Positions 1 to 64,000 of a stretch of DNA of 64,000 nt are shown one piece after another; within the stretch, counting starts at the first letter, position 1, and each line of letters opens with the position of its first letter. Origin of the DNA: Bradyrhizobium lupini (GTDB lineage: Bacteria; Pseudomonadota; Alphaproteobacteria; Rhizobiales; Xanthobacteraceae); contig NZ_CP162553.1 in the NCBI RefSeq assembly GCF_040939785.1, forward strand, positions 3,410,001 to 3,474,000. The letters are read 5' to 3'. A program made the translations under genes and the position numbers. The notes under the pieces are model-generated. The model did no database searches and had not been told where the DNA came from. It saw only the letters and a list, made by a program, of their open reading frames with translations.

Positions 1-68
1 ATCAGTCCTGCAAAGCCCTGCATGACGAAGATGGAGCCAAGGTCACCAAGCGAGTAGTCGCCGAACAT
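1..68 (-). CDS. urtB: Urea ABC transporter permease UrtB, N-terminal fragment
   Basis: Only the first 22 codons lie in the window. They start at an ATG at 66-68 and encode a protein beginning MFGDYSLGDLGSIFVMQG, which matches how UrtB permeases usually begin. UrtB is one of the two inner-membrane permeases of the high-affinity urea importer UrtABCDE. The gene follows urtA on the same strand after 148 bases that contain a strong hairpin, so it is probably the second gene of the operon. The call rests on this short N-terminus plus the urtA context. Confidence 0.75.
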   Translation of the reverse strand, partial: MFGDYSLGDLGSIFVMQGFAGL

Positions 69-92
69 CGATGTCCTCCGTCGGGAAAGGGT

Positions 93-122
93 CCCGCGTC
101 GCGAGCAGGTTCGCGACGCGGG
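93..122 (-). promoter_or_regulatory. Strong hairpin in the urtA-urtB gap
   Basis: Twelve bases at 93-104 (CCCGCGTCGCGA) pair perfectly with 111-122 around a six-base loop. On the transcribed strand no U-run follows, so it is not a textbook terminator. Stable hairpins after a binding-protein gene often protect the upstream mRNA or thin out read-through, which would give more UrtA than UrtB. That role is inferred. Confidence 0.5.
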
Positions 123-216
123 GGTCTTGGGCGTAGACTTGCGATCCACGCCAGGGAGAGGTTTTGCCTGAGAGGGAAACGGCGACGAACGCCGTGACTT
201 ACTGATAGCTCTCGTC

Positions 217-1476
217 TTACTGGTAGCCCTTGGGGAACGGATCCGGCTCGACCAGATCGGCGGTCTCGTAGATCAGTTCGAACTGGCCATCGAGCTTGGC
301 GCGTCCCACCCGGGTCTTCGACCAGAGGTGATGATTTTCGTGGATGCGCACATAGCCTTCCGGAGCGCCCTTGAACTCGATGCCCGGCGACGCCGCCGCG
401 ATCTTGTCGATGTCGAAGGAGCCCGCCTTCTCCACCGTCAACTTCCACAGCCACGGGCCGAGATAGGCAGCCTGGGTGACGTCTCCGATCACGGTCTTCT
501 CGCCCCACATCTTCTTGAACGCCGGAACGAAGGTCTTGTTGTTCGGATTGTCGAGCGACTGGAAGTACTTCATGCAGGCATAGGCGCCCGCGATGTTCTC
601 GCCGCCAATGCCGTCGATCTCGTCTTCGGTCACCGAGATCGTGAGCAGCGCCTGCTTGGAGAGGTCGATGCCGGCCGCCTTGAGCTGCTTGTAGAACGCG
701 ACGTTCGAACCGCCGACGACGTCGGTGAAGATCACGTCGGGCTTGGTCAGCTTGATCTTGTTGATGACCGAATTGAACTGCGTATTGCCGAGCGGATAAT
801 ACTCTTCGCCGACCACCTTGCCCTTCAGCACGTTCTCGACATGCTTGCGCGCAATCTTGTTCGAGGTGCGCGGCCAGATGTAGTCGGAGCCGATGAAGAA
901 GAACGACTTGGCGCCCTTCTCCTTGGCGATCCAGTTCAGGCCGGCGAGGATCTGCTGAGTGGCTTCCTGACCTGTGTAGATCACGTTCTTGGACTGCTCG
1001 AGACCTTCGTAGAAGGTCGGGTAATAGAGCATGCCGTTGTACTGCTCCATGACGGGCAGCACGGCCTTGCGGGACGCCGAGGTCCAGCAGCCCATGATCG
1101 CCGCGACCTTGTCGTTGACCAGCAGCTTCTTGGCCTTCTCGGCAAAGGTCGGCCAGTCGCTGGCGCCGTCTTCCTGGATGAACTTGATCTTGCGACCGAG
1201 CACGCCGCCCATGGCATTGATCTGCTCGATGGCAAGCTTTTCGGCTTCGATCGAGCCGGTCTCGGAGATGGCCATGGTGCCGGTCGCCGAATGCAGGATG
1301 CCGACCGTCACCTCGGTGTCGGTGACCGCGAGACCCGTGGTGTTGACTGCCGAGGTCGCTGGGGCCTGCGCAAAAGATGCTCGCGGTAGCATGGTGATGG
1401 CCGGCACGGCCGCCATTCCCATCAATAATTTGCGCCGGAGCGGCGATAACAGGCCCTTGTTCGCTTCGTCTGACAT
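217..1476 (-). CDS. urtA: Urea ABC transporter substrate-binding protein UrtA
   Basis: This 420-residue protein is a periplasmic ligand-binding subunit of the branched-chain amino acid/urea family. It has an N-terminal signal with a twin-arginine-like stretch (LRRKLLMG) ending near ASFAQA. The mature part has the UrtA features VGILHSATGTMAISE and YYPTFYEGLEQSKN. It would deliver urea to UrtBC. The start at 1476 is preferred over longer frames because the signal peptide begins there and a G-rich stretch lies just upstream. The gene is divergent from the transporter-kinase gene at 1651, and urtB follows on the same strand. Amide- or nucleoside-binding relatives exist, but the sequence fits UrtA best. 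Confidence 0.92.
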   Translation of the reverse strand: MSDEANKGLLSPLRRKLLMGMAAVPAITMLPRASFAQAPATSAVNTTGLAVTDTEVTVGILHSATGTMAISETGSIEAEKLAIEQINAMGGVLGRKIKFIQEDGASDWPTFAEKAKKLLVNDKVAAIMGCWTSASRKAVLPVMEQYNGMLYYPTFYEGLEQSKNVIYTGQEATQQILAGLNWIAKEKGAKSFFFIGSDYIWPRTSNKIARKHVENVLKGKVVGEEYYPLGNTQFNSVINKIKLTKPDVIFTDVVGGSNVAFYKQLKAAGIDLSKQALLTISVTEDEIDGIGGENIAGAYACMKYFQSLDNPNNKTFVPAFKKMWGEKTVIGDVTQAAYLGPWLWKLTVEKAGSFDIDKIAAASPGIEFKGAPEGYVRIHENHHLWSKTRVGRAKLDGQFELIYETADLVEPDPFPKGYQ

Positions 1477-1547
1477 GAGCACCCCACTGTTGTTCGAGGA
1501 CACGCGATTGGTGCCGTGAGGATGGCTCGAATTTGTGCACTGCAAGC

Positions 1548-1565
1548 ATACGCAAGATCGCGTAT
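1548..1565. promoter_or_regulatory. Candidate operator between urtA and the transporter-kinase gene
   Basis: The divergent intergenic region holds the inverted repeat ATACGC-N6-GCGTAT, extended by one further matching base pair after a mismatch. It lies about 70 bases upstream of urtA and 85 upstream of the GTG at 1651. A dyad of this size suits a dimeric regulator, and the LuxR-type response regulator at 5007 is the obvious local candidate. Binding is inferred only. Confidence 0.4.
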
Positions 1566-1650
1566 ACTGCACCGCAAAATGACGACGTAGGCTTTTGGTA
1601 CGGATTTTGCGAGGGGGTCCGGCGCGTTCGGGAGTAGGAGTGGGGCTGAA

Positions 1651-4600
1651 GTGGCAGGGCGGCAGCGAATAGATCGCGTCAGGCGCCAGTACAACCAATG
1701 GGTCGCCAACCAGACGCTGGAAGACTACGCGCTGCGCTTCACCGCCAAGAGCGCGCGCCGGTGGTCCGCTGCCCGCGTCGCCAACACTGCCCTGGGCGCC
1801 ATCTCCTTTCTCGCGCTTGAGGCGATCGGCGGCACCATCACCCTGAATTATGGGGTTACCAACGCCACCGCCGCGATCCTCGTCGTCTCCATCATCATCT
1901 TCTGCTGCGGCGTCCCGATTGCCTATTATGCCGCCAAATGCGGCATCGACATTGACCTGCTCACCCGCGGCGCCGGCTTCGGTTATATCGGCTCGACCGT
2001 CACGTCGCTGATCTACGCCTCCTTCACCTTCATCTTCTTCGCGATCGAAGCGGTGATCCTGGCCACGGCGCTCGAGATGTGCTTCGGCATTCCGCGCCCG
2101 ATCGGCTATCTCATCAGCGCGGTCGCGATTATCCCGCTTGTCACCTACGGCATCACGCTGATCAGCCGCTTCCAGCTCTGGACGCAGCCGATCTGGATCA
2201 TCCTGCACATCCTGCCCTTTGCCGCCATCGCCTGGGCCAACCCTTACTCGTTCACGGAGTGGCGCAAATTCGCCGGCGAGCACGGCGACCCCAGCGGACA
2301 TTTCGATCTGCTGCTGTTCGGCGTAGCATCCTCCGTGGTGTTTTCGCTGGTGGCTCAGATCGGCGAGCAGGTCGACTTCCTCAGGTTTCTGCCGCGCGAC
2401 CGCCGCACCTCGCGAACGTCGTGGTGGGCCGCCCTGCTGATCGCGGGGCCCGGCTGGATCATCTTCGGCGCGCTGAAATTGCTGCTGGGCTCGTTTCTCG
2501 CCTTCTTCGCGCTGAGCCACGGCCTCTCCAGCGAGCTGGCGGCCGAGCCTGCGCACATGTATCTCGAGGCGTTTCGCTACGTGTTGTCGCAGCCGGACAT
2601 GGCTCTGGCACTCACCGGCGCGTTCGTGATCCTGTCGCAGCTCAAGATCAACGTCACCAACGCCTATGCAGGCTCGATCGCCTGGTCGAACTTCTTCTCG
2701 CGTCTCACTCATAGCCATCCGGGCCGGGTCGTCTGGCTGGTGTTCAACGTGATGGTGGCCTTGCTGCTGATGGAGATCGGCGTCTACAAGGCGCTGGAGC
2801 AGACGCTCGCGCTCTACTCCAATGTCGCGATCGCCTGGGTCGGTGCGCTGGTCTCTGATCTCGTGGTCAACAAGCCCCTCGGCCTGCGCCCGCCGCAGAT
2901 GGAGTTCAAGCGCGCCCATCTCTACGACATCAACCCGGTCGGCGTCGGCGCGATGACGATCGCGACCATCGTCTCGATCGCGGCATTCTACGGCCTGTTC
3001 GGCTCGACCATGAAAGCGCTCGCGGCCTTCGTCGCGCTGACGGTCGCCTTCGTCACCGCGCCCGTCATCGCCTGGCTCACCGACGGAAAATATTACATCG
3101 CGCGCAAGCCGAAGAGGAGTTGGGCCAACATCAGAATCGATCCAGTGCTGCATCTGCGAGCACCATTTCGAGCCGGAGGACATGACCTCCTGTCCTGCCT
3201 ATGCCGGCCCGATCTGCTCGCTATGCTGCTCGCTCGATGCGCGCTGCCACGATTTGTGCAAACCGCATGCGCGCGCGCAGGTGCAGTTCGCCGACGCACT
3301 CGCCAGGATCTTGCCGCAGGCCATCTATCAGCGAATCAATTCGCAGTTTGGCCACTACATCGGTGTGTTCGTGGTCTCCGCGGGCCTCGTCGCGCTGGTG
3401 CTGGGGCTGATCTACCTCCAGTCCTCGGTCAGCGTGCCCGGCGAGAACATGCTCGTCTCCAACGTGCTCTGGAAGGTGTTCTTCTCGCTCAGCATCATCA
3501 TCGGCGTCGTGGCCTGGCTGTTCGTGCTGGCGCAGCAGAGCCGACGGGCCGCCGAGGCCGAGACCCGACGCCAGACCACGCTGCTGATTCAGGAGATCGA
3601 CGCCCACAAGCGCACCGATGCCGAGCTCCAGCGCGCCAAGGAAATCGCAGAATCCGCCAACCTCGCCAAGAGCCGCTACGTGGTGGGCCTGAGCCACGAG
3701 CTGCGCTCGCCGCTGAATGCGATCAGCGGCTATGCCCAACTCCTGGAGCAGGACACCACGCTCAACACCAAGCCGCGCGACCAGGTCCGCGTCGTCCGCC
3801 GCAGCGCCGATCACCTCTCCGGCCTGATCGACGGCATTCTGGACATCTCCAAGATCGAGGCGGGGCGGCTGTACCTGTCGCGCGACGAGGTGCGCCTGAC
3901 CGAATTCCTCGACCAGCTCGTCGGCATGTTCCGCCTTCAGGCCGCGGCCAAGAGCATCGACTTCGTGTTCAGGCGGCCGGCGCATTTGCCGGTCGTGGTC
4001 TATGCCGACGAGAAGCGGCTGCGCCAGGTGCTGATCAATCTGCTGTCCAACGCGATCAAATTCACCCAGGTCGGCAGTGTGCAGTTCGTGGTGCACTATC
4101 GCAGCCCGGTCGCGGAGTTCGAGGTGATCGACACCGGCCCCGGCATCCAGGGCGACGATCTCGAACGCATCTTCGCACCTTTCGAACGTGGCGCGTTCGG
4201 TGTCTCGCAGCCGCAGACCGGCACGGGGCTGGGCCTCACCATCAGCCGGTTGCTCGCCGGCGTCATGGGCGGCGACATCAAGGTCTTGAGCACGGTCGGC
4301 AGCGGCAGCACGTTCAAGGTCAAGATGCTGCTATCCGAAGTCACCAATCCGCAGCGCATTGCGCCGGTGGAGGCCCCGATCTCGGGCTATCACGGCGCGC
4401 GCAAGACCATCCTCATCACCGACGACGATCCCGTGCATCGCGACCTCCTGCGCGAGGTGTTGACCCCACTCGGCTTCATCCTGCTCAGCGCGCCCGACGG
4501 GCCTGGCTGCCTGGCGCTAGCCCAGCACTGCCGGCCTGATCTGTTCCTGCTCGATATCTCCATGCCTGGCATGGACGGCTGGACGGTGGCGGAGACGCTG

Positions 4601-5023
4601 CGCGCCAGCGGCCACCATCAGGCGCGCATCCTGATGGTGTCTGCCAGCGCGCTCGAGGCGCACGGCACACCGCTGGCACAGCCTTTCCACGACGGCTACC
4701 TGATGAAGCCGATCGATATTCCCAGGCTTTTGGAAAGTATCCGCCAGCTTCTCAAGGTCGAATGGCAACACGGCTCGGAGGAGATCGCGGTGCCGCTGTG
4801 GCGGCCGGAGAGCGGCTCGCGGCCGCCCGTACGACACATCGAGGCTCTGATCGGGCTCGGTCAGATCGGCTACGTCAAGGCTATCCAGTTGAAGCTGGAC
4901 GAGATCGGCAGTGAGCACCCTGAACATGCCGACTTCGTCGCGGAAATGCGGTCGCTGATCGACCGCTTCGATCTCGGCCAGTACATGGCCACATTGAAGA
5001 CGTTGCATGCGTATGAGCACTGA
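1651..5023 (+). pseudogene. NCS1-permease/hybrid histidine kinase fusion, frameshifted
   Basis: With one surplus base removed (one A of the AA at 3135-3136) the gene encodes about 1123 residues. Residues 1-495 are a multi-span permease resembling the NCS1 (purine/cytosine/allantoin) family. Next comes a nine-cysteine stretch (about 3149-3270), then two transmembrane segments. The kinase part has a HisKA site (SHELRS, His near 681), an ATPase domain (NLLSNAIKF, DTGPGI, GTGLGL) and a C-terminal receiver (LLDISMPGMDG). It is probably a sensor kinase that uses its transporter domain to detect a substrate. The start is GTG with GGAG upstream. The response regulator overlaps its end and urtA is divergent, suggesting a urea or related nitrogen signal. 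As written, the kinase half is out of frame. Confidence 0.8.
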
Positions 5024-5935
5024 GTCGAAAAAGCGCGACGTCGCGCTCGTTGTCGACGACTCCCCGGAGACGCTGCGGCTGCTCACCGACGCGCTCGACA
5101 GCGCCGGGATGACGGTGATGGTGGCGCTCGATGGCGCGGCCGCGATGCGTATCGTCGACCAAATCACGCCCGACATCGTGCTGCTCGACGCTGTGATGCC
5201 GGGCATGGACGGGTTCGAGACCTGCCGCCGCCTCAAGCGCGATGCGGGCCTTGCCAATGTCCCGGTGATATTCATGACGGGGCTCGCCGAGACCGAGCAC
5301 ATCGTGCGCGGGCTGGAGGCCGGCGGCGTCGACTACGTGACCAAGCCGATCGTGATCGAGGAGATGCTGGCGCGGATCCGCGTTCATCTCGGCAATGCGC
5401 GGCTGACGCAAAGCGCACGCGCCGCGCTCGATGTCTCCGGCCGATTCCTGTTCGCGGTCAACCGCCAGGGCAAATTGTTGTGGGCGACCCCGCAGGCGCA
5501 GAAGCTGCTGGCGGACCACCACGGCGCGCAGGCCGACGACGATTTCGTCCTGCCGGTATCATTGCTGCAATGGCTGGAGCAGGCGAAGGGCAAGGGCAGC
5601 TCGAAGTCGCAGGCGGCTTCCTTGCCCGACAATCCTCAGCTCCGATTGTACTACATGGGCGAGACCGCTCCGAACGAGTTCCTGCTGCGGCTTTCTAGGA
5701 GTCCGGCACCGCGCCGCCACCCGAATTCACCAGCGAGCTTGGCCTCACCACCCGCGAAGGCGAGGTGCTGGCCTGGCTCAGCAAGGGCAAGACCAACCGC
5801 GACATCGCGCAGATCTTGGGCTTGAGCCCGCGCACGGTCGACAAGCATCTCGAGCAGATCTACTCCAAGCTTGGGGTCGAGAACCGGACTGCGGCTGCGG
5901 CGATTGCAACGAATGCGACCAGAAGGAATTCCTGA
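5007..5935 (+). pseudogene. Response regulator, receiver plus LuxR-type HTH, frameshifted
   Basis: The frame opens with a receiver domain (acidic pocket DD near residues 17-18, phosphoacceptor Asp61 in LLDAVMPGMDG, Lys113) and a middle section. One base is missing near 5694-5699. After that point, in the neighbouring frame, the sequence continues with a complete LuxR/NarL helix-turn-helix (LTTREGEVLAWLSKGKTN, then LSPRTVDKHL) up to the stop at 5933-5935. The restored protein is about 309 residues. The start overlaps the kinase stop, so the two are translationally coupled partners. A second ATG at 5013 is equally possible. As written, the DNA-binding domain would be lost. Confidence 0.82.
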
Positions 5936-5947
5936 CGCCTCCACCGC

Positions 5948-6087
5948 CGTCGTCCTGGACAAGCGCAGCGAAGCGGAGCGCCGATCCAGGACCCATTATC
6001 ACAGGTGGTTTGGCGAAGACTCTTGATGACAAGCTCGCGCCGCAACTTCCCCATGGGTAATGGGTCCTGGCTTACGCCAGGACGACG
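5948..6087. repeat. Palindromic repeat, family A
   Basis: This long interrupted inverted repeat begins CGTCGTCCTGGAC and ends with its near complement. It contains GATCCAGGACCCATTA and a matching ATGGGTCCTGG. It fills the gap between the convergent response regulator and monooxygenase genes. A close relative lies at 57525-57676. Elements like this are dispersed in many Bradyrhizobium intergenic regions, and here it could also end transcription from both sides. Confidence 0.7.
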
Positions 6088-6116
6088 GAGAAGTTTGTAG
6101 CGCCGCCTGCCTCTCC

Positions 6117-7619
6117 TCACCCGTACACAAACTCCCCGCCTTCCAGATCCGTCTTCGGGATCTCGTCCTTTTCGGTCCAGTAATCCTGGCTGTGCTGCCA
6201 TTCCGGCTTGTCGCCGCGCTTGGGCAGCAGGTCCATGTTGCGCATCATGTAGCCGGGGTTGAAGTTTTCCGGATCGATCCAGGGCAGGATCGGCATGTTG
6301 TGGTCTTCGGCCCGCAACTTCACCTCGACCTTTTTCCTGCCTTTGGCCTTCATGTGGCCGAGCAGGCGGCAGACGAAGTCGGCCACGAGGTCGACGCGCA
6401 GCGTCCAGCTGGCGCGGAAATAGCCGAACACCCAGACCATGTTCGGCACGCCCGTGAACATCATGCCGCGATAGGTGACGGTGTCGCCGAAGGCGAGCGG
6501 CTTGCCGTCGACCTCGAAGGCGATGTCGCCGAGCGCCGCGAGATTGAAGCCGGTTGCGGTGACGATGACGTCGGCCTCGAGCAGCTTGCCGGATTTGAGC
6601 TGGATGCCGTTCTCGACGAAACATTCGATCTCGTCGGTGACGACGGACGCCTTGCCGCTGGCGATCCCCTTGAACAGATCGGCATCGGGAACGAAGGCGA
6701 TGCGCTGCCGCCACGGCCGGTAGCTCGGCGTGAAATGGGTGTCAACATCGTACTCCGGACCGAGCACTGCGCTGATCTGGCCGATCAGCTCTTGCTTCAC
6801 CTGCTCGGGCTTGGAGATGCACAGTTTCGTGAAGGCGTCCTGCTCGAACAGGATCTTGCGGCGGACGATCTCGTGGATCCAGGCCTCGTCAACCTGCAGC
6901 CGGCGCAGCTCCTCCGCGATCTCGATGGCGTTGCGGCCGAGACGGAAATAGGTCGGCGACCGCTGCAGCATCGTGACATGCGCGCATTTGTCGGCGATGT
7001 TCGGCACCAGCGTCGCCGCCGTCGCGCCGGAGCCGATCACGACGACCTTCTTGTTCGCGAGCTCGATGTCATCAGGCCATGTCTGTGGATGAACGATGCG
7101 GCCCTTGAAGCGATCCGTACCCTTCCATTCCGGCGTATAGCCTTCCGAATGGCGGTAATAGCCCTGGCACATCCAGAGGAAGTTCGCCGTGAAGGTTTTC
7201 GCTTCGCCAGTGTCGGTCGTCACCGCCTCGATGGTCCAGAGGTTTTGCTCGCTCGACCAGCTCGCCGAATTGATCTTGTGCTTGTAGCGGATATGCCGCG
7301 CGATGTCGTTTTCGTCAATCACCTCGTTCATGTAGGCGAGGATTTCCTCGGCAGTCGCGATCGGTGGCCCGACCCAGGGCTTGAAGCTATACCCGAAGGT
7401 GTGGAGATCGCTGTCGGAGCGGATGCCGGGATAGCGATGCGTGGTCCACGTGCCGCCGAACGTCGCCTGCGTTTCCAGGATGACGAAGCTCGCACCCGGA
7501 AGCTGCTTGGTCATGTGATAGGCGCTGCCGATGCCCGAGATGCCGGCGCCGACGATCAGCACGTCGAAATGTTCAGAAGCCTGTTTGGCCGTGGCGTGAC
7601 TGCGAACAGCGACATTCAT
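6117..7619 (-). CDS. Flavin-containing (Baeyer-Villiger type) monooxygenase
   Basis: A 500-residue soluble oxygenase. The FAD site GAGISG lies at residues 24-29 and a second dinucleotide (NADPH) site, GSGATA, near 196. Between them the Baeyer-Villiger fingerprint F-x-G-x3-H-x3-W-P is complete at residues 171-182 (FKGRIVHPQTWP). Such enzymes insert oxygen next to ketones to form esters or lactones using NADPH and O2. The substrate cannot be read from the sequence. The ATG at 7619 is chosen because the FAD fold begins soon after; longer frames add a low-complexity basic leader. It stands alone, convergent with the response regulator. Confidence 0.87.
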   Translation of the reverse strand: MNVAVRSHATAKQASEHFDVLIVGAGISGIGSAYHMTKQLPGASFVILETQATFGGTWTTHRYPGIRSDSDLHTFGYSFKPWVGPPIATAEEILAYMNEVIDENDIARHIRYKHKINSASWSSEQNLWTIEAVTTDTGEAKTFTANFLWMCQGYYRHSEGYTPEWKGTDRFKGRIVHPQTWPDDIELANKKVVVIGSGATAATLVPNIADKCAHVTMLQRSPTYFRLGRNAIEIAEELRRLQVDEAWIHEIVRRKILFEQDAFTKLCISKPEQVKQELIGQISAVLGPEYDVDTHFTPSYRPWRQRIAFVPDADLFKGIASGKASVVTDEIECFVENGIQLKSGKLLEADVIVTATGFNLAALGDIAFEVDGKPLAFGDTVTYRGMMFTGVPNMVWVFGYFRASWTLRVDLVADFVCRLLGHMKAKGRKKVEVKLRAEDHNMPILPWIDPENFNPGYMMRNMDLLPKRGDKPEWQHSQDYWTEKDEIPKTDLEGGEFVYG

Positions 7620-7742
7620 TGTTGCTTCTATGCCTTGCTTGTTTTTGGCCGCCCTTGGTTGGGCGGCGCGTTTCCTCCGCGACGGACATGGTCGCCCATC
7701 GCGCTTCCGCTTCAAGATGACATAGATCGGGTCGCGGTCAAA

Positions 7743-8501
7743 TCACAGCGCCGCACCCCAGCTCCGCGCGGTCTGCAAGATCCAGTCGCGATAGAGCGTG
7801 AGCGGCGTAACACCGGTCAGCCCGCCGCAGCCGGCGGCTCCGTTCGGCCCCGTGGACCAGCTGATGACGCCGACGAGCACGGATCCGGTCGGCTTGTCCT
7901 CGAACACGGGACCGCCGGAATCGCCGGTGCAGGCGCCAATTCCGTCGCGAACACCGTTGGTTACGGGGTCGACCAGCCGGATCTGGAGCGTGCCGGGCTG
8001 ACCCGTCGCGACGAGGCCGGCAACACGCGTCGCGCCGCCACTCTTGCCCTCGCCACGCACGGTGACGCCGATACCGGCGATGACGAAGCGGCTGCCGACT
8101 TGGATCGGAATATTCGGCGCGCCGACGGGCACCGTCGATTTTCCCTTGAGTGGAATTTCCAGCTGCAGCAGCGCCACGTCGGCGGTAGCGCGATGCGCTT
8201 GCATTGCCTGCATGTTGAAATTCGGATGGATCGCGACGGTGCGGACATTCAGCAGTTGCGGCTGCCCGTCGGTGCCGCGATCGACGATCTTGTAGTCCGC
8301 GCCGGGTTGCACGCAGTGGGCGACGGTAAGCACCAGCTTTGGCGCAACGAGGGTGCCGGTACAGAAATTGCCGCGCGAGCCGACGATCGTGACGACGGCG
8401 CGCGCGACGCCATCGGCCTGGGGCGTGCCGCCACCAACGATGGCATAAGCGGGCGTGGCGAGCGGCAGCGCGGTCGCAATGAGGGTTACGAGCTTCTTCA
8501 T
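7743..8501 (-). CDS. Secreted trypsin-like serine protease (S1 family)
   Basis: The 252-residue product starts with a typical Sec signal peptide (MKKLVTLIATALPLATPAYA). The mature chain begins IVGGG, as in trypsin-like zymogens after processing. All three catalytic residues are present: His62 in LTVAHC, Asp108 in TADVALLQ and Ser195 in GDSGGP. It is therefore predicted to be an active periplasmic or secreted endopeptidase. The start at 8501 is selected because the signal peptide begins there; a longer frame upstream would bury it. No inhibitor or partner gene is adjacent. Confidence 0.88.
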   Translation of the reverse strand: MKKLVTLIATALPLATPAYAIVGGGTPQADGVARAVVTIVGSRGNFCTGTLVAPKLVLTVAHCVQPGADYKIVDRGTDGQPQLLNVRTVAIHPNFNMQAMQAHRATADVALLQLEIPLKGKSTVPVGAPNIPIQVGSRFVIAGIGVTVRGEGKSGGATRVAGLVATGQPGTLQIRLVDPVTNGVRDGIGACTGDSGGPVFEDKPTGSVLVGVISWSTGPNGAAGCGGLTGVTPLTLYRDWILQTARSWGAAL

Positions 8502-8612
8502 GGGAACACGCTTTGGTGTTGGCGTCGGTGACAGCATTAGGATGGCTTCGGACTGGCCCTTGCCGATAGCGCATGCTAGCGCTCTTGGAAAGGAATTGAC
8601 GAGGGCGGGATC

Positions 8613-9248
8613 TTGACGATCGAGGCTGTGATCTTTGATTTTGGTGGCGTGCTGACGAGTTCGCCGTTTGAAGCGTTCACGCGATTCGAGACAGAGCGTG
8701 GCCTGCCCATCGACATCATCCGGCGCACCAATGCCGCCAATCATCTGGAAAATGCCTGGGCCAAGTTCGAGCGCGCCGAGGTCGATATCGACACGTTCGA
8801 CAGACTGTTCGCGACGGAATCGCTGGCGCTCGGCGCGGAGGTGCGCGGCCGCGACGTGCTGCCGCTGCTTCAGGGCGATCTGCGCCCCGAGATGGTCGAA
8901 GCGTTGAAGCGCATCAAGGCGCAATTCAAGACCGGCTGCATTACCAACAATCTGCCGGCCAATGCGATCGGCAGCATGACCGGGCGCTCACTCTATGTCG
9001 CCGAGGTGATGGTGCTGTTCGACCATGTCATCGAGTCCGCCAAAATCGGCCTGCGCAAGCCCGACCCGCGCATCTATCAGCTGATGGTCGAAACGCTGAA
9101 GGTCGATCCGAAGAATTGCGTCTATCTCGACGATCTCGGCGTCAATCTGAAGCCGGCACGCGAGATGGGCATGACGACGATCAAGGTCACCAGCGGCGCC
9201 CAGGCGATCGCCGGGCTCGAGGCCGCGACGGGATTGAAGCTGAGCTAG
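8613..9248 (+). CDS. HAD-superfamily hydrolase-like protein
   Basis: A 211-residue cytoplasmic protein of the haloacid-dehalogenase superfamily. Motif 1 is FDFGGVLT, with the nucleophilic Asp but Gly instead of the usual second Asp. Motif 2 is CITNN, the Lys motif is GLRKPDP, and motif 4 is YLDDLGVNL. The Gly substitution and an alpha-helical cap resemble the ACAD10/epoxide-hydrolase N-terminal HAD group more than classical phosphatases. The start is TTG at 8613. Substrate unknown. Convergent with mtnA. Confidence 0.75.
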   Translation: MTIEAVIFDFGGVLTSSPFEAFTRFETERGLPIDIIRRTNAANHLENAWAKFERAEVDIDTFDRLFATESLALGAEVRGRDVLPLLQGDLRPEMVEALKRIKAQFKTGCITNNLPANAIGSMTGRSLYVAEVMVLFDHVIESAKIGLRKPDPRIYQLMVETLKVDPKNCVYLDDLGVNLKPAREMGMTTIKVTSGAQAIAGLEAATGLKLS

Positions 9249-9289
9249 AGCGTCATTCTCCGTCATTGCGAGCTATCGCCGAGCCAGAA

Positions 9290-10399
9290 CTACTCCGCCG
9301 CGGCTGCGATCCTCTCCGGAAACGCCGCGGCAAGTGAGGCGCGATCGGGCTTCAGCACGCCGCGCTCGGTGATGAGGCCGGTGATGAGCCGTGCCGGGGT
9401 CACGTCGAAGGCATAGTTCGCGACCGGCGAGCCCTCCGGCACGATGCGCACGGTCTCAAGCCTTCCGTCCGCGGTGCGGCCGGTCATGTCGGTGACTTCG
9501 GTGCCGCTGCGCTGCTCGATCGGGATGTCGCGGATGCCGTCATCAACGGCGAAATCGATCGTCGGCGACGGCAGCGCGACATAGAACGGCACGTTATTGT
9601 CGTGAGCGGCGAGCGCCTTCAAATATGTGCCGATCTTGTTGCAGACATCGCCATTGGCGGCAACGCGATCGGTGCCGACGATGGCGAGATCGACCATGCC
9701 GTGCTGCATCAGATGCCCGCCGGTGTTGTCCGGAATCACCGTATGCGCAACGCCGTGATGGCCAAGCTCCCAGGCCGTGAGCGAGGCGCCCTGGTTGCGC
9801 GGCCGCGTCTCGTCGACCCAGACATGGATCTTGATGCCGCGCTCGTGCGCCAGATAGATCGGCGCCGTCGCCGTGCCCCAGTCGACGGTCGCAAGCCAGC
9901 CGGCATTGCAATGGGTCAGCACATTGACGGTCTCGCCCGGCTTCTTCCTTGCGACGATCGCCTCGATGAGTTTCAGGCCGTTGCCGGCGATGCCGCGGTT
10001 GATCTCGACGTCCTGCTCGACGATCTCGTCGGCGCGCGCATAGGCGGCCTCCGCGCGCTCCAGTGCATCGATCGGCGCGAGGCTCGCGCGCATCTCGTCC
10101 AGGGCCCATTTCAGATTGATCGCGGTCGGCCGCGCCACCACGAGCGTGTCGTAGGCGCGCTTCAGGCCGGCGTCGGAAGCGTCCTCGCGCATCGCCAGCG
10201 CCATGCCGTAAGCTGCGGTCGCGCCGATCAGTGGCGCACCGCGCACCAGCATGTCGCGGATGGCGAGGGCCGCGTCCTCGCATGAGGTCAGCTTCGCAAC
10301 GATGAACTCATGCGGCAGCCGGCGCTGGTCGATCGCTCCGACCGACCAGCCGTCGCGCTCACGCCAGATGCTGCGGAAATGCTTGCCGTCGACCTTCAT
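9290..10399 (-). CDS. mtnA: S-methyl-5-thioribose-1-phosphate isomerase MtnA
   Basis: A 369-residue member of the eIF2B-like isomerase family. It converts methylthioribose-1-phosphate to methylthioribulose-1-phosphate in methionine salvage. Catalytic Cys164 (LTHCNAG) and Asp244 ([11 protein letters not shown]) are present, as is the RGAPLIG substrate loop near residue 55. The gene lies 18 bases downstream of mtnP on the same strand, so both steps from methylthioadenosine to the ribulose compound are encoded together. The later genes (mtnB, C, D) are not in the window. Confidence 0.95.
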
Positions 10400-10417
10400 G
10401 GGATTCTGCCTTTCGTA

Positions 10418-11293
10418 TCACGTTCGCAGGATGCGCCCGGCCACCGCGTCGAGCTTCTTCAAGAGCTCGGGATCGCGCGCCTCGGGCGCGGTGATCAGCG
10501 CGGTATCGAGCGCGCGGTCCGAGCCGATCGGGCACGGCTCATGCTCGCGCGGGAAGTCTTTCGCCAGCCGCGCCACCAGCGCTTTTGCCTTGTCGGCGTT
10601 CGAGCTCAGAACGCGGATGATGTCCTGCACGGTGACGGCGTCGTGATCAGGATGCCAGCAATCGAAATCCGTCACCATCGCGACGGTGGCGTAGCAAAGC
10701 TCCGCCTCGCGCGCGAGTTTCGCCTCGGGCATGTTGGTCATGCCGATGACGGAATAGCCAAGCGTCTTGTAGGTCATGCTTTCCGCATAGGTCGAGAATT
10801 GCGGTCCTTCCATGCAGACATAGGTGCCGCCGCGCGCAAACGCGATGCCCTCGGCTTCGGCCGCCGTGGCAAGATGGATGCGCAGCCGCGGCGAGACCGG
10901 GTGCGCCATTGAGACATGCGCGACGCATCCCCGGCCGAAGAACGAGCTCTCGCGTTTGTGGGTGCGATCGACGAACTGGTCGACGAGAACGAAGGTTCCC
11001 GGTGGCAGTTCCTCTCTGAACGAGCCGCAGGCCGACAGCGAGATCAGGTCGGTGACGCCGGCGCGCTTGAGGACGTCGATATTGGCGCGATAATTGATGT
11101 CGGAGGGCGACAGTCGGTGGCCCTTGTCGTGGCGCGGCAGGAACACGATCTGCAGGCCGGCAATCGAGCCGCGCCGCAGGGGCGCCGACGGTTCGCCCCA
11201 GGGGCTCCTGATCACCTCTTCGCGAGCGCCCTCCAGCCCCGGCAGATCGTAAATGCCGGAGCCGCCGATGATGCCCAATACGGCCTGCGTCAT
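10418..11293 (-). CDS. mtnP: S-methyl-5'-thioadenosine phosphorylase MtnP
   Basis: A 291-residue purine-nucleoside-phosphorylase family protein. It has the N-terminal phosphate loop IIGGSGIYD, a middle LPRHDKGH motif and the MEGPQFSTYAES substrate loop. It phosphorolyses methylthioadenosine, a by-product of polyamine and homoserine-lactone synthesis, to adenine and methylthioribose-1-phosphate, which is the substrate of MtnA encoded just downstream. The length and motifs match MTA phosphorylase rather than general PNP. Confidence 0.94.
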   Translation of the reverse strand: MTQAVLGIIGGSGIYDLPGLEGAREEVIRSPWGEPSAPLRRGSIAGLQIVFLPRHDKGHRLSPSDINYRANIDVLKRAGVTDLISLSACGSFREELPPGTFVLVDQFVDRTHKRESSFFGRGCVAHVSMAHPVSPRLRIHLATAAEAEGIAFARGGTYVCMEGPQFSTYAESMTYKTLGYSVIGMTNMPEAKLAREAELCYATVAMVTDFDCWHPDHDAVTVQDIIRVLSSNADKAKALVARLAKDFPREHEPCPIGSDRALDTALITAPEARDPELLKKLDAVAGRILRT

Positions 11294-11417
11294 GCCTGCT
11301 CCACCCCGTTCGCGCCATCGCGATTCCGTGGAGAAGCTATGCCAGTTTTACGTCGGTTTTGGAACGGGTGATGGGGGCAAGAAGTGCCGTCAGGAGGATG
11401 CGCGCCAGCGCGCCTGA

Positions 11418-11690
11418 TTATGCTGCGGCGGCCGACTGCAGCTGGGTCGCGACCATGCGCTCCAGCGTCTCGACGGACTGGAAGTTCTCCGGTGTGATCT
11501 CGGCCTGGGGAATCGTGAAGTCGAACTCGGCTTCGACGCCCAGCATCAGATTGACCATGTCCATCGAGGTCAGGCCGACGTCGACGAGCTTGGCCTGCGG
11601 CGTGACCTCAGCGGAGAGCGAGTTCTGGGCGAGGATGCCCTTCACCAGCTTGATGATGCGATTGCGCAACTCGGTATCGAAAGCCTGCAT
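11418..11690 (-). CDS. Carrier protein (acyl/aminoacyl carrier), partner of the nearby ligase
   Basis: A 90-residue four-helix carrier protein. Ser42 in the motif GLTSMDMV is the predicted 4'-phosphopantetheine attachment site. The surrounding sequence differs from the DSLD motif of fatty-acid AcpP, so this is a specialised carrier. Its position beside the amino acid:[carrier protein] ligase (13330), on the opposite strand across a 358-base shared regulatory gap, makes it the likely acceptor of the activated amino acid. The start at 11690 leaves a normal-length carrier; the frame upstream is basic and unlike the family. Confidence 0.88.
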   Translation of the reverse strand: MQAFDTELRNRIIKLVKGILAQNSLSAEVTPQAKLVDVGLTSMDMVNLMLGVEAEFDFTIPQAEITPENFQSVETLERMVATQLQSAAAA

Positions 11691-12048
11691 CGGTAAATTC
11701 CCATCTGTCGACAAAGGTCGGACCGGTTGCCGGCTACGATGGGCACGGCGGGCCGATCCCGCAATGGACGCCACCATTACTTCGCTTTTCTTAGTAAACG
11801 ATGACTCAGATTGTCTGGATTTCCGGCTTCTTACAGATCCCTAACGCGACCGCGGAAATCCGGACGAGGCAAACAACCCGAACTTAACTGTTCGTTCGGA
11901 ATTGGGCTTTGTTTACCCTCTATTTCATCGACGAATTTGAATTAAATCCGTAGCCTCATCTCATAAGCAAAGATGGTCGAAGGAATCGCTCAAGCGGCAT
12001 CGCGAATGATGCCGGCGATCCTGAACGGCAAACCGGAGGCGGACGAGT
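11691..12048. promoter_or_regulatory. Divergent regulatory gap of the aminoacyl-carrier cluster
   Basis: This 358-base stretch contains no gene I can support. Its central part (about 11780-11960) is clearly richer in A and T than its surroundings, as expected for back-to-back promoters of the carrier protein and the acyl-CoA-dehydrogenase-like gene. A GGAGG ribosome-binding site sits at 12035-12039. I found no convincing long palindrome. Confidence 0.45.
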
Positions 12049-13266
12049 ATGAACGTGCGTGAAGCAGTCCTCACTGTCGACGAGACGCAGACGAGCTTTC
12101 TCGAGCATGGTCCCTCTCTCATTGAGCGCGCCGCCCGGACCGCCACCGTGGCGGCTGCCGACGCAGACGGGGTCGATCGCGATGCCCGCTTCCCCCACAA
12201 GGCTTTCGAGGTTGCGCGTGAGCAGAAGCTGCTCGGCGTCATGATCCCGGCCGAGTTCGGCGGCTTCGGTGCCTCGATCCACGACGTCACCGACGTCTGC
12301 TACACGCTCGGACGCGCCTGCGCCTCCACGGCGATGATCTACGCCATGCACACCACGAAGGTCGCCTGCGTCGTCAGGCACGGCCACGGCATCCCCTGGA
12401 TGGAAACCATGATGCGCCGGGTCGCACGCGACCAGTGGCTGCTCGCCTCCTCCACCACCGAAGGCCAGAACGGCGGCAACATCCGCGCCAGCGCCGCCGC
12501 CGTCGACGTCGCAGGCGACACCGTCTCGCTGCTGCGCGACGCCACCGTGATCTCCTACGGCGCCGAGGCCGACGGCCTCGTGACCATCGCCCGCCGCGCC
12601 ACCGACGCTTCTGCGTCCGACCAGGTGCTGCTGGCGCTCGCCAGGGACGATTATTCGCTGAAGCGGACGCTGGGCTGGGAAACGCTCGGCATGCGCGGCA
12701 CCTGCTCGACCGGTTTCGAGCTGAAGGTCGACTGCCCGACCGATCGCGTCTTCCCGGAATCCTACGACAAGATCCACGCCCAGACCATGACGCCGTTCGC
12801 GCATCTGTGCTGGTCCTCGGCCTGGGCTGGTATCGCTGCAGCCGCCGTCACCCGTGCGCAGGCCTTCGTCCGTAAGGCGGCCCGCACCTCAGGGGGCCAG
12901 ATGCCCCCGGCAGCCGCACATTTCACCGCCGCCAAGATGTCGCTGGCCAAGCTGCGGGCGCTGATATCGGCCAATATCGACGCCTTTGCTCGCGCCGAGC
13001 ACGATGAACGCGCGCTCGGCTCGCTCGACTTCCAGTCTTCGATCACGCTTCTGAAGGTGCAGGCCTCGGAGCTCGCGGTCGAGACCGTGATGCATGCGAT
13101 GCGCACCGCAGGCCTTTCCGGCTACCGCAACGACGGCGAGTTCACGATGGGCCGCCACCTGCGCGACGTGCTGTCGTCGCCGATCATGATCAACAACGAC
13201 CGCATTCTGGCCAATGCCGCGACGTCGACCCTGATGAGCGGCGTGCCGACAAGCCTTCGGGACTGA
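12049..13266 (+). CDS. Acyl-CoA dehydrogenase family protein of the carrier cluster
   Basis: A 405-residue flavoprotein of the acyl-CoA dehydrogenase fold: N-terminal helical domain, middle beta domain (SSTTEGQNGGNIR region) and C-terminal helical bundle ending GRHLRDVLSSPIMINND. In this setting its substrate may be an acyl or aminoacyl group bound to the carrier protein instead of CoA, but this is inference. It lies 63 bases upstream of the ligase on the same strand. The start has a GGAGG ribosome-binding site about ten bases upstream. Confidence 0.85.
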   Translation: MNVREAVLTVDETQTSFLEHGPSLIERAARTATVAAADADGVDRDARFPHKAFEVAREQKLLGVMIPAEFGGFGASIHDVTDVCYTLGRACASTAMIYAMHTTKVACVVRHGHGIPWMETMMRRVARDQWLLASSTTEGQNGGNIRASAAAVDVAGDTVSLLRDATVISYGAEADGLVTIARRATDASASDQVLLALARDDYSLKRTLGWETLGMRGTCSTGFELKVDCPTDRVFPESYDKIHAQTMTPFAHLCWSSAWAGIAAAAVTRAQAFVRKAARTSGGQMPPAAAHFTAAKMSLAKLRALISANIDAFARAEHDERALGSLDFQSSITLLKVQASELAVETVMHAMRTAGLSGYRNDGEFTMGRHLRDVLSSPIMINNDRILANAATSTLMSGVPTSLRD

Positions 13267-13329
13267 CGAGCTTTCGAGACTGACGTGCCTTCGTTCAATA
13301 AGAACAATTTCAGATAGCAGGAAGCCGAC

Positions 13330-14310
13330 ATGAACATTGCTGTTCTCCCCAACTCGCCCGAGACCGTGCCGCAGATCGCGGATCCGCTGGATCATCTCGC
13401 CGACAAGCTCTTTCATCCGATGGGCTCGGACGGCGTCTATGCCCGCACCGCTCTTTATGAAGGCATCGTCGAAAAGCTCGCCGCGCTGATCACGAGCCAT
13501 CGCGAGGCCGGCACCGAGGTGATGCGCTTCCCGCCGGTGATGAGCCGGTCCCAGCTGGAAAAATCCGGCTACCTGAAGAGCTTTCCGAACCTGCTCGGCT
13601 GCGTCTGCAGCCTGCACGGCACCGAGCGCGAGATCAACGCCGCGGTAAGCCGCTTCGACGCCGGCGGTGACTGGACCAGCTCGCTCTCGCCGGCAGACCT
13701 CGTGCTGTCGCCGGCGGCCTGCTATCCCGTCTATCCGATCGCGGCGAGCCGCGGCCAGTTGCCGAAGGGTGGCCTGCGCTTCGACGTCGCCGCCGACTGC
13801 TTCCGCCGTGAACCGTCAAAACATCTCGACCGGCTGCAATCGTTCCGGATGCGGGAATATGTCTGCATCGGAAGCCCCGATGACGTGGCCGATTTCCGCG
13901 AGCGCTGGATGGTGCGCGCGCAGGCGATTGCGACCGATCTCGGTCTCACCTTCCGCGTCGACTATGCCAGCGATCCGTTCTTCGGCCGCGTCGGTCAGAT
14001 GAAGGCCGTGAGCCAGAAGCAGCAGCAGCTCAAGTTCGAACTGCTGATCCCGCTGCGCTCGGAAGAGCAGCCGACCGCCTGCATGAGCTTCAATTATCAC
14101 CGCGAGCATTTCGGCACGACGTGGGACATCAAGGACGCCAATGGCGAGCCGGCCCACACCGGCTGCGTCGCTTTCGGCATGGACCGGCTGGCGGTCGCCA
14201 TGTTCCACACCCACGGCACCGACCCTTCCGCCTGGCCCGCCAAGGTGCGGGAGATCATGGGCCTGCAGCCGCAGATCGCGGCCGATGCCCACGGCGAAGG
14301 CTGGCGCTAA
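13330..14310 (+). CDS. Amino acid:[carrier protein] ligase (class II aaRS-like)
   Basis: A 326-residue protein with a class II aminoacyl-tRNA synthetase catalytic core resembling atypical archaeal SerRS but no tRNA-binding domain. Motif 2 is FRREP...RMREY and motif 3 is FGMDRLAVAMF. Cys131, Glu176 and Cys279 occupy the positions I recall as zinc ligands of B. japonicum Bll0957, an enzyme shown to charge glycine or alanine onto a carrier protein instead of tRNA. The product would be an aminoacyl thioester on the phosphopantetheine of a carrier such as that at 11418. The physiological end product is unknown. Confidence 0.93.
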   Translation: MNIAVLPNSPETVPQIADPLDHLADKLFHPMGSDGVYARTALYEGIVEKLAALITSHREAGTEVMRFPPVMSRSQLEKSGYLKSFPNLLGCVCSLHGTEREINAAVSRFDAGGDWTSSLSPADLVLSPAACYPVYPIAASRGQLPKGGLRFDVAADCFRREPSKHLDRLQSFRMREYVCIGSPDDVADFRERWMVRAQAIATDLGLTFRVDYASDPFFGRVGQMKAVSQKQQQLKFELLIPLRSEEQPTACMSFNYHREHFGTTWDIKDANGEPAHTGCVAFGMDRLAVAMFHTHGTDPSAWPAKVREIMGLQPQIAADAHGEGWR

Positions 14311-14347
14311 CGGAACGAGGCCGGTCATTTCCACGGGAAAGACGAGC

Positions 14348-15222
14348 GTGATCCACACCAAGGTCCGATGCCGCGAGATCACCGAGTCCGACGTCGATGC
14401 GGTCGCGGACTTGCTGACGCGCGGCTTCGTCGGGCGCTCGCGCGGCTATTGGATCCAAGGCCTGCGCCGGCAAGCCTTCCGACCGGTACCGGATGGCTAC
14501 CCGCGCTTCGGCTACATGCTCGACAATGACGGCACGCCGGTCGGCGTGCTGCTGCTGATCTACACGGCGCGGAGGGACGGCGATGAGACCGCCATCCAGT
14601 GCAATTTGTCGAGCTGGTACGTCGATCCGGCCTACCGCAACTACGCCCCGCTCCTGACCAAGATCGCGCAGCGGCACAAGGACGTCACCTATCTCAACAT
14701 CAGCCCGGCGCCGTGGACCTGGCCGATCATCGAGACGCAGGGCTTTCGCGCCTATTGCAGGGGTATATTCTTCTCCGTGCCTGCGCTGGCGCGCGTCCCA
14801 CGCTGGAGCAAGATCGAGGTCATCTCGCAGCACGCCAAAACGATCGACGGGCTTTCCGATGCCGAGACCGAGCTCTTGACGCGGCATGCGCGCTACAATT
14901 GCCTCAGCCTCGTCTGCCGCACGCCGAAGGGAGCGTTCCCCTTCATCCTGCAACCGGTGCGCATCCGCCGTGGCATCATTGCGCCGCCCGCGATGAAGCT
15001 GATCTACTGCCGCAACGCGGCCGAGTACACCGAATGCGCGGGCCGCATCGGCCGGCTGCTGCTGCGGCTCGGCAAGATCGCGGTCGCCGTCGATTCCAAC
15101 GGCTCCGTTCCCGGCCTCGTCGGCATCTACACCGAGCGTCGCGGCCGCAATATTTCAAGGGCCCGCACCGGCCGCAGCTCGCCGATCTCACGGATACGGA
15201 ACTCGTGCTGTACGGGCCGTAG
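14348..15222 (+). CDS. GNAT-like acyltransferase of the carrier cluster, C-terminal frameshift
   Basis: A probable acyltransferase starting at GTG 14348, 37 bases after the ligase gene. The first half resembles a GNAT fold (YVDPAYRNYAPLLTKIA). One A is missing at 15149-15150: restoring it gives an end reading RKYFKGP...ELVLYGP with the stop at 15220-15222 and a protein of 291 residues. As written, the last 24 residues are replaced and the frame runs to 15262. It could transfer the activated aminoacyl or acyl group from the carrier protein to an unknown acceptor. That function is inferred from neighbours. Confidence 0.7.
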
Positions 15223-15448
15223 GCCCGTTTGGACCAGACATTCGATGTCCATCCGGGCCTAAGGCGCAATTGCGCAGGCCGACCGGCGCGACGCTACCTT
15301 GCACCCCCCTCCACATTGGCAGCATCTCTGCATCACGGTCACCCTCCGTAAACTACGGCGCTTAAGGGAATTTTCCCGCCTGTTCGCTAGCCTCGGCGGC
15401 TGAATTGCCCTGCGTTAAGTCTATTGCCCGCCGAGACCCCGCCGCCCC

Positions 15449-18315
15449 ATGACGTCGATCCGCGACAACGAGCTTGATGCACGCCGCGAGCAGGGCCCGA
15501 AGGCCCTGGTCGGGCTGAGCCAGCTTGCACTCGACCACATGGAACAGGGTGTCTGCGTCTACGATGCCGGCAACCGGATCGTGCTGGTCAATCAGCGCTA
15601 TCTCAGCCTGTTCAACATGTCGGCCGAAATCGTGCGGGTCGGCACGAGCTACCGCGACGTGCTCGCCCACAGTGTGGCCCTCGGCAACATCCCCGCGGGG
15701 GAAGTCGACGCACTCTATGCCGCGCGCATGGCGCGGATCGCAGCCGGCCAGCCGTTCCGGACTCAACAGACACTCGCGAGCGGCCTCGTCATGGCGCTCG
15801 AGCTGAAGCCGCTTCCCGGCGGCGGCTGGATGACGATCTGCGACGACGTCAGCCGCCTCGCCCGGCTCGAGGCGGAGCTGCGCGTGCAGACCGAGCGCAG
15901 CCAGCACGCGCTCGCCAACATGGCGCACGGCTTGATCATGTACGATGCCGACAGCCGCGTCGTCGTCTGCAACGAACGTTTCCTGAATCTCTATAACCTC
16001 GACCCGGAAATCGTGAAGCCGGGCGTCTCGCATTGTACGGTCATCGAGCATTGGATGTCGCGCGGCAACCTGCCGGGCATGCCGGGCGAGGAATTCCACG
16101 ACACCAGGCTGGAGGACGTGCGCACCAGGAAGGAGAAAACCCTGCTGGTGATGCGCTATGACGGACGGATGGTGCAGGTGGTTTCCCGTTTTCTGCCCGA
16201 CGGCGGCTGGGTGACGGTGCACGAAGACGTCACCGAGCGGCTGCAATACGAGGAGATGCTGAGGCAGCAGAACTTCATGCTCGATGCGGCGTTGGAGAAC
16301 ATGGCGCACGGACTCGCCTTCTACGACAGCGAGATGCGCCTGCGCGTCTGCAACACCACCTACCGGAAGATCTATCGGCTCTCGCCGGAGGAAGCCAAGC
16401 CGGGCACGCATCTCGGCGAACTGATCGAACGCTCGATGGCAAACGGCGCGTTCTCTTCCGAGTATAGCCCGCGACACCTCCTGGAGGCCGCCAGCGCAAG
16501 GATCGCCGACCGCAACTCCTCGCCGATACGCCGACGGATGTCGAACGGCACCACGATCTCCGTGCGCTATTGCGCCCTGGCCGAGGGTGGTTTTGTGGCC
16601 ACCTACGAGGACATCACCGAGCGCGAGCACGCAGTCGAGGAGCTGAGCGAGCAGTATCGGCGCTTCGACGCGGCCCTGAACAACATGAGCCAGGGCCTGT
16701 GCATGCTCGATTCGAGCTTGCGCGTCATTGTCTGCAATCGGCGCTACATCGAGATGTACGGACTGTCACCCGAATTGGTGAAGCCGGGTGTGTCGATGCG
16801 CGAGATCATGGAGCACAGCTGCGAGCTCGGCATCCATCCAAACACCACCGCCGCGCGGCTCTATGCCGACTATGTCGAGAGGCTGCGCGAGGGCGAGCAC
16901 ACACTGCACCGCTATTTGGGCGACGGCCGCATCATCAAGCTCAATCACAAGCGAATGGAGCATGGCGGCTGGGTCGTCACCTATGAGGACGTTACCGAGC
17001 GCCACAAGGCCCAGGCCCGCGTTGCGCATATGGCGCGGCACGATTCGCTCACCGACCTGCCCAACCGCACGCTGTTCCGCGAGAAGATGGGCGAGGGGCT
17101 GAACCAGGTCGCAATCGCAGGTGGCGCGATGGCCGTGCTGTGCTTCGATCTCGACAATTTCAAGACCGTCAACGACCGCCTCGGACACGCGGCCGGCGAC
17201 CGGCTGTTGCGCTGGGTCGCGGCGCGGCTGCAGGAGAATGTCGGCGAGCACGACACCGTCGCGCGGCTCGGTGGCGACGAGTTCGCGGTTCTCCAGCGCG
17301 GACCGCAGCCGCAATCGGCGGAAAGGCTCGCACGCCGCCTGGTGGAGATCATCGGTCACCCGCCGCCGCTGGAGAACCAGTCGATCCATGTCGGCGTCTC
17401 CGTCGGCATCGCAATCGCTCCCGATCACGGGCTCGATGCCGACGAGCTGATGAAATGCGCCGACCTCGCGCTGTACGAGGCCAAGGCCAAGGGGCGCGGC
17501 GCCTATCAGCTGTTCGAGCCCAAAATGGAGGAAGAGGCGCGCAGCCGGCACGCGCTCGAGCACGATCTGCGCGGCGCGCTGGAGGCCCGTGAATTCCACC
17601 TGGCGTTCCAACCGCAGGTGCGGCTCGACACCACCGAACTTACCGGCTTCGAGGCGCTGCTGCGCTGGAAACATCCCTCGCGCGGCCTCGTCCCGCCGGC
17701 CGAATTCATTCCGATTGCGGAAGAGAACGGGCTGATCGTTCCGATCGGAGAGTGGTGCTGCGCACAGCCTGCGCGACCGCCGCGACCTGGCCCGATCTCA
17801 CGGTCGCGGTGAACCTGTCGCCGGTGCAGTTCCGATCGCGCGGGCTGGTGACGATGGTGACGAGCGCGCTTGCGGAGGCCGGCCTGCCGCCGCATCGGCT
17901 CGAGCTCGAGGTCACCGAGACGGCGCTGCTCGACGACAGCGAGGCGACGATCGAGATCCTGCACCAGCTGCGCGCGTTGGGGGTGCGCGTCAGCCTCGAC
18001 GATTTCGGGGTCGGCTATTCTTCTCTGAGCTATTTGCGCAAGTTTCCGTTCGATCGCATCAAGATCGACCGCTCCTTCGTCGGCACGCTCGGCGAAAGCC
18101 CGGAGAGCGTGGCGATCGTCCGCACCATCGCCAGCCTCGGCTCGGTGCTCGGCGTCGAGACCACGGCGGAAGGCGTCGAGACGATCGAACAACTCGACTT
18201 CGTCCGCGAATGCGGCTGCACCGCCGTGCAGGGATATTATTTCGGCAAGCCCTCGCCGGCCGCGGAGGTCGGACGCATGATCGAGACGCTGAGCGCAGTC
18301 CGCCGTGTGGCGTAA
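15449..18315 (+). pseudogene. Four-PAS GGDEF-EAL c-di-GMP protein, frameshifted
   Basis: The restored protein has about 955 residues and no membrane segment. It consists of four similar PAS-type modules (residues about 20-500, each with a core like NMAHGLIMYD and VCNERFLNLYNL), a GGDEF domain with intact LGGDEF near 607, and an EAL domain with EALLRW near 735, IDRS and DDFGVGYSS. It should make and/or degrade cyclic di-GMP under control of the sensors. One G is missing at 17754-17755: GEW should continue VLRTACA in the adjacent frame. As written, the EAL domain is cut after its first 60 residues. Confidence 0.85.
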
Positions 18316-18520
18316 GGGCTCAGCCGAGAGCCAAATTCCGTATCTCGGCACGCCTCCAAACGACCAATTGTCGCATGTGCGCTTTTCGGCGGGATCACCG
18401 TATCGCCCCTGCGGGGCCGCCGCGCAATGCGCTTTTCTTCTCCCATGATTTCGGGGACAATCCCGTCATAACAATGAGAAACCGCGGTCCGAACGAGGCC
18501 ACCGCGAGGGAGGAGTTTCG

Positions 18521-19498
18521 ATGTCGCGATACGGGCTGAAGACCTTTGCCATTGCCGCCATGCATGCCGTCGTGAGCGCGCTGCTCGCAACCGCCGCGGG
18601 TGCACAGGATTATCCCACCAAACCGGTGACGCTGATCGTTCCATGGCCGGCCGGCGGATCGACCGACATCTCGATGCGCGCGATCGCCGACAGCGCGTCC
18701 AAGGTCCTGGGGCAGCCCATCGTGATCGACAACAAAGCCGGTGGCGGCGGTACGGTCGGACCGGCCACCATGGCCGCGGCTGCGAAGCCGGACGGCTACA
18801 CCATCTCACAGCTTCCGATCACCGTCTTCCGCCTGCCCCTGATGCAGGAGGTGTCGTGGGATCCGGCAAAGGATTTTACCTACATCATACATCTCACCGG
18901 CTACACCTTCGGCGTAACCACCAGCGCGGAGTCGCAATTCAAGTCCTGGAAAGACGTGGTCGAGTTCGCGAAGGCAAATCCGGGCAAGGTGACCTACGCG
19001 ACGCCCGGCACCGGCACCTCGCTTCATATCGGCATGGAGCAGATCGCCGCGATGTCCGGCATCAAGCTCACGCAGGTGCCGTTCAAGGGCGGGGCAGAGA
19101 CCAACGCCGCGGTACTCGGCCAGCACACCATGCTGCAGGCCGACTCCACCGGTTGGCGACCCTTGGTCGACGCCGGCAAGCTGAAGCTTCTCATGGTGTG
19201 GACCGGCGCGCGATCACCGAACTATCCTGACGTGCCGACGCTGAAGGAACTCGGCTATCCCATGGTCTATGATTCCCCGTTCGGCATCGCCGGCCCCAAG
19301 GGCATGGATCCCAAGATCGTCGCCAAGCTGCACGACGCCTTCAAGAAGGCAGTCGAGGATCCCGCAGTGATCGCCACGCTCGCCAAATACGACATGGTGC
19401 CGAGCTACAAGAATACCGAGGACTACAAGAAGTTCGTCGTCGAGGTCACGGAATCGGAGCGCAAGGTGATCGATACGCTCGGGCTTGCGAAGAAGTAG
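18521..19498 (+). CDS. tctC: Tripartite tricarboxylate transporter receptor (TctC/Bug family)
   Basis: A 325-residue periplasmic binding protein with an N-terminal signal peptide ending near AGAQD. The typical Bug start follows: YPTKPVTLIVPWPAGGSTD, then a VIDNKAGGGG loop. It captures a carboxylate for the TctA-TctB membrane components encoded next. The ligand cannot be deduced. A good GGGAGGAG ribosome-binding site precedes the ATG. It is the first gene of a tctC-tctB-tctA operon. Confidence 0.9.
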   Translation: MSRYGLKTFAIAAMHAVVSALLATAAGAQDYPTKPVTLIVPWPAGGSTDISMRAIADSASKVLGQPIVIDNKAGGGGTVGPATMAAAAKPDGYTISQLPITVFRLPLMQEVSWDPAKDFTYIIHLTGYTFGVTTSAESQFKSWKDVVEFAKANPGKVTYATPGTGTSLHIGMEQIAAMSGIKLTQVPFKGGAETNAAVLGQHTMLQADSTGWRPLVDAGKLKLLMVWTGARSPNYPDVPTLKELGYPMVYDSPFGIAGPKGMDPKIVAKLHDAFKKAVEDPAVIATLAKYDMVPSYKNTEDYKKFVVEVTESERKVIDTLGLAKK

Positions 19499-19652
19499 TA
19501 TTGAGCCACTTTCGTGTTCCGGGCGTGGTGCAGCGCTTCTCCAGCGCTGCACCACAGAGCCGGGACCTACCTTTGCCACGCACCTATCGATCCCGGATCT
19601 GCAGCGCACCGCTTCGCGCCGCGTAGCGTCCCGGCACGGCCGAGAGGTATTG

Positions 19653-20138
19653 ATGAACGACCAAACCACCGTCAAACTCCGCCTCAACAACTCCGAACTC
19701 TGGGGTGGGTTGATCGGGCTCGCGCTCGGCGGCTTCGTGATCTGGCAAGGCTTAAAGCTCAAGCTCGGCACCATCAACGACCCTGGCTCCGGCTACGTGC
19801 TTTTCTACACGGGCATCCTGATGTGCGTGTTCGCGGCCAGCATTATCATCTCGGCCATCACCGAGGGCGGACCAACGCTGGCTTCGCGTTGGCAGAACGT
19901 GAGCTGGAGCAAGCCGTTACTCGTCATCGTCTGCCTTACCGCGTTTTCCTTTGCCCTTGAGCCGCTGGGATTCCTGCTGTCATCGATCCCGCTCATGCTG
20001 CTTTTGTTGCGCTTGATCGATCCCTTGCGGTGGACATTGGCGATGCCGATCGCCGTTCTGGCACCGCTCGGCATGTGGTGGATGCTCAAGCGACTGCTGC
20101 TGATCCAGTTACCCTCCGGCCTGTTCGGGATCGGCTGA
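19653..20138 (+). CDS. tctB: Tripartite tricarboxylate transporter small subunit TctB
   Basis: A 161-residue membrane protein with four predicted transmembrane segments, as expected for the small TctB subunit. It lies between the binding-protein gene and the large permease gene, with a 4-base gap to the latter. The ATG at 19653 is chosen because the first membrane helix (GGLIGLALGGFVIW) starts shortly after. Longer frames add an unlikely leader. Confidence 0.88.
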   Translation: MNDQTTVKLRLNNSELWGGLIGLALGGFVIWQGLKLKLGTINDPGSGYVLFYTGILMCVFAASIIISAITEGGPTLASRWQNVSWSKPLLVIVCLTAFSFALEPLGFLLSSIPLMLLLLRLIDPLRWTLAMPIAVLAPLGMWWMLKRLLLIQLPSGLFGIG

Positions 20139-20142
20139 TCGC

Positions 20143-21651
20143 ATGGATACGCTTCTCAACGTCGCGCATGGGTTTGGCGTCGCTCTCCTGCCGATCAACC
20201 TGCTCTACTGCTTCATCGGCGTCTTCATCGGCACGCTGGTCGGCGTGCTGCCGGGCATCGGGCCGATCTCGGCGATGTCTCTGTTGCTTCCGGTGACACT
20301 GTCAGGAACGCCGGAATCCGGCATCATCATGATGGCGGGAATCTATTACGGCTCGATGTATGGCGGCTCGACGACCTCAATCCTGGTCAACATTCCCGGC
20401 GAGGCGGCTTCCGTCGTGACCTGTATTGACGGCCACCAGATGGCGAAGCAGGGTCGTGCCGGCCCCGCGCTGGGCATCTCAGCCTTCGGCTCGTTCATCG
20501 CCGGCACATTTTCACTCGTTGCACTGATGCTGGTGGCGCCTCGGCTCGCCAACATCGCCATCGCGTTCGGCCCTGCCGAATATTTCAGCCTGATGGTGCT
20601 CGGCCTCGTCGTGCTCACCTTCCTCACGCAGGGATCGATGCCGAAAGCGCTTCTGATGGCATGTATCGGCGTCGTGCTCGGACTGATCGGGCTCGACAGC
20701 ATCACCGCGCAGCCGCGGCTGACATTCGGCCGCATGGAGCTGATCGACGGCATAGGACTGGTCCCCGTCGTGATGGGCCTGTTCGGCGTCGCCGAGGTGC
20801 TGTTCAATACCGAGCAGGTGATCAAACGCGACATCATCAACGCCAAAATCACGCAGCTGCTGCCCAACAAGGCCGATTGGCAGGCGAGCGCCGGCCCGGT
20901 GGCGCGCGGCACGTTACTTGGCTTCCTGCTCGGCATTCTCCCGGGCGGCGGCGCGGTGGTGGCCTCGTTCGCGTCCTATGCGCTGGAGAAGCGGCTGTCG
21001 AAGACGCCGGAGCGCTTCGGCCATGGCGCAATCGAGGGCGTAGCGGGTCCCGAATCCGCCAACAACGCGGCGGCCGGCGGCGCGTTCATTCCGCTGATGA
21101 CCTTGGGCATCCCGCCGAATGTGGTGATGGCACTGCTGCTCGGCGCCTTCGTCATCCACGGCCTGCAACCGGGGCCGCTACTGATCACGCAAAACCCCGG
21201 CCTGTTCTGGGGCATCGTCGCCAGCATGTATATCGGCAACGTCATGCTGCTGATCCTCAATCTGCCGCTGATCGGCATGTGGGTGCAGCTGCTCAAGTTG
21301 CCCTACAACATCCTGTTCCCGCTGATTATCCTGTTCACGATCCTGGGCGTTTACTGCTCGAGCAACAATGTGTTCGACGTCTACGTGATGATCGCGTTCG
21401 GGATCATCGGCTATTTCATGCGCAAGCTCGGCTTCGAGCCCGCGCCGCTGGTGCTGGCGTTCGTGCTGGGACCGATGATGGAGAACAATCTGCGCAAGTC
21501 GCTGATCCTGTCGCAAGGCGACCTCTGGACCTTCGTGCAGCGGCCGATCTCGGCAGCGTGTCTTGCGCTCGCGCTGGTGCTGCTGATGGCGCCGCTATTA
21601 CCCGCGCTGCGCAAGAAGCGCGAGCTCGTGGCGCTGGATGAGGGCGCGTGA
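20143..21651 (+). CDS. tctA: Tripartite tricarboxylate transporter large permease TctA
   Basis: A 502-residue integral membrane protein with about twelve hydrophobic segments. It contains the conserved TctA glycine-rich loops GVLPGIGPISAM near residue 35 and GPESANNAAAGG near 305. It forms the transport channel driven by an ion gradient, working with TctB and the receptor TctC encoded upstream. It ends convergent with a c-di-GMP gene. Confidence 0.93.
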   Translation: MDTLLNVAHGFGVALLPINLLYCFIGVFIGTLVGVLPGIGPISAMSLLLPVTLSGTPESGIIMMAGIYYGSMYGGSTTSILVNIPGEAASVVTCIDGHQMAKQGRAGPALGISAFGSFIAGTFSLVALMLVAPRLANIAIAFGPAEYFSLMVLGLVVLTFLTQGSMPKALLMACIGVVLGLIGLDSITAQPRLTFGRMELIDGIGLVPVVMGLFGVAEVLFNTEQVIKRDIINAKITQLLPNKADWQASAGPVARGTLLGFLLGILPGGGAVVASFASYALEKRLSKTPERFGHGAIEGVAGPESANNAAAGGAFIPLMTLGIPPNVVMALLLGAFVIHGLQPGPLLITQNPGLFWGIVASMYIGNVMLLILNLPLIGMWVQLLKLPYNILFPLIILFTILGVYCSSNNVFDVYVMIAFGIIGYFMRKLGFEPAPLVLAFVLGPMMENNLRKSLILSQGDLWTFVQRPISAACLALALVLLMAPLLPALRKKRELVALDEGA

Positions 21652-21657
21652 GGGATC

Positions 21658-21677
21658 GGCAGGTGTCTCAGCCTGCC
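21658..21677. terminator. Short hairpin between convergent genes
   Basis: GGCAGG at 21658-21663 pairs with CCTGCC at 21672-21677 just after tctA. It overlaps the end of the convergent GGDEF-EAL gene. There is no clear U-run, so this is only a weak bidirectional terminator candidate. Confidence 0.3.
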
Positions 21678-23407
21678 GCGGGCAGCACGCTGTCCGGTGG
21701 CGGCGCACCCCAGGGGCGGTCGGCTGAGGCGAGCCCGATCAGGCGGCCCTGGATGTAGTCGCAGCCCCAGTCGCGCAGCATGTTCGCAGCTTCTTCGTCC
21801 TGCACCCATTCGGCCACCGTCTTGATGTCGAGGCGGCGGGCGAGGTCGATCAGGGTCTGCACGAAGGCGCGGTCGTCGGCGGAACGGGTGATGTTCTGCA
21901 CGAAGGCACCGTCGATCTTCACGATGTCCACGCCCAGCTTGCGCAGATTGCGGAACGAGGTGTAGCCGGCGCCGAAATCGTCGATGGCGATGCGGCTGCC
22001 GAAATTCTTCAGCCGGGTGACGAAGCCGCGCACATCGTCGATGTCCTGGATCGCGACGGTTTCGGTGATCTCGACGATCAGCCGCTCGGCGACGCCGGGA
22101 TGGGCACGCATCAGCGATTCGATTCCCGCCCACCAATCCGGATCCATGGTGGTGTCGGGCGAGATGTTGAGGCTGAGGCAGATGTCCGGCGCGGCCGCGA
22201 GCTCGGCGACCACGAGCTCGAGCACCCGGTGATCGACCAGGCGGATCAGGCCGAGGCGTTCCGCAACCGGCACGATGTCGGGCGCGAGCAGCACCTGGCC
22301 GTCGCCCTGGTCCATCCGCACCAGGCATTCGTGAAAGGCGCAGTCGCGCGAAAGGGCGGCAACTACCGGCTCATAGGCAAGCTTGATGCGGCGCTCATTC
22401 AGTGCGGTGACGATCTCGTCGGTGACGCGGATGTTGACGCGGCGCTGGGCGTCGCGCGCGGCATCCGGGCGCCAGGCTGCGAACGAGCCGACGCGGCGTT
22501 GTTTCGCGGTGTCCAGGGTCTCGTGGGCGCGATTGACGGCTTCATCGGCGTTGCGGGCATAGCGCGGCAGGCTGACCGCGCCGATCGAGGCGGTGACCGA
22601 CACCGGTCCGGATTTGGTCGGCACCACCTCGTCGCGAATGCCGGCGAGGAAACGTTCGGCAGCCACGTTCATGTCATCGACGGTGCAGTTCTTCAGGATC
22701 AGGCCGAACTTGTTGCCGGAGAAGCGGCCGAGCACGTCGCCGCCGCGCAAGCGCGCGCGAATGCGCGTGGCGACGTCGAGGATCACGGCGTCGGCAACGT
22801 CGAAGCCGAAGGCCTCGTTGACACGCGCGAGATGATCGATGCCGACCAGCATGAAGGCCGCGGTCGAGCGGAAACGGGTCGTCTCCTCGATGGCCTCGGC
22901 CAGCGCGGCGATCAGATGCGAGCGATTGAGCTCGCCGGTCAGCGGATCGAGCCGGGCCAGCTTCGTCAGTTCCTCGTCGCGGGCATGGCGTTCATTGTTG
23001 ATGCGGACGGAGCCGATCGCACGCACCGGGCGGCCGTCGGGGCCGGCGAACCAGCGGCCGGTCTCCTCGATCCAGACCATGGGATCGGCGGCGCTCATGC
23101 GCACGCCGTACTCGACCCGGTAGGGCGTGCCGTCGGCGCCATGCACGGCTGAGGTCTGTGCCAGCGCGGCAGTCCGCATTGATTGCGCGGGCTCGATCAG
23201 CCTGGCGAATTCGGCGCCGGTGGCCAGCCGTTCGGCGGGAATTCCGGGAAAGATGGCGCTGACCTGCTCACCCCAGACGATGGCATCGCTGGCGATGTCC
23301 CAGGCGAACACGGCCTGGCCGAGGGCAGCCAGGATGTCGGAGGCTTGCGGCAATGCGGGGGTCAAAATCGCCTCGTTTCGGGACAGCGGGGAGTCCTGAG
23401 CCGGCAC
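21668..23407 (-). CDS. PAS-GGDEF-EAL protein with degenerate GGDEF motif
   Basis: A 579-residue cytoplasmic protein with an N-terminal PAS-like sensor (residues about 20-145), a GGDEF-fold domain and an EAL domain. The GGDEF signature is degenerate (RFSGNKFG), so cyclase activity is unlikely. The EAL signature reads ECLVR but keeps the metal-binding Glu, and LNIS, EITE, IDDFGAGYTS, VKID and AEWV are intact, so phosphodiesterase activity remains possible. It probably binds or degrades cyclic di-GMP. Confidence 0.85.
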   Translation of the reverse strand: MPAQDSPLSRNEAILTPALPQASDILAALGQAVFAWDIASDAIVWGEQVSAIFPGIPAERLATGAEFARLIEPAQSMRTAALAQTSAVHGADGTPYRVEYGVRMSAADPMVWIEETGRWFAGPDGRPVRAIGSVRINNERHARDEELTKLARLDPLTGELNRSHLIAALAEAIEETTRFRSTAAFMLVGIDHLARVNEAFGFDVADAVILDVATRIRARLRGGDVLGRFSGNKFGLILKNCTVDDMNVAAERFLAGIRDEVVPTKSGPVSVTASIGAVSLPRYARNADEAVNRAHETLDTAKQRRVGSFAAWRPDAARDAQRRVNIRVTDEIVTALNERRIKLAYEPVVAALSRDCAFHECLVRMDQGDGQVLLAPDIVPVAERLGLIRLVDHRVLELVVAELAAAPDICLSLNISPDTTMDPDWWAGIESLMRAHPGVAERLIVEITETVAIQDIDDVRGFVTRLKNFGSRIAIDDFGAGYTSFRNLRKLGVDIVKIDGAFVQNITRSADDRAFVQTLIDLARRLDIKTVAEWVQDEEAANMLRDWGCDYIQGRLIGLASADRPWGAPPPDSVLPAAG

Positions 23408-23522
23408 AGGATAAAGCCAGATTCGCCATTGACCCTAGGCAAAGTTGATAAACAATTTGGAAACCACGTTTCCTCGCTCGCAGGAACCGAAGCGGCTCAC
23501 CCGGCATAGGCCTTGCGAGTAC

Positions 23523-23846
23523 ATGACACGCACCGGCGCCAGCGTCTCGAAACGCGACAATCTAGGCCGGTCAACGGTGATTGCGATGTTGAGTACTGGT
23601 CAACTGGACGTGGCGGACAACGGCACAGGCTCGGCCCTGGTGCCGCTGATGCCGGTTTTGCAGTGGGTCCACAAGGCCCCGCTGCCACGCCCCGATCCCA
23701 GCTTCGTCGCCCAGCTCATCGCCAATGCCGAGCATCTGCCCCAGGCGAGCCGGCTCCGCCGCGCGTCTTCCGAGGATGCGCAGGTCGCCTATGGCAGCAA
23801 GCGCCCGCTTCCGAGCGTTAGCGCGCGCACGCGGCAGGTGGCTTGA
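23523..23846 (+). CDS. Hypothetical protein, 107 residues
   Basis: I do not recognise this product. It is a small soluble protein with no signal peptide or membrane segment and a basic, serine-rich tail. Codon use is high-GC and gene-like. The first half includes a hydrophobic stretch, SALVPLMPVLQWVHKAP. It ends one base from the convergent membrane-protein gene at 23848. The ATG at 23523 is one choice; the frame is open up to 23445. Confidence 0.5.
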   Translation: MTRTGASVSKRDNLGRSTVIAMLSTGQLDVADNGTGSALVPLMPVLQWVHKAPLPRPDPSFVAQLIANAEHLPQASRLRRASSEDAQVAYGSKRPLPSVSARTRQVA

Positions 23847-23847
23847 A

Positions 23848-24570
23848 TCAGCGCGGCGCGTCGGGAGACGGCTGGGTGCCGTTGCCCGGCTGCAAATGCG
23901 GCGAGGGAATTTCCGGCGAGGGCGCACTCACAGGCTTCGGCGCCGGGTGATCCATCAGCACGGATTCGGCGACCGATTGTGCCGTGGGCGCGGGCGGCTC
24001 CGCCGGAGCTGGTCGCGGAGCGGACACTGGCTCGAACTTGGGCTCGAACTCATCCGCCGGCGTCTCGGCCTGGCGCTTGGTCTTGCGGGGCGCCGGCACC
24101 GTCGTTTCAGCGACATAAGCGACGCGGCGGCGGGTGCGCTGGGCGATGCCGCCGAGGAAATCGGCCATCGCGAGCAGCACCAGAAGGAAATAGGTGGAGT
24201 TGCCGAATTTCGGCCACATCACGAATTCGGCCGCAGCCGCGCCGAACACGATCAGCGACAGCAGATGATCCATCAGGAATTTCGAGCCGGGCCGCGCGCC
24301 CTTGACCACTTCGAGCAGCAGCAGCACGATACCTAGCGCGAGCATCACGTCGGCGAGCGTGACCGGCCAGGCCTCGCCCGTGATCATCGGCACCTTGAAC
24401 AGCACGTCCGCAAAGGACACGCTCGGCATCAGGAATGCGATGATGTTGTAGACCGCGAGCGGGATCAGGAGCAGCGGGAAACCGACCATCGGCGAAATGC
24501 CTTCTCGATCAAGATATCCAGACAGGACAATGCGGCGGCGATGCATTCGCTCCGCCGCCGTCACTGTCAT
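23848..24570 (-). CDS. Hypothetical four-helix membrane protein with proline-rich tail
   Basis: The function is unknown. The protein has about four hydrophobic segments in its first 140 residues (for example FPLLLIPLAVYNIIAFLM). A cytoplasmic tail of about 95 residues follows, very rich in proline, alanine and glutamate and starting after RTRRRVAYVAE. The true start may be the Met at about 24489 rather than 24570, because the first membrane helix begins immediately there. Conserved-looking proteins of this form occur in Bradyrhizobium. Rapid change in the tail would be expected. Confidence 0.6.
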   Translation of the reverse strand: MTVTAAERMHRRRIVLSGYLDREGISPMVGFPLLLIPLAVYNIIAFLMPSVSFADVLFKVPMITGEAWPVTLADVMLALGIVLLLLEVVKGARPGSKFLMDHLLSLIVFGAAAAEFVMWPKFGNSTYFLLVLLAMADFLGGIAQRTRRRVAYVAETTVPAPRKTKRQAETPADEFEPKFEPVSAPRPAPAEPPAPTAQSVAESVLMDHPAPKPVSAPSPEIPSPHLQPGNGTQPSPDAPR

Positions 24571-24593
24571 ATCTCATGGGTGGACCGAAATCA

Positions 24594-24614
24594 GGCAGGC
24601 CCGATCGTCCTGCC
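24594..24614 (-). terminator. Hairpin downstream of rpmF
   Basis: GGCAGG and CCTGCC form a six-base stem with a nine-base loop about 20 bases past the rpmF stop. The U-run is poor, so termination is only a possibility. Confidence 0.3.
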
Positions 24615-24632
24615 CACAGAAAGGTCCCGAAC

Positions 24633-24815
24633 TCAGGACTCTTTCTTCTTCAGGACCTGACGGCCCTTGTACATGCCGGTCTTGAGGTCGAGATGGTGCG
24701 GACGACGCAGTTCGCCGGAATCCTTGTCTTCCACATAGGTCGGCTTCTTGATGGCGTCTGCCGAGCGGCGCATGCCACGACGGGACGGCGAGGTTTTTCT
24801 TCTCGGAACGGCCAT
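24633..24815 (-). CDS. rpmF: 50S ribosomal protein L32
   Basis: A 60-residue basic protein with the L32 start [18 protein letters not shown] and a lysine-rich end. The alphaproteobacterial form lacks the zinc-binding cysteines of other L32 proteins, as seen here. It belongs to the large ribosomal subunit. The ATG at 24815 gives exactly the family length; the longer open frame upstream is not part of the protein. Confidence 0.96.
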
Positions 24816-24983
24816 TTCAATATCCTCTAGGGATTGGTGTTTTGGGGCATCGTCCGCGAGGGGACGGCTCAGCACCCGCAAACCGAGGCGAGCTGAATGC
24901 CGGTCAAGGCCGGGCTTATAGAGGAAGGCCTGCCTTAAATCTAGGGCTCTGGGCCGGAAAATGCGCCCGAAAAGGACCGGAAA

Positions 24984-25657
24984 TCAGCGATTCTCCCGCC
25001 AGCAGGTCGAAAGTGAACTCGCCTGCGCTCGCGCCACATAGGTCCCGGCCAGCCGCCGGACACCCGGTCCCGGCGTCCTGGCGCTGCGTTTGACCGGATT
25101 CGGCAGGATAGAGGCTAGAAGCGCGGCCTCCCGGGGGAGAGGTTCGCCGCCGACTTGCCGAAGGCATAGGCGCTGGCGGCCTCGGCCCCAAACTGGCTCT
25201 GCGGGCCGAGCTCGGCGATGTTGAGGTAAATCTCCAGGATCCGTGCCTTGGGCAGGACGAGATCGATCCACAGCGCCAACGGGAATTCCAGCGCCTTCCG
25301 GACGAAGTCCCGCCCCTGCCAGAGGAACAGGTTTTTCGCCACCTGCTGGGTGATGGTGGAAGCGCCCCGGAACGGGGTGCCGTCCTCCTTCGCATCGTCG
25401 ATCGCCTCACGCAGCGCACCCCAGTCAATGCCGTGATGCTTGCAGAAATGGGCGTCCTCGGCCGCCACCACCGAGCGTGGCAGCGAGGGCGACATCGCCG
25501 CCAGATCGATCCATTCCCGCTGCATCGGCGCACCCCGCAGCGAGCGCCAGATCATCAGCGTCGAAACGGGATGGCCGGCACGGTAGAACGGCGCGACGAC
25601 ATAGGGCGCGAGAGCCGCGACCGCGAGCACCAGGAGAAGGGTTTTGACGACGCGCAA
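24984..25657 (-). pseudogene. mtgA: Monofunctional peptidoglycan transglycosylase MtgA, frameshifted
   Basis: An inner-membrane glycosyltransferase (family GT51) that polymerises lipid II into glycan strands. It has an N-terminal membrane anchor ([18 protein letters not shown]) and the motifs [32 protein letters not shown], and [11 protein letters not shown]. After AANLSP the frame is broken at a run of five G on the given strand (25133-25137). Six would restore [17 protein letters not shown] and a 224-residue protein ending at 24984. As written, about 45 C-terminal residues are lost. Confidence 0.88.
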
Positions 25658-25817
25658 ATCAACCTTTCCGGCGCAGAACGAAACGCGGCCACGGGCCCGG
25701 CATTAAGTCTGTGATAATTCGGGCCTTTTCCAGCACTTTTTAGGCCTTCCAAACGATTGACTGAGGCGGGCGCATAAAGGATTGTCCCGCCGAATTTTAG
25801 TTCTGGAGCCCTTCTTG

Positions 25818-26741
25818 ATGACCGGCACGTCCCCGTCCGATTTCGCCAAACGTCTGGACAAGACCGCTGATGACACCGAGGCCCTGCTCGGGCGCCTGCT
25901 GTCGGACGACATCCTGCCCGATGAGATCGCCCGGCCCAAGCGACTGATGGACGCAATGCGCTATTCGAGCCTCAACGGTGGCAAGCGCCTCCGGCCCTTC
26001 CTGGTGGTCGAGAGCGCGGCCGTGTTCGGCGTGTCCCGCGAAGCCGCGCTGCTCGTCGGTGCGGCGCTCGAATGCATCCACTGCTATTCGCTGATCCATG
26101 ACGATCTGCCGGCGATGGACAATTCGGACCTGCGCCGCGGCCGCCCGACCCTGCACAAGAAGACCGACGACGCGACCGCGATCCTCGCCGGCGACGGCCT
26201 CCTGACACTCGCCTTCGACATCATCACCCGCGACGAGATTCATCGCGACGCCAATGTGAGGCTTTTGCTGACCCGCGCACTCGCGCGCTGCGCCGGCATC
26301 GGCGGCATGGTCGGCGGCCAGATTCTCGACCTCGCCGGCGAAGGCCGCTTTGGCGGCAACGAGCCGATCGACGTCGCCCGCATTCAGCAGATGAAGACCG
26401 GCGCGCTGCTGCGCTACGGCTGCATCGCCGGCGCGATCCTCGGCCAGGCCTCGCAAAAGGAATATCAGGCGCTCGACGATTACGGCCGCGCGCTCGGCGA
26501 AGCCTTCCAGATCGCCGACGACCTGCTCGACGTCGAAGGCGATGCCGCCGCGCTCGGCAAGCCTGCCGGCGCTGATGCAGCGCTCGGCAAGACCACCTTC
26601 GTCACCCAGCTCGGCATCGAAGGCGCCAAGCAGCGCGTGCGCGATCTGCTCGCGCGCGCCGACAGCGCCGTGTCGATCTTCGGCGAACGGGCCGCCGTGC
26701 TGCAAGCGGCTGCGCGGTTCGTGGCCGAACGGAAGAGCTGA
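25818..26741 (+). CDS. ispA: Polyprenyl (farnesyl/geranylgeranyl) diphosphate synthase
   Basis: A 307-residue trans-prenyltransferase. The first aspartate-rich motif is DDLPAMDNSD, with the two-residue insertion typical of bacterial farnesyl-diphosphate synthases, and the second is DDLLD. It condenses isopentenyl diphosphate with allylic diphosphates to supply the isoprenoid chain for quinones, undecaprenyl carriers and hopanoids. Chain length (C15 or C20) cannot be settled from sequence alone. The ATG at 25818 is preferred over the upstream frame. Confidence 0.88.
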   Translation: MTGTSPSDFAKRLDKTADDTEALLGRLLSDDILPDEIARPKRLMDAMRYSSLNGGKRLRPFLVVESAAVFGVSREAALLVGAALECIHCYSLIHDDLPAMDNSDLRRGRPTLHKKTDDATAILAGDGLLTLAFDIITRDEIHRDANVRLLLTRALARCAGIGGMVGGQILDLAGEGRFGGNEPIDVARIQQMKTGALLRYGCIAGAILGQASQKEYQALDDYGRALGEAFQIADDLLDVEGDAAALGKPAGADAALGKTTFVTQLGIEGAKQRVRDLLARADSAVSIFGERAAVLQAAARFVAERKS

Positions 26742-26748
26742 TAGCGCG

Positions 26749-27441
26749 ATGGCGGGCGGCAGCAAGGAAGACCCCGCCCTCGCCCGCTTTCGCAAGATGT
26801 CGCGGCCGATGCGGCTGATTTATGCGCGTCCGCGGACGTTCATGTCGCTTGCCGTTGGTATTCTCGTCTGCCTGCTCATCCCGGGTTCGCACCGGCTGGT
26901 CACGCGGCTTCTGTTCGGCTGGGATGCGTTGATCGCCGTTTATCTGGTGCTGGTCTACGCGATGATGCTGTGCAACGACCACCAGCACATCCGCCGCGCC
27001 GCAGCGATGCAGGACGACGGTCGCTTCGTGATCCTGCTGGTGACGGCGATCGGCGCCTTCGCCAGCATCGCCGCGATCGTCTCCGAGCTTGGAACGCCGC
27101 ATCGCGGCGGCCTGGAGCTGAGCATCGCAATCACCACCATCGTATTGTCATGGGCCGCCGTGCACACAATCTTCGCTCTGCATTACGCGCATGATTATTA
27201 CCGGCACGCCACGCCGGGCGGCCTTCAGTTTCCCAGCGGCGACAAGGAAGACCACGCAGATTACTGGGACTTCGTCTATTTCTCGTTCGTGATCGGCATG
27301 ACCGCGCAGGTCTCCGATGTCGGCATCTCCGACAAGACCATCCGCCGCACCGCCAGCGCGCACGGCATCGTCTCATTCATCTACAACACGGCCTTGCTGG
27401 CGCTGACGGTCAACATCGCGGCGAGCGCGATCTCGACCTGA
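26749..27441 (+). CDS. DUF1345 family membrane protein
   Basis: A 230-residue integral membrane protein with about five hydrophobic segments, including a YARPRTFMSLAVGILVC start and FALHYAHDYY and DFVYFSFVIGMTAQVSDV motifs seen in the DUF1345 family. Its function is unknown. It begins eight bases after the prenyl synthase stop on the same strand, so it is probably co-transcribed. Confidence 0.8.
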   Translation: MAGGSKEDPALARFRKMSRPMRLIYARPRTFMSLAVGILVCLLIPGSHRLVTRLLFGWDALIAVYLVLVYAMMLCNDHQHIRRAAAMQDDGRFVILLVTAIGAFASIAAIVSELGTPHRGGLELSIAITTIVLSWAAVHTIFALHYAHDYYRHATPGGLQFPSGDKEDHADYWDFVYFSFVIGMTAQVSDVGISDKTIRRTASAHGIVSFIYNTALLALTVNIAASAIST

Positions 27442-27457
27442 ACTCATTTCCGCAATC

Positions 27458-29276
27458 CTAGTTACAGACCTCGGCATTGCCATCGTTGCCCGGGCCGCCG
27501 CCGCCGCGATATTCGAGATGGCAGCCGCGGTTGACCGCACGACAGCCACTGTTGTTGCCCACTCGAGCGGCGGCTGGCGCCAGCGGCAGCAGCGATGCCC
27601 GCAGCGCCACCAAAGCCGCCGGCCGCTCCGGCAGCCTCACCGCCGGCCTGACGACGCTGCCGTGCGGGACGCTCGTCGCCGTCGTCCCGCTTGGCGGTCG
27701 CAGGCTTGGCGGTCGCAGGCTTGGCGGCGCGCTGCTTCTCGCACTCGTTGTCGTCGTTGAGCGCATAGCCATCACGGCAGACGATCTTGGTGCATTTGTC
27801 GCCGTCGGTCTTGAAGCCGTGCTCGCAAACCAGCGGACAGACGCGCGACTGTTTCGACTTGACCGTGTCGAGTGCATCGGTGCTCGCCACCTTCACGTCG
27901 AGCTTGGTGCCGGCATAACGGTTGAACTGCGATAACGACCGCTGCGCGGATGTCGTCCAGTTGCCGTCGGCGGCGCCGGAGAAGCAGCCGACGCGGCCGA
28001 GCTCGGTCTGTACCGAGCGGCTGAGATCGGCCGGCGCGATGGCCGGCGTCAGCGAGGCGACGTTGGTGCCGGCGGGGCCCGCCGTGCTGGCGGGCGCTGC
28101 ACTCGGCGCCGCGGCGGCGAGATTGACGCGCTGCTGCTCGGCAGCGGCCGCCTGCTGCTGCGCCTGCTCCTTGGCCTTTTGCGCCGCAAGCTGTATCTGC
28201 TCGGCGGCCTCCGCATCGGCGGCTGCCTTGGCCTGCGTATCCTTCTGCGCGCCAAGTGCGGCAAGACGATCGCGCTCGGCCTCGGCCTGTTTCGCCTTCT
28301 CGGTGGCCGCCGCATGAGCCTGCTCGGCGCCGATTTTCTCGAGTTGCAGCTTGGCAAGGCTCGCATAGAAGCCGTCGGGATGTTGGGCGAGAAAGACCTC
28401 CCACGCCGGCCGGTTGCCGACCTGGAGCGCGAGCTCGTAATCGCGGCGGATGTCGGCCTGAGGGTTGGGCGCGGGCGCAGCGGCAGCCGCAGCGGTCACC
28501 TTGACCGGCACCAGCGGCACGTCCTCGCCGCCGAGCGAGCCATAGACGAACGGCTCCTGCTTATTACCTGTCGACTTGAGCACGTCGTCGCGCACGAAGC
28601 CGAAGGCACGGCGGACGTCGAGGCCGGGCCTCGTCAGATGCTTCGACAGCGCCACCGTAAAGGGGCTGTTCGCACCGTCGCCATCCTGCGCCGTGAAACC
28701 GGCCTTGGCCGAATAGGCGATCAGCGTGTTCGAGCTGGTCGGCTCGACCTGGGCGAGGCCGCGGCCGACGCCGCGCGAGGCGATCGTGCGCTTCATGGTC
28801 TTGCCGAACGGATTGTCACGGCAGGCATCCAGGATCACCAGGCGAAGCTGCTTAGCCGGTTCGACCGCGACCAGGACGCGGTCGAGGGAGAGCGCCTCGT
28901 CAAAGACGTCGGTGTCACGCTCCAGCTTGGCGTCGACAGGGATCAGATAGTTCGAGCCTTCGACCTCGAGGCCGTGGCCGGCATAATAGACCACGGCGAT
29001 ATCGGCATCGCGGGTCCGGTCGGCGAATTCGCGCAGCACACGCCGGGTTTCCTGCGCCGTCAGGTCGTGCCGGGAATCGACGATGTCGAACCCGGCCTCC
29101 TTCAGCGTCCGGGCCATCACCGAACCGTCATTGACGGGGTTCGTCAGCGACGGCGCATGCTGATAGGCGGAGTTGGCGATCACGAGCGCGACGCGCTTTC
29201 CGGCGAAAGCAGGCCCGGCGCCGAATAGCAGCGCGACGGCGAGGAGGACTGGGCAAAGTCTGAGCAATTTGCGCAT
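27458..29276 (-). CDS. Secreted caspase-like (peptidase C14) protein with cysteine-rich tail
   Basis: About 605 residues when the frame is restored. A signal peptide ends near AFAGK. The caspase fold follows with His101 (YYAGHGLEV) and Cys152 (LDACRDNPF), so a Cys-His dyad is intact. Then come an Ala/Gln-rich coiled coil (residues about 300-395), a small peptidoglycan-binding-like segment (ELGRVGCFSGAADGNW) and a cysteine-rich end (CPLVCEHGF, CTKIVCRDGY). A net one-base change near 27560-27570 moves the final residues, which should read GCHLEYRGGGGPGNDGNAE, into the next frame. As written the frame stops at 27462. Substrate unknown. Confidence 0.8.
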
Positions 29277-29455
29277 GACACGACTTCCGATTTCGGGGCG
29301 GTTCGCGCCCTTTGGGACGGCTTTAGCAGGGTCCGTCGCGGACGCTTGTAACGGAGGTCACGAAGATGGCGCCGGCGGCAAGCCGAAAGGTCCCCTTTGT
29401 TCGTCGCGCCAGTCCGGCCGCGGTTCGCCGCCAAACAGGTGCGCAGCAGGTTCCC

Positions 29456-29884
29456 TCAGACATCCCCGATGTGGCCCCGATATTGCGGCAGATTATCCGT
29501 AATCTCGTGCCAGGGCGCCTTCGACCCCACGAAAATGTGGGCGCTCGGTCGGATCGAGGGGGCATCGACCAGGGTTCCCATGGCGACGTGGACCCATTTT
29601 CCGTCGCGCACCCGGGAATAAAGCAACGAGCCGCAGCGGGCGCAGTGGGCGTCGTGGGTGGTTTCGTCACCGTAGATGGTGAGCTGGTTCTCGCCTCTGA
29701 CGATGCGGAGCTTGCCCTGCTCGATGCCGGCGAACGGCTTGAAGGCAGCGCCGGTGGTGCGGCGGCAATTCGAGCAATGGCAGTTCATCGCATAGGAGAA
29801 CGCGTCCGCTACCTCGTAGCGCACGGCGCGGCAGCAGCATTCGCCGATCAGGAAGGGAGCGTTCGAATTCTCTGATCCGGTCAT
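29456..29884 (-). CDS. GFA family zinc protein (formaldehyde-activating enzyme-like)
   Basis: A 142-residue protein of the glutathione-dependent formaldehyde-activating (GFA/Mss4-like) fold. It has paired zinc-binding cysteines in GECCC, NCHCSNCRR and HCARCGS. Members bind zinc and some may act on S-hydroxymethyl-glutathione, but most have no proven reaction. The ATG at 29884 is used because the fold starts soon after. No partner gene is evident. Confidence 0.8.
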   Translation of the reverse strand: MTGSENSNAPFLIGECCCRAVRYEVADAFSYAMNCHCSNCRRTTGAAFKPFAGIEQGKLRIVRGENQLTIYGDETTHDAHCARCGSLLYSRVRDGKWVHVAMGTLVDAPSIRPSAHIFVGSKAPWHEITDNLPQYRGHIGDV

Positions 29885-29975
29885 CACAGCGTCCCAGCAA
29901 ATGGTACGGACACCATAGCGCATTTTGACGTGTACGACTAAGTTCGCCCTGAGCCATCATTCAAAGGGATGACCC

Positions 29976-30350
29976 ATGAGCCAGAACCGTTCGAGCGTCG
30001 AAGCCGTCGTGCAATCTTACTTCGACGGACTTTACGAGGGTGATGCCGAAAAGCTCGGCGCCATCTTCCATCCCTCCGCCGATTTGCGCTGGGTCGAGAA
30101 GGGCGAGCTGCAGGTGCTGACCGTGCCGGACTGGCTCGACCGCGTGCGCAAGCGCCCCTCCGGCAAGGCCGAAGGCAAGCCGCGCGAGGATTTCATCGTC
30201 ACGATTGACCGTTCGGACGACAAGACCGCCTTCATCAAGGTCCGATGCCAACTGCCGCCGCGTTTTTTCACGGACTATCTGGTGGCTATGAAGCTCGCCG
30301 ACGGCTGGCAGATCGTATCGAAGTCTTACCGGTATGATCTGCGAGAGTGA
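29976..30350 (+). CDS. NTF2-like (SnoaL/lumazine-binding type) protein
   Basis: A 124-residue cone-shaped NTF2-like protein with the motif YFDGLYEGDAEKLGAIFHP near its start and RFFTDYLVAMKLADGW near its end. Such proteins are enzymes or small-ligand binders; no specific role can be assigned. A clear paralogue lies at 62764-63132. Confidence 0.75.
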   Translation: MSQNRSSVEAVVQSYFDGLYEGDAEKLGAIFHPSADLRWVEKGELQVLTVPDWLDRVRKRPSGKAEGKPREDFIVTIDRSDDKTAFIKVRCQLPPRFFTDYLVAMKLADGWQIVSKSYRYDLRE

Positions 30351-30394
30351 GGGCTTCCGCTGCCCGAAATCGGGCACACTCGTCCCACATCCTC

Positions 30395-30474
30395 CGTCAT
30401 TGCGAGCGAAGCAAAGTAATCCAGAGTCTTTCCGCGGAGGAAGACTGGATTGCTTCGCTGCGCTCGCAATGACG
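30395..30474. repeat. Palindromic repeat, family B
   Basis: A nearly complete 80-base palindrome runs from CGTCATTGCGAGCG to its complement CGCTCGCAATGACG with a CCGCGG centre. It lies between the NTF2-like and beta-lactamase genes. Partial traces of the same family occur near 9258 and 33065. This type is widespread between Bradyrhizobium genes and can fold into a long hairpin in RNA. Confidence 0.75.
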
Positions 30475-30533
30475 ATGCGGATGGAGTGCATGCCGCATCT
30501 CTCCCCCGCCCCGTCTCGCTCAAAAGGTCCCCC

Positions 30534-31403
30534 ATGCTTCTCGACCGCCGTTCGCTGCTCGCCTCGCTGTACTGGATCGCCGCCTCCCCCGCGCTCGCCG
30601 CAGACGCGCAGCCTGAGCTCGAAACCTATGAGCGCGAGAGTGGCGGCCGGATCGGGGTCTATGCCGAGAACCTCGCGACCGGCGCAAGGCTCGCCTGGCG
30701 CGCCGACGAACGGTTCGTCATGTGCTCGACATTCAAGGCTTCGCTGGCGGCATGCGTCCTGGCGCGGGTCGATCGTGGCGAGGATCAGCTTGCGGCCATG
30801 ATCCCGTACGGCAAGGCCGACCTGCTGGAGTACGCACCGGTCGCCAAGCAGAACATTGCCGCCGGCGCAATGTCGGTCACCGAGATGTGCAAGGCGATCG
30901 TCGAGCTCAGCGACAACACCTGCGCCAATTTATTGCTGGCGCGGATCGGCGGTCCCGCCGCACTCACCGCGTTCTGGCGGTCGCTCGGCGACACCGCCTC
31001 GCGGCTCGACCACAACGAGCCCGAGCTCAACCGCTCACCGCCCGGCGATCCCCGCGACACCACGACGCCGGCGGCGATGGCAGGCAATCTGCGCCGGCTG
31101 CTCACGGGCGAGGCGCTGTCGGCCACCTCGCGCGCGCAGCTCACGGAGTGGCTAGTGGGCTGCAAGACCGGTGCGAACCGGCTGCGTGGCGGGCTCCCCG
31201 CAAGCTGGAAGATCGGCGACAAGACCGGCAACAACGGCAAGGACGCATCCGGCGACATCGCGGTGGCCTGGCCCAAGCCCGATACGAAGCCCGATGCACC
31301 GATCCTGATCGCGGCCTATACCCAGGGCGGCACGCCGAGCGCGGCGCAGATCGAAACCGTGTTCGCACGCATCGGCCGCATGGTGGCCGAACGGCTGGCG
31401 TAA
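30534..31403 (+). CDS. bla: Class A beta-lactamase
   Basis: A 289-residue periplasmic serine beta-lactamase with a signal peptide ending near ALAAD. All class A signatures are present: STFK (Ser65 to Lys68), SDN (126-128), ExxLN (Glu162 to Asn166) and KTG (230-232). It hydrolyses beta-lactam rings through an acyl-enzyme. It lies alone without an AmpR-like regulator, so expression is probably constitutive. The start at 30534 is chosen because it begins the signal peptide. Confidence 0.93.
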   Translation: MLLDRRSLLASLYWIAASPALAADAQPELETYERESGGRIGVYAENLATGARLAWRADERFVMCSTFKASLAACVLARVDRGEDQLAAMIPYGKADLLEYAPVAKQNIAAGAMSVTEMCKAIVELSDNTCANLLLARIGGPAALTAFWRSLGDTASRLDHNEPELNRSPPGDPRDTTTPAAMAGNLRRLLTGEALSATSRAQLTEWLVGCKTGANRLRGGLPASWKIGDKTGNNGKDASGDIAVAWPKPDTKPDAPILIAAYTQGGTPSAAQIETVFARIGRMVAERLA

Positions 31404-31452
31404 AGCCGCACGCATTGACCTTGCGACCGCTTCCGGGTGAAGACAGACCATC

Positions 31453-33059
31453 ATGGAAGCGAAATTTCAGACCTTTCTCATCCTGCTCGCCGTGCTGGCG
31501 GGCACCGCGCTTGTCGCGCGCCGCTTCAACATCGCGCCCGCCATTCTGCTGATGCTCTCAGGTGTCGGCCTTGCCTTCGTGCCGGGCATGCCAGCGGTCG
31601 AACTGCCGCCGGAACTGGTGCTGCTGATGGTGCTGCCGCCGCTGATCTACTCGGCGAGCGTCGCGATGAGCTGGCGCGAGTTCAAAAAGAATCTTCGCCC
31701 GATCGTGCTGCTGGCGGTCGGTGCGGTGATCTTCACCGCGGCGTTGGTCGCAACCGCCACGCATTATTTCATCGGCCTGCCCTGGACGATCGGCTTCCTG
31801 CTCGGCGCCATCGTCGCGCCGCCCGACGTGGTGGCGCCGCTCGCGATCGCGCGCCGGCTGCATCTGCCGCGCAGGCTGATGGTCATCCTCGAAGGCGAAG
31901 GGCTCGCGAATGATGCCACCGCTCTGATCCTCTACCGCTTCGCGCTCGCCGCAATCATGGTCGGGCAATTCTCGCTGCCTCTGGCAGGCGGCGAGTTCTT
32001 GCTCATCGTCGCCGGCGAGATCGCCTTCGGCATCGGCGTCGGTTGGCTCTCCCTGCGGTTCCGCAAATGGTCGGGAGACCCGCAGGTCGAGCTGACACTG
32101 TCGCTGATCACGCCCTACGTGTCCTACTGGCTGCCCGAGCATCTCGGCGGCTCCGGCGTGATCGCCACCGTCGCCTGTGGCCTCTATGTGAGCTGGAATG
32201 GCCCGCTGCTGATCTCGGCATCGACGCGCCTGCAAGGCATCTTCTTCTGGGACCTCGTGATTTATCTGATCGAGGGCTTGCTGTTCCTGCTCACCGGATT
32301 CCAGATGCGCGCACTCTACGAGAAATCGAAGGCGTTCCCGCTCGACGACATCATGATTGCGACTGCCGTGGTGCTGGCGGTGGTCGTGATCGCGCGCTTC
32401 GCCTGGCTCTATCCCGCGACCTATCTGCCACGAATGCTCAGCAAGTCGCTGCGTGCGCGCGATCCGTCACCACCATGGCAATGGCCGTTCGTGCTTGCGT
32501 TCACCGGCGTGCGCGGCGCGGTGTCGCTGGCGGCAGCACTGGCGCTGCCGTTCACGCTGCCGGGCGGCGAGGCCTTTCCGTTTCGCGACCTGATCCTGTT
32601 CGTCGCGTTCGGCGTCATCTTCATCACACTGATCGGCGTCGGCCTCACGCTGCCCCCGTGGTTCGTTGGCTCGGTGTCGCGGAAGCCGGTCGCAACGAGC
32701 ATGCCGCCGAGCACGAGGCCGAGATCGCGGCACGGCGCCAGGCCCTCGACGCGGCGCTAAAGTCGCTCGACGCGCTGACCGAGGAAAAGGACGTGTCCGA
32801 CGAGGTGATGCGGCTCCTGCGCGCCCGCCACGAGATCCGGGTCAACCAGCTGCCGGACTCGCTCGATCCCACCCACCACGACGTCTCCGCCGCCGGCACC
32901 GCACTGACCCGCGGTCTGATCGCCGCCGAGCGCAAGTTCATCCACGAGCTGCTGCGCGACGGCCAGATCACCGACGAGACGCGGCGGCGGATCGAGCGCG
33001 ATCTGGACCTGGAGGAGGCAAGCTTGGCAAACCGGGAGTACCGGGGAGGGCCGCTATAG
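31453..33059 (+). pseudogene. Na+/H+ antiporter (CPA1/NhaP type), frameshifted
   Basis: The restored protein has about 535 residues: roughly twelve membrane helices followed by a cytoplasmic helical tail of about 130 residues. Ion-binding signatures include GAIVAPPDVVAP and GEGLANDATALI, the latter with the essential Asn-Asp pair. It exchanges sodium (or potassium) for protons across the inner membrane. A C-run at 32653-32657 reads C5; C6 would continue LPPVVRWLGVAEAG and restore the tail to the stop at 33057-33059. As written all membrane helices remain but the tail is replaced. Confidence 0.85.
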
Positions 33060-33085
33060 ATTCCCGTCATTGCTAGGGGCGCGAA

Positions 33086-33907
33086 CTACCGCCTCTCGCA
33101 AAATTCCCTCATCGCCACCGCCACGGCGCCCGCAATGATCTCCTGCCGCTCCGGGGAGTTCATCGCCATCTCCTCGTCGCGGTTGATGATGGAGCCCGCT
33201 TCGAGCAGCACTGCGGCGCTGCGGGTTTGCGAGAGCACAACGAGCCCGTCATAGCGATAGACGCCGACATCCTTGTCGAGCAATTGGCGCCGGTAGCGGC
33301 CCATCACCGGCAGGGTGTATTGGCTGGCATAGTGCAGGTCCTGCTCCTTCAGCTGCCTGCCGATCATCCGGGCCAGCATCAGGCTGGCGGCGAAGTGCGG
33401 ATTCCGCTGCGACACGAACAGAGAGTGGCCCGAAAAGCGGTCGCTGAAATAGCTGTTCGCGCCGTCGAACTCCCAATTCCCGAGCAGCTTGTCCGGCACA
33501 GAATCGTGATGGATCGACAGGAAGAGATCGGCCCGGGCATCGTTCGCGGTGCTGACGCGCTTGAACAGGCTCGGTCGCGCCTTGCCGTCGGTGACGAGCA
33601 GCCGGGTCGCGGCAAAGCCTTCGGCCCTGAGCCTCGCCGCAATCAGACTTGCAAGCCGGAAGTTGAAGCCGAACTCCGTGTCGTTGCGCGCGCTCAACGC
33701 GCCGTAGGAGTCCGCGGTGTGCCCGACATCCACGACGATCCGGAATTTCGACATCTCACACTTGACCGGCGCGTGCTGCGGCTTGGGTTTCGCGATTTTC
33801 CGCGCGATAGCAGCATGACCAGAGCCTGCAGGCGCCAGCGACCATAGCAAGATCGACGCGACCAGCGTCGAGACGAGACTTGCGATGATGCTGCGCGGCT
33901 GCCGCAA
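33086..33907 (-). CDS. N-acetylmuramoyl-L-alanine amidase (Amidase_3)
   Basis: A 273-residue exported zinc amidase that cleaves stem peptides from peptidoglycan. It has an N-terminal signal anchor (SLVSTLVASILLWSLAPAG) and the catalytic core motifs VVDVGH (zinc His), NDTEFGFNFRLA (zinc Glu), SIHHDS (zinc His) and LLEAGS (catalytic Glu). Unlike AmiC it carries no AMIN targeting domain. The start is TTG at 33907, three bases after the Rieske-gene stop, so it may be transcribed with that gene. Confidence 0.85.
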   Translation of the reverse strand: MRQPRSIIASLVSTLVASILLWSLAPAGSGHAAIARKIAKPKPQHAPVKCEMSKFRIVVDVGHTADSYGALSARNDTEFGFNFRLASLIAARLRAEGFAATRLLVTDGKARPSLFKRVSTANDARADLFLSIHHDSVPDKLLGNWEFDGANSYFSDRFSGHSLFVSQRNPHFAASLMLARMIGRQLKEQDLHYASQYTLPVMGRYRRQLLDKDVGVYRYDGLVVLSQTRSAAVLLEAGSIINRDEEMAMNSPERQEIIAGAVAVAMREFCERR

Positions 33908-33910
33908 GCG

Positions 33911-35248
33911 CTACTCCGCTGCCGCGATTCGCGGTCGGCCGACAAAGCCCGTGACGTCACCGAATCGCTCCAGCATCACCGCGGAAAGGTCCTTGGCCTT
34001 ACTGGTGACGCAGGCGCCCGAGCGCACGGCGTAGCGATCCTGATGCGCGGCGTGCGGCGGCGGCTCGCCCTGCTGAAGCGCCCGCGCCAGCTCCATCACG
34101 ACTTTCCGGAAATGCATGATACCGAGATCGGTCGGACCGAGATGCTCGCGGGTGCGGTCGGCGATCGGGCCCTGGCTGTCCTGCACGGCCGCATCCTGTT
34201 CGGAGACGCCCTTGATGCCGGTGTAGCTCCTGGTCTTCTGCAGCTTGCGGTCGATCAGATAGTCGTTGCCCTTGTGGCGCAGCGGCACGTAATTGTCGCC
34301 AACCTCCGCGATCACGCCGTTGCCGCGGTCAAAGACGTCGCGCTCGGCTTGCGTCAGCGGCCGCTCCGGATTCCAGGCATAGGTGTAGATCCAGCAATTG
34401 GTGTCGGTGACGGGCACGAAAGTCTGGCCAAAGATGTTCTCACCCGGCATCGCGCTCGGGGCATAGGCGTGGAACGGCATCAGAAATTGCGCAATGCGCC
34501 AGTAGATGTTGTCGCCGCCGGTGAGCCGCCCGCCGGCGATGGTGAGGCCCGCCGCGTGCGCGGCGATCTTGATCACGGGACGCGGATCCTCCGCGATCCA
34601 GCGCATGTGATCGCTCGACATCCGCGCGATCGGATTCACGAAATGCTTCTTGATGTCCAGGATCTCGTTCTCCTCCTTGTCGAAGGAGAGATGGGCGAAG
34701 GTGAAATGCGCGGTGTCGATCGAGCCTTCCAGCGCCTGCACCCAGTTGCAGTCCTGCCATTTCTTGCTGACATAGCGGTGCGAGGCCGGCAGCAGTGCCA
34801 TTTCGAGATCGGGCAGCTCGGGCATCGCATCCGCGGGACCCATATAGGCCCAGATCATCTCGCCCCATTCGCGCGCCGGATAGGATTTGATACGGATGAG
34901 GTCTTTGGCATTGAGGTCGGGATAGGACGTCGGCATGTCGACGCAGCGGCCGTCGGTGTCGAACTTCCAGCCGTGATAGACGCAGCGGATGCCGCATTCC
35001 TCGTTGCGCCCGAGCCAGAGATTGGCGCCGCGATGCGGGCAGTACTGATCGATGATTCCGACAACGCCGCGCGTATCGCGGAAGGCGAGCAGCTCCTCGC
35101 TGAGAACGATGATCTTCTTCGGCTCGCCGTCGGGTTCAGGGAGTTCTTCGGACAGCAGCACAGGAATCCAGAACCGGCGCAACAATTCGCCCATGCCCGT
35201 ACCAGAGCCCGACTCGGTCAGGAATTTGTTGTCCTCGGCGCGGAGCAT
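33911..35248 (-). CDS. Rieske non-heme iron oxygenase, phthalate-dioxygenase-like
   Basis: A 445-residue oxygenase large subunit. The Rieske 2Fe-2S ligands are Cys70, His72, Cys89 and His92 (CPHRG, CVYHGW). The mononuclear iron motif is EGSIDTAHFTFAH. The architecture resembles phthalate 4,5-dioxygenase or vanillate demethylase-type oxygenases that need a separate reductase, which is not encoded nearby. The ATG at 35248 begins the usual N-terminus; the longer frame is spurious. It lies downstream of the TauD-type gene in the same direction. Confidence 0.88.
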   Translation of the reverse strand: MLRAEDNKFLTESGSGTGMGELLRRFWIPVLLSEELPEPDGEPKKIIVLSEELLAFRDTRGVVGIIDQYCPHRGANLWLGRNEECGIRCVYHGWKFDTDGRCVDMPTSYPDLNAKDLIRIKSYPAREWGEMIWAYMGPADAMPELPDLEMALLPASHRYVSKKWQDCNWVQALEGSIDTAHFTFAHLSFDKEENEILDIKKHFVNPIARMSSDHMRWIAEDPRPVIKIAAHAAGLTIAGGRLTGGDNIYWRIAQFLMPFHAYAPSAMPGENIFGQTFVPVTDTNCWIYTYAWNPERPLTQAERDVFDRGNGVIAEVGDNYVPLRHKGNDYLIDRKLQKTRSYTGIKGVSEQDAAVQDSQGPIADRTREHLGPTDLGIMHFRKVVMELARALQQGEPPPHAAHQDRYAVRSGACVTSKAKDLSAVMLERFGDVTGFVGRPRIAAAE

Positions 35249-35334
35249 GGAAAATCCTCCCGACGGTCGTTGTTGCCGGCAAGATTGGCGCGGACGCGGG
35301 AAGACGTCAACGCGGAACGCGGCGCGCAGGCCGG

Positions 35335-36231
35335 TTAAACCGGCCGCTCCCCCTTCACCGTCACGCGCGTGCCGGAGCGCGTGTGCGGCCAGTAATCCCA
35401 CATCGCGCGGTGCTGGGTGCAGCGGTTGTCCCAGAAGGCGATGGCATTCTCTGTCCAGCGAAAGCGGCACTGGAACAGCGGATTCTCGGCGTGCTGGTAG
35501 AGATAGGCAAGCATCGCCTCGCTCTCGTCGCGCGGGATGCCGTTGATGTGCCGGGTGAAGCCGCGGTTGACATAGAGCGCCTTCTTGCCGGTGACCGGAT
35601 GCGTGCGCACCACGGGATGCTCGGCACTCGGATAGGACGGGCGGTCGGCGACGCCGTAATTGGCGTAGAGCCCGCGATAGATCGGCTCGCCGTCATGCAA
35701 CGCAGTCAGCCCGTCGAGATAGGCCTTCATCCGGTCCGACAGCGCCTCGTAGGCCGCATACATGTTGGCGAACAGCGTGTCGCCGCCGCGCGGCGGGCAC
35801 TGCTTGATGTAGAGGATCGAGCCCATCGGCGGCTCGTGATCGCAGGACACGTCGGAATGCCAGCCCTCGCCATTGGCCCGCGGCGAATTCGCATCCGCAT
35901 AGATCTTCATCAGGGCCGGGTCTTCATCCTCATGCGGCGCGGCGGGATGGAAATGCAGCTCACCGAACTTGCGGCCGAAGGCGAGATGCTGTTGAGGCGT
36001 GATGTGCTGGTCGCGGAAGAAGATGACGAGGTTTTCGGCAAGCGCGCGGTGGACCTCGTCCATCTGCCGGTTGGAGCGCGCATCGTCGGAGACGAGCTTG
36101 CCGATGTCGACGCCCGAGATTTCCGCGCCGATGATCGGGGTCAGCTTTTCGACCGCGATGGTCTCGTAAGGCGCGCCGTCGTCCGTCGCGTGGCGATAGC
36201 GCGGGCCCTGCTTGCCGGCGAGTGAGCTCAT
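35335..36231 (-). CDS. TauD/TfdA-family 2-oxoglutarate-dependent dioxygenase
   Basis: A 298-residue Fe(II)/2-oxoglutarate dioxygenase. The metal triad is His125 and Asp127 (GWHSDVSC) plus His274 (CTQHRAMWDY), and the oxoglutarate Arg is in HTRSGTRVTV. It has the TauD hallmark WTENAIAFWDNRCTQH. Possible substrates are sulfonates such as taurine or alkyl/aryloxy acids; the sequence does not decide. An aliphatic-sulfonate-type ABC system is encoded far away at 55837-58672. It precedes the Rieske gene by 86 bases. Confidence 0.88.
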   Translation of the reverse strand: MSSLAGKQGPRYRHATDDGAPYETIAVEKLTPIIGAEISGVDIGKLVSDDARSNRQMDEVHRALAENLVIFFRDQHITPQQHLAFGRKFGELHFHPAAPHEDEDPALMKIYADANSPRANGEGWHSDVSCDHEPPMGSILYIKQCPPRGGDTLFANMYAAYEALSDRMKAYLDGLTALHDGEPIYRGLYANYGVADRPSYPSAEHPVVRTHPVTGKKALYVNRGFTRHINGIPRDESEAMLAYLYQHAENPLFQCRFRWTENAIAFWDNRCTQHRAMWDYWPHTRSGTRVTVKGERPV

Positions 36232-36275
36232 GGCGTGTCTCCCGATGCATTCTTGCTTGGGAGCATCGTAGCAAT

Positions 36276-36358
36276 GTAGGACGGCTTAGCGAAGCGTAAC
36301 CCGCCACTTCGCGCCCGCAAAAATAAGGCGGGTTACGCTTTCGCTAACCCGCCCTACG
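36276..36358. repeat. Palindromic repeat, family C
   Basis: This imperfect 83-base inverted repeat has outer arms GTAGGACGG and CCGCCCTACG and inner arms GCGTAACCCGCC and GGCGGGTTACGC. It separates ispG from the dioxygenase gene. A relative sits after mutS at 52251-52331. It could also act as a transcription terminator for ispG. Confidence 0.7.
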
Positions 36359-36378
36359 ATTCCTGATCTGGAGCAGAA

Positions 36379-37662
36379 CTATTCCGCCGCGGTCACCGGC
36401 ACCTTGGCGCCCTGGCCGTAGCGCTGCTCGATGTAGTCGATCACGAGTGCTTTGAAGTCGGCGGAGATGGTCGGGCCGCGCAGGGTGCGGAACTTCTTGC
36501 CGTCGACGAACACCGGGGCAGCCGGCGCCTCGCCCGTGCCCGGCAGCGAGATGCCGATATTGGCGTGCTTGGATTCGCCGGGGCCGTTGACGATGCAGCC
36601 CATCACCGCGACGTTGAGTTCTTCCACGCCGGGATATTTCGTCTTCCAGGTCGGCATCTCGTCGCGGATGAACCCCTGGATCGAGCTGGCCAGCTCCTGG
36701 AAGGTGGTCGAGGTGGTGCGGCCGCAGCCGGGGCACGCCGCAACCAGCGGCACGAAGGTGCGGAAGCCCATGGTCTGCAAGAGCTCCTGGCCGACCTGCA
36801 CTTCGCGGGTGCGGTCGCCGCCGGGCTCCGGCGTCAGCGAGATGCGGATGGTGTCGCCGATGCCCTGCTGCAACAGGATGCCGAGCGCGGCCGAGGACGC
36901 CACGATGCCCTTGGTGCCCATGCCGGCCTCGGTCAGGCCGAGATGGATCGCGTAATCGGAACGGCTGGCGAGATCCTGATAGACCGCGATCAGATCCTGC
37001 ACGGCCGAGACTTTGGCCGAGAGGATGATGCGATTCTTCGGCATGCCGAGCTCTTCGGCGCGCGCGGCCGAGAGCAGTGCGGACTGCACCATGGCCTCGC
37101 GCGTCACCGCGCGCACGTCGCGCGGATCGGCGGACGCGGCGTTCTCGTCCATCAGCTTGGTCAGCAGCTCCTGGTCGAGCGAGCCCCAATTGGCGCCGAT
37201 GCGCACCGGCTTGTTGTTCTTGTTGGCAATCTCGATGATGTCGGCGAACTGGGTGTCGCGCTTGTCCTTGAAGCCGACATTGCCGGGATTGATGCGATAT
37301 TTGGCGAGCGCCTCGGCGCAGGCCGGATAGGCCGCGAGCAGCTTGTGGCCGATATAGTGAAAGTCGCCGATCAGCGGCGTGGTGATGCCGCGCTTGAGCA
37401 GGCCGTCGCGGATGTGCGGGACGGCGGCGGCGGCCTCCTCACGGTCCACGGTGATGCGGACCATTTCGGAGCCGGCGCGGGCGAGCGCTGCGACCTGGGC
37501 AATGGTGCCGTCGATATCGGCGGTGTCGGTGTTGGTCATCGACTGCACGACGATCGGCGCGCCGCCGCCGACGGCAACGTCGCCGACCTTGACCTGGGTG
37601 GTCTTGTGCCGGGGCGCGGGGCCCGCGACGTCGGAATCGATGGTTTTTTCGAGCTTGTTCAT
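36379..37662 (-). CDS. ispG: 4-hydroxy-3-methylbut-2-en-1-yl diphosphate synthase IspG
   Basis: A 427-residue 4Fe-4S enzyme of the methylerythritol-phosphate pathway that makes HMBPP from the cyclic diphosphate MEcPP. It has the N-terminal barrel motif [16 protein letters not shown] and iron-sulfur cysteines in [10 protein letters not shown] and GCIVNGPGE. The ATG at 37662 is used; a TTG three codons upstream is also in frame. It supplies precursors for the prenyl synthase encoded at 25818. A DMT permease gene lies 12 bases upstream on the same strand. Confidence 0.95.
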
Positions 37663-37674
37663 GGCGTCCAAATA

Positions 37675-38628
37675 TCAGGTTTTGGTGACGTTCAGCAATG
37701 CATCGCGCGGCGCCGCAGCGGATTGACTGGGACGGTTAACCAGAAAAAGCCCAGCAATGACAAGGACGGCGGCAGCCCCGAATGTCAGGTTCAGCGTGTC
37801 GTGCATGATGAAATAGCTACCCACCACGCCAAACAAAGGGGTGATGAAGGTAAAAGCCGACAATTTGCTGGCCGAATAGGTCTTCACCAGCGCGAACCAA
37901 AGCGTGAACGTGGTTCCCACGACCCAGATCGCCTGGAAGGCCATCAGGCCCAGCGACAGCGGCGACGGGGTGTGGGGGATGGTCTCCCCGAACAGCCAGG
38001 CGGCCAGCCCCAGGATCGGGATCGAGGTCGCGACCTGATAGCCCAGCGCCTTCTCGGGCGCCGCGAAGCGCAGCCGCGTGCCCTTGGCAACCAGCGTGGT
38101 CGCCGCCCACAGCGCCGCGCCGCCGACGATCATGAGATCGCCGAGCAGAACATGCAGATCGACGTTGGGCTGCGGCACGCCGATCGCGAGCGCGACACCA
38201 GCAAAGCTGATGGCGAGCCCCAGCCATTGCGTCCCACCAAGTCGCTCGCCGAGCACTTGGTAGGAGCCGAGCGCGACGAAGAACGGCGCGGTGTAGAGGA
38301 ACACGACCGCCCGCGACGCCGGCGTGAAGCGCAGGCCCTGGAAGATCAGCACGAACTCGATGCCGAACATCAGTCCGGCGATCACGCCGGGCTTCCAGGT
38401 GCCGTCGCGCTCGAAGAATTTAACGCCGCGCAAGCTGCCGATGATGAACAGCACCGGCAGCGCGCCCATCGAGCGGAACGTGGCCTGAAGCATCGGCGGA
38501 ATGTCCGGCAGCACCAGCTTCACGGCGATCTGGTTGAACCCCCAGGTCAGGCACAGCATGAGCATCAGGGCGATGGCGCCGGCACTGAGGGGACGACCGG
38601 CGGACGGTATGGCTTGAGGTGAGGACAT
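37675..38628 (-). CDS. EamA-family (DMT superfamily) transporter
   Basis: A 317-residue inner-membrane protein with ten predicted helices arranged as two EamA repeats; LMLCLTWGFNQIAVKL marks the first. It belongs to the drug/metabolite transporter superfamily, whose members export amino acids or metabolites. The substrate is unknown. It lies between zur and ispG, all on the same strand, with a 35-base gap after zur, so it may be part of a zur operon. Confidence 0.85.
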   Translation of the reverse strand: MSSPQAIPSAGRPLSAGAIALMLMLCLTWGFNQIAVKLVLPDIPPMLQATFRSMGALPVLFIIGSLRGVKFFERDGTWKPGVIAGLMFGIEFVLIFQGLRFTPASRAVVFLYTAPFFVALGSYQVLGERLGGTQWLGLAISFAGVALAIGVPQPNVDLHVLLGDLMIVGGAALWAATTLVAKGTRLRFAAPEKALGYQVATSIPILGLAAWLFGETIPHTPSPLSLGLMAFQAIWVVGTTFTLWFALVKTYSASKLSAFTFITPLFGVVGSYFIMHDTLNLTFGAAAVLVIAGLFLVNRPSQSAAAPRDALLNVTKT

Positions 38629-38663
38629 TTCTTCCTAAAAACCGGCTTTGCGCCGTTGTTGCT

Positions 38664-39158
38664 CTATGCGGCTTTCTGACAATGCGCACAAACGCCCGTG
38701 ATTTCCACCACCGACAATTTGGGAGCGAAGCCTGAGCTGCGCGCGGCGACGTTGAGGTCCTTGGCGAAGGATGCCGACGGAATCTCACCGACCAGGCCGC
38801 AGCGCTCGCAGATCAGGAACGTCACCGCCGAGATCGCGTCGTGGTCGTGAGCGGCGCAGGCGAGATAGGCGTTGCGGCTTTCGATCCGGTGCACGAGGCC
38901 GTTGGCCATCAGGAAATCGAGAGCACGATAGACCGTGATCGGCGCCGGCCGCGACATCGACTTCGCCAGTTCGTCGATGACCTCATAGGCGCCGAGCGGC
39001 CGGTGGCTCGAGAGCAGCGCCCCCAATACATGGCGGCGTATAGGCGTGAATTTCTGCGCGCGCTCTCCGCAAACGGCCTCGGCATGCGCCAGCGCATCCG
39101 CGGTGCAGCGGCCGTGATCGTGATCGGGCGCGGGAAATGCCGGTTTTGCGAGGGTCAT
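38664..39158 (-). CDS. zur: Fur-family zinc uptake regulator Zur
   Basis: A 164-residue Fur-family repressor with a winged helix (TPIRRHVLGALLSSHRP, ITVYRALDFLMANGLVHRI) and structural zinc cysteines CERC and CAHC. The pattern (HDHDA loop, long C-terminal domain ending in CAHC) fits Zur better than Fur or PerR. It would repress zinc uptake genes when zinc is sufficient. No znuABC lies in the window. Confidence 0.83.
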   Translation of the reverse strand: MTLAKPAFPAPDHDHGRCTADALAHAEAVCGERAQKFTPIRRHVLGALLSSHRPLGAYEVIDELAKSMSRPAPITVYRALDFLMANGLVHRIESRNAYLACAAHDHDAISAVTFLICERCGLVGEIPSASFAKDLNVAARSSGFAPKLSVVEITGVCAHCQKAA

Positions 39159-39271
39159 GCGACCGGCGTTCTAGCATTTCGAAAGGGGAACCCAAAGCAG
39201 GACCGGCGATGCGGCCAGCAGCCATGCTCGGCCTGCGGGACAGCGTCCCGCAAACCCGCCATGAAATAATC

Positions 39272-39301
39272 ATAAGCTTGCTTATTATATTGCAAGCTTA
39301 T
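39272..39301. promoter_or_regulatory. Palindromic operator upstream of marR-emrAB
   Basis: A perfect ten-base inverted repeat, ATAAGCTTGC and GCAAGCTTAT, is separated by ten A/T bases. It ends 14 bases before the marR ATG, over the place where the promoter should be. It is the best candidate for the binding site of the MarR repressor encoded immediately downstream. Confidence 0.65.
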
Positions 39302-39315
39302 TGGAGACCAAGCTC

Positions 39316-39798
39316 ATGAGCGCAGGGCCCGTGGACCAGAACTTCCTGTTTACGCTCGCCGAGCTCTATCGCCTGCTCCGGGTCTATGCCGACAAGGAAG
39401 CCTCGCGCTTCGGCATCACCCGCGCGCAATGGGCGGTGCTGGCCAAGGTCGAGCGCAGCGAAGGCATGAAGCAGTCGGAACTCGCCGAGCTTCTCGAGGT
39501 GCAGCCGATCACGCTGACGCGCCTGATCGACAAACTCTGTGACAGCGACTGGATCGAGCGACGCAACGATCCTTCGGATCGCCGCGTCAAGCGGCTGTAC
39601 CTGAAGAAGGCCGGGCGGCAGTTGCTCGGGCGGATGAGCGGGCTGAAGTCCGAGCTCACGGCCAACGCGCTCGACGGCATCACTCCGGCGGACGCCCATC
39701 GCCTCCTCACCCAACTCGAAACAATCAAGGAAAACGTGCGGTCCGCGATCCAGAGCAGCGGAGCGGAACAAGCGCGTAAGGAGCAACGCTATGGCTGA
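39316..39798 (+). CDS. MarR-family transcriptional regulator
   Basis: A 160-residue winged-helix repressor. The DNA-binding region (KQSELAELLEVQPITLTRLI) is followed by the wing signature RRNDPSDRRVKRLYL. It is likely to repress its own operon and release DNA on binding a small phenolic or drug-like ligand. The ATG at 39316 has GGAG nine bases upstream; a TTG at 39301 would overlap the palindrome. Its stop overlaps the start of emrA by eight bases, showing translational coupling. Confidence 0.88.
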   Translation: MSAGPVDQNFLFTLAELYRLLRVYADKEASRFGITRAQWAVLAKVERSEGMKQSELAELLEVQPITLTRLIDKLCDSDWIERRNDPSDRRVKRLYLKKAGRQLLGRMSGLKSELTANALDGITPADAHRLLTQLETIKENVRSAIQSSGAEQARKEQRYG

Positions 39799-40966
39799 TC
39801 AGGTTCTCAAGTTCCAGCCCGAGCAGAAAATCGACGGCGGCAAGCCCACCAAGAAAGCCGGCACCGATCCGCGCCGCCGCCTGGTGGCGGGCCTGCGCCG
39901 CTATCGCCGCGTGCTGCTCCTGGTTGTGCTGCCGCTCGTCGTCGCGGTTGCCGGCTTCACCTTCTATCTCAATGGCGGCCGTTACGTCGGCACTGATGAC
40001 GCCTATGTCGGCGCGCAGAAAGTGCTGGTGACCCCTGATATCTCCGGCAAAATCCAGAAGGTCGTCGTCAAGGAAGGTCAGGTCGTCAAGCACGGCGACG
40101 AGTTGTTCGAGATCGACCCCGCTCCGTTCCGTCATGCGTTGGAAGAAGCCAAAGCGCAACTCGCCCAAGCCCGCATCACCTATGACAATCTTGTTGCCAA
40201 CATCAAGATCTACGGTGACATGCTCAATCTTGCCCAGCAGGGCGTCGACCTGAAGCAGCGCGACGTCGAGCGCAAGCAGGCGCTGGTGAAGAACAATTAC
40301 GGCTCGCAGCTCGATCTCGACAACGCATCGAATGCACTGGTGACCGCCGGCGCGCAGGCGCAATACATCAAGCAGCAACTCTCCAACGCCAGGACGCAAT
40401 TGCTCGGCAATCCCGAATTGCCGCTGGAGCAATTCCCCGCGTATGCGCAAGCGAAAGCCAAGCTGGACGATGCCCAGCGCAACCTCGACCACACCGTGCT
40501 GCGCGCGCCGATGGATGGCGTGGCAACACAGGTCGAGCAGATCCAGCTCGGCCGCTACGTCGCCGCCGGCACGCCGGTGTTCTCCATCATCGACGTGGCC
40601 CATCCCTGGGTCGACGCCAATCCGAAGGAGAGCGACCTCACCTACGTCACCGAAGGACAGCCGGTCACGCTCGAGGTCGACGCGTTCCCGAACCATACCT
40701 TCAAGGGCAAGATCGGCTCGCTCTCGCCCGGCACCGGCGCGCAATTCGCGATCCTGCCGCCGCAGAACGCCAGCGGCAATTTCGTCAAGGTGGTGCAGCG
40801 CGTGCCGATCCGCATCTATTTCGACGAGACCGACAAATACGTACGCAAGCTGAAGGCCGGCATGAGCGTTTACGCCACCATCGACACCGGCCACCAGCGC
40901 TCGCTCGCCGGTCTGCTCGGCCTATCGGCGACCGCGAGCCAAGACAAAGATCAGGACAAGGACTAA
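39791..40966 (+). CDS. emrA: HlyD/EmrA-type membrane fusion protein
   Basis: A 391-residue periplasmic adaptor. One N-terminal membrane helix (VLLLVVLPLVVAVAGFTFYL) is followed by a biotinyl-lipoyl-like domain (YVGTDDAYVGAQKVLVTPD), a coiled-coil hairpin (residues about 110-200) and a beta-barrel. It connects the MFS pump encoded next to an outer-membrane channel that must be encoded elsewhere. It overlaps marR and precedes emrB by four bases. Confidence 0.9.
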   Translation: MADQVLKFQPEQKIDGGKPTKKAGTDPRRRLVAGLRRYRRVLLLVVLPLVVAVAGFTFYLNGGRYVGTDDAYVGAQKVLVTPDISGKIQKVVVKEGQVVKHGDELFEIDPAPFRHALEEAKAQLAQARITYDNLVANIKIYGDMLNLAQQGVDLKQRDVERKQALVKNNYGSQLDLDNASNALVTAGAQAQYIKQQLSNARTQLLGNPELPLEQFPAYAQAKAKLDDAQRNLDHTVLRAPMDGVATQVEQIQLGRYVAAGTPVFSIIDVAHPWVDANPKESDLTYVTEGQPVTLEVDAFPNHTFKGKIGSLSPGTGAQFAILPPQNASGNFVKVVQRVPIRIYFDETDKYVRKLKAGMSVYATIDTGHQRSLAGLLGLSATASQDKDQDKD

Positions 40967-40970
40967 TCCT

Positions 40971-42527
40971 ATGGCGGAGTCCAATCCCGCCCTTATGGTC
41001 CCCGGCCTGCGCCGGAACATGGTGACGATCTGCGCCATGACGGCAACCATCATGCAGGCGCTGGACACCACCATCGCCAACGTCGCCCTGCCCTACATGC
41101 AGGGCACGCTGTCGGCTTCGCAGGACCAGATCAACTGGGTGCTGACCTCCTACATCGTCGCCGCCGCGATCATGACGGCACCGGTGGGCTGGATCGCCAA
41201 CCGCTTCGGCCGCAAGCGCATCTTCATCATCTGCTCGGCCGGCTTCACCATGGCATCGGTGCTGTGCGGGCTTGCGCAGGACATCAACCAGATGGTGATT
41301 TTCCGCCTGCTGCAGGGCGTGTTCGGCGCGGCCCTGGTGCCGTTGTCGCAATCGGTGATGCTCGACTATTACACGCTCCAGGAACGCGCCAAGGCGATGT
41401 CGATCTGGGGCATGGGCGTGATGATGGGGCCGATCATGGGTCCCTCGCTCGGCGCCTGGCTGACCGAGACTTATTCCTGGCACTGGGTGTTCTTCGTCAA
41501 TTTGCCGTTCGGCGCCATCACCGTGATCGGGCTGATCATCTTCATGGACGAGACCCGGAAGGATCTCAGTCTCAAGTTCGACTGGTTCGGCTTCGCGGCG
41601 CTGGCGGTCGCGATCGGCTCGCTTCAGCTCGCGCTCGACCGCGGCGAGCAATTGGGCTGGCTCGAATCGGGTGAGATCCTTGCGGAGTTCATCGTCTCGG
41701 CCGTCGCCTTCTACTTCTTCATCGCGCATTCCTTCACGACCTCGACACCGTTCATCCGCTTCGGGCTCTTCAAGGACCGCAATTTCGTCACCGGCTGCGT
41801 GTTCATGGTCGTGATGGGCCTCGTGCTGTTCTCGACCATGGCGCTGGCCTCCCCCTATATGCAGAACGTGATCGGCTATCCCATCATCACCGCGGGCCTG
41901 CTGCTGGCGAGCCGCGGCTTCGGCACTTTCTTCGCCATGATGCTGGTCGGCCGCATGATGCGTTATGTCGAGGCCCGCACGCTGATCATCACGGGCCTGA
42001 CGCTGACCGCGGGCTCGCTGTTCCAGATGACCGGCTGGACCGATTTGACCCAGGTGCCGGAGATCGTGACCGTCAGCGTCATCCAGGGCTTCGGCTTCGG
42101 CCTCGTCTTCGTGCCGCTATCGACGGTGGCGTTCCTGACCTTGTCTAACGAGCTGCGCACCGACGGCACCGCGATGTTGACCCTGATGCGCAACGTCGCG
42201 AGCTCGGTGGGCATTTCCGTCGTCATCGCCCAGCTGACACAAGGCACGCGGCGGACCTACGCGATCCTGTCCGAGCACATCAACCCGTTCAACCATGCGC
42301 TCCAGATGCCCAGCGTCAGCGGCATGATCAATCTCTCCACCGACGCCGGCCGCGCCATGGCCGATCGCATGGTCAGCGTGCAGGCGCAGATCATCGCCTT
42401 CGCGCACGACTACGAACTGGTGATGTTCTTCATCCTCTGCACCATCCCGCTCGCCCTGCTGATCGGCTCGACCAAGGCCACCCTGCGCAAGCAGGCGGCC
42501 GGGCCGGAGCACGCGGTGATGGAGTGA
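40971..42527 (+). CDS. emrB: EmrB/QacA-type MFS multidrug efflux pump (DHA2)
   Basis: A 518-residue proton-driven drug exporter with fourteen predicted helices. It has the MFS motif A (GWIANRFGRKRIF), the DHA2 start ATIMQALDTTIANVALP and motif C near GVMMGPIMGPSLGAWL. It works with the EmrA-like adaptor as a tripartite pump, controlled by the MarR regulator at the operon head. The natural substrate is unknown; plant phenolics are a reasonable guess for a soil or symbiotic bacterium. Confidence 0.92.
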   Translation: MAESNPALMVPGLRRNMVTICAMTATIMQALDTTIANVALPYMQGTLSASQDQINWVLTSYIVAAAIMTAPVGWIANRFGRKRIFIICSAGFTMASVLCGLAQDINQMVIFRLLQGVFGAALVPLSQSVMLDYYTLQERAKAMSIWGMGVMMGPIMGPSLGAWLTETYSWHWVFFVNLPFGAITVIGLIIFMDETRKDLSLKFDWFGFAALAVAIGSLQLALDRGEQLGWLESGEILAEFIVSAVAFYFFIAHSFTTSTPFIRFGLFKDRNFVTGCVFMVVMGLVLFSTMALASPYMQNVIGYPIITAGLLLASRGFGTFFAMMLVGRMMRYVEARTLIITGLTLTAGSLFQMTGWTDLTQVPEIVTVSVIQGFGFGLVFVPLSTVAFLTLSNELRTDGTAMLTLMRNVASSVGISVVIAQLTQGTRRTYAILSEHINPFNHALQMPSVSGMINLSTDAGRAMADRMVSVQAQIIAFAHDYELVMFFILCTIPLALLIGSTKATLRKQAAGPEHAVME

Positions 42528-42565
42528 TGCCTTCGCCGGGACGACACTGATGATGTTGCGCGCCT

Positions 42566-43660
42566 CTACCCCAAAATCTCCTCGCAGCCCAGATCCTCGA
42601 CCGCCATCATCACCCGCTCCAGATTATTCCACCAGATCACCGGTGGGATGTTGATGCTCCACTGCCAGACTGGCTTGGTGATGTGCCACAGCACCGACCG
42701 CCGATAGTCCTGGTCGAGCGCGCCGCGCGTATAGCCGCTGACACCGTGCGCCATCAGCATCTCGTGATAGCGATTGAGCAGCGGGCGTTCGAGCGCCTGC
42801 CGGCGCTCTGGATACCATTGCGTCGCCATCATATAGGCAAGGTCGTGGGTAGGAACGTTGATGCGCCAATGATCGAAATCGAAAATGCGCACAGCGTCAG
42901 CGATGCCCGCGCGTGGCAGCAGGAAATTCCAGGTATGGGCATCGCCGTGAGCGATGGTCACATGGCGATGCGAATGGTAGCGTTGCAACAGTTGCTCGGC
43001 CTTGTCGATGAAGCGCCGATACAGGGTCCGCCGCTCCTCACTGAGGCGATCACCAAGCAAATCGGCGAAGCGGTCGTAATGGCCGGCGAATGTCTCTATC
43101 AGACTCGCCGTATCATCAAGGCTCATCCAGGTGCCGATGGTGTCGCCGAGACCCGCATGGTCCCACCAAGATGCATGCCAGCGGGCGAGCGCCGTTACGA
43201 TCGCCATCGCCTGATCGCGTGACGGCGGCAATGGCCAGTCAGCTGCAACGTCATGGCTGTCGGTGAGATCCTCAAGCAGGAGATGCCAAGCCTGACTCAC
43301 TTCGTCGTAATGGCCATCGTAGCAGCGCGGCACGATGTGCGACGGCATATTTGGCGCAAGGCGGGTGTAGAAGGCCACTTCCTGCCGACCAGAATTCGCC
43401 AGCGACTTGGCGTAGGCCGGATTCGGGATCTTCAGGATGACAGAGTGCGGGGACCCGGCTGCTTCCCCGACATAGCGCAGCCCAAGTCGGATAACGTGCG
43501 ACACCATGGCAGGGTATTGGTGCAGCACCTTCACCTCGCGCACCGCGCCCGCATCCAGCACGCCGCCCCTGCGTAGCGCAGCGGTCAGTAGAGCCGGCTC
43601 AACGACCGCCGGCAGTTGTGGAGGTGTCATGGACGCCACGATGTCCTCGTCCCGGACCAT
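42566..43660 (-). CDS. Phosphotransferase family protein (APH/choline-kinase fold)
   Basis: A 364-residue kinase-like protein with the Brenner motif HGDAHTWNF as catalytic loop and IFDFDHWRI as the metal-binding DFD. This fold includes aminoglycoside, homoserine and choline kinases and many uncharacterised small-molecule kinases. The sequence gives no specific substrate and is not a recognised resistance enzyme. A second Met at about 43630 could be the real start. It is convergent with emrB. Confidence 0.75.
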   Translation of the reverse strand: MVRDEDIVASMTPPQLPAVVEPALLTAALRRGGVLDAGAVREVKVLHQYPAMVSHVIRLGLRYVGEAAGSPHSVILKIPNPAYAKSLANSGRQEVAFYTRLAPNMPSHIVPRCYDGHYDEVSQAWHLLLEDLTDSHDVAADWPLPPSRDQAMAIVTALARWHASWWDHAGLGDTIGTWMSLDDTASLIETFAGHYDRFADLLGDRLSEERRTLYRRFIDKAEQLLQRYHSHRHVTIAHGDAHTWNFLLPRAGIADAVRIFDFDHWRINVPTHDLAYMMATQWYPERRQALERPLLNRYHEMLMAHGVSGYTRGALDQDYRRSVLWHITKPVWQWSINIPPVIWWNNLERVMMAVEDLGCEEILG

Positions 43661-43707
43661 ACTGCACGATCACACCCCCGGCACCAGCAATAGGCATCGC
43701 GCCGGGC

Positions 43708-45399
43708 TCAGGCCGCCGCCGTCGAGTCGCGCACCGTACGCACGACAACCGACCGGAGCTGTTCGAGATTGGCCGCCATGCCGGCGATCGCCTGCCTGAC
43801 CTCCGCGGCGCGCTCGTTCACGGAGGCGGCGTCGCGGCTGACATCACCGATCTTGGCCGAGACCTCCTTCGCCGCGGAAGTCGATTCGGAAATCGACCGC
43901 GTGATCTCGCGCGTCGCGGCGTCCTGCTCTTCCATCGCGGCGGCAACCGAGGTGGCGACGCCGTCGATCTCGACGATGTGGCCTCCCATGGTTTCGACGG
44001 CGTCGACGGCGGCTTGCGTCGAGGCCTGGATCTCGGCGATCAGCCGCGCGATCTCCTCGGTGGATTTGGCGGTCTGGTCGGAGAGGGATTTCACTTCGGC
44101 GGCGACCACCGCGAAGCCACGGCCGGCCTCCCCGGCGCGCGCCGCCTCGATCGTGGCGTTGAGTGCCAGCAGATTGGTCTGGCCGGCGATGCCGCCGATG
44201 AGGTCGGAGACCTCGGCGATCTTCTTCACCGATCCAGCCAGCGTCTGGATGGTCGAGCGCGCCTGTTCCCGACCGGCGACCGCCGATTTTGTAACCGTGC
44301 TGGTCCGCGCGACCTGGGTTGCGATCTCGCGGATCGAAGCACTGAGTTCTTCAGCTGCGGCCGAGACGGTCTGCGAGCTGCCGAGGGCCTGGGTGGAGGC
44401 GGCTGCGACCGCCTGCGATTGTGTCGAGAGCGACCTTGCGATCTCGGACAGACTGGAGGCGGCACGCTCCACGCCTTGCGTCGCCGCGCTCGCGGTGTCG
44501 ACCGAGCGGCCGGTCTCGCGCTCGACGGTTTCGGCCATCTGATGCAGGGCCTCACGCTTGGCGAGCGCCGCCTCCTGCTCCTTCTGCAACTGCTCCTCGC
44601 GCAGGCGGAAATTCTCGACCGCGGACTGCTTGAACACCAAGAGCGCACCCGCCATCGAGCCGACCTCGTCCTGCCGGTGCGCGAAAGGAATGTCGGCGGC
44701 GAGATCGCCGGTCGCGAGCTTTTGCATCGCGCTGGTCATGCGCACGATCGGGCGCATCACGCCGAAGGCGACGCCGAGCAGGCCCGCCGCAATGAAGGCG
44801 AGGACGGCGGCGGAGACGCCGAGGAGGATGTAAAGCATCGAGCTGTCGCGGTCCGCGGCCAGCTTCTCCATGTCGGCATTCTGCTTGTTGGCGCTCTCGA
44901 CGATGCTGTCGATGACGGCGCGATGCGCGGTATAGGCCTCCCTGAGCTGCGCGTAGGCCCGCTCGGAGACGGCCGTATCCTTGGCCTTGAGGGCGGGGAG
45001 GAGCTGGTCGGACAACAGCTTCCAGAACTTCTGCACCTCGGCGTCGGATTTCGATACCAGGGTCGTCTTCAGGTCGGCCGAGAGGCTGGAGGTGACCCAG
45101 AATGCCTTGCGCTCGTCGTAATCCTTGCGGAGCTGGGCCAGGCGTTCGGCATGGGCCGCCAGCTGGTCGGGCTCGCGCATGGCGAGCGTGGCCTCGAGGT
45201 AGGCCTCGATCACATATTCCGGCGGCGGCAGGATGTCGGCGATGAGATCGTTTCCGAGCTTGATATCAGAATAGAGCGGACCGCCGACCTTGAGCTCTTT
45301 CAAGGCGTAGAGGCTGGTCGAGACCACGGCGGTAAAGCCGATGGCCAGAACGATGCCGAAAGCAATGATTGCGGAAGAAAGCGAAAGACGAATTTTCAT
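43708..45399 (-). CDS. Methyl-accepting chemotaxis protein with HAMP domain
   Basis: A 563-residue receptor. A first membrane helix ([17 protein letters not shown] region), a helical periplasmic sensor of about 150 residues and a second helix ([21 protein letters not shown]) are followed by HAMP ([17 protein letters not shown]) and a long signalling coiled coil. The highly conserved hairpin tip is at [19 protein letters not shown]. It would regulate CheA/CheW, not encoded here. The ATG at 45399 begins the first helix; an upstream frame adds an unlikely leader. Confidence 0.9.
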
Positions 45400-45460
45400 G
45401 GAAAAATCCAATGGGCCGCGCTGAATCCCACGGACCCTAAAGGAATACGGTAAACACGGG

Positions 45461-45489
45461 ATTGCATCGCGCGGAAATTGCATCGCGCG
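45461..45489. repeat. Short direct repeat upstream of the chemoreceptor
   Basis: ATTGCATCGCGCG occurs twice, at 45461-45473 and 45477-45489, 16 bases apart from start to start. It lies about 60-90 bases upstream of the chemoreceptor start. It may be a regulator site or chance. Confidence 0.3.
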
Positions 45490-45562
45490 AACTCCGGAAA
45501 AATACGGGAAATGGCGTCAGGTCAACGGTTTCGGGCAGCGAAGCTTGGGCCCGTCCTCCGCT

Positions 45563-45599
45563 GTCGTCCCGGATCGGGGCTCCGCCTGTCCGGGACGGC
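45563..45599. repeat. Partial family A palindrome
   Basis: GTCGTCCCGG and CCGGGACGGC face each other just downstream of pcaG. It resembles the ends of the family A elements at 5948 and 57525 without their middle. It may end pcaHG transcription. Confidence 0.5.
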
Positions 45600-45606
45600 G
45601 CTGGGG

Positions 45607-46197
45607 TCACACGTCGAAAAATACCGTTTCGTTGTCGCCCTGGAGCCGCAGGTCGAGCCGGTACACCGGCTTGCCGGCCTCGCGCACGGCCGTCAGCGTG
45701 GCGCGACGGTCGGCAGGCACCACCGCCAGCACGGGATCGGCGGCATTGCCGGCCTCGTCACTGAAATAGATGCGGGTATAGAGATGCCGCAGCATGCCGC
45801 GACCAAACACCGCAAGCAGGACATGCGGTGCCTGCGGCTTGCCGTCGGGATCGGGCACCACGCCCGGCTTGATGGTTTCAAAGGAATAATTGCCGTCCTT
45901 GTCGGTGCCGCAACGGGCAAAGCCACGGAAGCTCGCATTCGACAGCCCGCGCTTGTCCTGCGGATCCGCGAAGCGCCCCTGCCCATCGGCCTGCCATATC
46001 TCCAGCATGACATCGGGCACGGCGACGCCATCGCCGTCGAACACGCGGCCCTCGATCCGGACGCGGTCGCCGGTGACGTCGGGCGTCAGGGTCGAGTTGG
46101 TGAACGCATCGTTCCAGGCGTACTCACCGGTCGGCGTCAGGCCGTATTTGAAGAACGGGCCGACGGTCTGCGACGGCGTGATCCCATTGTCCTGCAC
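45607..46197 (-). CDS. pcaG: Protocatechuate 3,4-dioxygenase alpha subunit
   Basis: A 196-residue subunit of the intradiol dioxygenase that opens protocatechuate to beta-carboxy-cis,cis-muconate. It has the family opening TPSQTVGPFFKYGL and the beta-sandwich core, but lacks the iron ligands, as expected for the alpha chain. It starts at GTG directly after the pcaH stop, so translation is coupled. The usual order pcaH-pcaG is kept. Confidence 0.95.
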   Translation of the reverse strand: MQDNGITPSQTVGPFFKYGLTPTGEYAWNDAFTNSTLTPDVTGDRVRIEGRVFDGDGVAVPDVMLEIWQADGQGRFADPQDKRGLSNASFRGFARCGTDKDGNYSFETIKPGVVPDPDGKPQAPHVLLAVFGRGMLRHLYTRIYFSDEAGNAADPVLAVVPADRRATLTAVREAGKPVYRLDLRLQGDNETVFFDV

Positions 46198-46899
46198 TTA
46201 ATGGTTCTCCATAGGCGTGGCGTTCTTGCCGCGCAGCACGATGTCAAAGCGGTAACACAGCGCCCATTCGGGCTGGGTGTTCTCGAGATCAAACGATGAC
46301 ACCATCCGCGCCCGCGCCTTCTCGTCCGGCACCGAATTGAAGATCGGATCGAACGGGAACAGCGGATCGGCCGGGAAGTACATCTGCGTCACGAGACGCG
46401 TGACGAAGGAATGGCCGAACACAGAGAGATGGATGTGTGCGGGACGCCAGGCGTTATGATGGTTGCCCCAGGGATAGGCGCCAGGCTTGATGGTGACAAA
46501 GCGGTAGTAACCGGAGACGTCGCTCACGGTGCGGCCGGCGCCCGTAAAGTTCGGATCGAGCGGCGCCGGATGCTGGTCGCGGACGTGAACGTAACGGCCG
46601 CAGGAATTGGCCTGCCAGATCTCGACCAGCGAGTTCGGCACGCCGCGGCCGTCCTCGTCGCACACATGGCCGTGCACAATAATGCGTTCCCCGAGCGGCT
46701 CGCCGGTGTGTTGGGTGGTGAGATCATTGTCGCCCTCGCGAACGGTCTCGTGGCCGTAGACCGGGCCGGTCAGCTCCGACAGTGTATGGCGCATCGGGAT
46801 CAAGGGCTTGTTCGGCGCCCGCTTGATCGAGCTTTTGTACTCGGGCGACAGCGGCAGCGGATGCGCCGTGTTGCTGTCGACGGGATAGATGAATGTCAT
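46198..46899 (-). CDS. pcaH: Protocatechuate 3,4-dioxygenase beta subunit
   Basis: A 233-residue catalytic subunit carrying the ferric iron site: a Tyr in KPGAYPWGN and two His in WRPAHIHLS, with the other Tyr in the GRYVHVRDQH region. With PcaG it performs intradiol ring cleavage in the beta-ketoadipate pathway. The short upstream gap (46900-46990) is A/T-rich around 46950 and is probably the promoter. pcaB, C and D are not present. Confidence 0.96.
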   Translation of the reverse strand: MTFIYPVDSNTAHPLPLSPEYKSSIKRAPNKPLIPMRHTLSELTGPVYGHETVREGDNDLTTQHTGEPLGERIIVHGHVCDEDGRGVPNSLVEIWQANSCGRYVHVRDQHPAPLDPNFTGAGRTVSDVSGYYRFVTIKPGAYPWGNHHNAWRPAHIHLSVFGHSFVTRLVTQMYFPADPLFPFDPIFNSVPDEKARARMVSSFDLENTQPEWALCYRFDIVLRGKNATPMENH

Positions 46900-46990
46900 T
46901 GGCGAACTCCTCCCCGGCCCTTTTCCGACCGGTCAACGCTTCCGCCAATCATTATAGGATATAACTAATTGGGGGAAGCGGCTTTGAGCC

Positions 46991-47884
46991 CTATTTGATC
47001 GGCGGACGCGGCAGGACGGCCTCGCCGGCTTCGAGCCGATAGACATGGTCCAGCGAATACCAGGGCGTCGCGACGTCGCGCTCGGTCGGATGTGGCGTGT
47101 CATGGCGCAGGAACTTGCCGATCAGCGCTTTGGTCACGCCGAACTGCACGTCACTATCGATATGCGGGTCGGCGGGGTCGTAGACCTGCGAGATCAGCAC
47201 CTTGAATCCGGGCTTGAAGACCAACGCGTGCAGGTGCGCGGGACGATAGGGATGCCGGTTCTGCGCCTCCAGGAGGCGGCCGACCACGCCGTCGGTCGGA
47301 ATGGGATAGCCGACCATCATCACGGAGCGGAACGAGAAGGCTCCGTCCTGGTCGGTCGTAAACTTGCCGCGCAGGTTCATGTCGGCCTGCTCGGGGTCCT
47401 GGTTTTCATAAAGACCAACCGGCGACGCGTGCCAGACGTCGACCTCGGCGCCGGCGACGGGACGGCCGTCCTTGTCCACGACGCGGCCGTTGACGAACAG
47501 CGGCGCGCCTGGGGTCTCGGAGCGGACGATCGATCCGCCATTTTCCACCCGCGGCGAGTTCAGCCGCCAGAATGGTCCGAGCAGCGACTGGTCGGTCTCC
47601 GTGTTGCCCTCATCGCCATTATTCAGCAGGCACACCAGCGGCGAGACGCCGAGCGAGCCTGCCATCAGCACGACCTCATTATGCGTGTCGGTCGAGAGCT
47701 TGCCGAGTTCGGCGATAACAGCCGTGGCGTCGCGGAATTCCTTCTCGGTCAGGCGAACGTCGCGAACAAAACCGTGCAGATGCTTGACCAGGGAGACCAT
47801 GATCTGGCGTAGCCGTGGATCGGATGTCTGCTCCATCACCGCCAAGGCCGCGGCCGTGACGTCCTGCTCGCGCCCGATGATCAT
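46991..47884 (-). CDS. Intradiol dioxygenase, hydroxyquinol/catechol 1,2-dioxygenase type
   Basis: A 297-residue single-polypeptide intradiol dioxygenase with an N-terminal helical dimerisation domain of about 100 residues. Ligands are Tyr in VGLYENQDP, Tyr near VGYPIPTDG and two His in YRPAHLHALVF. The length and the LLGPFWRLNSP and DPHIDSDVQFGV motifs fit hydroxyquinol 1,2-dioxygenases better than catechol enzymes, but this needs biochemical proof. It lies upstream of pcaHG on the same strand. Confidence 0.85.
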   Translation of the reverse strand: MIIGREQDVTAAALAVMEQTSDPRLRQIMVSLVKHLHGFVRDVRLTEKEFRDATAVIAELGKLSTDTHNEVVLMAGSLGVSPLVCLLNNGDEGNTETDQSLLGPFWRLNSPRVENGGSIVRSETPGAPLFVNGRVVDKDGRPVAGAEVDVWHASPVGLYENQDPEQADMNLRGKFTTDQDGAFSFRSVMMVGYPIPTDGVVGRLLEAQNRHPYRPAHLHALVFKPGFKVLISQVYDPADPHIDSDVQFGVTKALIGKFLRHDTPHPTERDVATPWYSLDHVYRLEAGEAVLPRPPIK

Positions 47885-47904
47885 GGGATGCTCCCTCACC
47901 TTGC

Positions 47905-48030
47905 GTCATGGCCGGGCTTGTCCCGGCCATCCACGACCTTCTTCTCGCGGCACCAAGAACCGTGGATGCCCGGGCCTTCGCCTCGCCGAAGAGGCTTCGG
48001 CCTCGCAGGCGGGACAAGCCCGGGCATGAC
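47905..48030. repeat. Palindromic repeat, family D
   Basis: This interrupted palindrome begins GTCATGGCCGGGCTTGTCCC and ends with GGGACAAGCCCGGGCATGAC, with inner arms ATCCACG and CGTGGAT. It lies between pcaF and the dioxygenase gene. Such sequences are common between Bradyrhizobium genes. Confidence 0.7.
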
Positions 48031-48077
48031 GAGTCTGGGGCACCCGGCTCCGGGATGACGGCACGCTGCGCGTCCCG

Positions 48078-49286
<1,209 letters not shown>

Positions 49287-49502
49287 GGTTGTTCTCCCTG
49301 AATGCCGCGATCCGGCCTAAATTCTTCAATGTCGACGGAGTTTTAGGAGGGCGCCCGCGGCAGGTCAATTGACCGATACGCGCGTGTTCCGAGGGGTGTG
49401 CACGCGAGTTGCGCATGCCGCGGTGCGGACAACGTGGAAAACCTCCCCTCTCCGGCCAAAGCGATAGGAGCGCGGGGCGAAATTTTGTAGGTTGCGCCGC
49501 CC

Positions 49503-52241
49503 ATGACAATGCAACAACCGATCCCTGCACCGCCTCCCGACGATACGCCCGCGCCGCAGGCGGAAGCTGCCGCGCGCGTCACGCCGATGATGGAACAGTA
49601 CCTTGAAATCAAGGCGGCACATCAGGGCCTTCTGCTGTTCTACCGGATGGGCGACTTTTACGAGCTGTTCTTCGAGGACGCCGAGATCGCCTCCAGGACA
49701 CTCGGCATCGTCCTGACCAAGCGCGGCAAGCATCAAGGCGCCGATATCCCGATGTGCGGCGTGCCAGTCGAGCGCTCCGAGGACTATTTGCACCGGCTGA
49801 TCACCGCCGGGCACCGGGTCGCGGTGTGCGAGCAGACCGAGGATCCCGCGGCGGCGAAAGCACGCGGCAACAAGAGCGTCGTGCGCCGCGGCGTGGTGCG
49901 CCTGGTCACGCCGGGCACGCTGACCGAGGACACGCTGCTCGACGCGCGCGCCAACAATTACCTGCTGGCGCTCGCGCGCGCGCGCTCATCGGCGGGCGGT
50001 GACCGCTTTGGCCTCGCCTGGATCGACATCTCGACCGCCGAGTTCACGGTGACGGAATGTTCGGGCGGCGAACTCGCCGCCACGCTGGCGCGGATCAATC
50101 CGAACGAGGTGATCGTCACCGACGCGCTCTATAACGACAGCGAGCTCGGACAGACCCTGCGCGAGCTGCCGGCGGTGACGCCGCTGACCCGCGACGTCTT
50201 CGACGGCGCCACTGCCGAGAAGCGGCTGTGCGACTATTTTGCCGTCGCGACCATGGACGGACTGTCCCAGCTCACGCGGCTGGAAGCCACTGCCGCCGCC
50301 GGCGCCGTCACCTATGTTGACCGCACCCAGGTCGGCAAACATCCGCCGCTGTCGCCGCCCGCGCGCGAAGCCTCGGGCGCGACCATGGCGATCGATCCCG
50401 CCACCCGCGCCAATCTCGAACTGACGCGGACACTCGCCGGCGAACGCCGCGGCTCGCTGCTCGACGCGATCGACTGCACGGTGACCTCGGCCGGCTCGCG
50501 CCTGCTGGCGCAGCGGCTTGCCGCGCCGCTGACCGATGCGGCGGCGATTGCGCGGCGGCTCGATGCCGTCGGCAGCTTCGTTGCCGACTCGGCCGCGCGC
50601 GAGGACATCCGCAGCATCCTGCGCGGCGCCCCGGACATGTCGCGGGCGCTGGCCCGTATATCCGTCGGCCGCGGCGGTCCGCGTGACCTCGCCGGCCTGC
50701 GCGATGGCATCATCGCCGCCGACCAGGTGCTGACGCGGCTTGACGAACTCGACCAGCCGCCGCAGGAGATCGCCGTCGTGATGGCGGCGCTGCAAAAGCC
50801 ATCGCGCGAGCTCGCGGCGGAATTCGCCAGGGCGCTCGACGATCAACTGCCGCTGATCAAGCGCGACGGCGGGTTCGTTCGCCAGGGCTATGAGCCTGCG
50901 CTGGACGAAACGCGAAATCTGCGCGACGCCTCGCGCCTGGTGGTGGCCTCGATGCAGGCGCGCTACGCCGACAACACGGGTGTGAAGGGGCTCAAGATCC
51001 GGCACAACAACGTGCTCGGCTATTTTGTCGAGGTCACCGCGCAGCACGGCGACAAGCTGATGTCGGCGCCGCTGAACGCAACCTTCATCCACCGCCAGAC
51101 GCTGGCCGGCCAGGTCCGCTTCACCACCTCGGAGCTCGGGGAGATCGAAGCCAAGATCGCCAATGCCGGCGACCGCGCACTCGGGCTCGAGCTCGAGATT
51201 TTCGAGCGGCTCTGCGCCAAGGCTTTGGCCATCAGCGAGGAACTGCGCGCCGCCGCTCACGCCTTTGCGCTGCTCGACGTCGCGACGTCGCTTGCCAAGC
51301 TGGCGATCGACGAGAACTATGTGCGGCCCGAGGTGGACTCGTCTCTCGGCTTCGCGATCGAGGCGGGCCGCCATCCGGTGGTCGAGCAGGCCTTGAAGCG
51401 CAATGGCCAGCCGTTCATCGCCAATGCCTGCGATCTCTCGCCGGGCCCTGCGCAAAAATCCGGCCAGCTCTGGTTGCTGACCGGTCCGAACATGGCGGGT
51501 AAGTCGACCTTCCTGCGCCAGAACGCGCTGATTGCGTTGCTCGCCCAGATCGGAAGTTTCGTGCCGGCGACACGCGCGCGGATCGGCATCATCGACCGCC
51601 TGTTCTCGCGTGTCGGCGCCGCCGACGATCTCGCCCGCGGCCGTTCCACCTTCATGGTCGAGATGGTCGAGACCGCCGCGATCCTAAACCAGGCCGGCGA
51701 GCGTGCGCTCGTGATCCTTGATGAAATCGGCCGCGGCACTGCGACCTTCGACGGCCTCTCGATCGCCTGGGCCGCAATCGAGCACCTGCACGAGAGCAAC
51801 CGCTGCCGCACGCTGTTCGCGACGCATTACCACGAGCTGACGGCGCTCTCCGCCAAGCTGCCGCGGATGTTCAACGCGACCGTGCGGGTGAAGGAATGGC
51901 AGGGCAATGTCGTGTTCCTGCACGAGGTATTGCCGGGTTCGGCCGACCGCTCTTACGGCATCCAGGTCGCCAAGCTCGCGGGCCTGCCGCCGGCCGTGAT
52001 CACGCGCGCCAAATCGGTGCTGGCGAAGCTGGAAGCCCAGGACCGCGGCCAGACCGCGCGCGCGCTTGCTGACGATCTGCCGCTGTTCGCAGTGCCCTCG
52101 CGCGCCGCCGCAGAAGTCACACCGCCGAGCGAGGCCGAACTGCTGATGGACGCGGTGAAGGCGCTGCATCCGGACGAGATGTCGCCACGCGAAGCGCTCG
52201 ATGCGCTGTATGCGTTGAAGGCCAAGCTGCCGAAGCAGTGA
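49503..52241 (+). CDS. mutS: DNA mismatch repair ATPase MutS
   Basis: A 912-residue mismatch-recognition protein. The N-terminal mismatch-reading motif is in [12 protein letters not shown] (Phe-x-Glu). The ATPase core has GPNMAGKST near residue 660, [12 protein letters not shown] and [10 protein letters not shown]. It binds mispaired or slipped bases and recruits MutL. The start at 49503 matches the family N-terminus. A palindromic repeat follows the gene. Confidence 0.98.
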
Positions 52242-52250
52242 CGGTGCCGC

Positions 52251-52331
52251 AGGGTGGGTTAGCCGAAGGCGTAACCCGCCACCTTTGTCAGCGCGCGAGA
52301 AGTGGCGGGTTACGCTTCGCTAACCCACCCT
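52251..52331. repeat. Palindromic repeat, family C
   Basis: An 81-base inverted repeat has arms AGGGTGGGTTAG and CTAACCCACCCT and inner GCGTAACCCGCCAC. It lies between the convergent mutS and chemoreceptor genes, so it may serve as a two-way terminator. It is related to the copy at 36276-36358. Confidence 0.75.
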
Positions 52332-52344
52332 ATGCTTCTGAACG

Positions 52345-54021
52345 CTACGCCCTCGCCGCGATCGCCGCCGCTTCCGCTGCGGCGCGCTGCATGCTGGTCG
52401 ACATCTCGTTGGTCACCGTGCTCTGCTCTTCGATCGCCGCGGCCGTCGACGTCACATATTCGCTGACGTTGCTGATGGCCGTCTTGATCGAAGCCAGGGC
52501 GGTGACGACGTCTCCAGAGATGCCGTTGAGGCTACCGATCTCAGCGCCGATCTTGTCAGTGGCCTGCTTGGCTTGGTTGGCGAGGCTCTTGACCTCCGAG
52601 GCCACCACCGCAAAGCCCCGACCGGCTTCGCCGGCGCGGGCGGATTCGATGGTGGCGTTAAGTGCCAGGAGGTTGATCTGCCCGGTGATGTTGTTGATGA
52701 GCTCGACGATCCCGCTCATCGCCAGCGCCGCTTCAGTGAGGCGCTGGGCCTGGGCATCAGCGGACGCGACCTGCTCCACCGCGCTCATCGCCGTCTCGCG
52801 CGATTTGGTCATGGCCTCGGAAATCTCCCGCACCGAGGCGTTCAGCTCTTCCGATCCGGCGGCGACCGATTCCATCATGCCGCGGACGCGCTCGTTGCCC
52901 ATGCGGACCAGCACCTGTTTCGTGACGTCGGTCGCATATTTCATGACCTTGAACGGCTTGCCGTTGAGATCCATGATCGGATTGTAGGAGGCCTGGATAT
53001 AGACCTCCCTGCCGCCCTTGCCGATGCGCTTGTATTCGGCCGCCTGATACTGGCCGCGGTTGAGCGCCGCCCAGAACTCGCGATAGCCATTGCCATCGCG
53101 CTCCGAGGGCTCGACAAACATGCTGTGGTGCTTGCCCTTGATCTCAGCCAGCGAATAGCCGAGGGCGCCGAGGAAATTGGCGTTGGCGGCGATGATCGTG
53201 CCGTCCATGTTGAACTCGATCACCGCCTGCGCCTTCTCGATCGCCGAGATCTGGCCCGCAAGGTCGGCATTCTTCAGCTTCTCCGCCGTGACGTCGGTCG
53301 CGAACTTGGCGACGCCGGAGGGCTTGCCGTTCTCATCGAGTAGCGGATTGTAGGAGGCGAGAATCCAGACCTCGCGGCCGCCCTTGCCGATGCGCTTGAA
53401 GTCGCCAGCCTGGTATTCGCCGCGGTTGAGCTTGGCCCAGAACTCGCGATAGGCCGCGCCGTCGCGCTCGGCCTGGGGCATGAAGAGGCTGTGATGCTTG
53501 CCCTGGATCTCGGTCAGCGAATAGCCAAGCGCGTTGCAGAAATTCTCGTTGGCCGTGACGATGGTGCCGTCGAGCTTGAACTCGATCACGGCCTGGGCGC
53601 GGCCGATAGCGGCGATCTTCGAAGAGTCCGTCATGCTCCGGATCTTCTTCTCGGTGATTTCGGTCGCAATCTTGGCGACCATCACCGTCTTGCCGTTGCC
53701 GTCGAGCACCGGATTGTAGGATGCCTCGATCCAGATCTCACGGCCGCCCTTCGCGATCCGCTTGAACTCGCTTGCCTGATACTCGCCGCGGTTCAATTCA
53801 GCCCAGAACGCCTTGTACTCGGCGCCGTCGCGCTGGTCGGCCGGCATGAACATGGCGTGCTTCTTTCCCTTGATTTCGTCGAGGGAATAGCCGAGGGCGT
53901 TCAAGAAATTTTGGTTGGCGGTCAGGATCGTGCCGTCCATGGCAAACTCGATCATGGCCTGCGAGCGGCCGATGGCTGCGAGCTGAGCATCCGCGTCGTT
54001 GCGGGACTTGCGACCAAACAT
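52345..54021 (-). CDS. Soluble triple-PAS chemoreceptor (MCP)
   Basis: A 558-residue cytoplasmic receptor with no membrane helix. It carries three very similar PAS modules of about 122 residues each (for example [18 protein letters not shown] and [15 protein letters not shown]), suggesting internal duplication. A C-terminal MCP signalling domain follows ([25 protein letters not shown]). The PAS modules resemble heme- or flavin-type redox sensors, but the cofactor is not evident. The ATG at 54021 is selected because the first PAS begins soon after. Confidence 0.88.
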
Positions 54022-54247
54022 CAGTGAATCTCCGAAATCATGAAATTGCGTGACGGGATCAGGGGACGTGACGGCGCGGCACACGCGCCGAATTCCAATC
54101 GAAACTTCCGCCGGTAAAACTCGCATTGCGAAGACCGAGGCGGGTATGCAGAATAATTCAGTACCCATAAGACTCGAATAAAGTGCTAACGAATTCTGCG
54201 AAAGGCGATGGCCGACAAAGCAGCCTAAAGCTGCACGACGGCGCGCC

Positions 54248-54370
54248 TTACACGCTGCTCGGTCGGCGCTGCGACTTGAAATGGCCTTGGTCCTTCAGGA
54301 GTTTGAAGGAAAGCGTCTCGTGACCGGTCATGGCGAGTTTGCTACGGAAGTATCCGACGCCGTGCCGCAT
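54248..54370 (-). CDS. Small ORF, 40 residues
   Basis: A 40-residue reading frame starts ten bases after the stop of the membrane-protein gene at 54381. It begins [20 protein letters not shown] and is basic, with GC-rich third codon positions like real genes here. No family is recognised. The opposite-strand frame has poorer codon use. It is uncertain whether it is translated. Confidence 0.35.
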
Positions 54371-54380
54371 GGCCGTAGTG

Positions 54381-55190
54381 TCACGGTACTTGTCGCGCCT
54401 TGTGCTGCGTACGCCGCCCGATCCCCCACAGCGTCAGATTCCAAACGATGCACGTGGCGAGAGCAAGCCCAAGACCGACGGCGGAGTCGAACCACGCCAC
54501 CGCCCCGTGCAACACCGCGATCGCCATTCCGAATCCGAGTAGGCCCCAGGCCGAATTGGCCAGCACCGCGGCGGTCGGCGGACCGCCGATGCGCGGATGC
54601 AGGATCACCATGATGCTGGAGAACACCACCGGGTACAGCGCGATGATGCCGCTAATCCGGGGGCCGACCCAGCCCGACGTCGAGACGACGATGGCAACCA
54701 GGGTCGCGACCAGCGCCGCCCGCATCAGAACGTCGTACCAGCGCCGCGTCACCAGCGGCATCTTCACGTGGCGATAGCCCGCGAGCAGCGGAATACAGAT
54801 GCCGAACGCGATCAGATTGGCGGCGAGCCCGGCGGTGAGCGGCCAGTCGAACTGCTTGATGATCGAGGCGAACACGATCCAGACCGCGACCGCGCTTCCG
54901 CAACTCACCAGAAGGCTGCGCCGCTGCGCCAGCACCACATAGGTGAGACACATGAAGATCGTCGCGGCATTGACCGGCAAGCTCGACAGCGCGCCCTGCG
55001 CGATGAAGGCGGCATCGTGGTCGAGCGCGAGGAAGACGTAGGATGGCCCGGCCGAAACCGGCAAGGTCGCGACCAGCGCGCCGATCACCGGCCCTGAGCG
55101 CTCGGTGATGATCGACGCCGTCACGACGAACGCCGCCGCAACCATCATGCGCAGAACGAGGATGAGGATGAAGTGGAGCTCGGGGGACAT
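54381..55190 (-). CDS. Hypothetical membrane protein, about eight helices
   Basis: A 269-residue hydrophobic protein without a recognised family. Helices include LRMMVAAAFVVTASII and AAVLANSAWGLLGFGMAIAV; GPRISGIIALYPVVFSSI is near the C-terminal half. The start at 55190 fits because a helix begins immediately. The architecture suggests a transporter or permease-like function, but no substrate can be assigned. Confidence 0.65.
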   Translation of the reverse strand: MSPELHFILILVLRMMVAAAFVVTASIITERSGPVIGALVATLPVSAGPSYVFLALDHDAAFIAQGALSSLPVNAATIFMCLTYVVLAQRRSLLVSCGSAVAVWIVFASIIKQFDWPLTAGLAANLIAFGICIPLLAGYRHVKMPLVTRRWYDVLMRAALVATLVAIVVSTSGWVGPRISGIIALYPVVFSSIMVILHPRIGGPPTAAVLANSAWGLLGFGMAIAVLHGAVAWFDSAVGLGLALATCIVWNLTLWGIGRRTQHKARQVP

Positions 55191-55200
55191 TTTTTTCTTT

Positions 55201-55228
55201 TGTCGTCCCGGGCTTCGCCGAGACGACA
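55201..55228. repeat. Mini palindrome between OsmC and membrane-protein genes
   Basis: TGTCGTC and GACGACA arms flank CCGGGCTTCGCCGA. It resembles the outer ends of family A elements and may be a degenerate copy acting as a terminator. Confidence 0.4.
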
Positions 55229-55257
55229 CGAATTGTTGGGCGAGCGGCCTTCGCTCG

Positions 55258-55767
55258 CTACATCCGCTGCATCGACACCGAGACCTTCGGGCCGTTCTTG
55301 ATGGTCTGATAGACCACGCAGTAGCGCTCGGTGAGCTTGAGCAGCAGGTCGAGCTTGTCTTGCGGCGCATCAGTATCGACGTCGAAGCGCAGACGTATCT
55401 CGGCGAAGCCGACCGGCGTCTCCTTGTCGACGCCGAGCGTGCCGCGGAAATCGAGATCGCCCTCGGCGTAGACGTTGCCGGTCTTCAAGGGCACCTCGAT
55501 CGCGGTCGCGACCGATTTCAGCGTGACGCCGGCGCAGGCGACCAGCGCCTCGAGCAGCATGTCGCCCGAGCAGAGCTCCAGGCCGGAGCCGCCAGTCGCG
55601 GGATGCAGGCCGGCCATCGCGATGGCGCGGCCGGTCTCGACCTTGCAGGCGATGCCCTCGCTGTCGGTCGAGCCCTTGGCCTTCAACGTGATCATCGCGG
55701 TCTTGGGGTCGGTCTTGTAGCGCTCCTTGATCGGGGCCTGCATCTGGCGCAGTGCTGCGGCGTCCAT
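55258..55767 (-). CDS. OsmC family protein
   Basis: A 169-residue OsmC/Ohr-fold protein. The two redox cysteines lie in LVACAGVTLKS and TERYCVVYQT. Family members reduce organic hydroperoxides. It differs from Ohr proper, so it is called only at the OsmC level. It is transcribed toward the membrane-protein gene and away from the ABC transporter gene behind it. Confidence 0.83.
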   Translation of the reverse strand: MDAAALRQMQAPIKERYKTDPKTAMITLKAKGSTDSEGIACKVETGRAIAMAGLHPATGGSGLELCSGDMLLEALVACAGVTLKSVATAIEVPLKTGNVYAEGDLDFRGTLGVDKETPVGFAEIRLRFDVDTDAPQDKLDLLLKLTERYCVVYQTIKNGPKVSVSMQRM

Positions 55768-55836
55768 TTTGTCTCTCCCGGGAAAATCGTCTCTACGAAG
55801 TACCGGCTTGCGATGTACCGGCTCGGAGCGAAATTG

Positions 55837-56622
55837 TCACCACCACATGGCCTGACCGGGACCCTGGGTTGCGTCACGGTCGGGCACGTTGCGGTCGAGC
55901 GAACGGTCGAGTGACGTCAGCACACTTCGCTTGAAATTCTCGAACAGCGGCGAATTGCGGTCGCGTGGCCTGCCCAGGTTGATCTCGATCTGGTCGAACA
56001 GCCGGCCCGGCCGCGGCCGCATCACCAGCACGCGGTCAGCCAGCACCACGGCCTCGTCGACGTCATGGGTGACGAGGATGAGCGTCGGCCGCGTGTCGGC
56101 CCAGAGATCGAGCAGATGATCCTGGAGGTCCCTGCGGGTGAAGGCATCGAGCGCCGAGAACGGTTCGTCGAGCAAGAGCACCTCGGGCTGCGGCACCAGT
56201 GCGCGGGCAATCGCGACGCGCTGTGCCTGCCCGCCCGAGAGCTCGCGCGGCCAGGCCTGCGCTTTCTCGGCGAGCCCGACACGCTCGAGCGCACGCGCCA
56301 CCTTTTCACGCCGCTCGGTGGCGGGCCCATCGGCAAGACCAAAGCCGATATTGTCGGCGACGCTGAGCCAGGGCAGCAGCCGCGGCTCCTGGAAGATGAT
56401 GCCGATCTTGGCATGCGGCGAGGCGATCGCCTCGTTGTCGAGCGTCACCGTGCCCGAGCTTGCGCGGTCGAGGCCCGCGATGGCGCGCAGCAGCGTGGAC
56501 TTGCCGCAGCCCGAGCCGCCAATGATGGCGACGATCTCGCCTTGCCTGATCTCGGCCGAAAAGCGCGCCAGCGCCTGCACGCCGTTGGGATAGGTCTTGC
56601 TGACCCGGTCGAGCGCCAGCAT
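55837..56622 (-). CDS. ABC transporter ATP-binding protein, sulfonate/nitrate type
   Basis: A 261-residue ATPase of the SsuB/TauB/NrtD group. Walker A is GGSGCGKST, the signature LSGGQAQR and Walker B VLLLDEPFSALD, and an H-loop follows (LVTHDVDEA). It powers the permease encoded four bases upstream. Together with the binding protein it forms a complete importer, probably for an aliphatic sulfonate or similar sulfur compound. Confidence 0.9.
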   Translation of the reverse strand: MLALDRVSKTYPNGVQALARFSAEIRQGEIVAIIGGSGCGKSTLLRAIAGLDRASSGTVTLDNEAIASPHAKIGIIFQEPRLLPWLSVADNIGFGLADGPATERREKVARALERVGLAEKAQAWPRELSGGQAQRVAIARALVPQPEVLLLDEPFSALDAFTRRDLQDHLLDLWADTRPTLILVTHDVDEAVVLADRVLVMRPRPGRLFDQIEINLGRPRDRNSPLFENFKRSVLTSLDRSLDRNVPDRDATQGPGQAMWW

Positions 56623-56626
56623 CGCC

Positions 56627-57469
56627 TTATGCTCCCGTCGTACGCCCGAAGGCGTCCTGCCAGCGCAGGAAGGGCGCAGCCGCGATCTCGATCAGCCAAT
56701 CCGTGAGCTTGCCGAGGATCGCGAAGATCACGATGGCGGCGAGGATCTGCGCGGGCTTGCCGAGCTGCTGGCCGTCGAGCAGGAGATAGCCGAGGCCTTC
56801 GGACGCGCCGATCAGCTCGGCCGCCACCACGAACATCCAGCCCAGACCAAGACCGACGCGCAAGGACACGACATAGGCCGGCAGCACCGCGGGCAGCAGG
56901 ATACGGCGGATCATGGCAGGCCCGGAGAGACGGAATGTGCGACCGACCTCGACGATCTTGCGATCGACGATGAGGATCGCGCCCATCACGCCGAGATAGA
57001 CCGGAAAGAACACGCCGACCGCGATCAGCGCGATCTTCGAGGTCTCGAAAATGCCGAGCCAGAGGATGAACAGCGGCACCCAGGCCAGCGACGGGATCGC
57101 GCGCAGCGCTTGCACGGTCGGGTCGAGCAGCCGCCGCGCCAGCGACCAATAGCCGGATATGGCGCCGAGCAAGGTGCCCGCGACCACCCCGAACGCGAAG
57201 CCGAGGCCGACACGCCACAGCGTTGCGGCGATGTGACGGAACAGTTCGCCGGAGCGTGCAAGATCAACGACGGTGGCGAACACGCGCGAGGGCGGCGGCA
57301 CCAGCCGGCCGTTGGACCAGCCGGACCAGACCACGAGTTCCCAGCCAAGCGCGAGGGTCAGTGGCAACAGCAATCCCAGCGTCGGCCCCGCATAGCGCGA
57401 CAGCCGCGAGGGCGCGGCGCTCTCGGCCGGTTCCGTAGTCTGTTGCAGCACTGGCGCGTCAGAGATCAT
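56627..57469 (-). CDS. ABC transporter permease, sulfonate/nitrate type
   Basis: A 280-residue permease with six predicted helices. The cytoplasmic coupling loop ELIGASEGLGYLL carries the EAA-type motif of the SsuC/TauC family. The ATG at 57469 is chosen over a longer frame. It lies between the ATPase and, across a palindromic repeat, the binding protein. The substrate is inferred only from family similarity. Confidence 0.9.
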   Translation of the reverse strand: MISDAPVLQQTTEPAESAAPSRLSRYAGPTLGLLLPLTLALGWELVVWSGWSNGRLVPPPSRVFATVVDLARSGELFRHIAATLWRVGLGFAFGVVAGTLLGAISGYWSLARRLLDPTVQALRAIPSLAWVPLFILWLGIFETSKIALIAVGVFFPVYLGVMGAILIVDRKIVEVGRTFRLSGPAMIRRILLPAVLPAYVVSLRVGLGLGWMFVVAAELIGASEGLGYLLLDGQQLGKPAQILAAIVIFAILGKLTDWLIEIAAAPFLRWQDAFGRTTGA

Positions 57470-57524
57470 GGCCGGTAGGAAGCGCGTCTTGTGCGGGATT
57501 GCAAGGGCGCGCGGCATTCTCGGC

Positions 57525-57676
57525 GTCGTCCCGGACAAGCGCAGCGAAGCCGAGCGCAGATCCGGGACCCATAACCACGGGAAGGCGTGGCTACGGGGGC
57601 TTGGAGTTGCCCCTTTGGCGCCAAACCACTTCCTGTGGTTATGGGTCCCGGGCTCGCTTCGCGCCCCGGGACGACG
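57525..57676. repeat. Palindromic repeat, family A
   Basis: An interrupted 152-base inverted repeat begins GTCGTCCCGGACAAGCGCAG, with inner GGGACCCATAACCAC and GTGGTTATGGGTCCC. It is very similar to 5948-6087. It sits between the binding protein and permease genes of the sulfonate-type operon, where its hairpin could lower expression of the downstream genes. Confidence 0.75.
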
Positions 57677-57700
57677 ACCGAGTTTGCCGCCCGCCTGCCT

Positions 57701-58672
57701 TTAATTCGTCGGCAGCGGCACCTGATCGTCGATCAGCCCATCCAGCGTCGCCTTCACGTCGACCTTGGCGTCGACGACGCCGGCCTGTTGCAGGGCGAGG
57801 CCCGCGGCGAGGATCGATTCGCGCTGGGGCGCGCCGATGCGGCTGTGGGTCAGCTCGGTGCGCTCCTTGAGTTGCTTATCGACGACAGGCTCCGGCAGCT
57901 TGGTCACGGCGATGAAGGTCTTCTTGAGCTCGTCGTAATTCGCGAGCGAATATTTGCGCGCTTCTTCGTACACCGCGAGCACGCGGCGGGCGGCGTCCGG
58001 ATAGTCTTTCAAAAACTGCTCGCGCACATTGAGGATGCCCCAAGTGTTGGCGTCGGCCTTGCGATAGAACAGTTTCGCGCCGTCCTCGACCTCGGCCTGC
58101 GCCATCATCGGATCGAGCCCGGCCCACGCATCGACGTCGCCGCGGATCAGCGCGGTCTTGCCGTCGGCGTGCTGGAGCAGCACCGGCGTGATGTCCTTTT
58201 CGGTGAGACCTGCGCCAAGCAATGCGCGCACCAGGAAGATGTGCGGATCGGTGCCGCGCGTCACCGCGACCCGCTTGCCCTTGAGATCGGCGACACTAGC
58301 AATCTTGGAATCCTTTGATGTCACCAACGCCGTCCATTCGGGACGCGAATAGACGTAGATCGACTTGATCGGGTTGCCGTTGATACGCGCGACCAGCGCC
58401 GCCGAGCCCGCGGTCGAGCCGAAGTCGATCGAGCCCGCATTGAGGAATTCGAGCGCCTTGTTGGAGCCGGCCGACTGCACCCAGGTGACGGTGATGCCGT
58501 CCTTGGCGAACTCCTTTTCCAGGAGCCCCTTCTGCTTCAGGACCATCGACACCGGATTATAGGTCGCCCAGTCGATACGGATTTCCTTGAGCGGATCCGC
58601 CGCCCGCGCCGCGGGGGACATGGCAAGAGCGACCGCTCCCGCCAACAGTATGCGTCGTGTAATCCTGGTCAT
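57701..58672 (-). CDS. Aliphatic-sulfonate-type ABC transporter substrate-binding protein
   Basis: A 323-residue periplasmic protein with a Sec signal (ILLAGAVALAMSPAARA) and the SsuA-like core IRIDWATYNPVSMVLKQ and GSIDFGSTAGSAALVA. It binds a sulfonate or related anion for the permease and ATPase encoded downstream. The ATG at 58672 gives the complete signal peptide. Sulfonate specificity is a family inference; no monooxygenase such as SsuD is adjacent. Confidence 0.88.
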   Translation of the reverse strand: MTRITRRILLAGAVALAMSPAARAADPLKEIRIDWATYNPVSMVLKQKGLLEKEFAKDGITVTWVQSAGSNKALEFLNAGSIDFGSTAGSAALVARINGNPIKSIYVYSRPEWTALVTSKDSKIASVADLKGKRVAVTRGTDPHIFLVRALLGAGLTEKDITPVLLQHADGKTALIRGDVDAWAGLDPMMAQAEVEDGAKLFYRKADANTWGILNVREQFLKDYPDAARRVLAVYEEARKYSLANYDELKKTFIAVTKLPEPVVDKQLKERTELTHSRIGAPQRESILAAGLALQQAGVVDAKVDVKATLDGLIDDQVPLPTN

Positions 58673-58691
58673 GCCCGACCTCCTCAAAACT

Positions 58692-58708
58692 TCATTGTTT
58701 TTCAATGA
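58692..58708. promoter_or_regulatory. Small inverted repeat upstream of the sulfonate-binding gene
   Basis: TCATTG and CAATGA flank five T. It lies 20 bases from the start of the binding-protein gene, followed on the given strand by the palindrome TAGATCTA. It may be an operator or part of the promoter; no regulator is encoded beside it. Confidence 0.3.
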
Positions 58709-58859
58709 GTTAGATCTAGAAATCAACGAGAAAATCCATCCCTCGAAAGCGCGCCGGCTGAGAACAGCTTTGCCCAAAGCCGCACCTTTCCAGCATGGAA
58801 CGACTATTGCGAGAGAATGGCGGGTGACAGCGCCGGCCGCCTCTTATATCCGGTGAGAC

Positions 58860-61649
58860 ATGGACAGCGTCGCGACTGAACACAAGGCCGAGGTGGACGA
58901 TCGCTTCGACACCGCGCGGATCACCGCCGCGGTCGATGCGCTTGCCGAGAAGCACCAGGGACGCGAGGACGCGTTCCGCACGGCCATGGCGCAACTGCTC
59001 AAGGCCGAGCTGATTGCCTCGCGCGCTGCGGCACAGACGATCCTGCTGAAGGACCGTCACGGCCGGCGCTGCGCCGAGCGGCTGTGCCACGTGCAGGACG
59101 AGATCATCCGCATCCTGTATTCGGCCGCGACCCGCCATCTCTACCGCTCGCCGATTCCGAGCGGTGCCGAGCGCATGGCAGTGGTGGCGACCGGCGGCTA
59201 TGGCCGCGGCCTGATGGCCCCCGAGTCCGACATCGATCTGCTCTTCATCCTGCCCTACAAGCAGACCGCCTGGGGCGAGCAGGTCGCCGAGGCCATTCTC
59301 TATTGCCTCTGGGACATGGGGCTGAAGGTCGGTCACGCCACGCGCTCGGTCGACGAGTCGATCCGGCAGGCGCGCGGCGACATGACCATCCGCACCGCGA
59401 TCCTGGAGACGCGCTTCCTTACCGGAGACCGGCCGCTCTATGACGAGCTGGTTGCCCGCTTCGACAAGGAGGTCGTGCAAGGCACCGCGTCCGAGTTCGT
59501 CACCGCGAAACTCGCCGAGCGTGAGGAGCGGCATCGCCGCGGCGGCCAATCGCGTTATCTGGTCGAACCCAACGTCAAGGACGGCAAGGGTGCGCTCCGC
59601 GACCTGCACACGCTGTTCTGGATCGCGAAGTACGTCTACCGCGTGAGCGACACCGACGAACTGGTCGACCGCGGCGTGTTCGACGCGCAGGAATACCGCA
59701 CCTTCCGCCGCTGCGCCGACTTCCTCTGGTCGGTGCGCTGCAATCTTCACTTTTACTCCGGTCGCCCTGAAGAGCGCCTCTCCTTCGACCTCCAGCGCGA
59801 GATCGCCGTCCGGCTCGGCTACACCTCGCATCCCGGCATGCAGGACGTCGAACGCTTCATGAAGCACTACTTCCTGGTCGCCAAGGAAGTCGGCAACCTC
59901 ACCGCCATCCTCTGCGCCAAGCTCGAGGACCAGCAGGCCAAGCCCGCGCCGGTGCTGAGCCGGATGATGGCGCGGCTGCGCCCCACCGCGGTGAAGCGGC
60001 GAGTGCCCGACAGCGACGACTTCATCGTCGACAACAACCGCATCAACGTCGCCGCGCCCGACGTGTTCAAGCATGATCCGGTCAATTTGATCCGCATCTT
60101 CCGTCTGGCGCAGAAGAACAATCTCGCCTTCCACCCGGACGCGATGCGCGACGTGACGCGTTCGCTCGGCCTGATCAACGCGCAGATGCGCGAGAATCCC
60201 GAAGCCAACCGGCTGTTGATGGAGATCCTGACATCCGACAACGCGGAAATCGTGCTGCGGCGGATGAACGAGACCGGCGTGCTCGGCCATTTCATCCGTG
60301 CCTTCGGCAAGATCGTCTCGATGATGCAGTTCAACATGTATCATCACTACACCGTCGACGAGCATTTGATCCGCTGCGTCGGGTTCCTCCAGGACATCGA
60401 ACGCGGCGGCATCGAGGAATTCGCGGTGGCGAGCGACCTGATGCGCAAGATCCGGCCGGAGCATCGCTCCGTGATCTACATTGCGACGCTGCTGCACGAC
60501 GTCGCCAAGGGCCGGCCCGAGGATCACTCGATCGCCGGCGCCAAGGTGGCGCGACGGCTCTGCCCGCGGCTCGGCTTCAGTCCGGCCGACACCGAGCTCG
60601 TGGCCTGGCTGATCGAGGAGCATCTGACGATGTCCACGGTCGCACAGTCGCGCGATCTCTCCGACCGCAAGACCATCGAGAATTTCGCCGCCGTGGTGCA
60701 GTCGGTCGAGCAGATGAAGCTCTTGACGATCCTGACCACCGCCGACATCCGCGGCGTCGGCCCAGGCGTGTGGAACGGCTGGAAGGCGCAGCTCTTGCGC
60801 TCGCTGTACTACGAGACCGAACCGGTGCTGACGGGTGGCTTCTCGGAGGTAGACCGCGGCAAGCGGCTCACGGCCGCGTATGCCGAATTCCGTAACGCCT
60901 TCGCGGAATGGCCGGCGGAAGAGCTCGACGCCTATATCGCCCGGCACTATCCGGCCTATTGGCTCAAGGTCGAGCTGCCGCGCAAGATCCGCCACGCGCG
61001 CTTCGTCCGTGCCAGCGAGCAGGCGGGCCACAAGCTCGCGATCAATGTCGGCTTCGACGAGGTGCGTGGCGTCACCGAGCTGACCATCTTCGCCGCCGAC
61101 CATCCCTGGCTGCTGTCGATCATCGCAGGCGCCTGTGCCTCGGCCGGTGCCAACATCGTCGATGCCCAGATCTACACCACGACCGACGGTCGCGCGCTCG
61201 ACACCATCTCGATTTCCAGGGAATACGACCGCGACGAGGACGAGGGACGGCGCGCCACACGCATCGGCGAGATGATCGAGGACGTGCTGGAAGGCAAGCT
61301 GCGTCTGCCCGAAGTGGTGGCCCGGCGCACCGTGCGCGGCAAGGCGCGGCCGTTCGTGATCGAGCCGGAAGTGACCATCAACAACCAATGGTCCGACCGC
61401 TACACAGTGATCGAAATGTCCGGCCTCGACCGCCCCGGGCTGCTCTACGAGCTGACCACCGCGATCTCGAAGCTCAACCTCAACATCGCCTCGGCCCATG
61501 TCGCGACCTTCGGCGAGCGCGCGCGCGACGTGTTCTACGTCACCGATCTCCTGGGCGCACAGATCAGCGCGCCGACACGTCAGGCCGCGATCAAGAGCGC
61601 GCTGACCCACGTGATGGCCGGCGACAAGGCGGTTCAGCCAGCGGCCTGA
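58860..61649 (+). CDS. glnD: PII uridylyltransferase/uridylyl-removing enzyme GlnD
   Basis: A 929-residue nitrogen sensor. The nucleotidyltransferase site GGYGRGLMAPESDIDLLF lies near residue 111, an HD phosphohydrolase site LLHDVAK near 544, and two C-terminal ACT domains (about 735-820 and 845-925) bind glutamine. It adds or removes UMP on PII proteins (GlnB/GlnK) according to glutamine level, controlling Ntr regulation and glutamine synthetase. A complete, full-length gene with the expected start. Confidence 0.97.
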   Translation: MDSVATEHKAEVDDRFDTARITAAVDALAEKHQGREDAFRTAMAQLLKAELIASRAAAQTILLKDRHGRRCAERLCHVQDEIIRILYSAATRHLYRSPIPSGAERMAVVATGGYGRGLMAPESDIDLLFILPYKQTAWGEQVAEAILYCLWDMGLKVGHATRSVDESIRQARGDMTIRTAILETRFLTGDRPLYDELVARFDKEVVQGTASEFVTAKLAEREERHRRGGQSRYLVEPNVKDGKGALRDLHTLFWIAKYVYRVSDTDELVDRGVFDAQEYRTFRRCADFLWSVRCNLHFYSGRPEERLSFDLQREIAVRLGYTSHPGMQDVERFMKHYFLVAKEVGNLTAILCAKLEDQQAKPAPVLSRMMARLRPTAVKRRVPDSDDFIVDNNRINVAAPDVFKHDPVNLIRIFRLAQKNNLAFHPDAMRDVTRSLGLINAQMRENPEANRLLMEILTSDNAEIVLRRMNETGVLGHFIRAFGKIVSMMQFNMYHHYTVDEHLIRCVGFLQDIERGGIEEFAVASDLMRKIRPEHRSVIYIATLLHDVAKGRPEDHSIAGAKVARRLCPRLGFSPADTELVAWLIEEHLTMSTVAQSRDLSDRKTIENFAAVVQSVEQMKLLTILTTADIRGVGPGVWNGWKAQLLRSLYYETEPVLTGGFSEVDRGKRLTAAYAEFRNAFAEWPAEELDAYIARHYPAYWLKVELPRKIRHARFVRASEQAGHKLAINVGFDEVRGVTELTIFAADHPWLLSIIAGACASAGANIVDAQIYTTTDGRALDTISISREYDRDEDEGRRATRIGEMIEDVLEGKLRLPEVVARRTVRGKARPFVIEPEVTINNQWSDRYTVIEMSGLDRPGLLYELTTAISKLNLNIASAHVATFGERARDVFYVTDLLGAQISAPTRQAAIKSALTHVMAGDKAVQPAA

Positions 61650-61673
61650 CTTCTCTCGTCATTCCCCGCTGAA

Positions 61674-62573
61674 TCATCGCGCCGACTTTTGTTCGGAGAA
61701 TCGCAGCGCGTTCACCAGCGCAGACAGCGTCGCCGGTTGATGCCGACGACTGGGATAATACATGAAGAAGCCCGGAATTGGCGGAGTCCAATCCTCCAGC
61801 ACCCGGACAAGGCGGCGCTTCGCAACATATTCGGCGACCTGCTCTTCATAAGCGAGTCCCACACCAACCCCGGCGAGCGCCGCCTGGATCACCAAGTGGG
61901 TATCGTCAATGATGAGTGGGCCGTTCACGTTGATCGTGACCGACTTTCGTCCCTGCTGAAACTCCCACCGATATGGTCCACCCGCAAGACGCAGCGTAAT
62001 GCACCGATGATCGTTCAGATCCTTTGGTTTCTTGGGGATGCTTCGTGAAGCGAAATAGCTTGGCGAGCCCACTACCGCCAATCGCAGTTCGGGCGTGAGG
62101 CGAACCGCGATCATATCCTTTTGAATGTACTCGCCAAGCTGGATACCGGCATCGAACTCGCCTGCAACAAGGTCCACGGGGCCAGTGACGGTAACAACGT
62201 CCAGAACGATGTCCGGGTAGGACTCAGCGAAAGCTCTCAACCGCGGCAACAACACCATCACGGCAGCTGATCGTGACATTACGATTCGGAGACGACCTTC
62301 GGGTCGCTGCCGAACACTTCGGGCCTTGTCGAGGGCGTGACGAATTTGCTCAAGCGCCGGAGACAAGTCTTCCAAAAGAGCTGCCCCCGCAGCGGTTGGC
62401 GCAACGCTCTTGGTTGTTCGAGCGAGCAGCTGCAGCTCAAGCCGTTGCTCAAGCCTCCGGATTGTGTGACTCAAGGCAGACTGAGACACACCCAGCTTTA
62501 TCGCAGCGCGCGTAAAGCTTCGTTCACTAGCCACGATTGCGAACGTCGCGAGCTCGTTCAATTCGTTTGTCAT
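61674..62573 (-). CDS. LysR-family transcriptional regulator
   Basis: A 299-residue LysR regulator. The N-terminal helix-turn-helix spans FAIVASERSFTRAAIKL and VSQSALSHTIRRLEQRL; the effector-binding domain follows. Its target is unknown; the NTF2-like gene transcribed away from it at 62764 is a plausible one, since LysR genes often face their targets. Base composition is visibly lower in GC than neighbouring glnD, suggesting later acquisition. Confidence 0.9.
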   Translation of the reverse strand: MTNELNELATFAIVASERSFTRAAIKLGVSQSALSHTIRRLEQRLELQLLARTTKSVAPTAAGAALLEDLSPALEQIRHALDKARSVRQRPEGRLRIVMSRSAAVMVLLPRLRAFAESYPDIVLDVVTVTGPVDLVAGEFDAGIQLGEYIQKDMIAVRLTPELRLAVVGSPSYFASRSIPKKPKDLNDHRCITLRLAGGPYRWEFQQGRKSVTINVNGPLIIDDTHLVIQAALAGVGVGLAYEEQVAEYVAKRRLVRVLEDWTPPIPGFFMYYPSRRHQPATLSALVNALRFSEQKSAR

Positions 62574-62763
62574 CGTCTATGAATATCGATCATAAGCCCA
62601 TGCCGTGCAAGTCGGCTGGCTTCATAAACAACTATGCCGTAGGCTCCCACCCGCAATTCGACGACTTACGGTGCTTTTCTGCACGGGGCGCCAGGCTGAC
62701 GCTCGGCACGGCTGGCCGGGCCGGGCCGCATGAATGCCCGGTGTAACGGCTTTGAGGATGACA

Positions 62764-63132
62764 ATGAATACGGACGTTCCCGCCTTGCACTCCCTTGCGC
62801 AAACCTATTTCGATGCTGCCTATGAAATGGATGCCGAGAAATTTGCATCCATATTTCACCCCTTGAGTTCCGTGACGAAGGTCGCCGAGGACGGCAACGT
62901 GGGCGTGACGCCGATTGCGACCTGGCTGGCAGCGGTCCGCGACATGAAAGCTCCAAAGCAACAGGGCTTCGAGCGAGACGATCAGATCCTGTCGACGGAT
63001 GTTGAAGGAGAGCTCGCGCTTTTGAAGGTGAAATTGCGCATCCCGCCGCGTTACTTCACAGACCTGTTGTCGTGCTTGAAGGTGAACGGGACTTGGAAGA
63101 TCGTGCAGAAAGTAATGACGTCGAACGTCTGA
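62764..63132 (+). CDS. NTF2-like protein (second copy)
   Basis: A 122-residue NTF2-like protein with YFDAAYEMDAEKFASIFHP near its start and RYFTDLLSCLKVNGTW near its end, clearly similar to the one at 29976-30350. The ATG at 62764 has GAGG seven bases upstream; an ATG at 62758 is also possible. It is divergent from the LysR gene and has a similar lower GC content. Ligand or reaction unknown. Confidence 0.72.
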   Translation: MNTDVPALHSLAQTYFDAAYEMDAEKFASIFHPLSSVTKVAEDGNVGVTPIATWLAAVRDMKAPKQQGFERDDQILSTDVEGELALLKVKLRIPPRYFTDLLSCLKVNGTWKIVQKVMTSNV

Positions 63133-63226
63133 TGGATTCGGTCACGGCGGGGGAGAGCGGCCGAAGGCTCGCTCGACGGCCCATCGCCGGCCGCCGCCAA
63201 TCGCTCAACCGTTGTCAAACAGGCGC

Positions 63227-63757
63227 TTAGACCGCCACGCCTTCATGCCGCAGCAGCCAGCGCTTGCGCTCGAGGCCGCCGCCATACTTCACCAGAGAAC
63301 CATCGGCGCCGATCAGGCGGTGGCACGGCAGCACCACGCTGATCGGATTGGAGCCGTTGGCATGGCCGACGGCGCGAATGGCTTTGGGCGTGTCGATCCT
63401 TGCGGCGAGCGCGCCGTAACTCATTGTGGTGCCGACAGGGATTTGCGCCAATGCATTCCAGACCTTCTGCTGGAACGGCGTGCCGGCGATGCGCCAGGCG
63501 ATGTCTGAGAGCTGGCCGAGATCGCCGTCGAAATAGTCCGACAGCGCAGTCCGCATGGCCGCGGGCGCGGGCTGGTCACTCAGGTCCACCAGACCGTAAT
63601 GCAGGCGCAAGAGCTCGCGCATGCGGTGCTCGTAATCCTCCCAGTCGAGCGCGCGCAAGGCGCCCTCAGCGTCGGTGATCAGCAGCGCGATCCCGATCGG
63701 CGTCGCCAGCCGATCGAGGCCGAAGCTTACAGGCGGTTTGGTCGGTCGCGCGGGCAT
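63227..63757 (-). CDS. ogt: Methylated-DNA-[protein]-cysteine S-methyltransferase
   Basis: A 176-residue O6-alkylguanine repair protein. The acceptor Cys145 is in PCHRLIG, preceded by a typical helix-turn-helix (GTTMSYGALAARI) that flips the damaged base. It transfers the alkyl group to itself in a single-turnover reaction. There is no Ada regulatory domain, so it is the Ogt-type. The ATG at 63757 is selected over an upstream one. Confidence 0.93.
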   Translation of the reverse strand: MPARPTKPPVSFGLDRLATPIGIALLITDAEGALRALDWEDYEHRMRELLRLHYGLVDLSDQPAPAAMRTALSDYFDGDLGQLSDIAWRIAGTPFQQKVWNALAQIPVGTTMSYGALAARIDTPKAIRAVGHANGSNPISVVLPCHRLIGADGSLVKYGGGLERKRWLLRHEGVAV

Positions 63758-63847
63758 TGCGGCACCATTGCATCGAAACACGCCATCGCACTTGCCACGC
63801 CAGCCGTGCTAGCGTCCACCCGAAAGCTGACGCTGGGGGAGCTCAAC

Positions 63848-64000
63848 TTGATCTGGATCGCGAATATCCTGGTGGCGCTGGTCGCCGCACTGCACGCTTA
63901 CTTCCTGATCCTGGAGATGTTGCTCTGGGACAAGCCGCAGGGCTTGAAGGTTTTCCGCAACACGCCGGAGAAGGCAGCGATCACCAAGGTGCTGGCCGCG
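63848..64000 (+). CDS. DUF1304 family membrane protein, N-terminal fragment
   Basis: The first 51 codons run off the end of the window, starting at TTG 63848 with GGGGGAGC upstream. The sequence has one membrane helix (ANILVALVAALHAYFLILE) followed by LLWDKPQGLKVFRNTPE, which is typical of the small DUF1304 membrane proteins. Function unknown. Confidence 0.8.
   Translation, partial: MIWIANILVALVAALHAYFLILEMLLWDKPQGLKVFRNTPEKAAITKVLAA

Follow-up and report, generated by a model that had tools for sequence, protein, structure and literature searches.

A permease-fused hybrid kinase divergent from a urt-fmd operon in Bradyrhizobium lupini: a candidate two-component sensor of small amides

The divergent locus and its facing operon

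The window considered here, meaning the whole 64,000-nucleotide stretch of DNA that was analysed, is G000:C1:3410001-3474000 from the genome of Bradyrhizobium lupini (G000, the own genome in what follows); its sequence is close to that of named Bradyrhizobium loci. Near its start, a gene for a UrtA/FmdD-like substrate-binding protein lies divergent from a reading direction that takes in a permease, a cysteine cluster, HisKA, HATPase and receiver domains and, last, a LuxR-type regulator (Table 1). In a profile search the UrtA scores 537.9 bits against TIGR03407, over the cut-off of 492.75. The regulator gene starts inside the end of the kinase frame, giving an overlap of 17 bases. A second match to the kinase DNA in the own genome, at C1:647216, spans 47 bases only.

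Table 1. Features of the divergent locus, in positions of the window
Feature	Position	Strand	Basis
UrtA/FmdD-like substrate-binding protein (opens the facing operon)	217..1476	-	TIGR03407
Palindromic candidate operator ATACGC-N6-GCGTAT	1548..1565	none	pattern/matrix match
Sigma-54-like -24/-12 element TGGTACG-N4-TTGC, ahead of the kinase gene	1596..1610	+	strict pattern
NCS1-like permease domain, GTG start	1651..3132	+	fold of relative L206
Linker cysteine cluster, 8 Cys invariant in 36 relatives	3146..3259	+	alignment; window frame 2
Two further hydrophobic segments (likely transmembrane) ahead of the kinase	3356..3535	+	window translation
HisKA domain	3668..3865	+	PF00512, 3e-17
HATPase_c domain	4007..4330	+	PF02518, 2e-24
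Hybrid-kinase receiver domain (kinase frame ends at 5023)	4409..4741	+	PF00072, 5.4e-20
Gene of the LuxR-type response regulator, with a frame break near 5697	5007..5934	+	PF00072 2.5e-28, PF00196 6.2e-20, in different frames
Regulator receiver sub-domain	5046-5381	+	PF00072
Regulator HTH sub-domain	about 5744-5908	+	PF00196

Neither gene of the sensor pair reads through in this assembly. The permease occupies frame 1 (from the GTG at 1651 to about 3130) and the Cys cluster and kinase frame 2 (to 5023), and the regulator is split in the same way, its receiver running from 5007 to about 5695 in one frame and its HTH over about 5699-5934 in another; a single one-base length change breaks each of the two. 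In the sister genome G076, whose permease is 99% identical, both genes are open, at 1162 and 309 aa, and comparison with the window finds one-base length differences at both broken places. When 60 frames of G076 were compared with the window, 40 were full-length, 8 entries (7 distinct genes) were frame-broken, 2 were partial and 10 absent; in the reverse direction, of 52 window frames, G076 has 41 at full length, 4 broken, 5 partial and 2 not at all. The breaks at this locus are explained more simply, and likely, by assembly error, since relatives are intact, other genes of the window and the amiE of the facing operon, beyond the window, are frame-broken too, and assembly completeness is 96.81, vs 99-100 in most genus relatives; real inactivation of the window genes is less favoured. 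The first-pass annotation had described an NCS1-type permease fused to a hybrid kinase, with an overlapping LuxR-type regulator. The domains and the overlap are borne out and the fusion is intact in G076, but in the window itself neither the fusion nor the regulator occupies a single frame.

The genes after urtA, which lie beyond the window (locus L023), make the facing operon urtABCDE-fmdA-fmdB-amiE, with a formamidase and an amidase: UrtA is followed by UrtB, UrtC, UrtD, UrtE, FmdA, an FmdB-like zinc ribbon protein and an aliphatic amidase. FmdA scores 757.6 bits, over its cut-off of 500; the aliphatic amidase, present in the own genome as a piece with a broken frame, scores 406.3 bits against a cut-off of 427 and is one open frame in G076. 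A second UrtA in the own genome, at C1:2892516, lies about 7 kb from urease. According to the available text of two published accounts, amide and not urea was suggested for a second urt-like cluster beside formamidase and amidase in Bradyrhizobium USDA 110 (Selengut and co-authors, 2010, PMC3098086), and formamide uptake was proposed by the authors who described a similar cluster in Pseudomonas veronii (PMC13209695). Such context points to amides as the probable substrate of the facing operon. Its initial annotation as urea uptake survives only in part: UrtA does exceed the TIGR03407 cut-off, but the operon encodes formamidase and amidase and a urease-linked urt copy is found elsewhere in the genome.

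Fold and parts of the sensor protein

HisKA, HATPase_c and receiver domains occur together both in window frame 2 and in the relative L206 (1123 aa), which identifies a hybrid kinase, and in L024 and L206 the regulator carries receiver and GerE domains in one open frame. For the permease, Pfam gives nothing significant (best E 0.12-0.58, to unrelated families) and the PDB no sequence match at E <= 1; PF02133 was unmatched at E up to 5 in L206 and L252, and unmatched in the own genome. Of 18 members, 6 match the NCBIfam cytosine permease at E <= 0.1, the best of them at 5.3e-7, with the window permease frame reaching 18.7 bits against a cut-off of 326, and hhalign with E. coli CodB returned an E of 0.0037 at a probability of only 9%. 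Structural comparison drew on a model of L206 residues 1-660 (pLDDT 79.0, pTM 0.79), and covers essentially model residues 28-485, so that the fold assignment concerns the permease part. Foldseek ranks 1-4 for this model are Mhp1/CodB, with SLC5 structures ranking below NCS1; by Z, CodB leads at 25.4, and Mhp1 at 23.7 is tied with a taurine transporter at 23.0. Identity of the L206 permease to Mhp1 and CodB is 14-19%, and Pfam gave no match to SLC5 (SSF) at E up to 5. By its modelled LeuT-type fold the permease domain appears to be NCS1-like, nearest to Mhp1/CodB, with weak support from sequence.

The linker that follows carries eight Cys that are invariant across 36 aligned sequences (499, 502, 514, 522, 525, 526, 532 and 536 in L024 numbering). 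After the cluster come two hydrophobic helices and then the kinase, and two long helices stand at this place in the L206 model. In a comparison by sequence profiles, STAC is not among the Pfam matches of the linker. At a guess, the Cys cluster might bind metal.

Conservation of the layout and of an intergenic palindrome

Within the genus the permease is present in 99 of 117 genomes, 94 of which hold it in an open frame of at least 1122 aa; the other five are G000 (982), G005 (937), G033 (602), G100 (755) and G051 (two pieces). Sixty loci, out of 59 of the 99 positive genomes, were taken as the genus set, and in every one UrtA is divergent from the permease, with kinase and regulator following, although the best kinase match at L064 (G005) is confined to residues 1-392 of 613. 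As all 60 fetched loci show it, the layout is beyond chance, and the back-to-back arrangement of UrtA and permease-kinase around one shared regulatory region, claimed from the window alone at first, is both real and conserved. FmdA is likewise present in 60/60 loci and AmiE in at least 19/60, the latter figure being a lower bound because the locus stretches are short. Window-type UrtA (E <= 1e-120) occurs in 97 of the 117 genomes, never without the kinase; 18 genomes have neither, and two have the kinase only, namely G035, where the contig ends inside UrtA, and G012, in which window-type UrtA was not found. Linkage across Bradyrhizobium, which the first-pass annotation had put forward as the point to check, thus holds. 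In three of the 18 kinase-lacking genomes (G009, G027 and G036) a search for FmdA gave nothing over the family cut-off. The G012 locus, L317, appears to represent the contig of the named locus L218; at L218 amiE is directly divergent from the kinase, and neither UrtA nor FmdA lies within the 10 kb flanks.

Beyond the genus, the permease-kinase is matched in 21/337 class, 38/119 family and 53/398 phylum genomes, sets that overlap and that each include the own genome. Frames of at least 1096 aa hold most of the matches; among the exceptions are a class of 889-921 aa, broken genes and some short fragments. The named set keeps the best 80 out of 467 loci that were confirmed; it is biased toward close relatives and spans Alphaproteobacteria, Gammaproteobacteria (Alcanivorax, Marinobacter, Cellvibrio and others) and one Burkholderiales MAG; among those best 80 of 467, loci with at least 9 kb upstream have window-type UrtA in 61/63 cases and FmdA in 59/63. 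With the same upstream extent, the 15 class-set loci comprise 8 with window-type UrtA, 3 with classical UrtA and 4 with none, FmdA being present in 8, and the 12 family-set loci include UrtA in 10 and FmdA in all 12. In the REC-less relatives L173-L175, FmdA is 4.8-5.2 kb away.

The intergenic region of the genus loci contains a strongly conserved block around ATACGC-N6-GCGTAT, found in 59 of the 60 and, in 58 of those 59, at 68-73 nt from the urtA start. For a wider view, 66 non-redundant divergent regions were retained from 102 (120 loci, L136-L175 and L206-L285) after removal of regions with many shared 8-mers; the 60 genus loci stand outside this set. TACG-N8-CGTA occurs in 40 of the 66 regions, vs 0.1 expected from first-order Markov resampling (20 rounds). 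Training of an operator matrix used 42 sites in 40 regions, which leaves the other 26 as the only independent test: 20 of these exceed the 99% null cut-off, with 2 marginal cases and 4 negatives. A palindrome like ATACGTC-N4-GACGTAT thereby has a matrix match in 60 of the 66 regions, a significant operator being missing in six, of which two are the marginal ones. The interquartile range of site distance, computed with the same matrix cut-off on a slightly different base background, is 244-278 nt from the alignment start on the urtA side and 101-272 on the kinase side. The presence of the palindrome in so many regions and its steadier distance from urtA than from the kinase are new here, and steadier spacing on the urtA side is what would be expected if the urtA promoter is the target.

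The strict pattern has one match in the own genome, at the window operator, and was found in seven of nine genomes tested; of eight sites in total, seven are just before the kinase gene. A reversed control pattern occurs 4 times in G000, 4 times in G076, once in G167 and not at all in the other six genomes, so that the strict-pattern count is no more than chance (1 vs 4 reversed in G000) and what is informative is where it lies. In G076 a possible second target of the operator type, at C1:1843031 (L302), was taken as a chance match; its neighbouring frames, read by eye, are not amide genes. Elsewhere the picture is uneven. L284 has a weaker operator match before FmdA. In the two f35 genomes covered, the fmd operon, which is separate there (L315, L316), gave no operator match, and the site stands before the kinase instead (L143, L144). 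L147, L155, L173-L175, L218/L317 and L247 gave no match either.

Upstream of the kinase, the strict form of TGGTACG-N4-TTGC, by its consensus a sigma-54-like -24/-12 element, is present in 54 of the 60 genus loci and is rare outside the genus. In Bradyrhizobium DOA9, rpoN mutants are described as showing a fall in urtA-D expression, where the urt copy concerned may be either (PMC13207237, from the available text).

A putative amide sensor, its rivals and its known relatives

The kinase and regulator are probably a two-component 'transceptor' for small amides (or urea), the LuxR partner of which would activate the urt-fmd operon via the palindrome. In such a mechanism, the NCS1-like permease domain would bind, and maybe transport, a short-chain amide, which in Bradyrhizobium would be formamide or acetamide; in lineages whose partner is classical urtA the ligand would be urea. 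A change in permease shape would be passed through the Cys cluster and the two extra helices to the hybrid kinase, which would phosphorylate the LuxR-type regulator; the latter would bind a palindrome of the ATACGTC-N4-GACGTAT type upstream of urtA and activate urtABCDE-fmdA-fmdB-amiE, with the outcome that the amide would be taken up and broken down to ammonia. The sigma-54-like element may serve to make the sensor under nitrogen limitation. In favour of this reading are the linkage in the genus and in the named set, the joint loss of kinase and UrtA, the palindrome with its steadier place relative to urtA, and the amide context, which includes the amiE facing the kinase at L218 and the FmdA near L173-L175. 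Against it weigh the six relatives close to classical UrtA with no FmdA in the stretches covered, the nine kinase-bearing genomes with no FmdA over the cut-off among cases mostly chosen as exceptions, the loci and divergent regions that gave no operator match, and the broken frames of the window's own copies. A broader claim can be advanced only tentatively: that these proteins form a distinct and widespread sensor family, in which an NCS1-like receptor for formamide, acetamide or urea, an eight-Cys and possibly metal-binding coupling module, two helices and a hybrid kinase act with a dedicated operator ahead of the amide operon.

Three other explanations must be weighed. Firstly, as the first-pass annotation proposed, the permease domain may bind urea, with the regulator inducing a urea uptake operon, a reading we consider unlikely but the best placed of the three. 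The TIGR03407 score of UrtA favours it, as do six relatives near a classical UrtA and without FmdA in the stretches covered (L141, L146, L149, L150, L152 and L281), one of which, L152, has UreC as well; the same operator type is found at L146, L149, L152 and L281 (in L146 before the gene that precedes its UrtA), and L141 has only a marginal match, near its UrtA. L138 has a classical UrtA 9 kb off in addition to its window-type UrtA. A profile search for FmdA in 20 genomes, mostly chosen as exceptions, found 8 over the cut-off; FmdA over the cut-off was absent from 9 of the 17 kinase-bearing genomes among such chosen cases, the short class included (G012, G035, G167, G362, G442, G291, G387, G341 and G393, some of them drafts). 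Induction of the Methylophilus fmd genes by both formamide and urea, as given in the available text of PMC10781810, is also in keeping with a urea ligand. Against it stand the formamidase and amidase of the window's own operon, the separate urease-linked UrtA of the same genome, which in a search for the strict pattern has no operator site, and the published arguments for amide in USDA 110 and for formamide in P. veronii, at least in the text available (PMC3098086, PMC13209695). For lineages that lack formamidase or lie near classical urtA, urea is the likelier ligand, or else some other partner may be involved (L147, L155).

Secondly, the permease could merely transport or anchor, while the kinase reads redox or metal through the Cys cluster, or general nitrogen status. 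Invariance of the eight Cys between permease and kinase and the frequency of the sigma-54-like element before the kinase in the genus are compatible with this, but outside the family the permease is the better conserved part (56-69% identity in alignment A3, vs 39-54% for the kinase in the class set) and an amide or urea operon is a nearly constant partner; we hold the proposal to be improbable. Thirdly, that the linkage is a by-product of operon inheritance, with the regulator acting elsewhere and the palindrome serving another factor, is very improbable: the operator-free fmd operons of the two f35 genomes and the several kinase loci without a match would suit it, but the placing of the strict sites just before the kinase gene and the co-loss of kinase and UrtA within the genus argue against it.

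For the preferred reading, that of an amide-sensing pair, the closest known kind is that of the SLC5/STAC kinases (CrbS, CbrA, RpuS), with which the principle is common and the transporter family is not. According to the available text of the sources (PMC5715377, PMC9100948, PMC13022988), a transporter-kinase fusion is also present in CrbS/CrbR, CbrA/CbrB and RpuS/RpuR; CrbS and RpuS are hybrid kinases, and CrbR and the RpuS partner LuxR-type regulators, as here. CrbR is described there as requiring an imperfect inverted repeat before its target promoter, and RpuS/R as controlling an uptake gene. Unlike the SLC5/STAC kinases, the present protein has an NCS1-like transporter, an 8-Cys linker with two hydrophobic helices and a facing amide operon, whereas it differs from the NCS1 proteins Mhp1 and CodB in low identity, in the missing PF02133 match and in being fused to a kinase. 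The Kuenenia ammonium sensor/transducer, in the available text of its account, likewise fuses a nitrogen-compound transporter, Amt, to a histidine kinase as its sensor (PMC5764959), but with an Amt domain and ammonium in place of the NCS1-like domain and putative amide here. AmsSR, considered as a possible member of the same family and described in PMC10112286 as 14 transmembrane segments with a hybrid kinase, is presented in the available text with no mention of permease, SLC5, NCS1 or urea.

FlcA was considered as a known relative of the regulator and dropped: it is listed as an orphan regulator (PMC4618731), and the available text of the flcA paper has no match for 'formamid-' and a sole 'urea', in a buffer (PMC4264754).

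Few transporter-kinase fusions are said to have been studied, most of them with SLC5 domains (PMC9100948, from the available text), and an NCS1-like kinase would extend them by a further transporter fold and a different type of linker, together with a clear candidate for the target operon and an operator open to test. Neither an NCS1-type kinase nor a two-component amide sensor turned up in a search of the open literature; if the broader claim of a sensor family is true, the present system would be without precedent both as an NCS1-based transceptor kinase and as a two-component sensor dedicated to short-chain amides. With a short conserved site so steadily placed ahead of urtA, ligand and coupling can both be tested directly by reporter.

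Similar amide clusters have been described, in the available text of their accounts. The fmdCABDEF genes of Methylophilus methylotrophus comprise formamidase, an FmdB-type protein and an amide/urea uptake system, for which a putative positive regulator is named and not a kinase-regulator pair, unlike the present locus with its five urt genes (PMC10781810). In USDA 110, blr0968-blr0973 place urt-like permeases beside formamidase and aliphatic amidase, with amide proposed, as here; kinase, regulator and operator go unmentioned in the available text (PMC3098086). In operon III of Ectopseudomonas guguanensis G3 (PMC13296017, 2026), urtABCDE comes with a LuxR-type two-component regulator and the locus tag that follows is fmdA; one figure legend names a hybrid kinase, and the operon is treated, in the text available, as urea transport without domain analysis. 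The present result lends support to the idea that many operons of this type labelled 'urea' in fact serve amides.

Kinase and operon at separate places

In some genomes of one group (f35; loci L143, L144 and L154, with the separate fmd operons at L315 and L316), the urt-fmd operon and the kinase lie at separate places, and the operator-like site, a palindrome of the ATACGTC-N4-GACGTAT type, remains beside the kinase. The dyad CGGT-N1-ACCG is also enriched, occurring in 24 of the 66 non-redundant urtA/kinase divergent regions against 0.45 expected; its position may be that of the urtA start, which is part of the regions scanned.

Permease-kinase variants

A second, shorter class of permease-kinase, of ~885 aa and without a receiver domain, is found in three relatives, with formamidase 4.8–5.2 kb away; UrtA was not found in the locus stretch around this kinase. 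A search of the whole of the lupini genome for the classical NCS1 domain (PF02133) gave no match. In one relative (L155) the permease-kinase gene apparently lacks its middle, leaving permease start and kinase end in separate frames. On contig C16 of genus genome G011 the whole locus is present twice (L035 and L036), with equal identities to the window.

Frame breaks in the lupini assembly

In the operon that faces the kinase, the gene for the aliphatic amidase is split between two frames in the lupini genome and occupies a single open frame in the sister genome, G076. Because further window genes also look frame-broken against G076, sequence comparison points to numerous small length errors in the lupini assembly.

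Coordinates of variant and apparently frame-broken genes
Feature	Location	Basis
Short-class permease-kinase	L173, L174, L175, about 7500-10535	
Permease-kinase apparently without middle	L155:9323-11854	
Aliphatic amidase	L023:5611-6646	
Apparently frame-broken gene	window 15449-18312	comparison with G076
Apparently frame-broken gene	window 24987-25657	comparison with G076
Apparently frame-broken gene	window 27461-29679	comparison with G076
Apparently frame-broken gene	window 31453-33056	comparison with G076
Apparently frame-broken gene	window 38667-39273	comparison with G076
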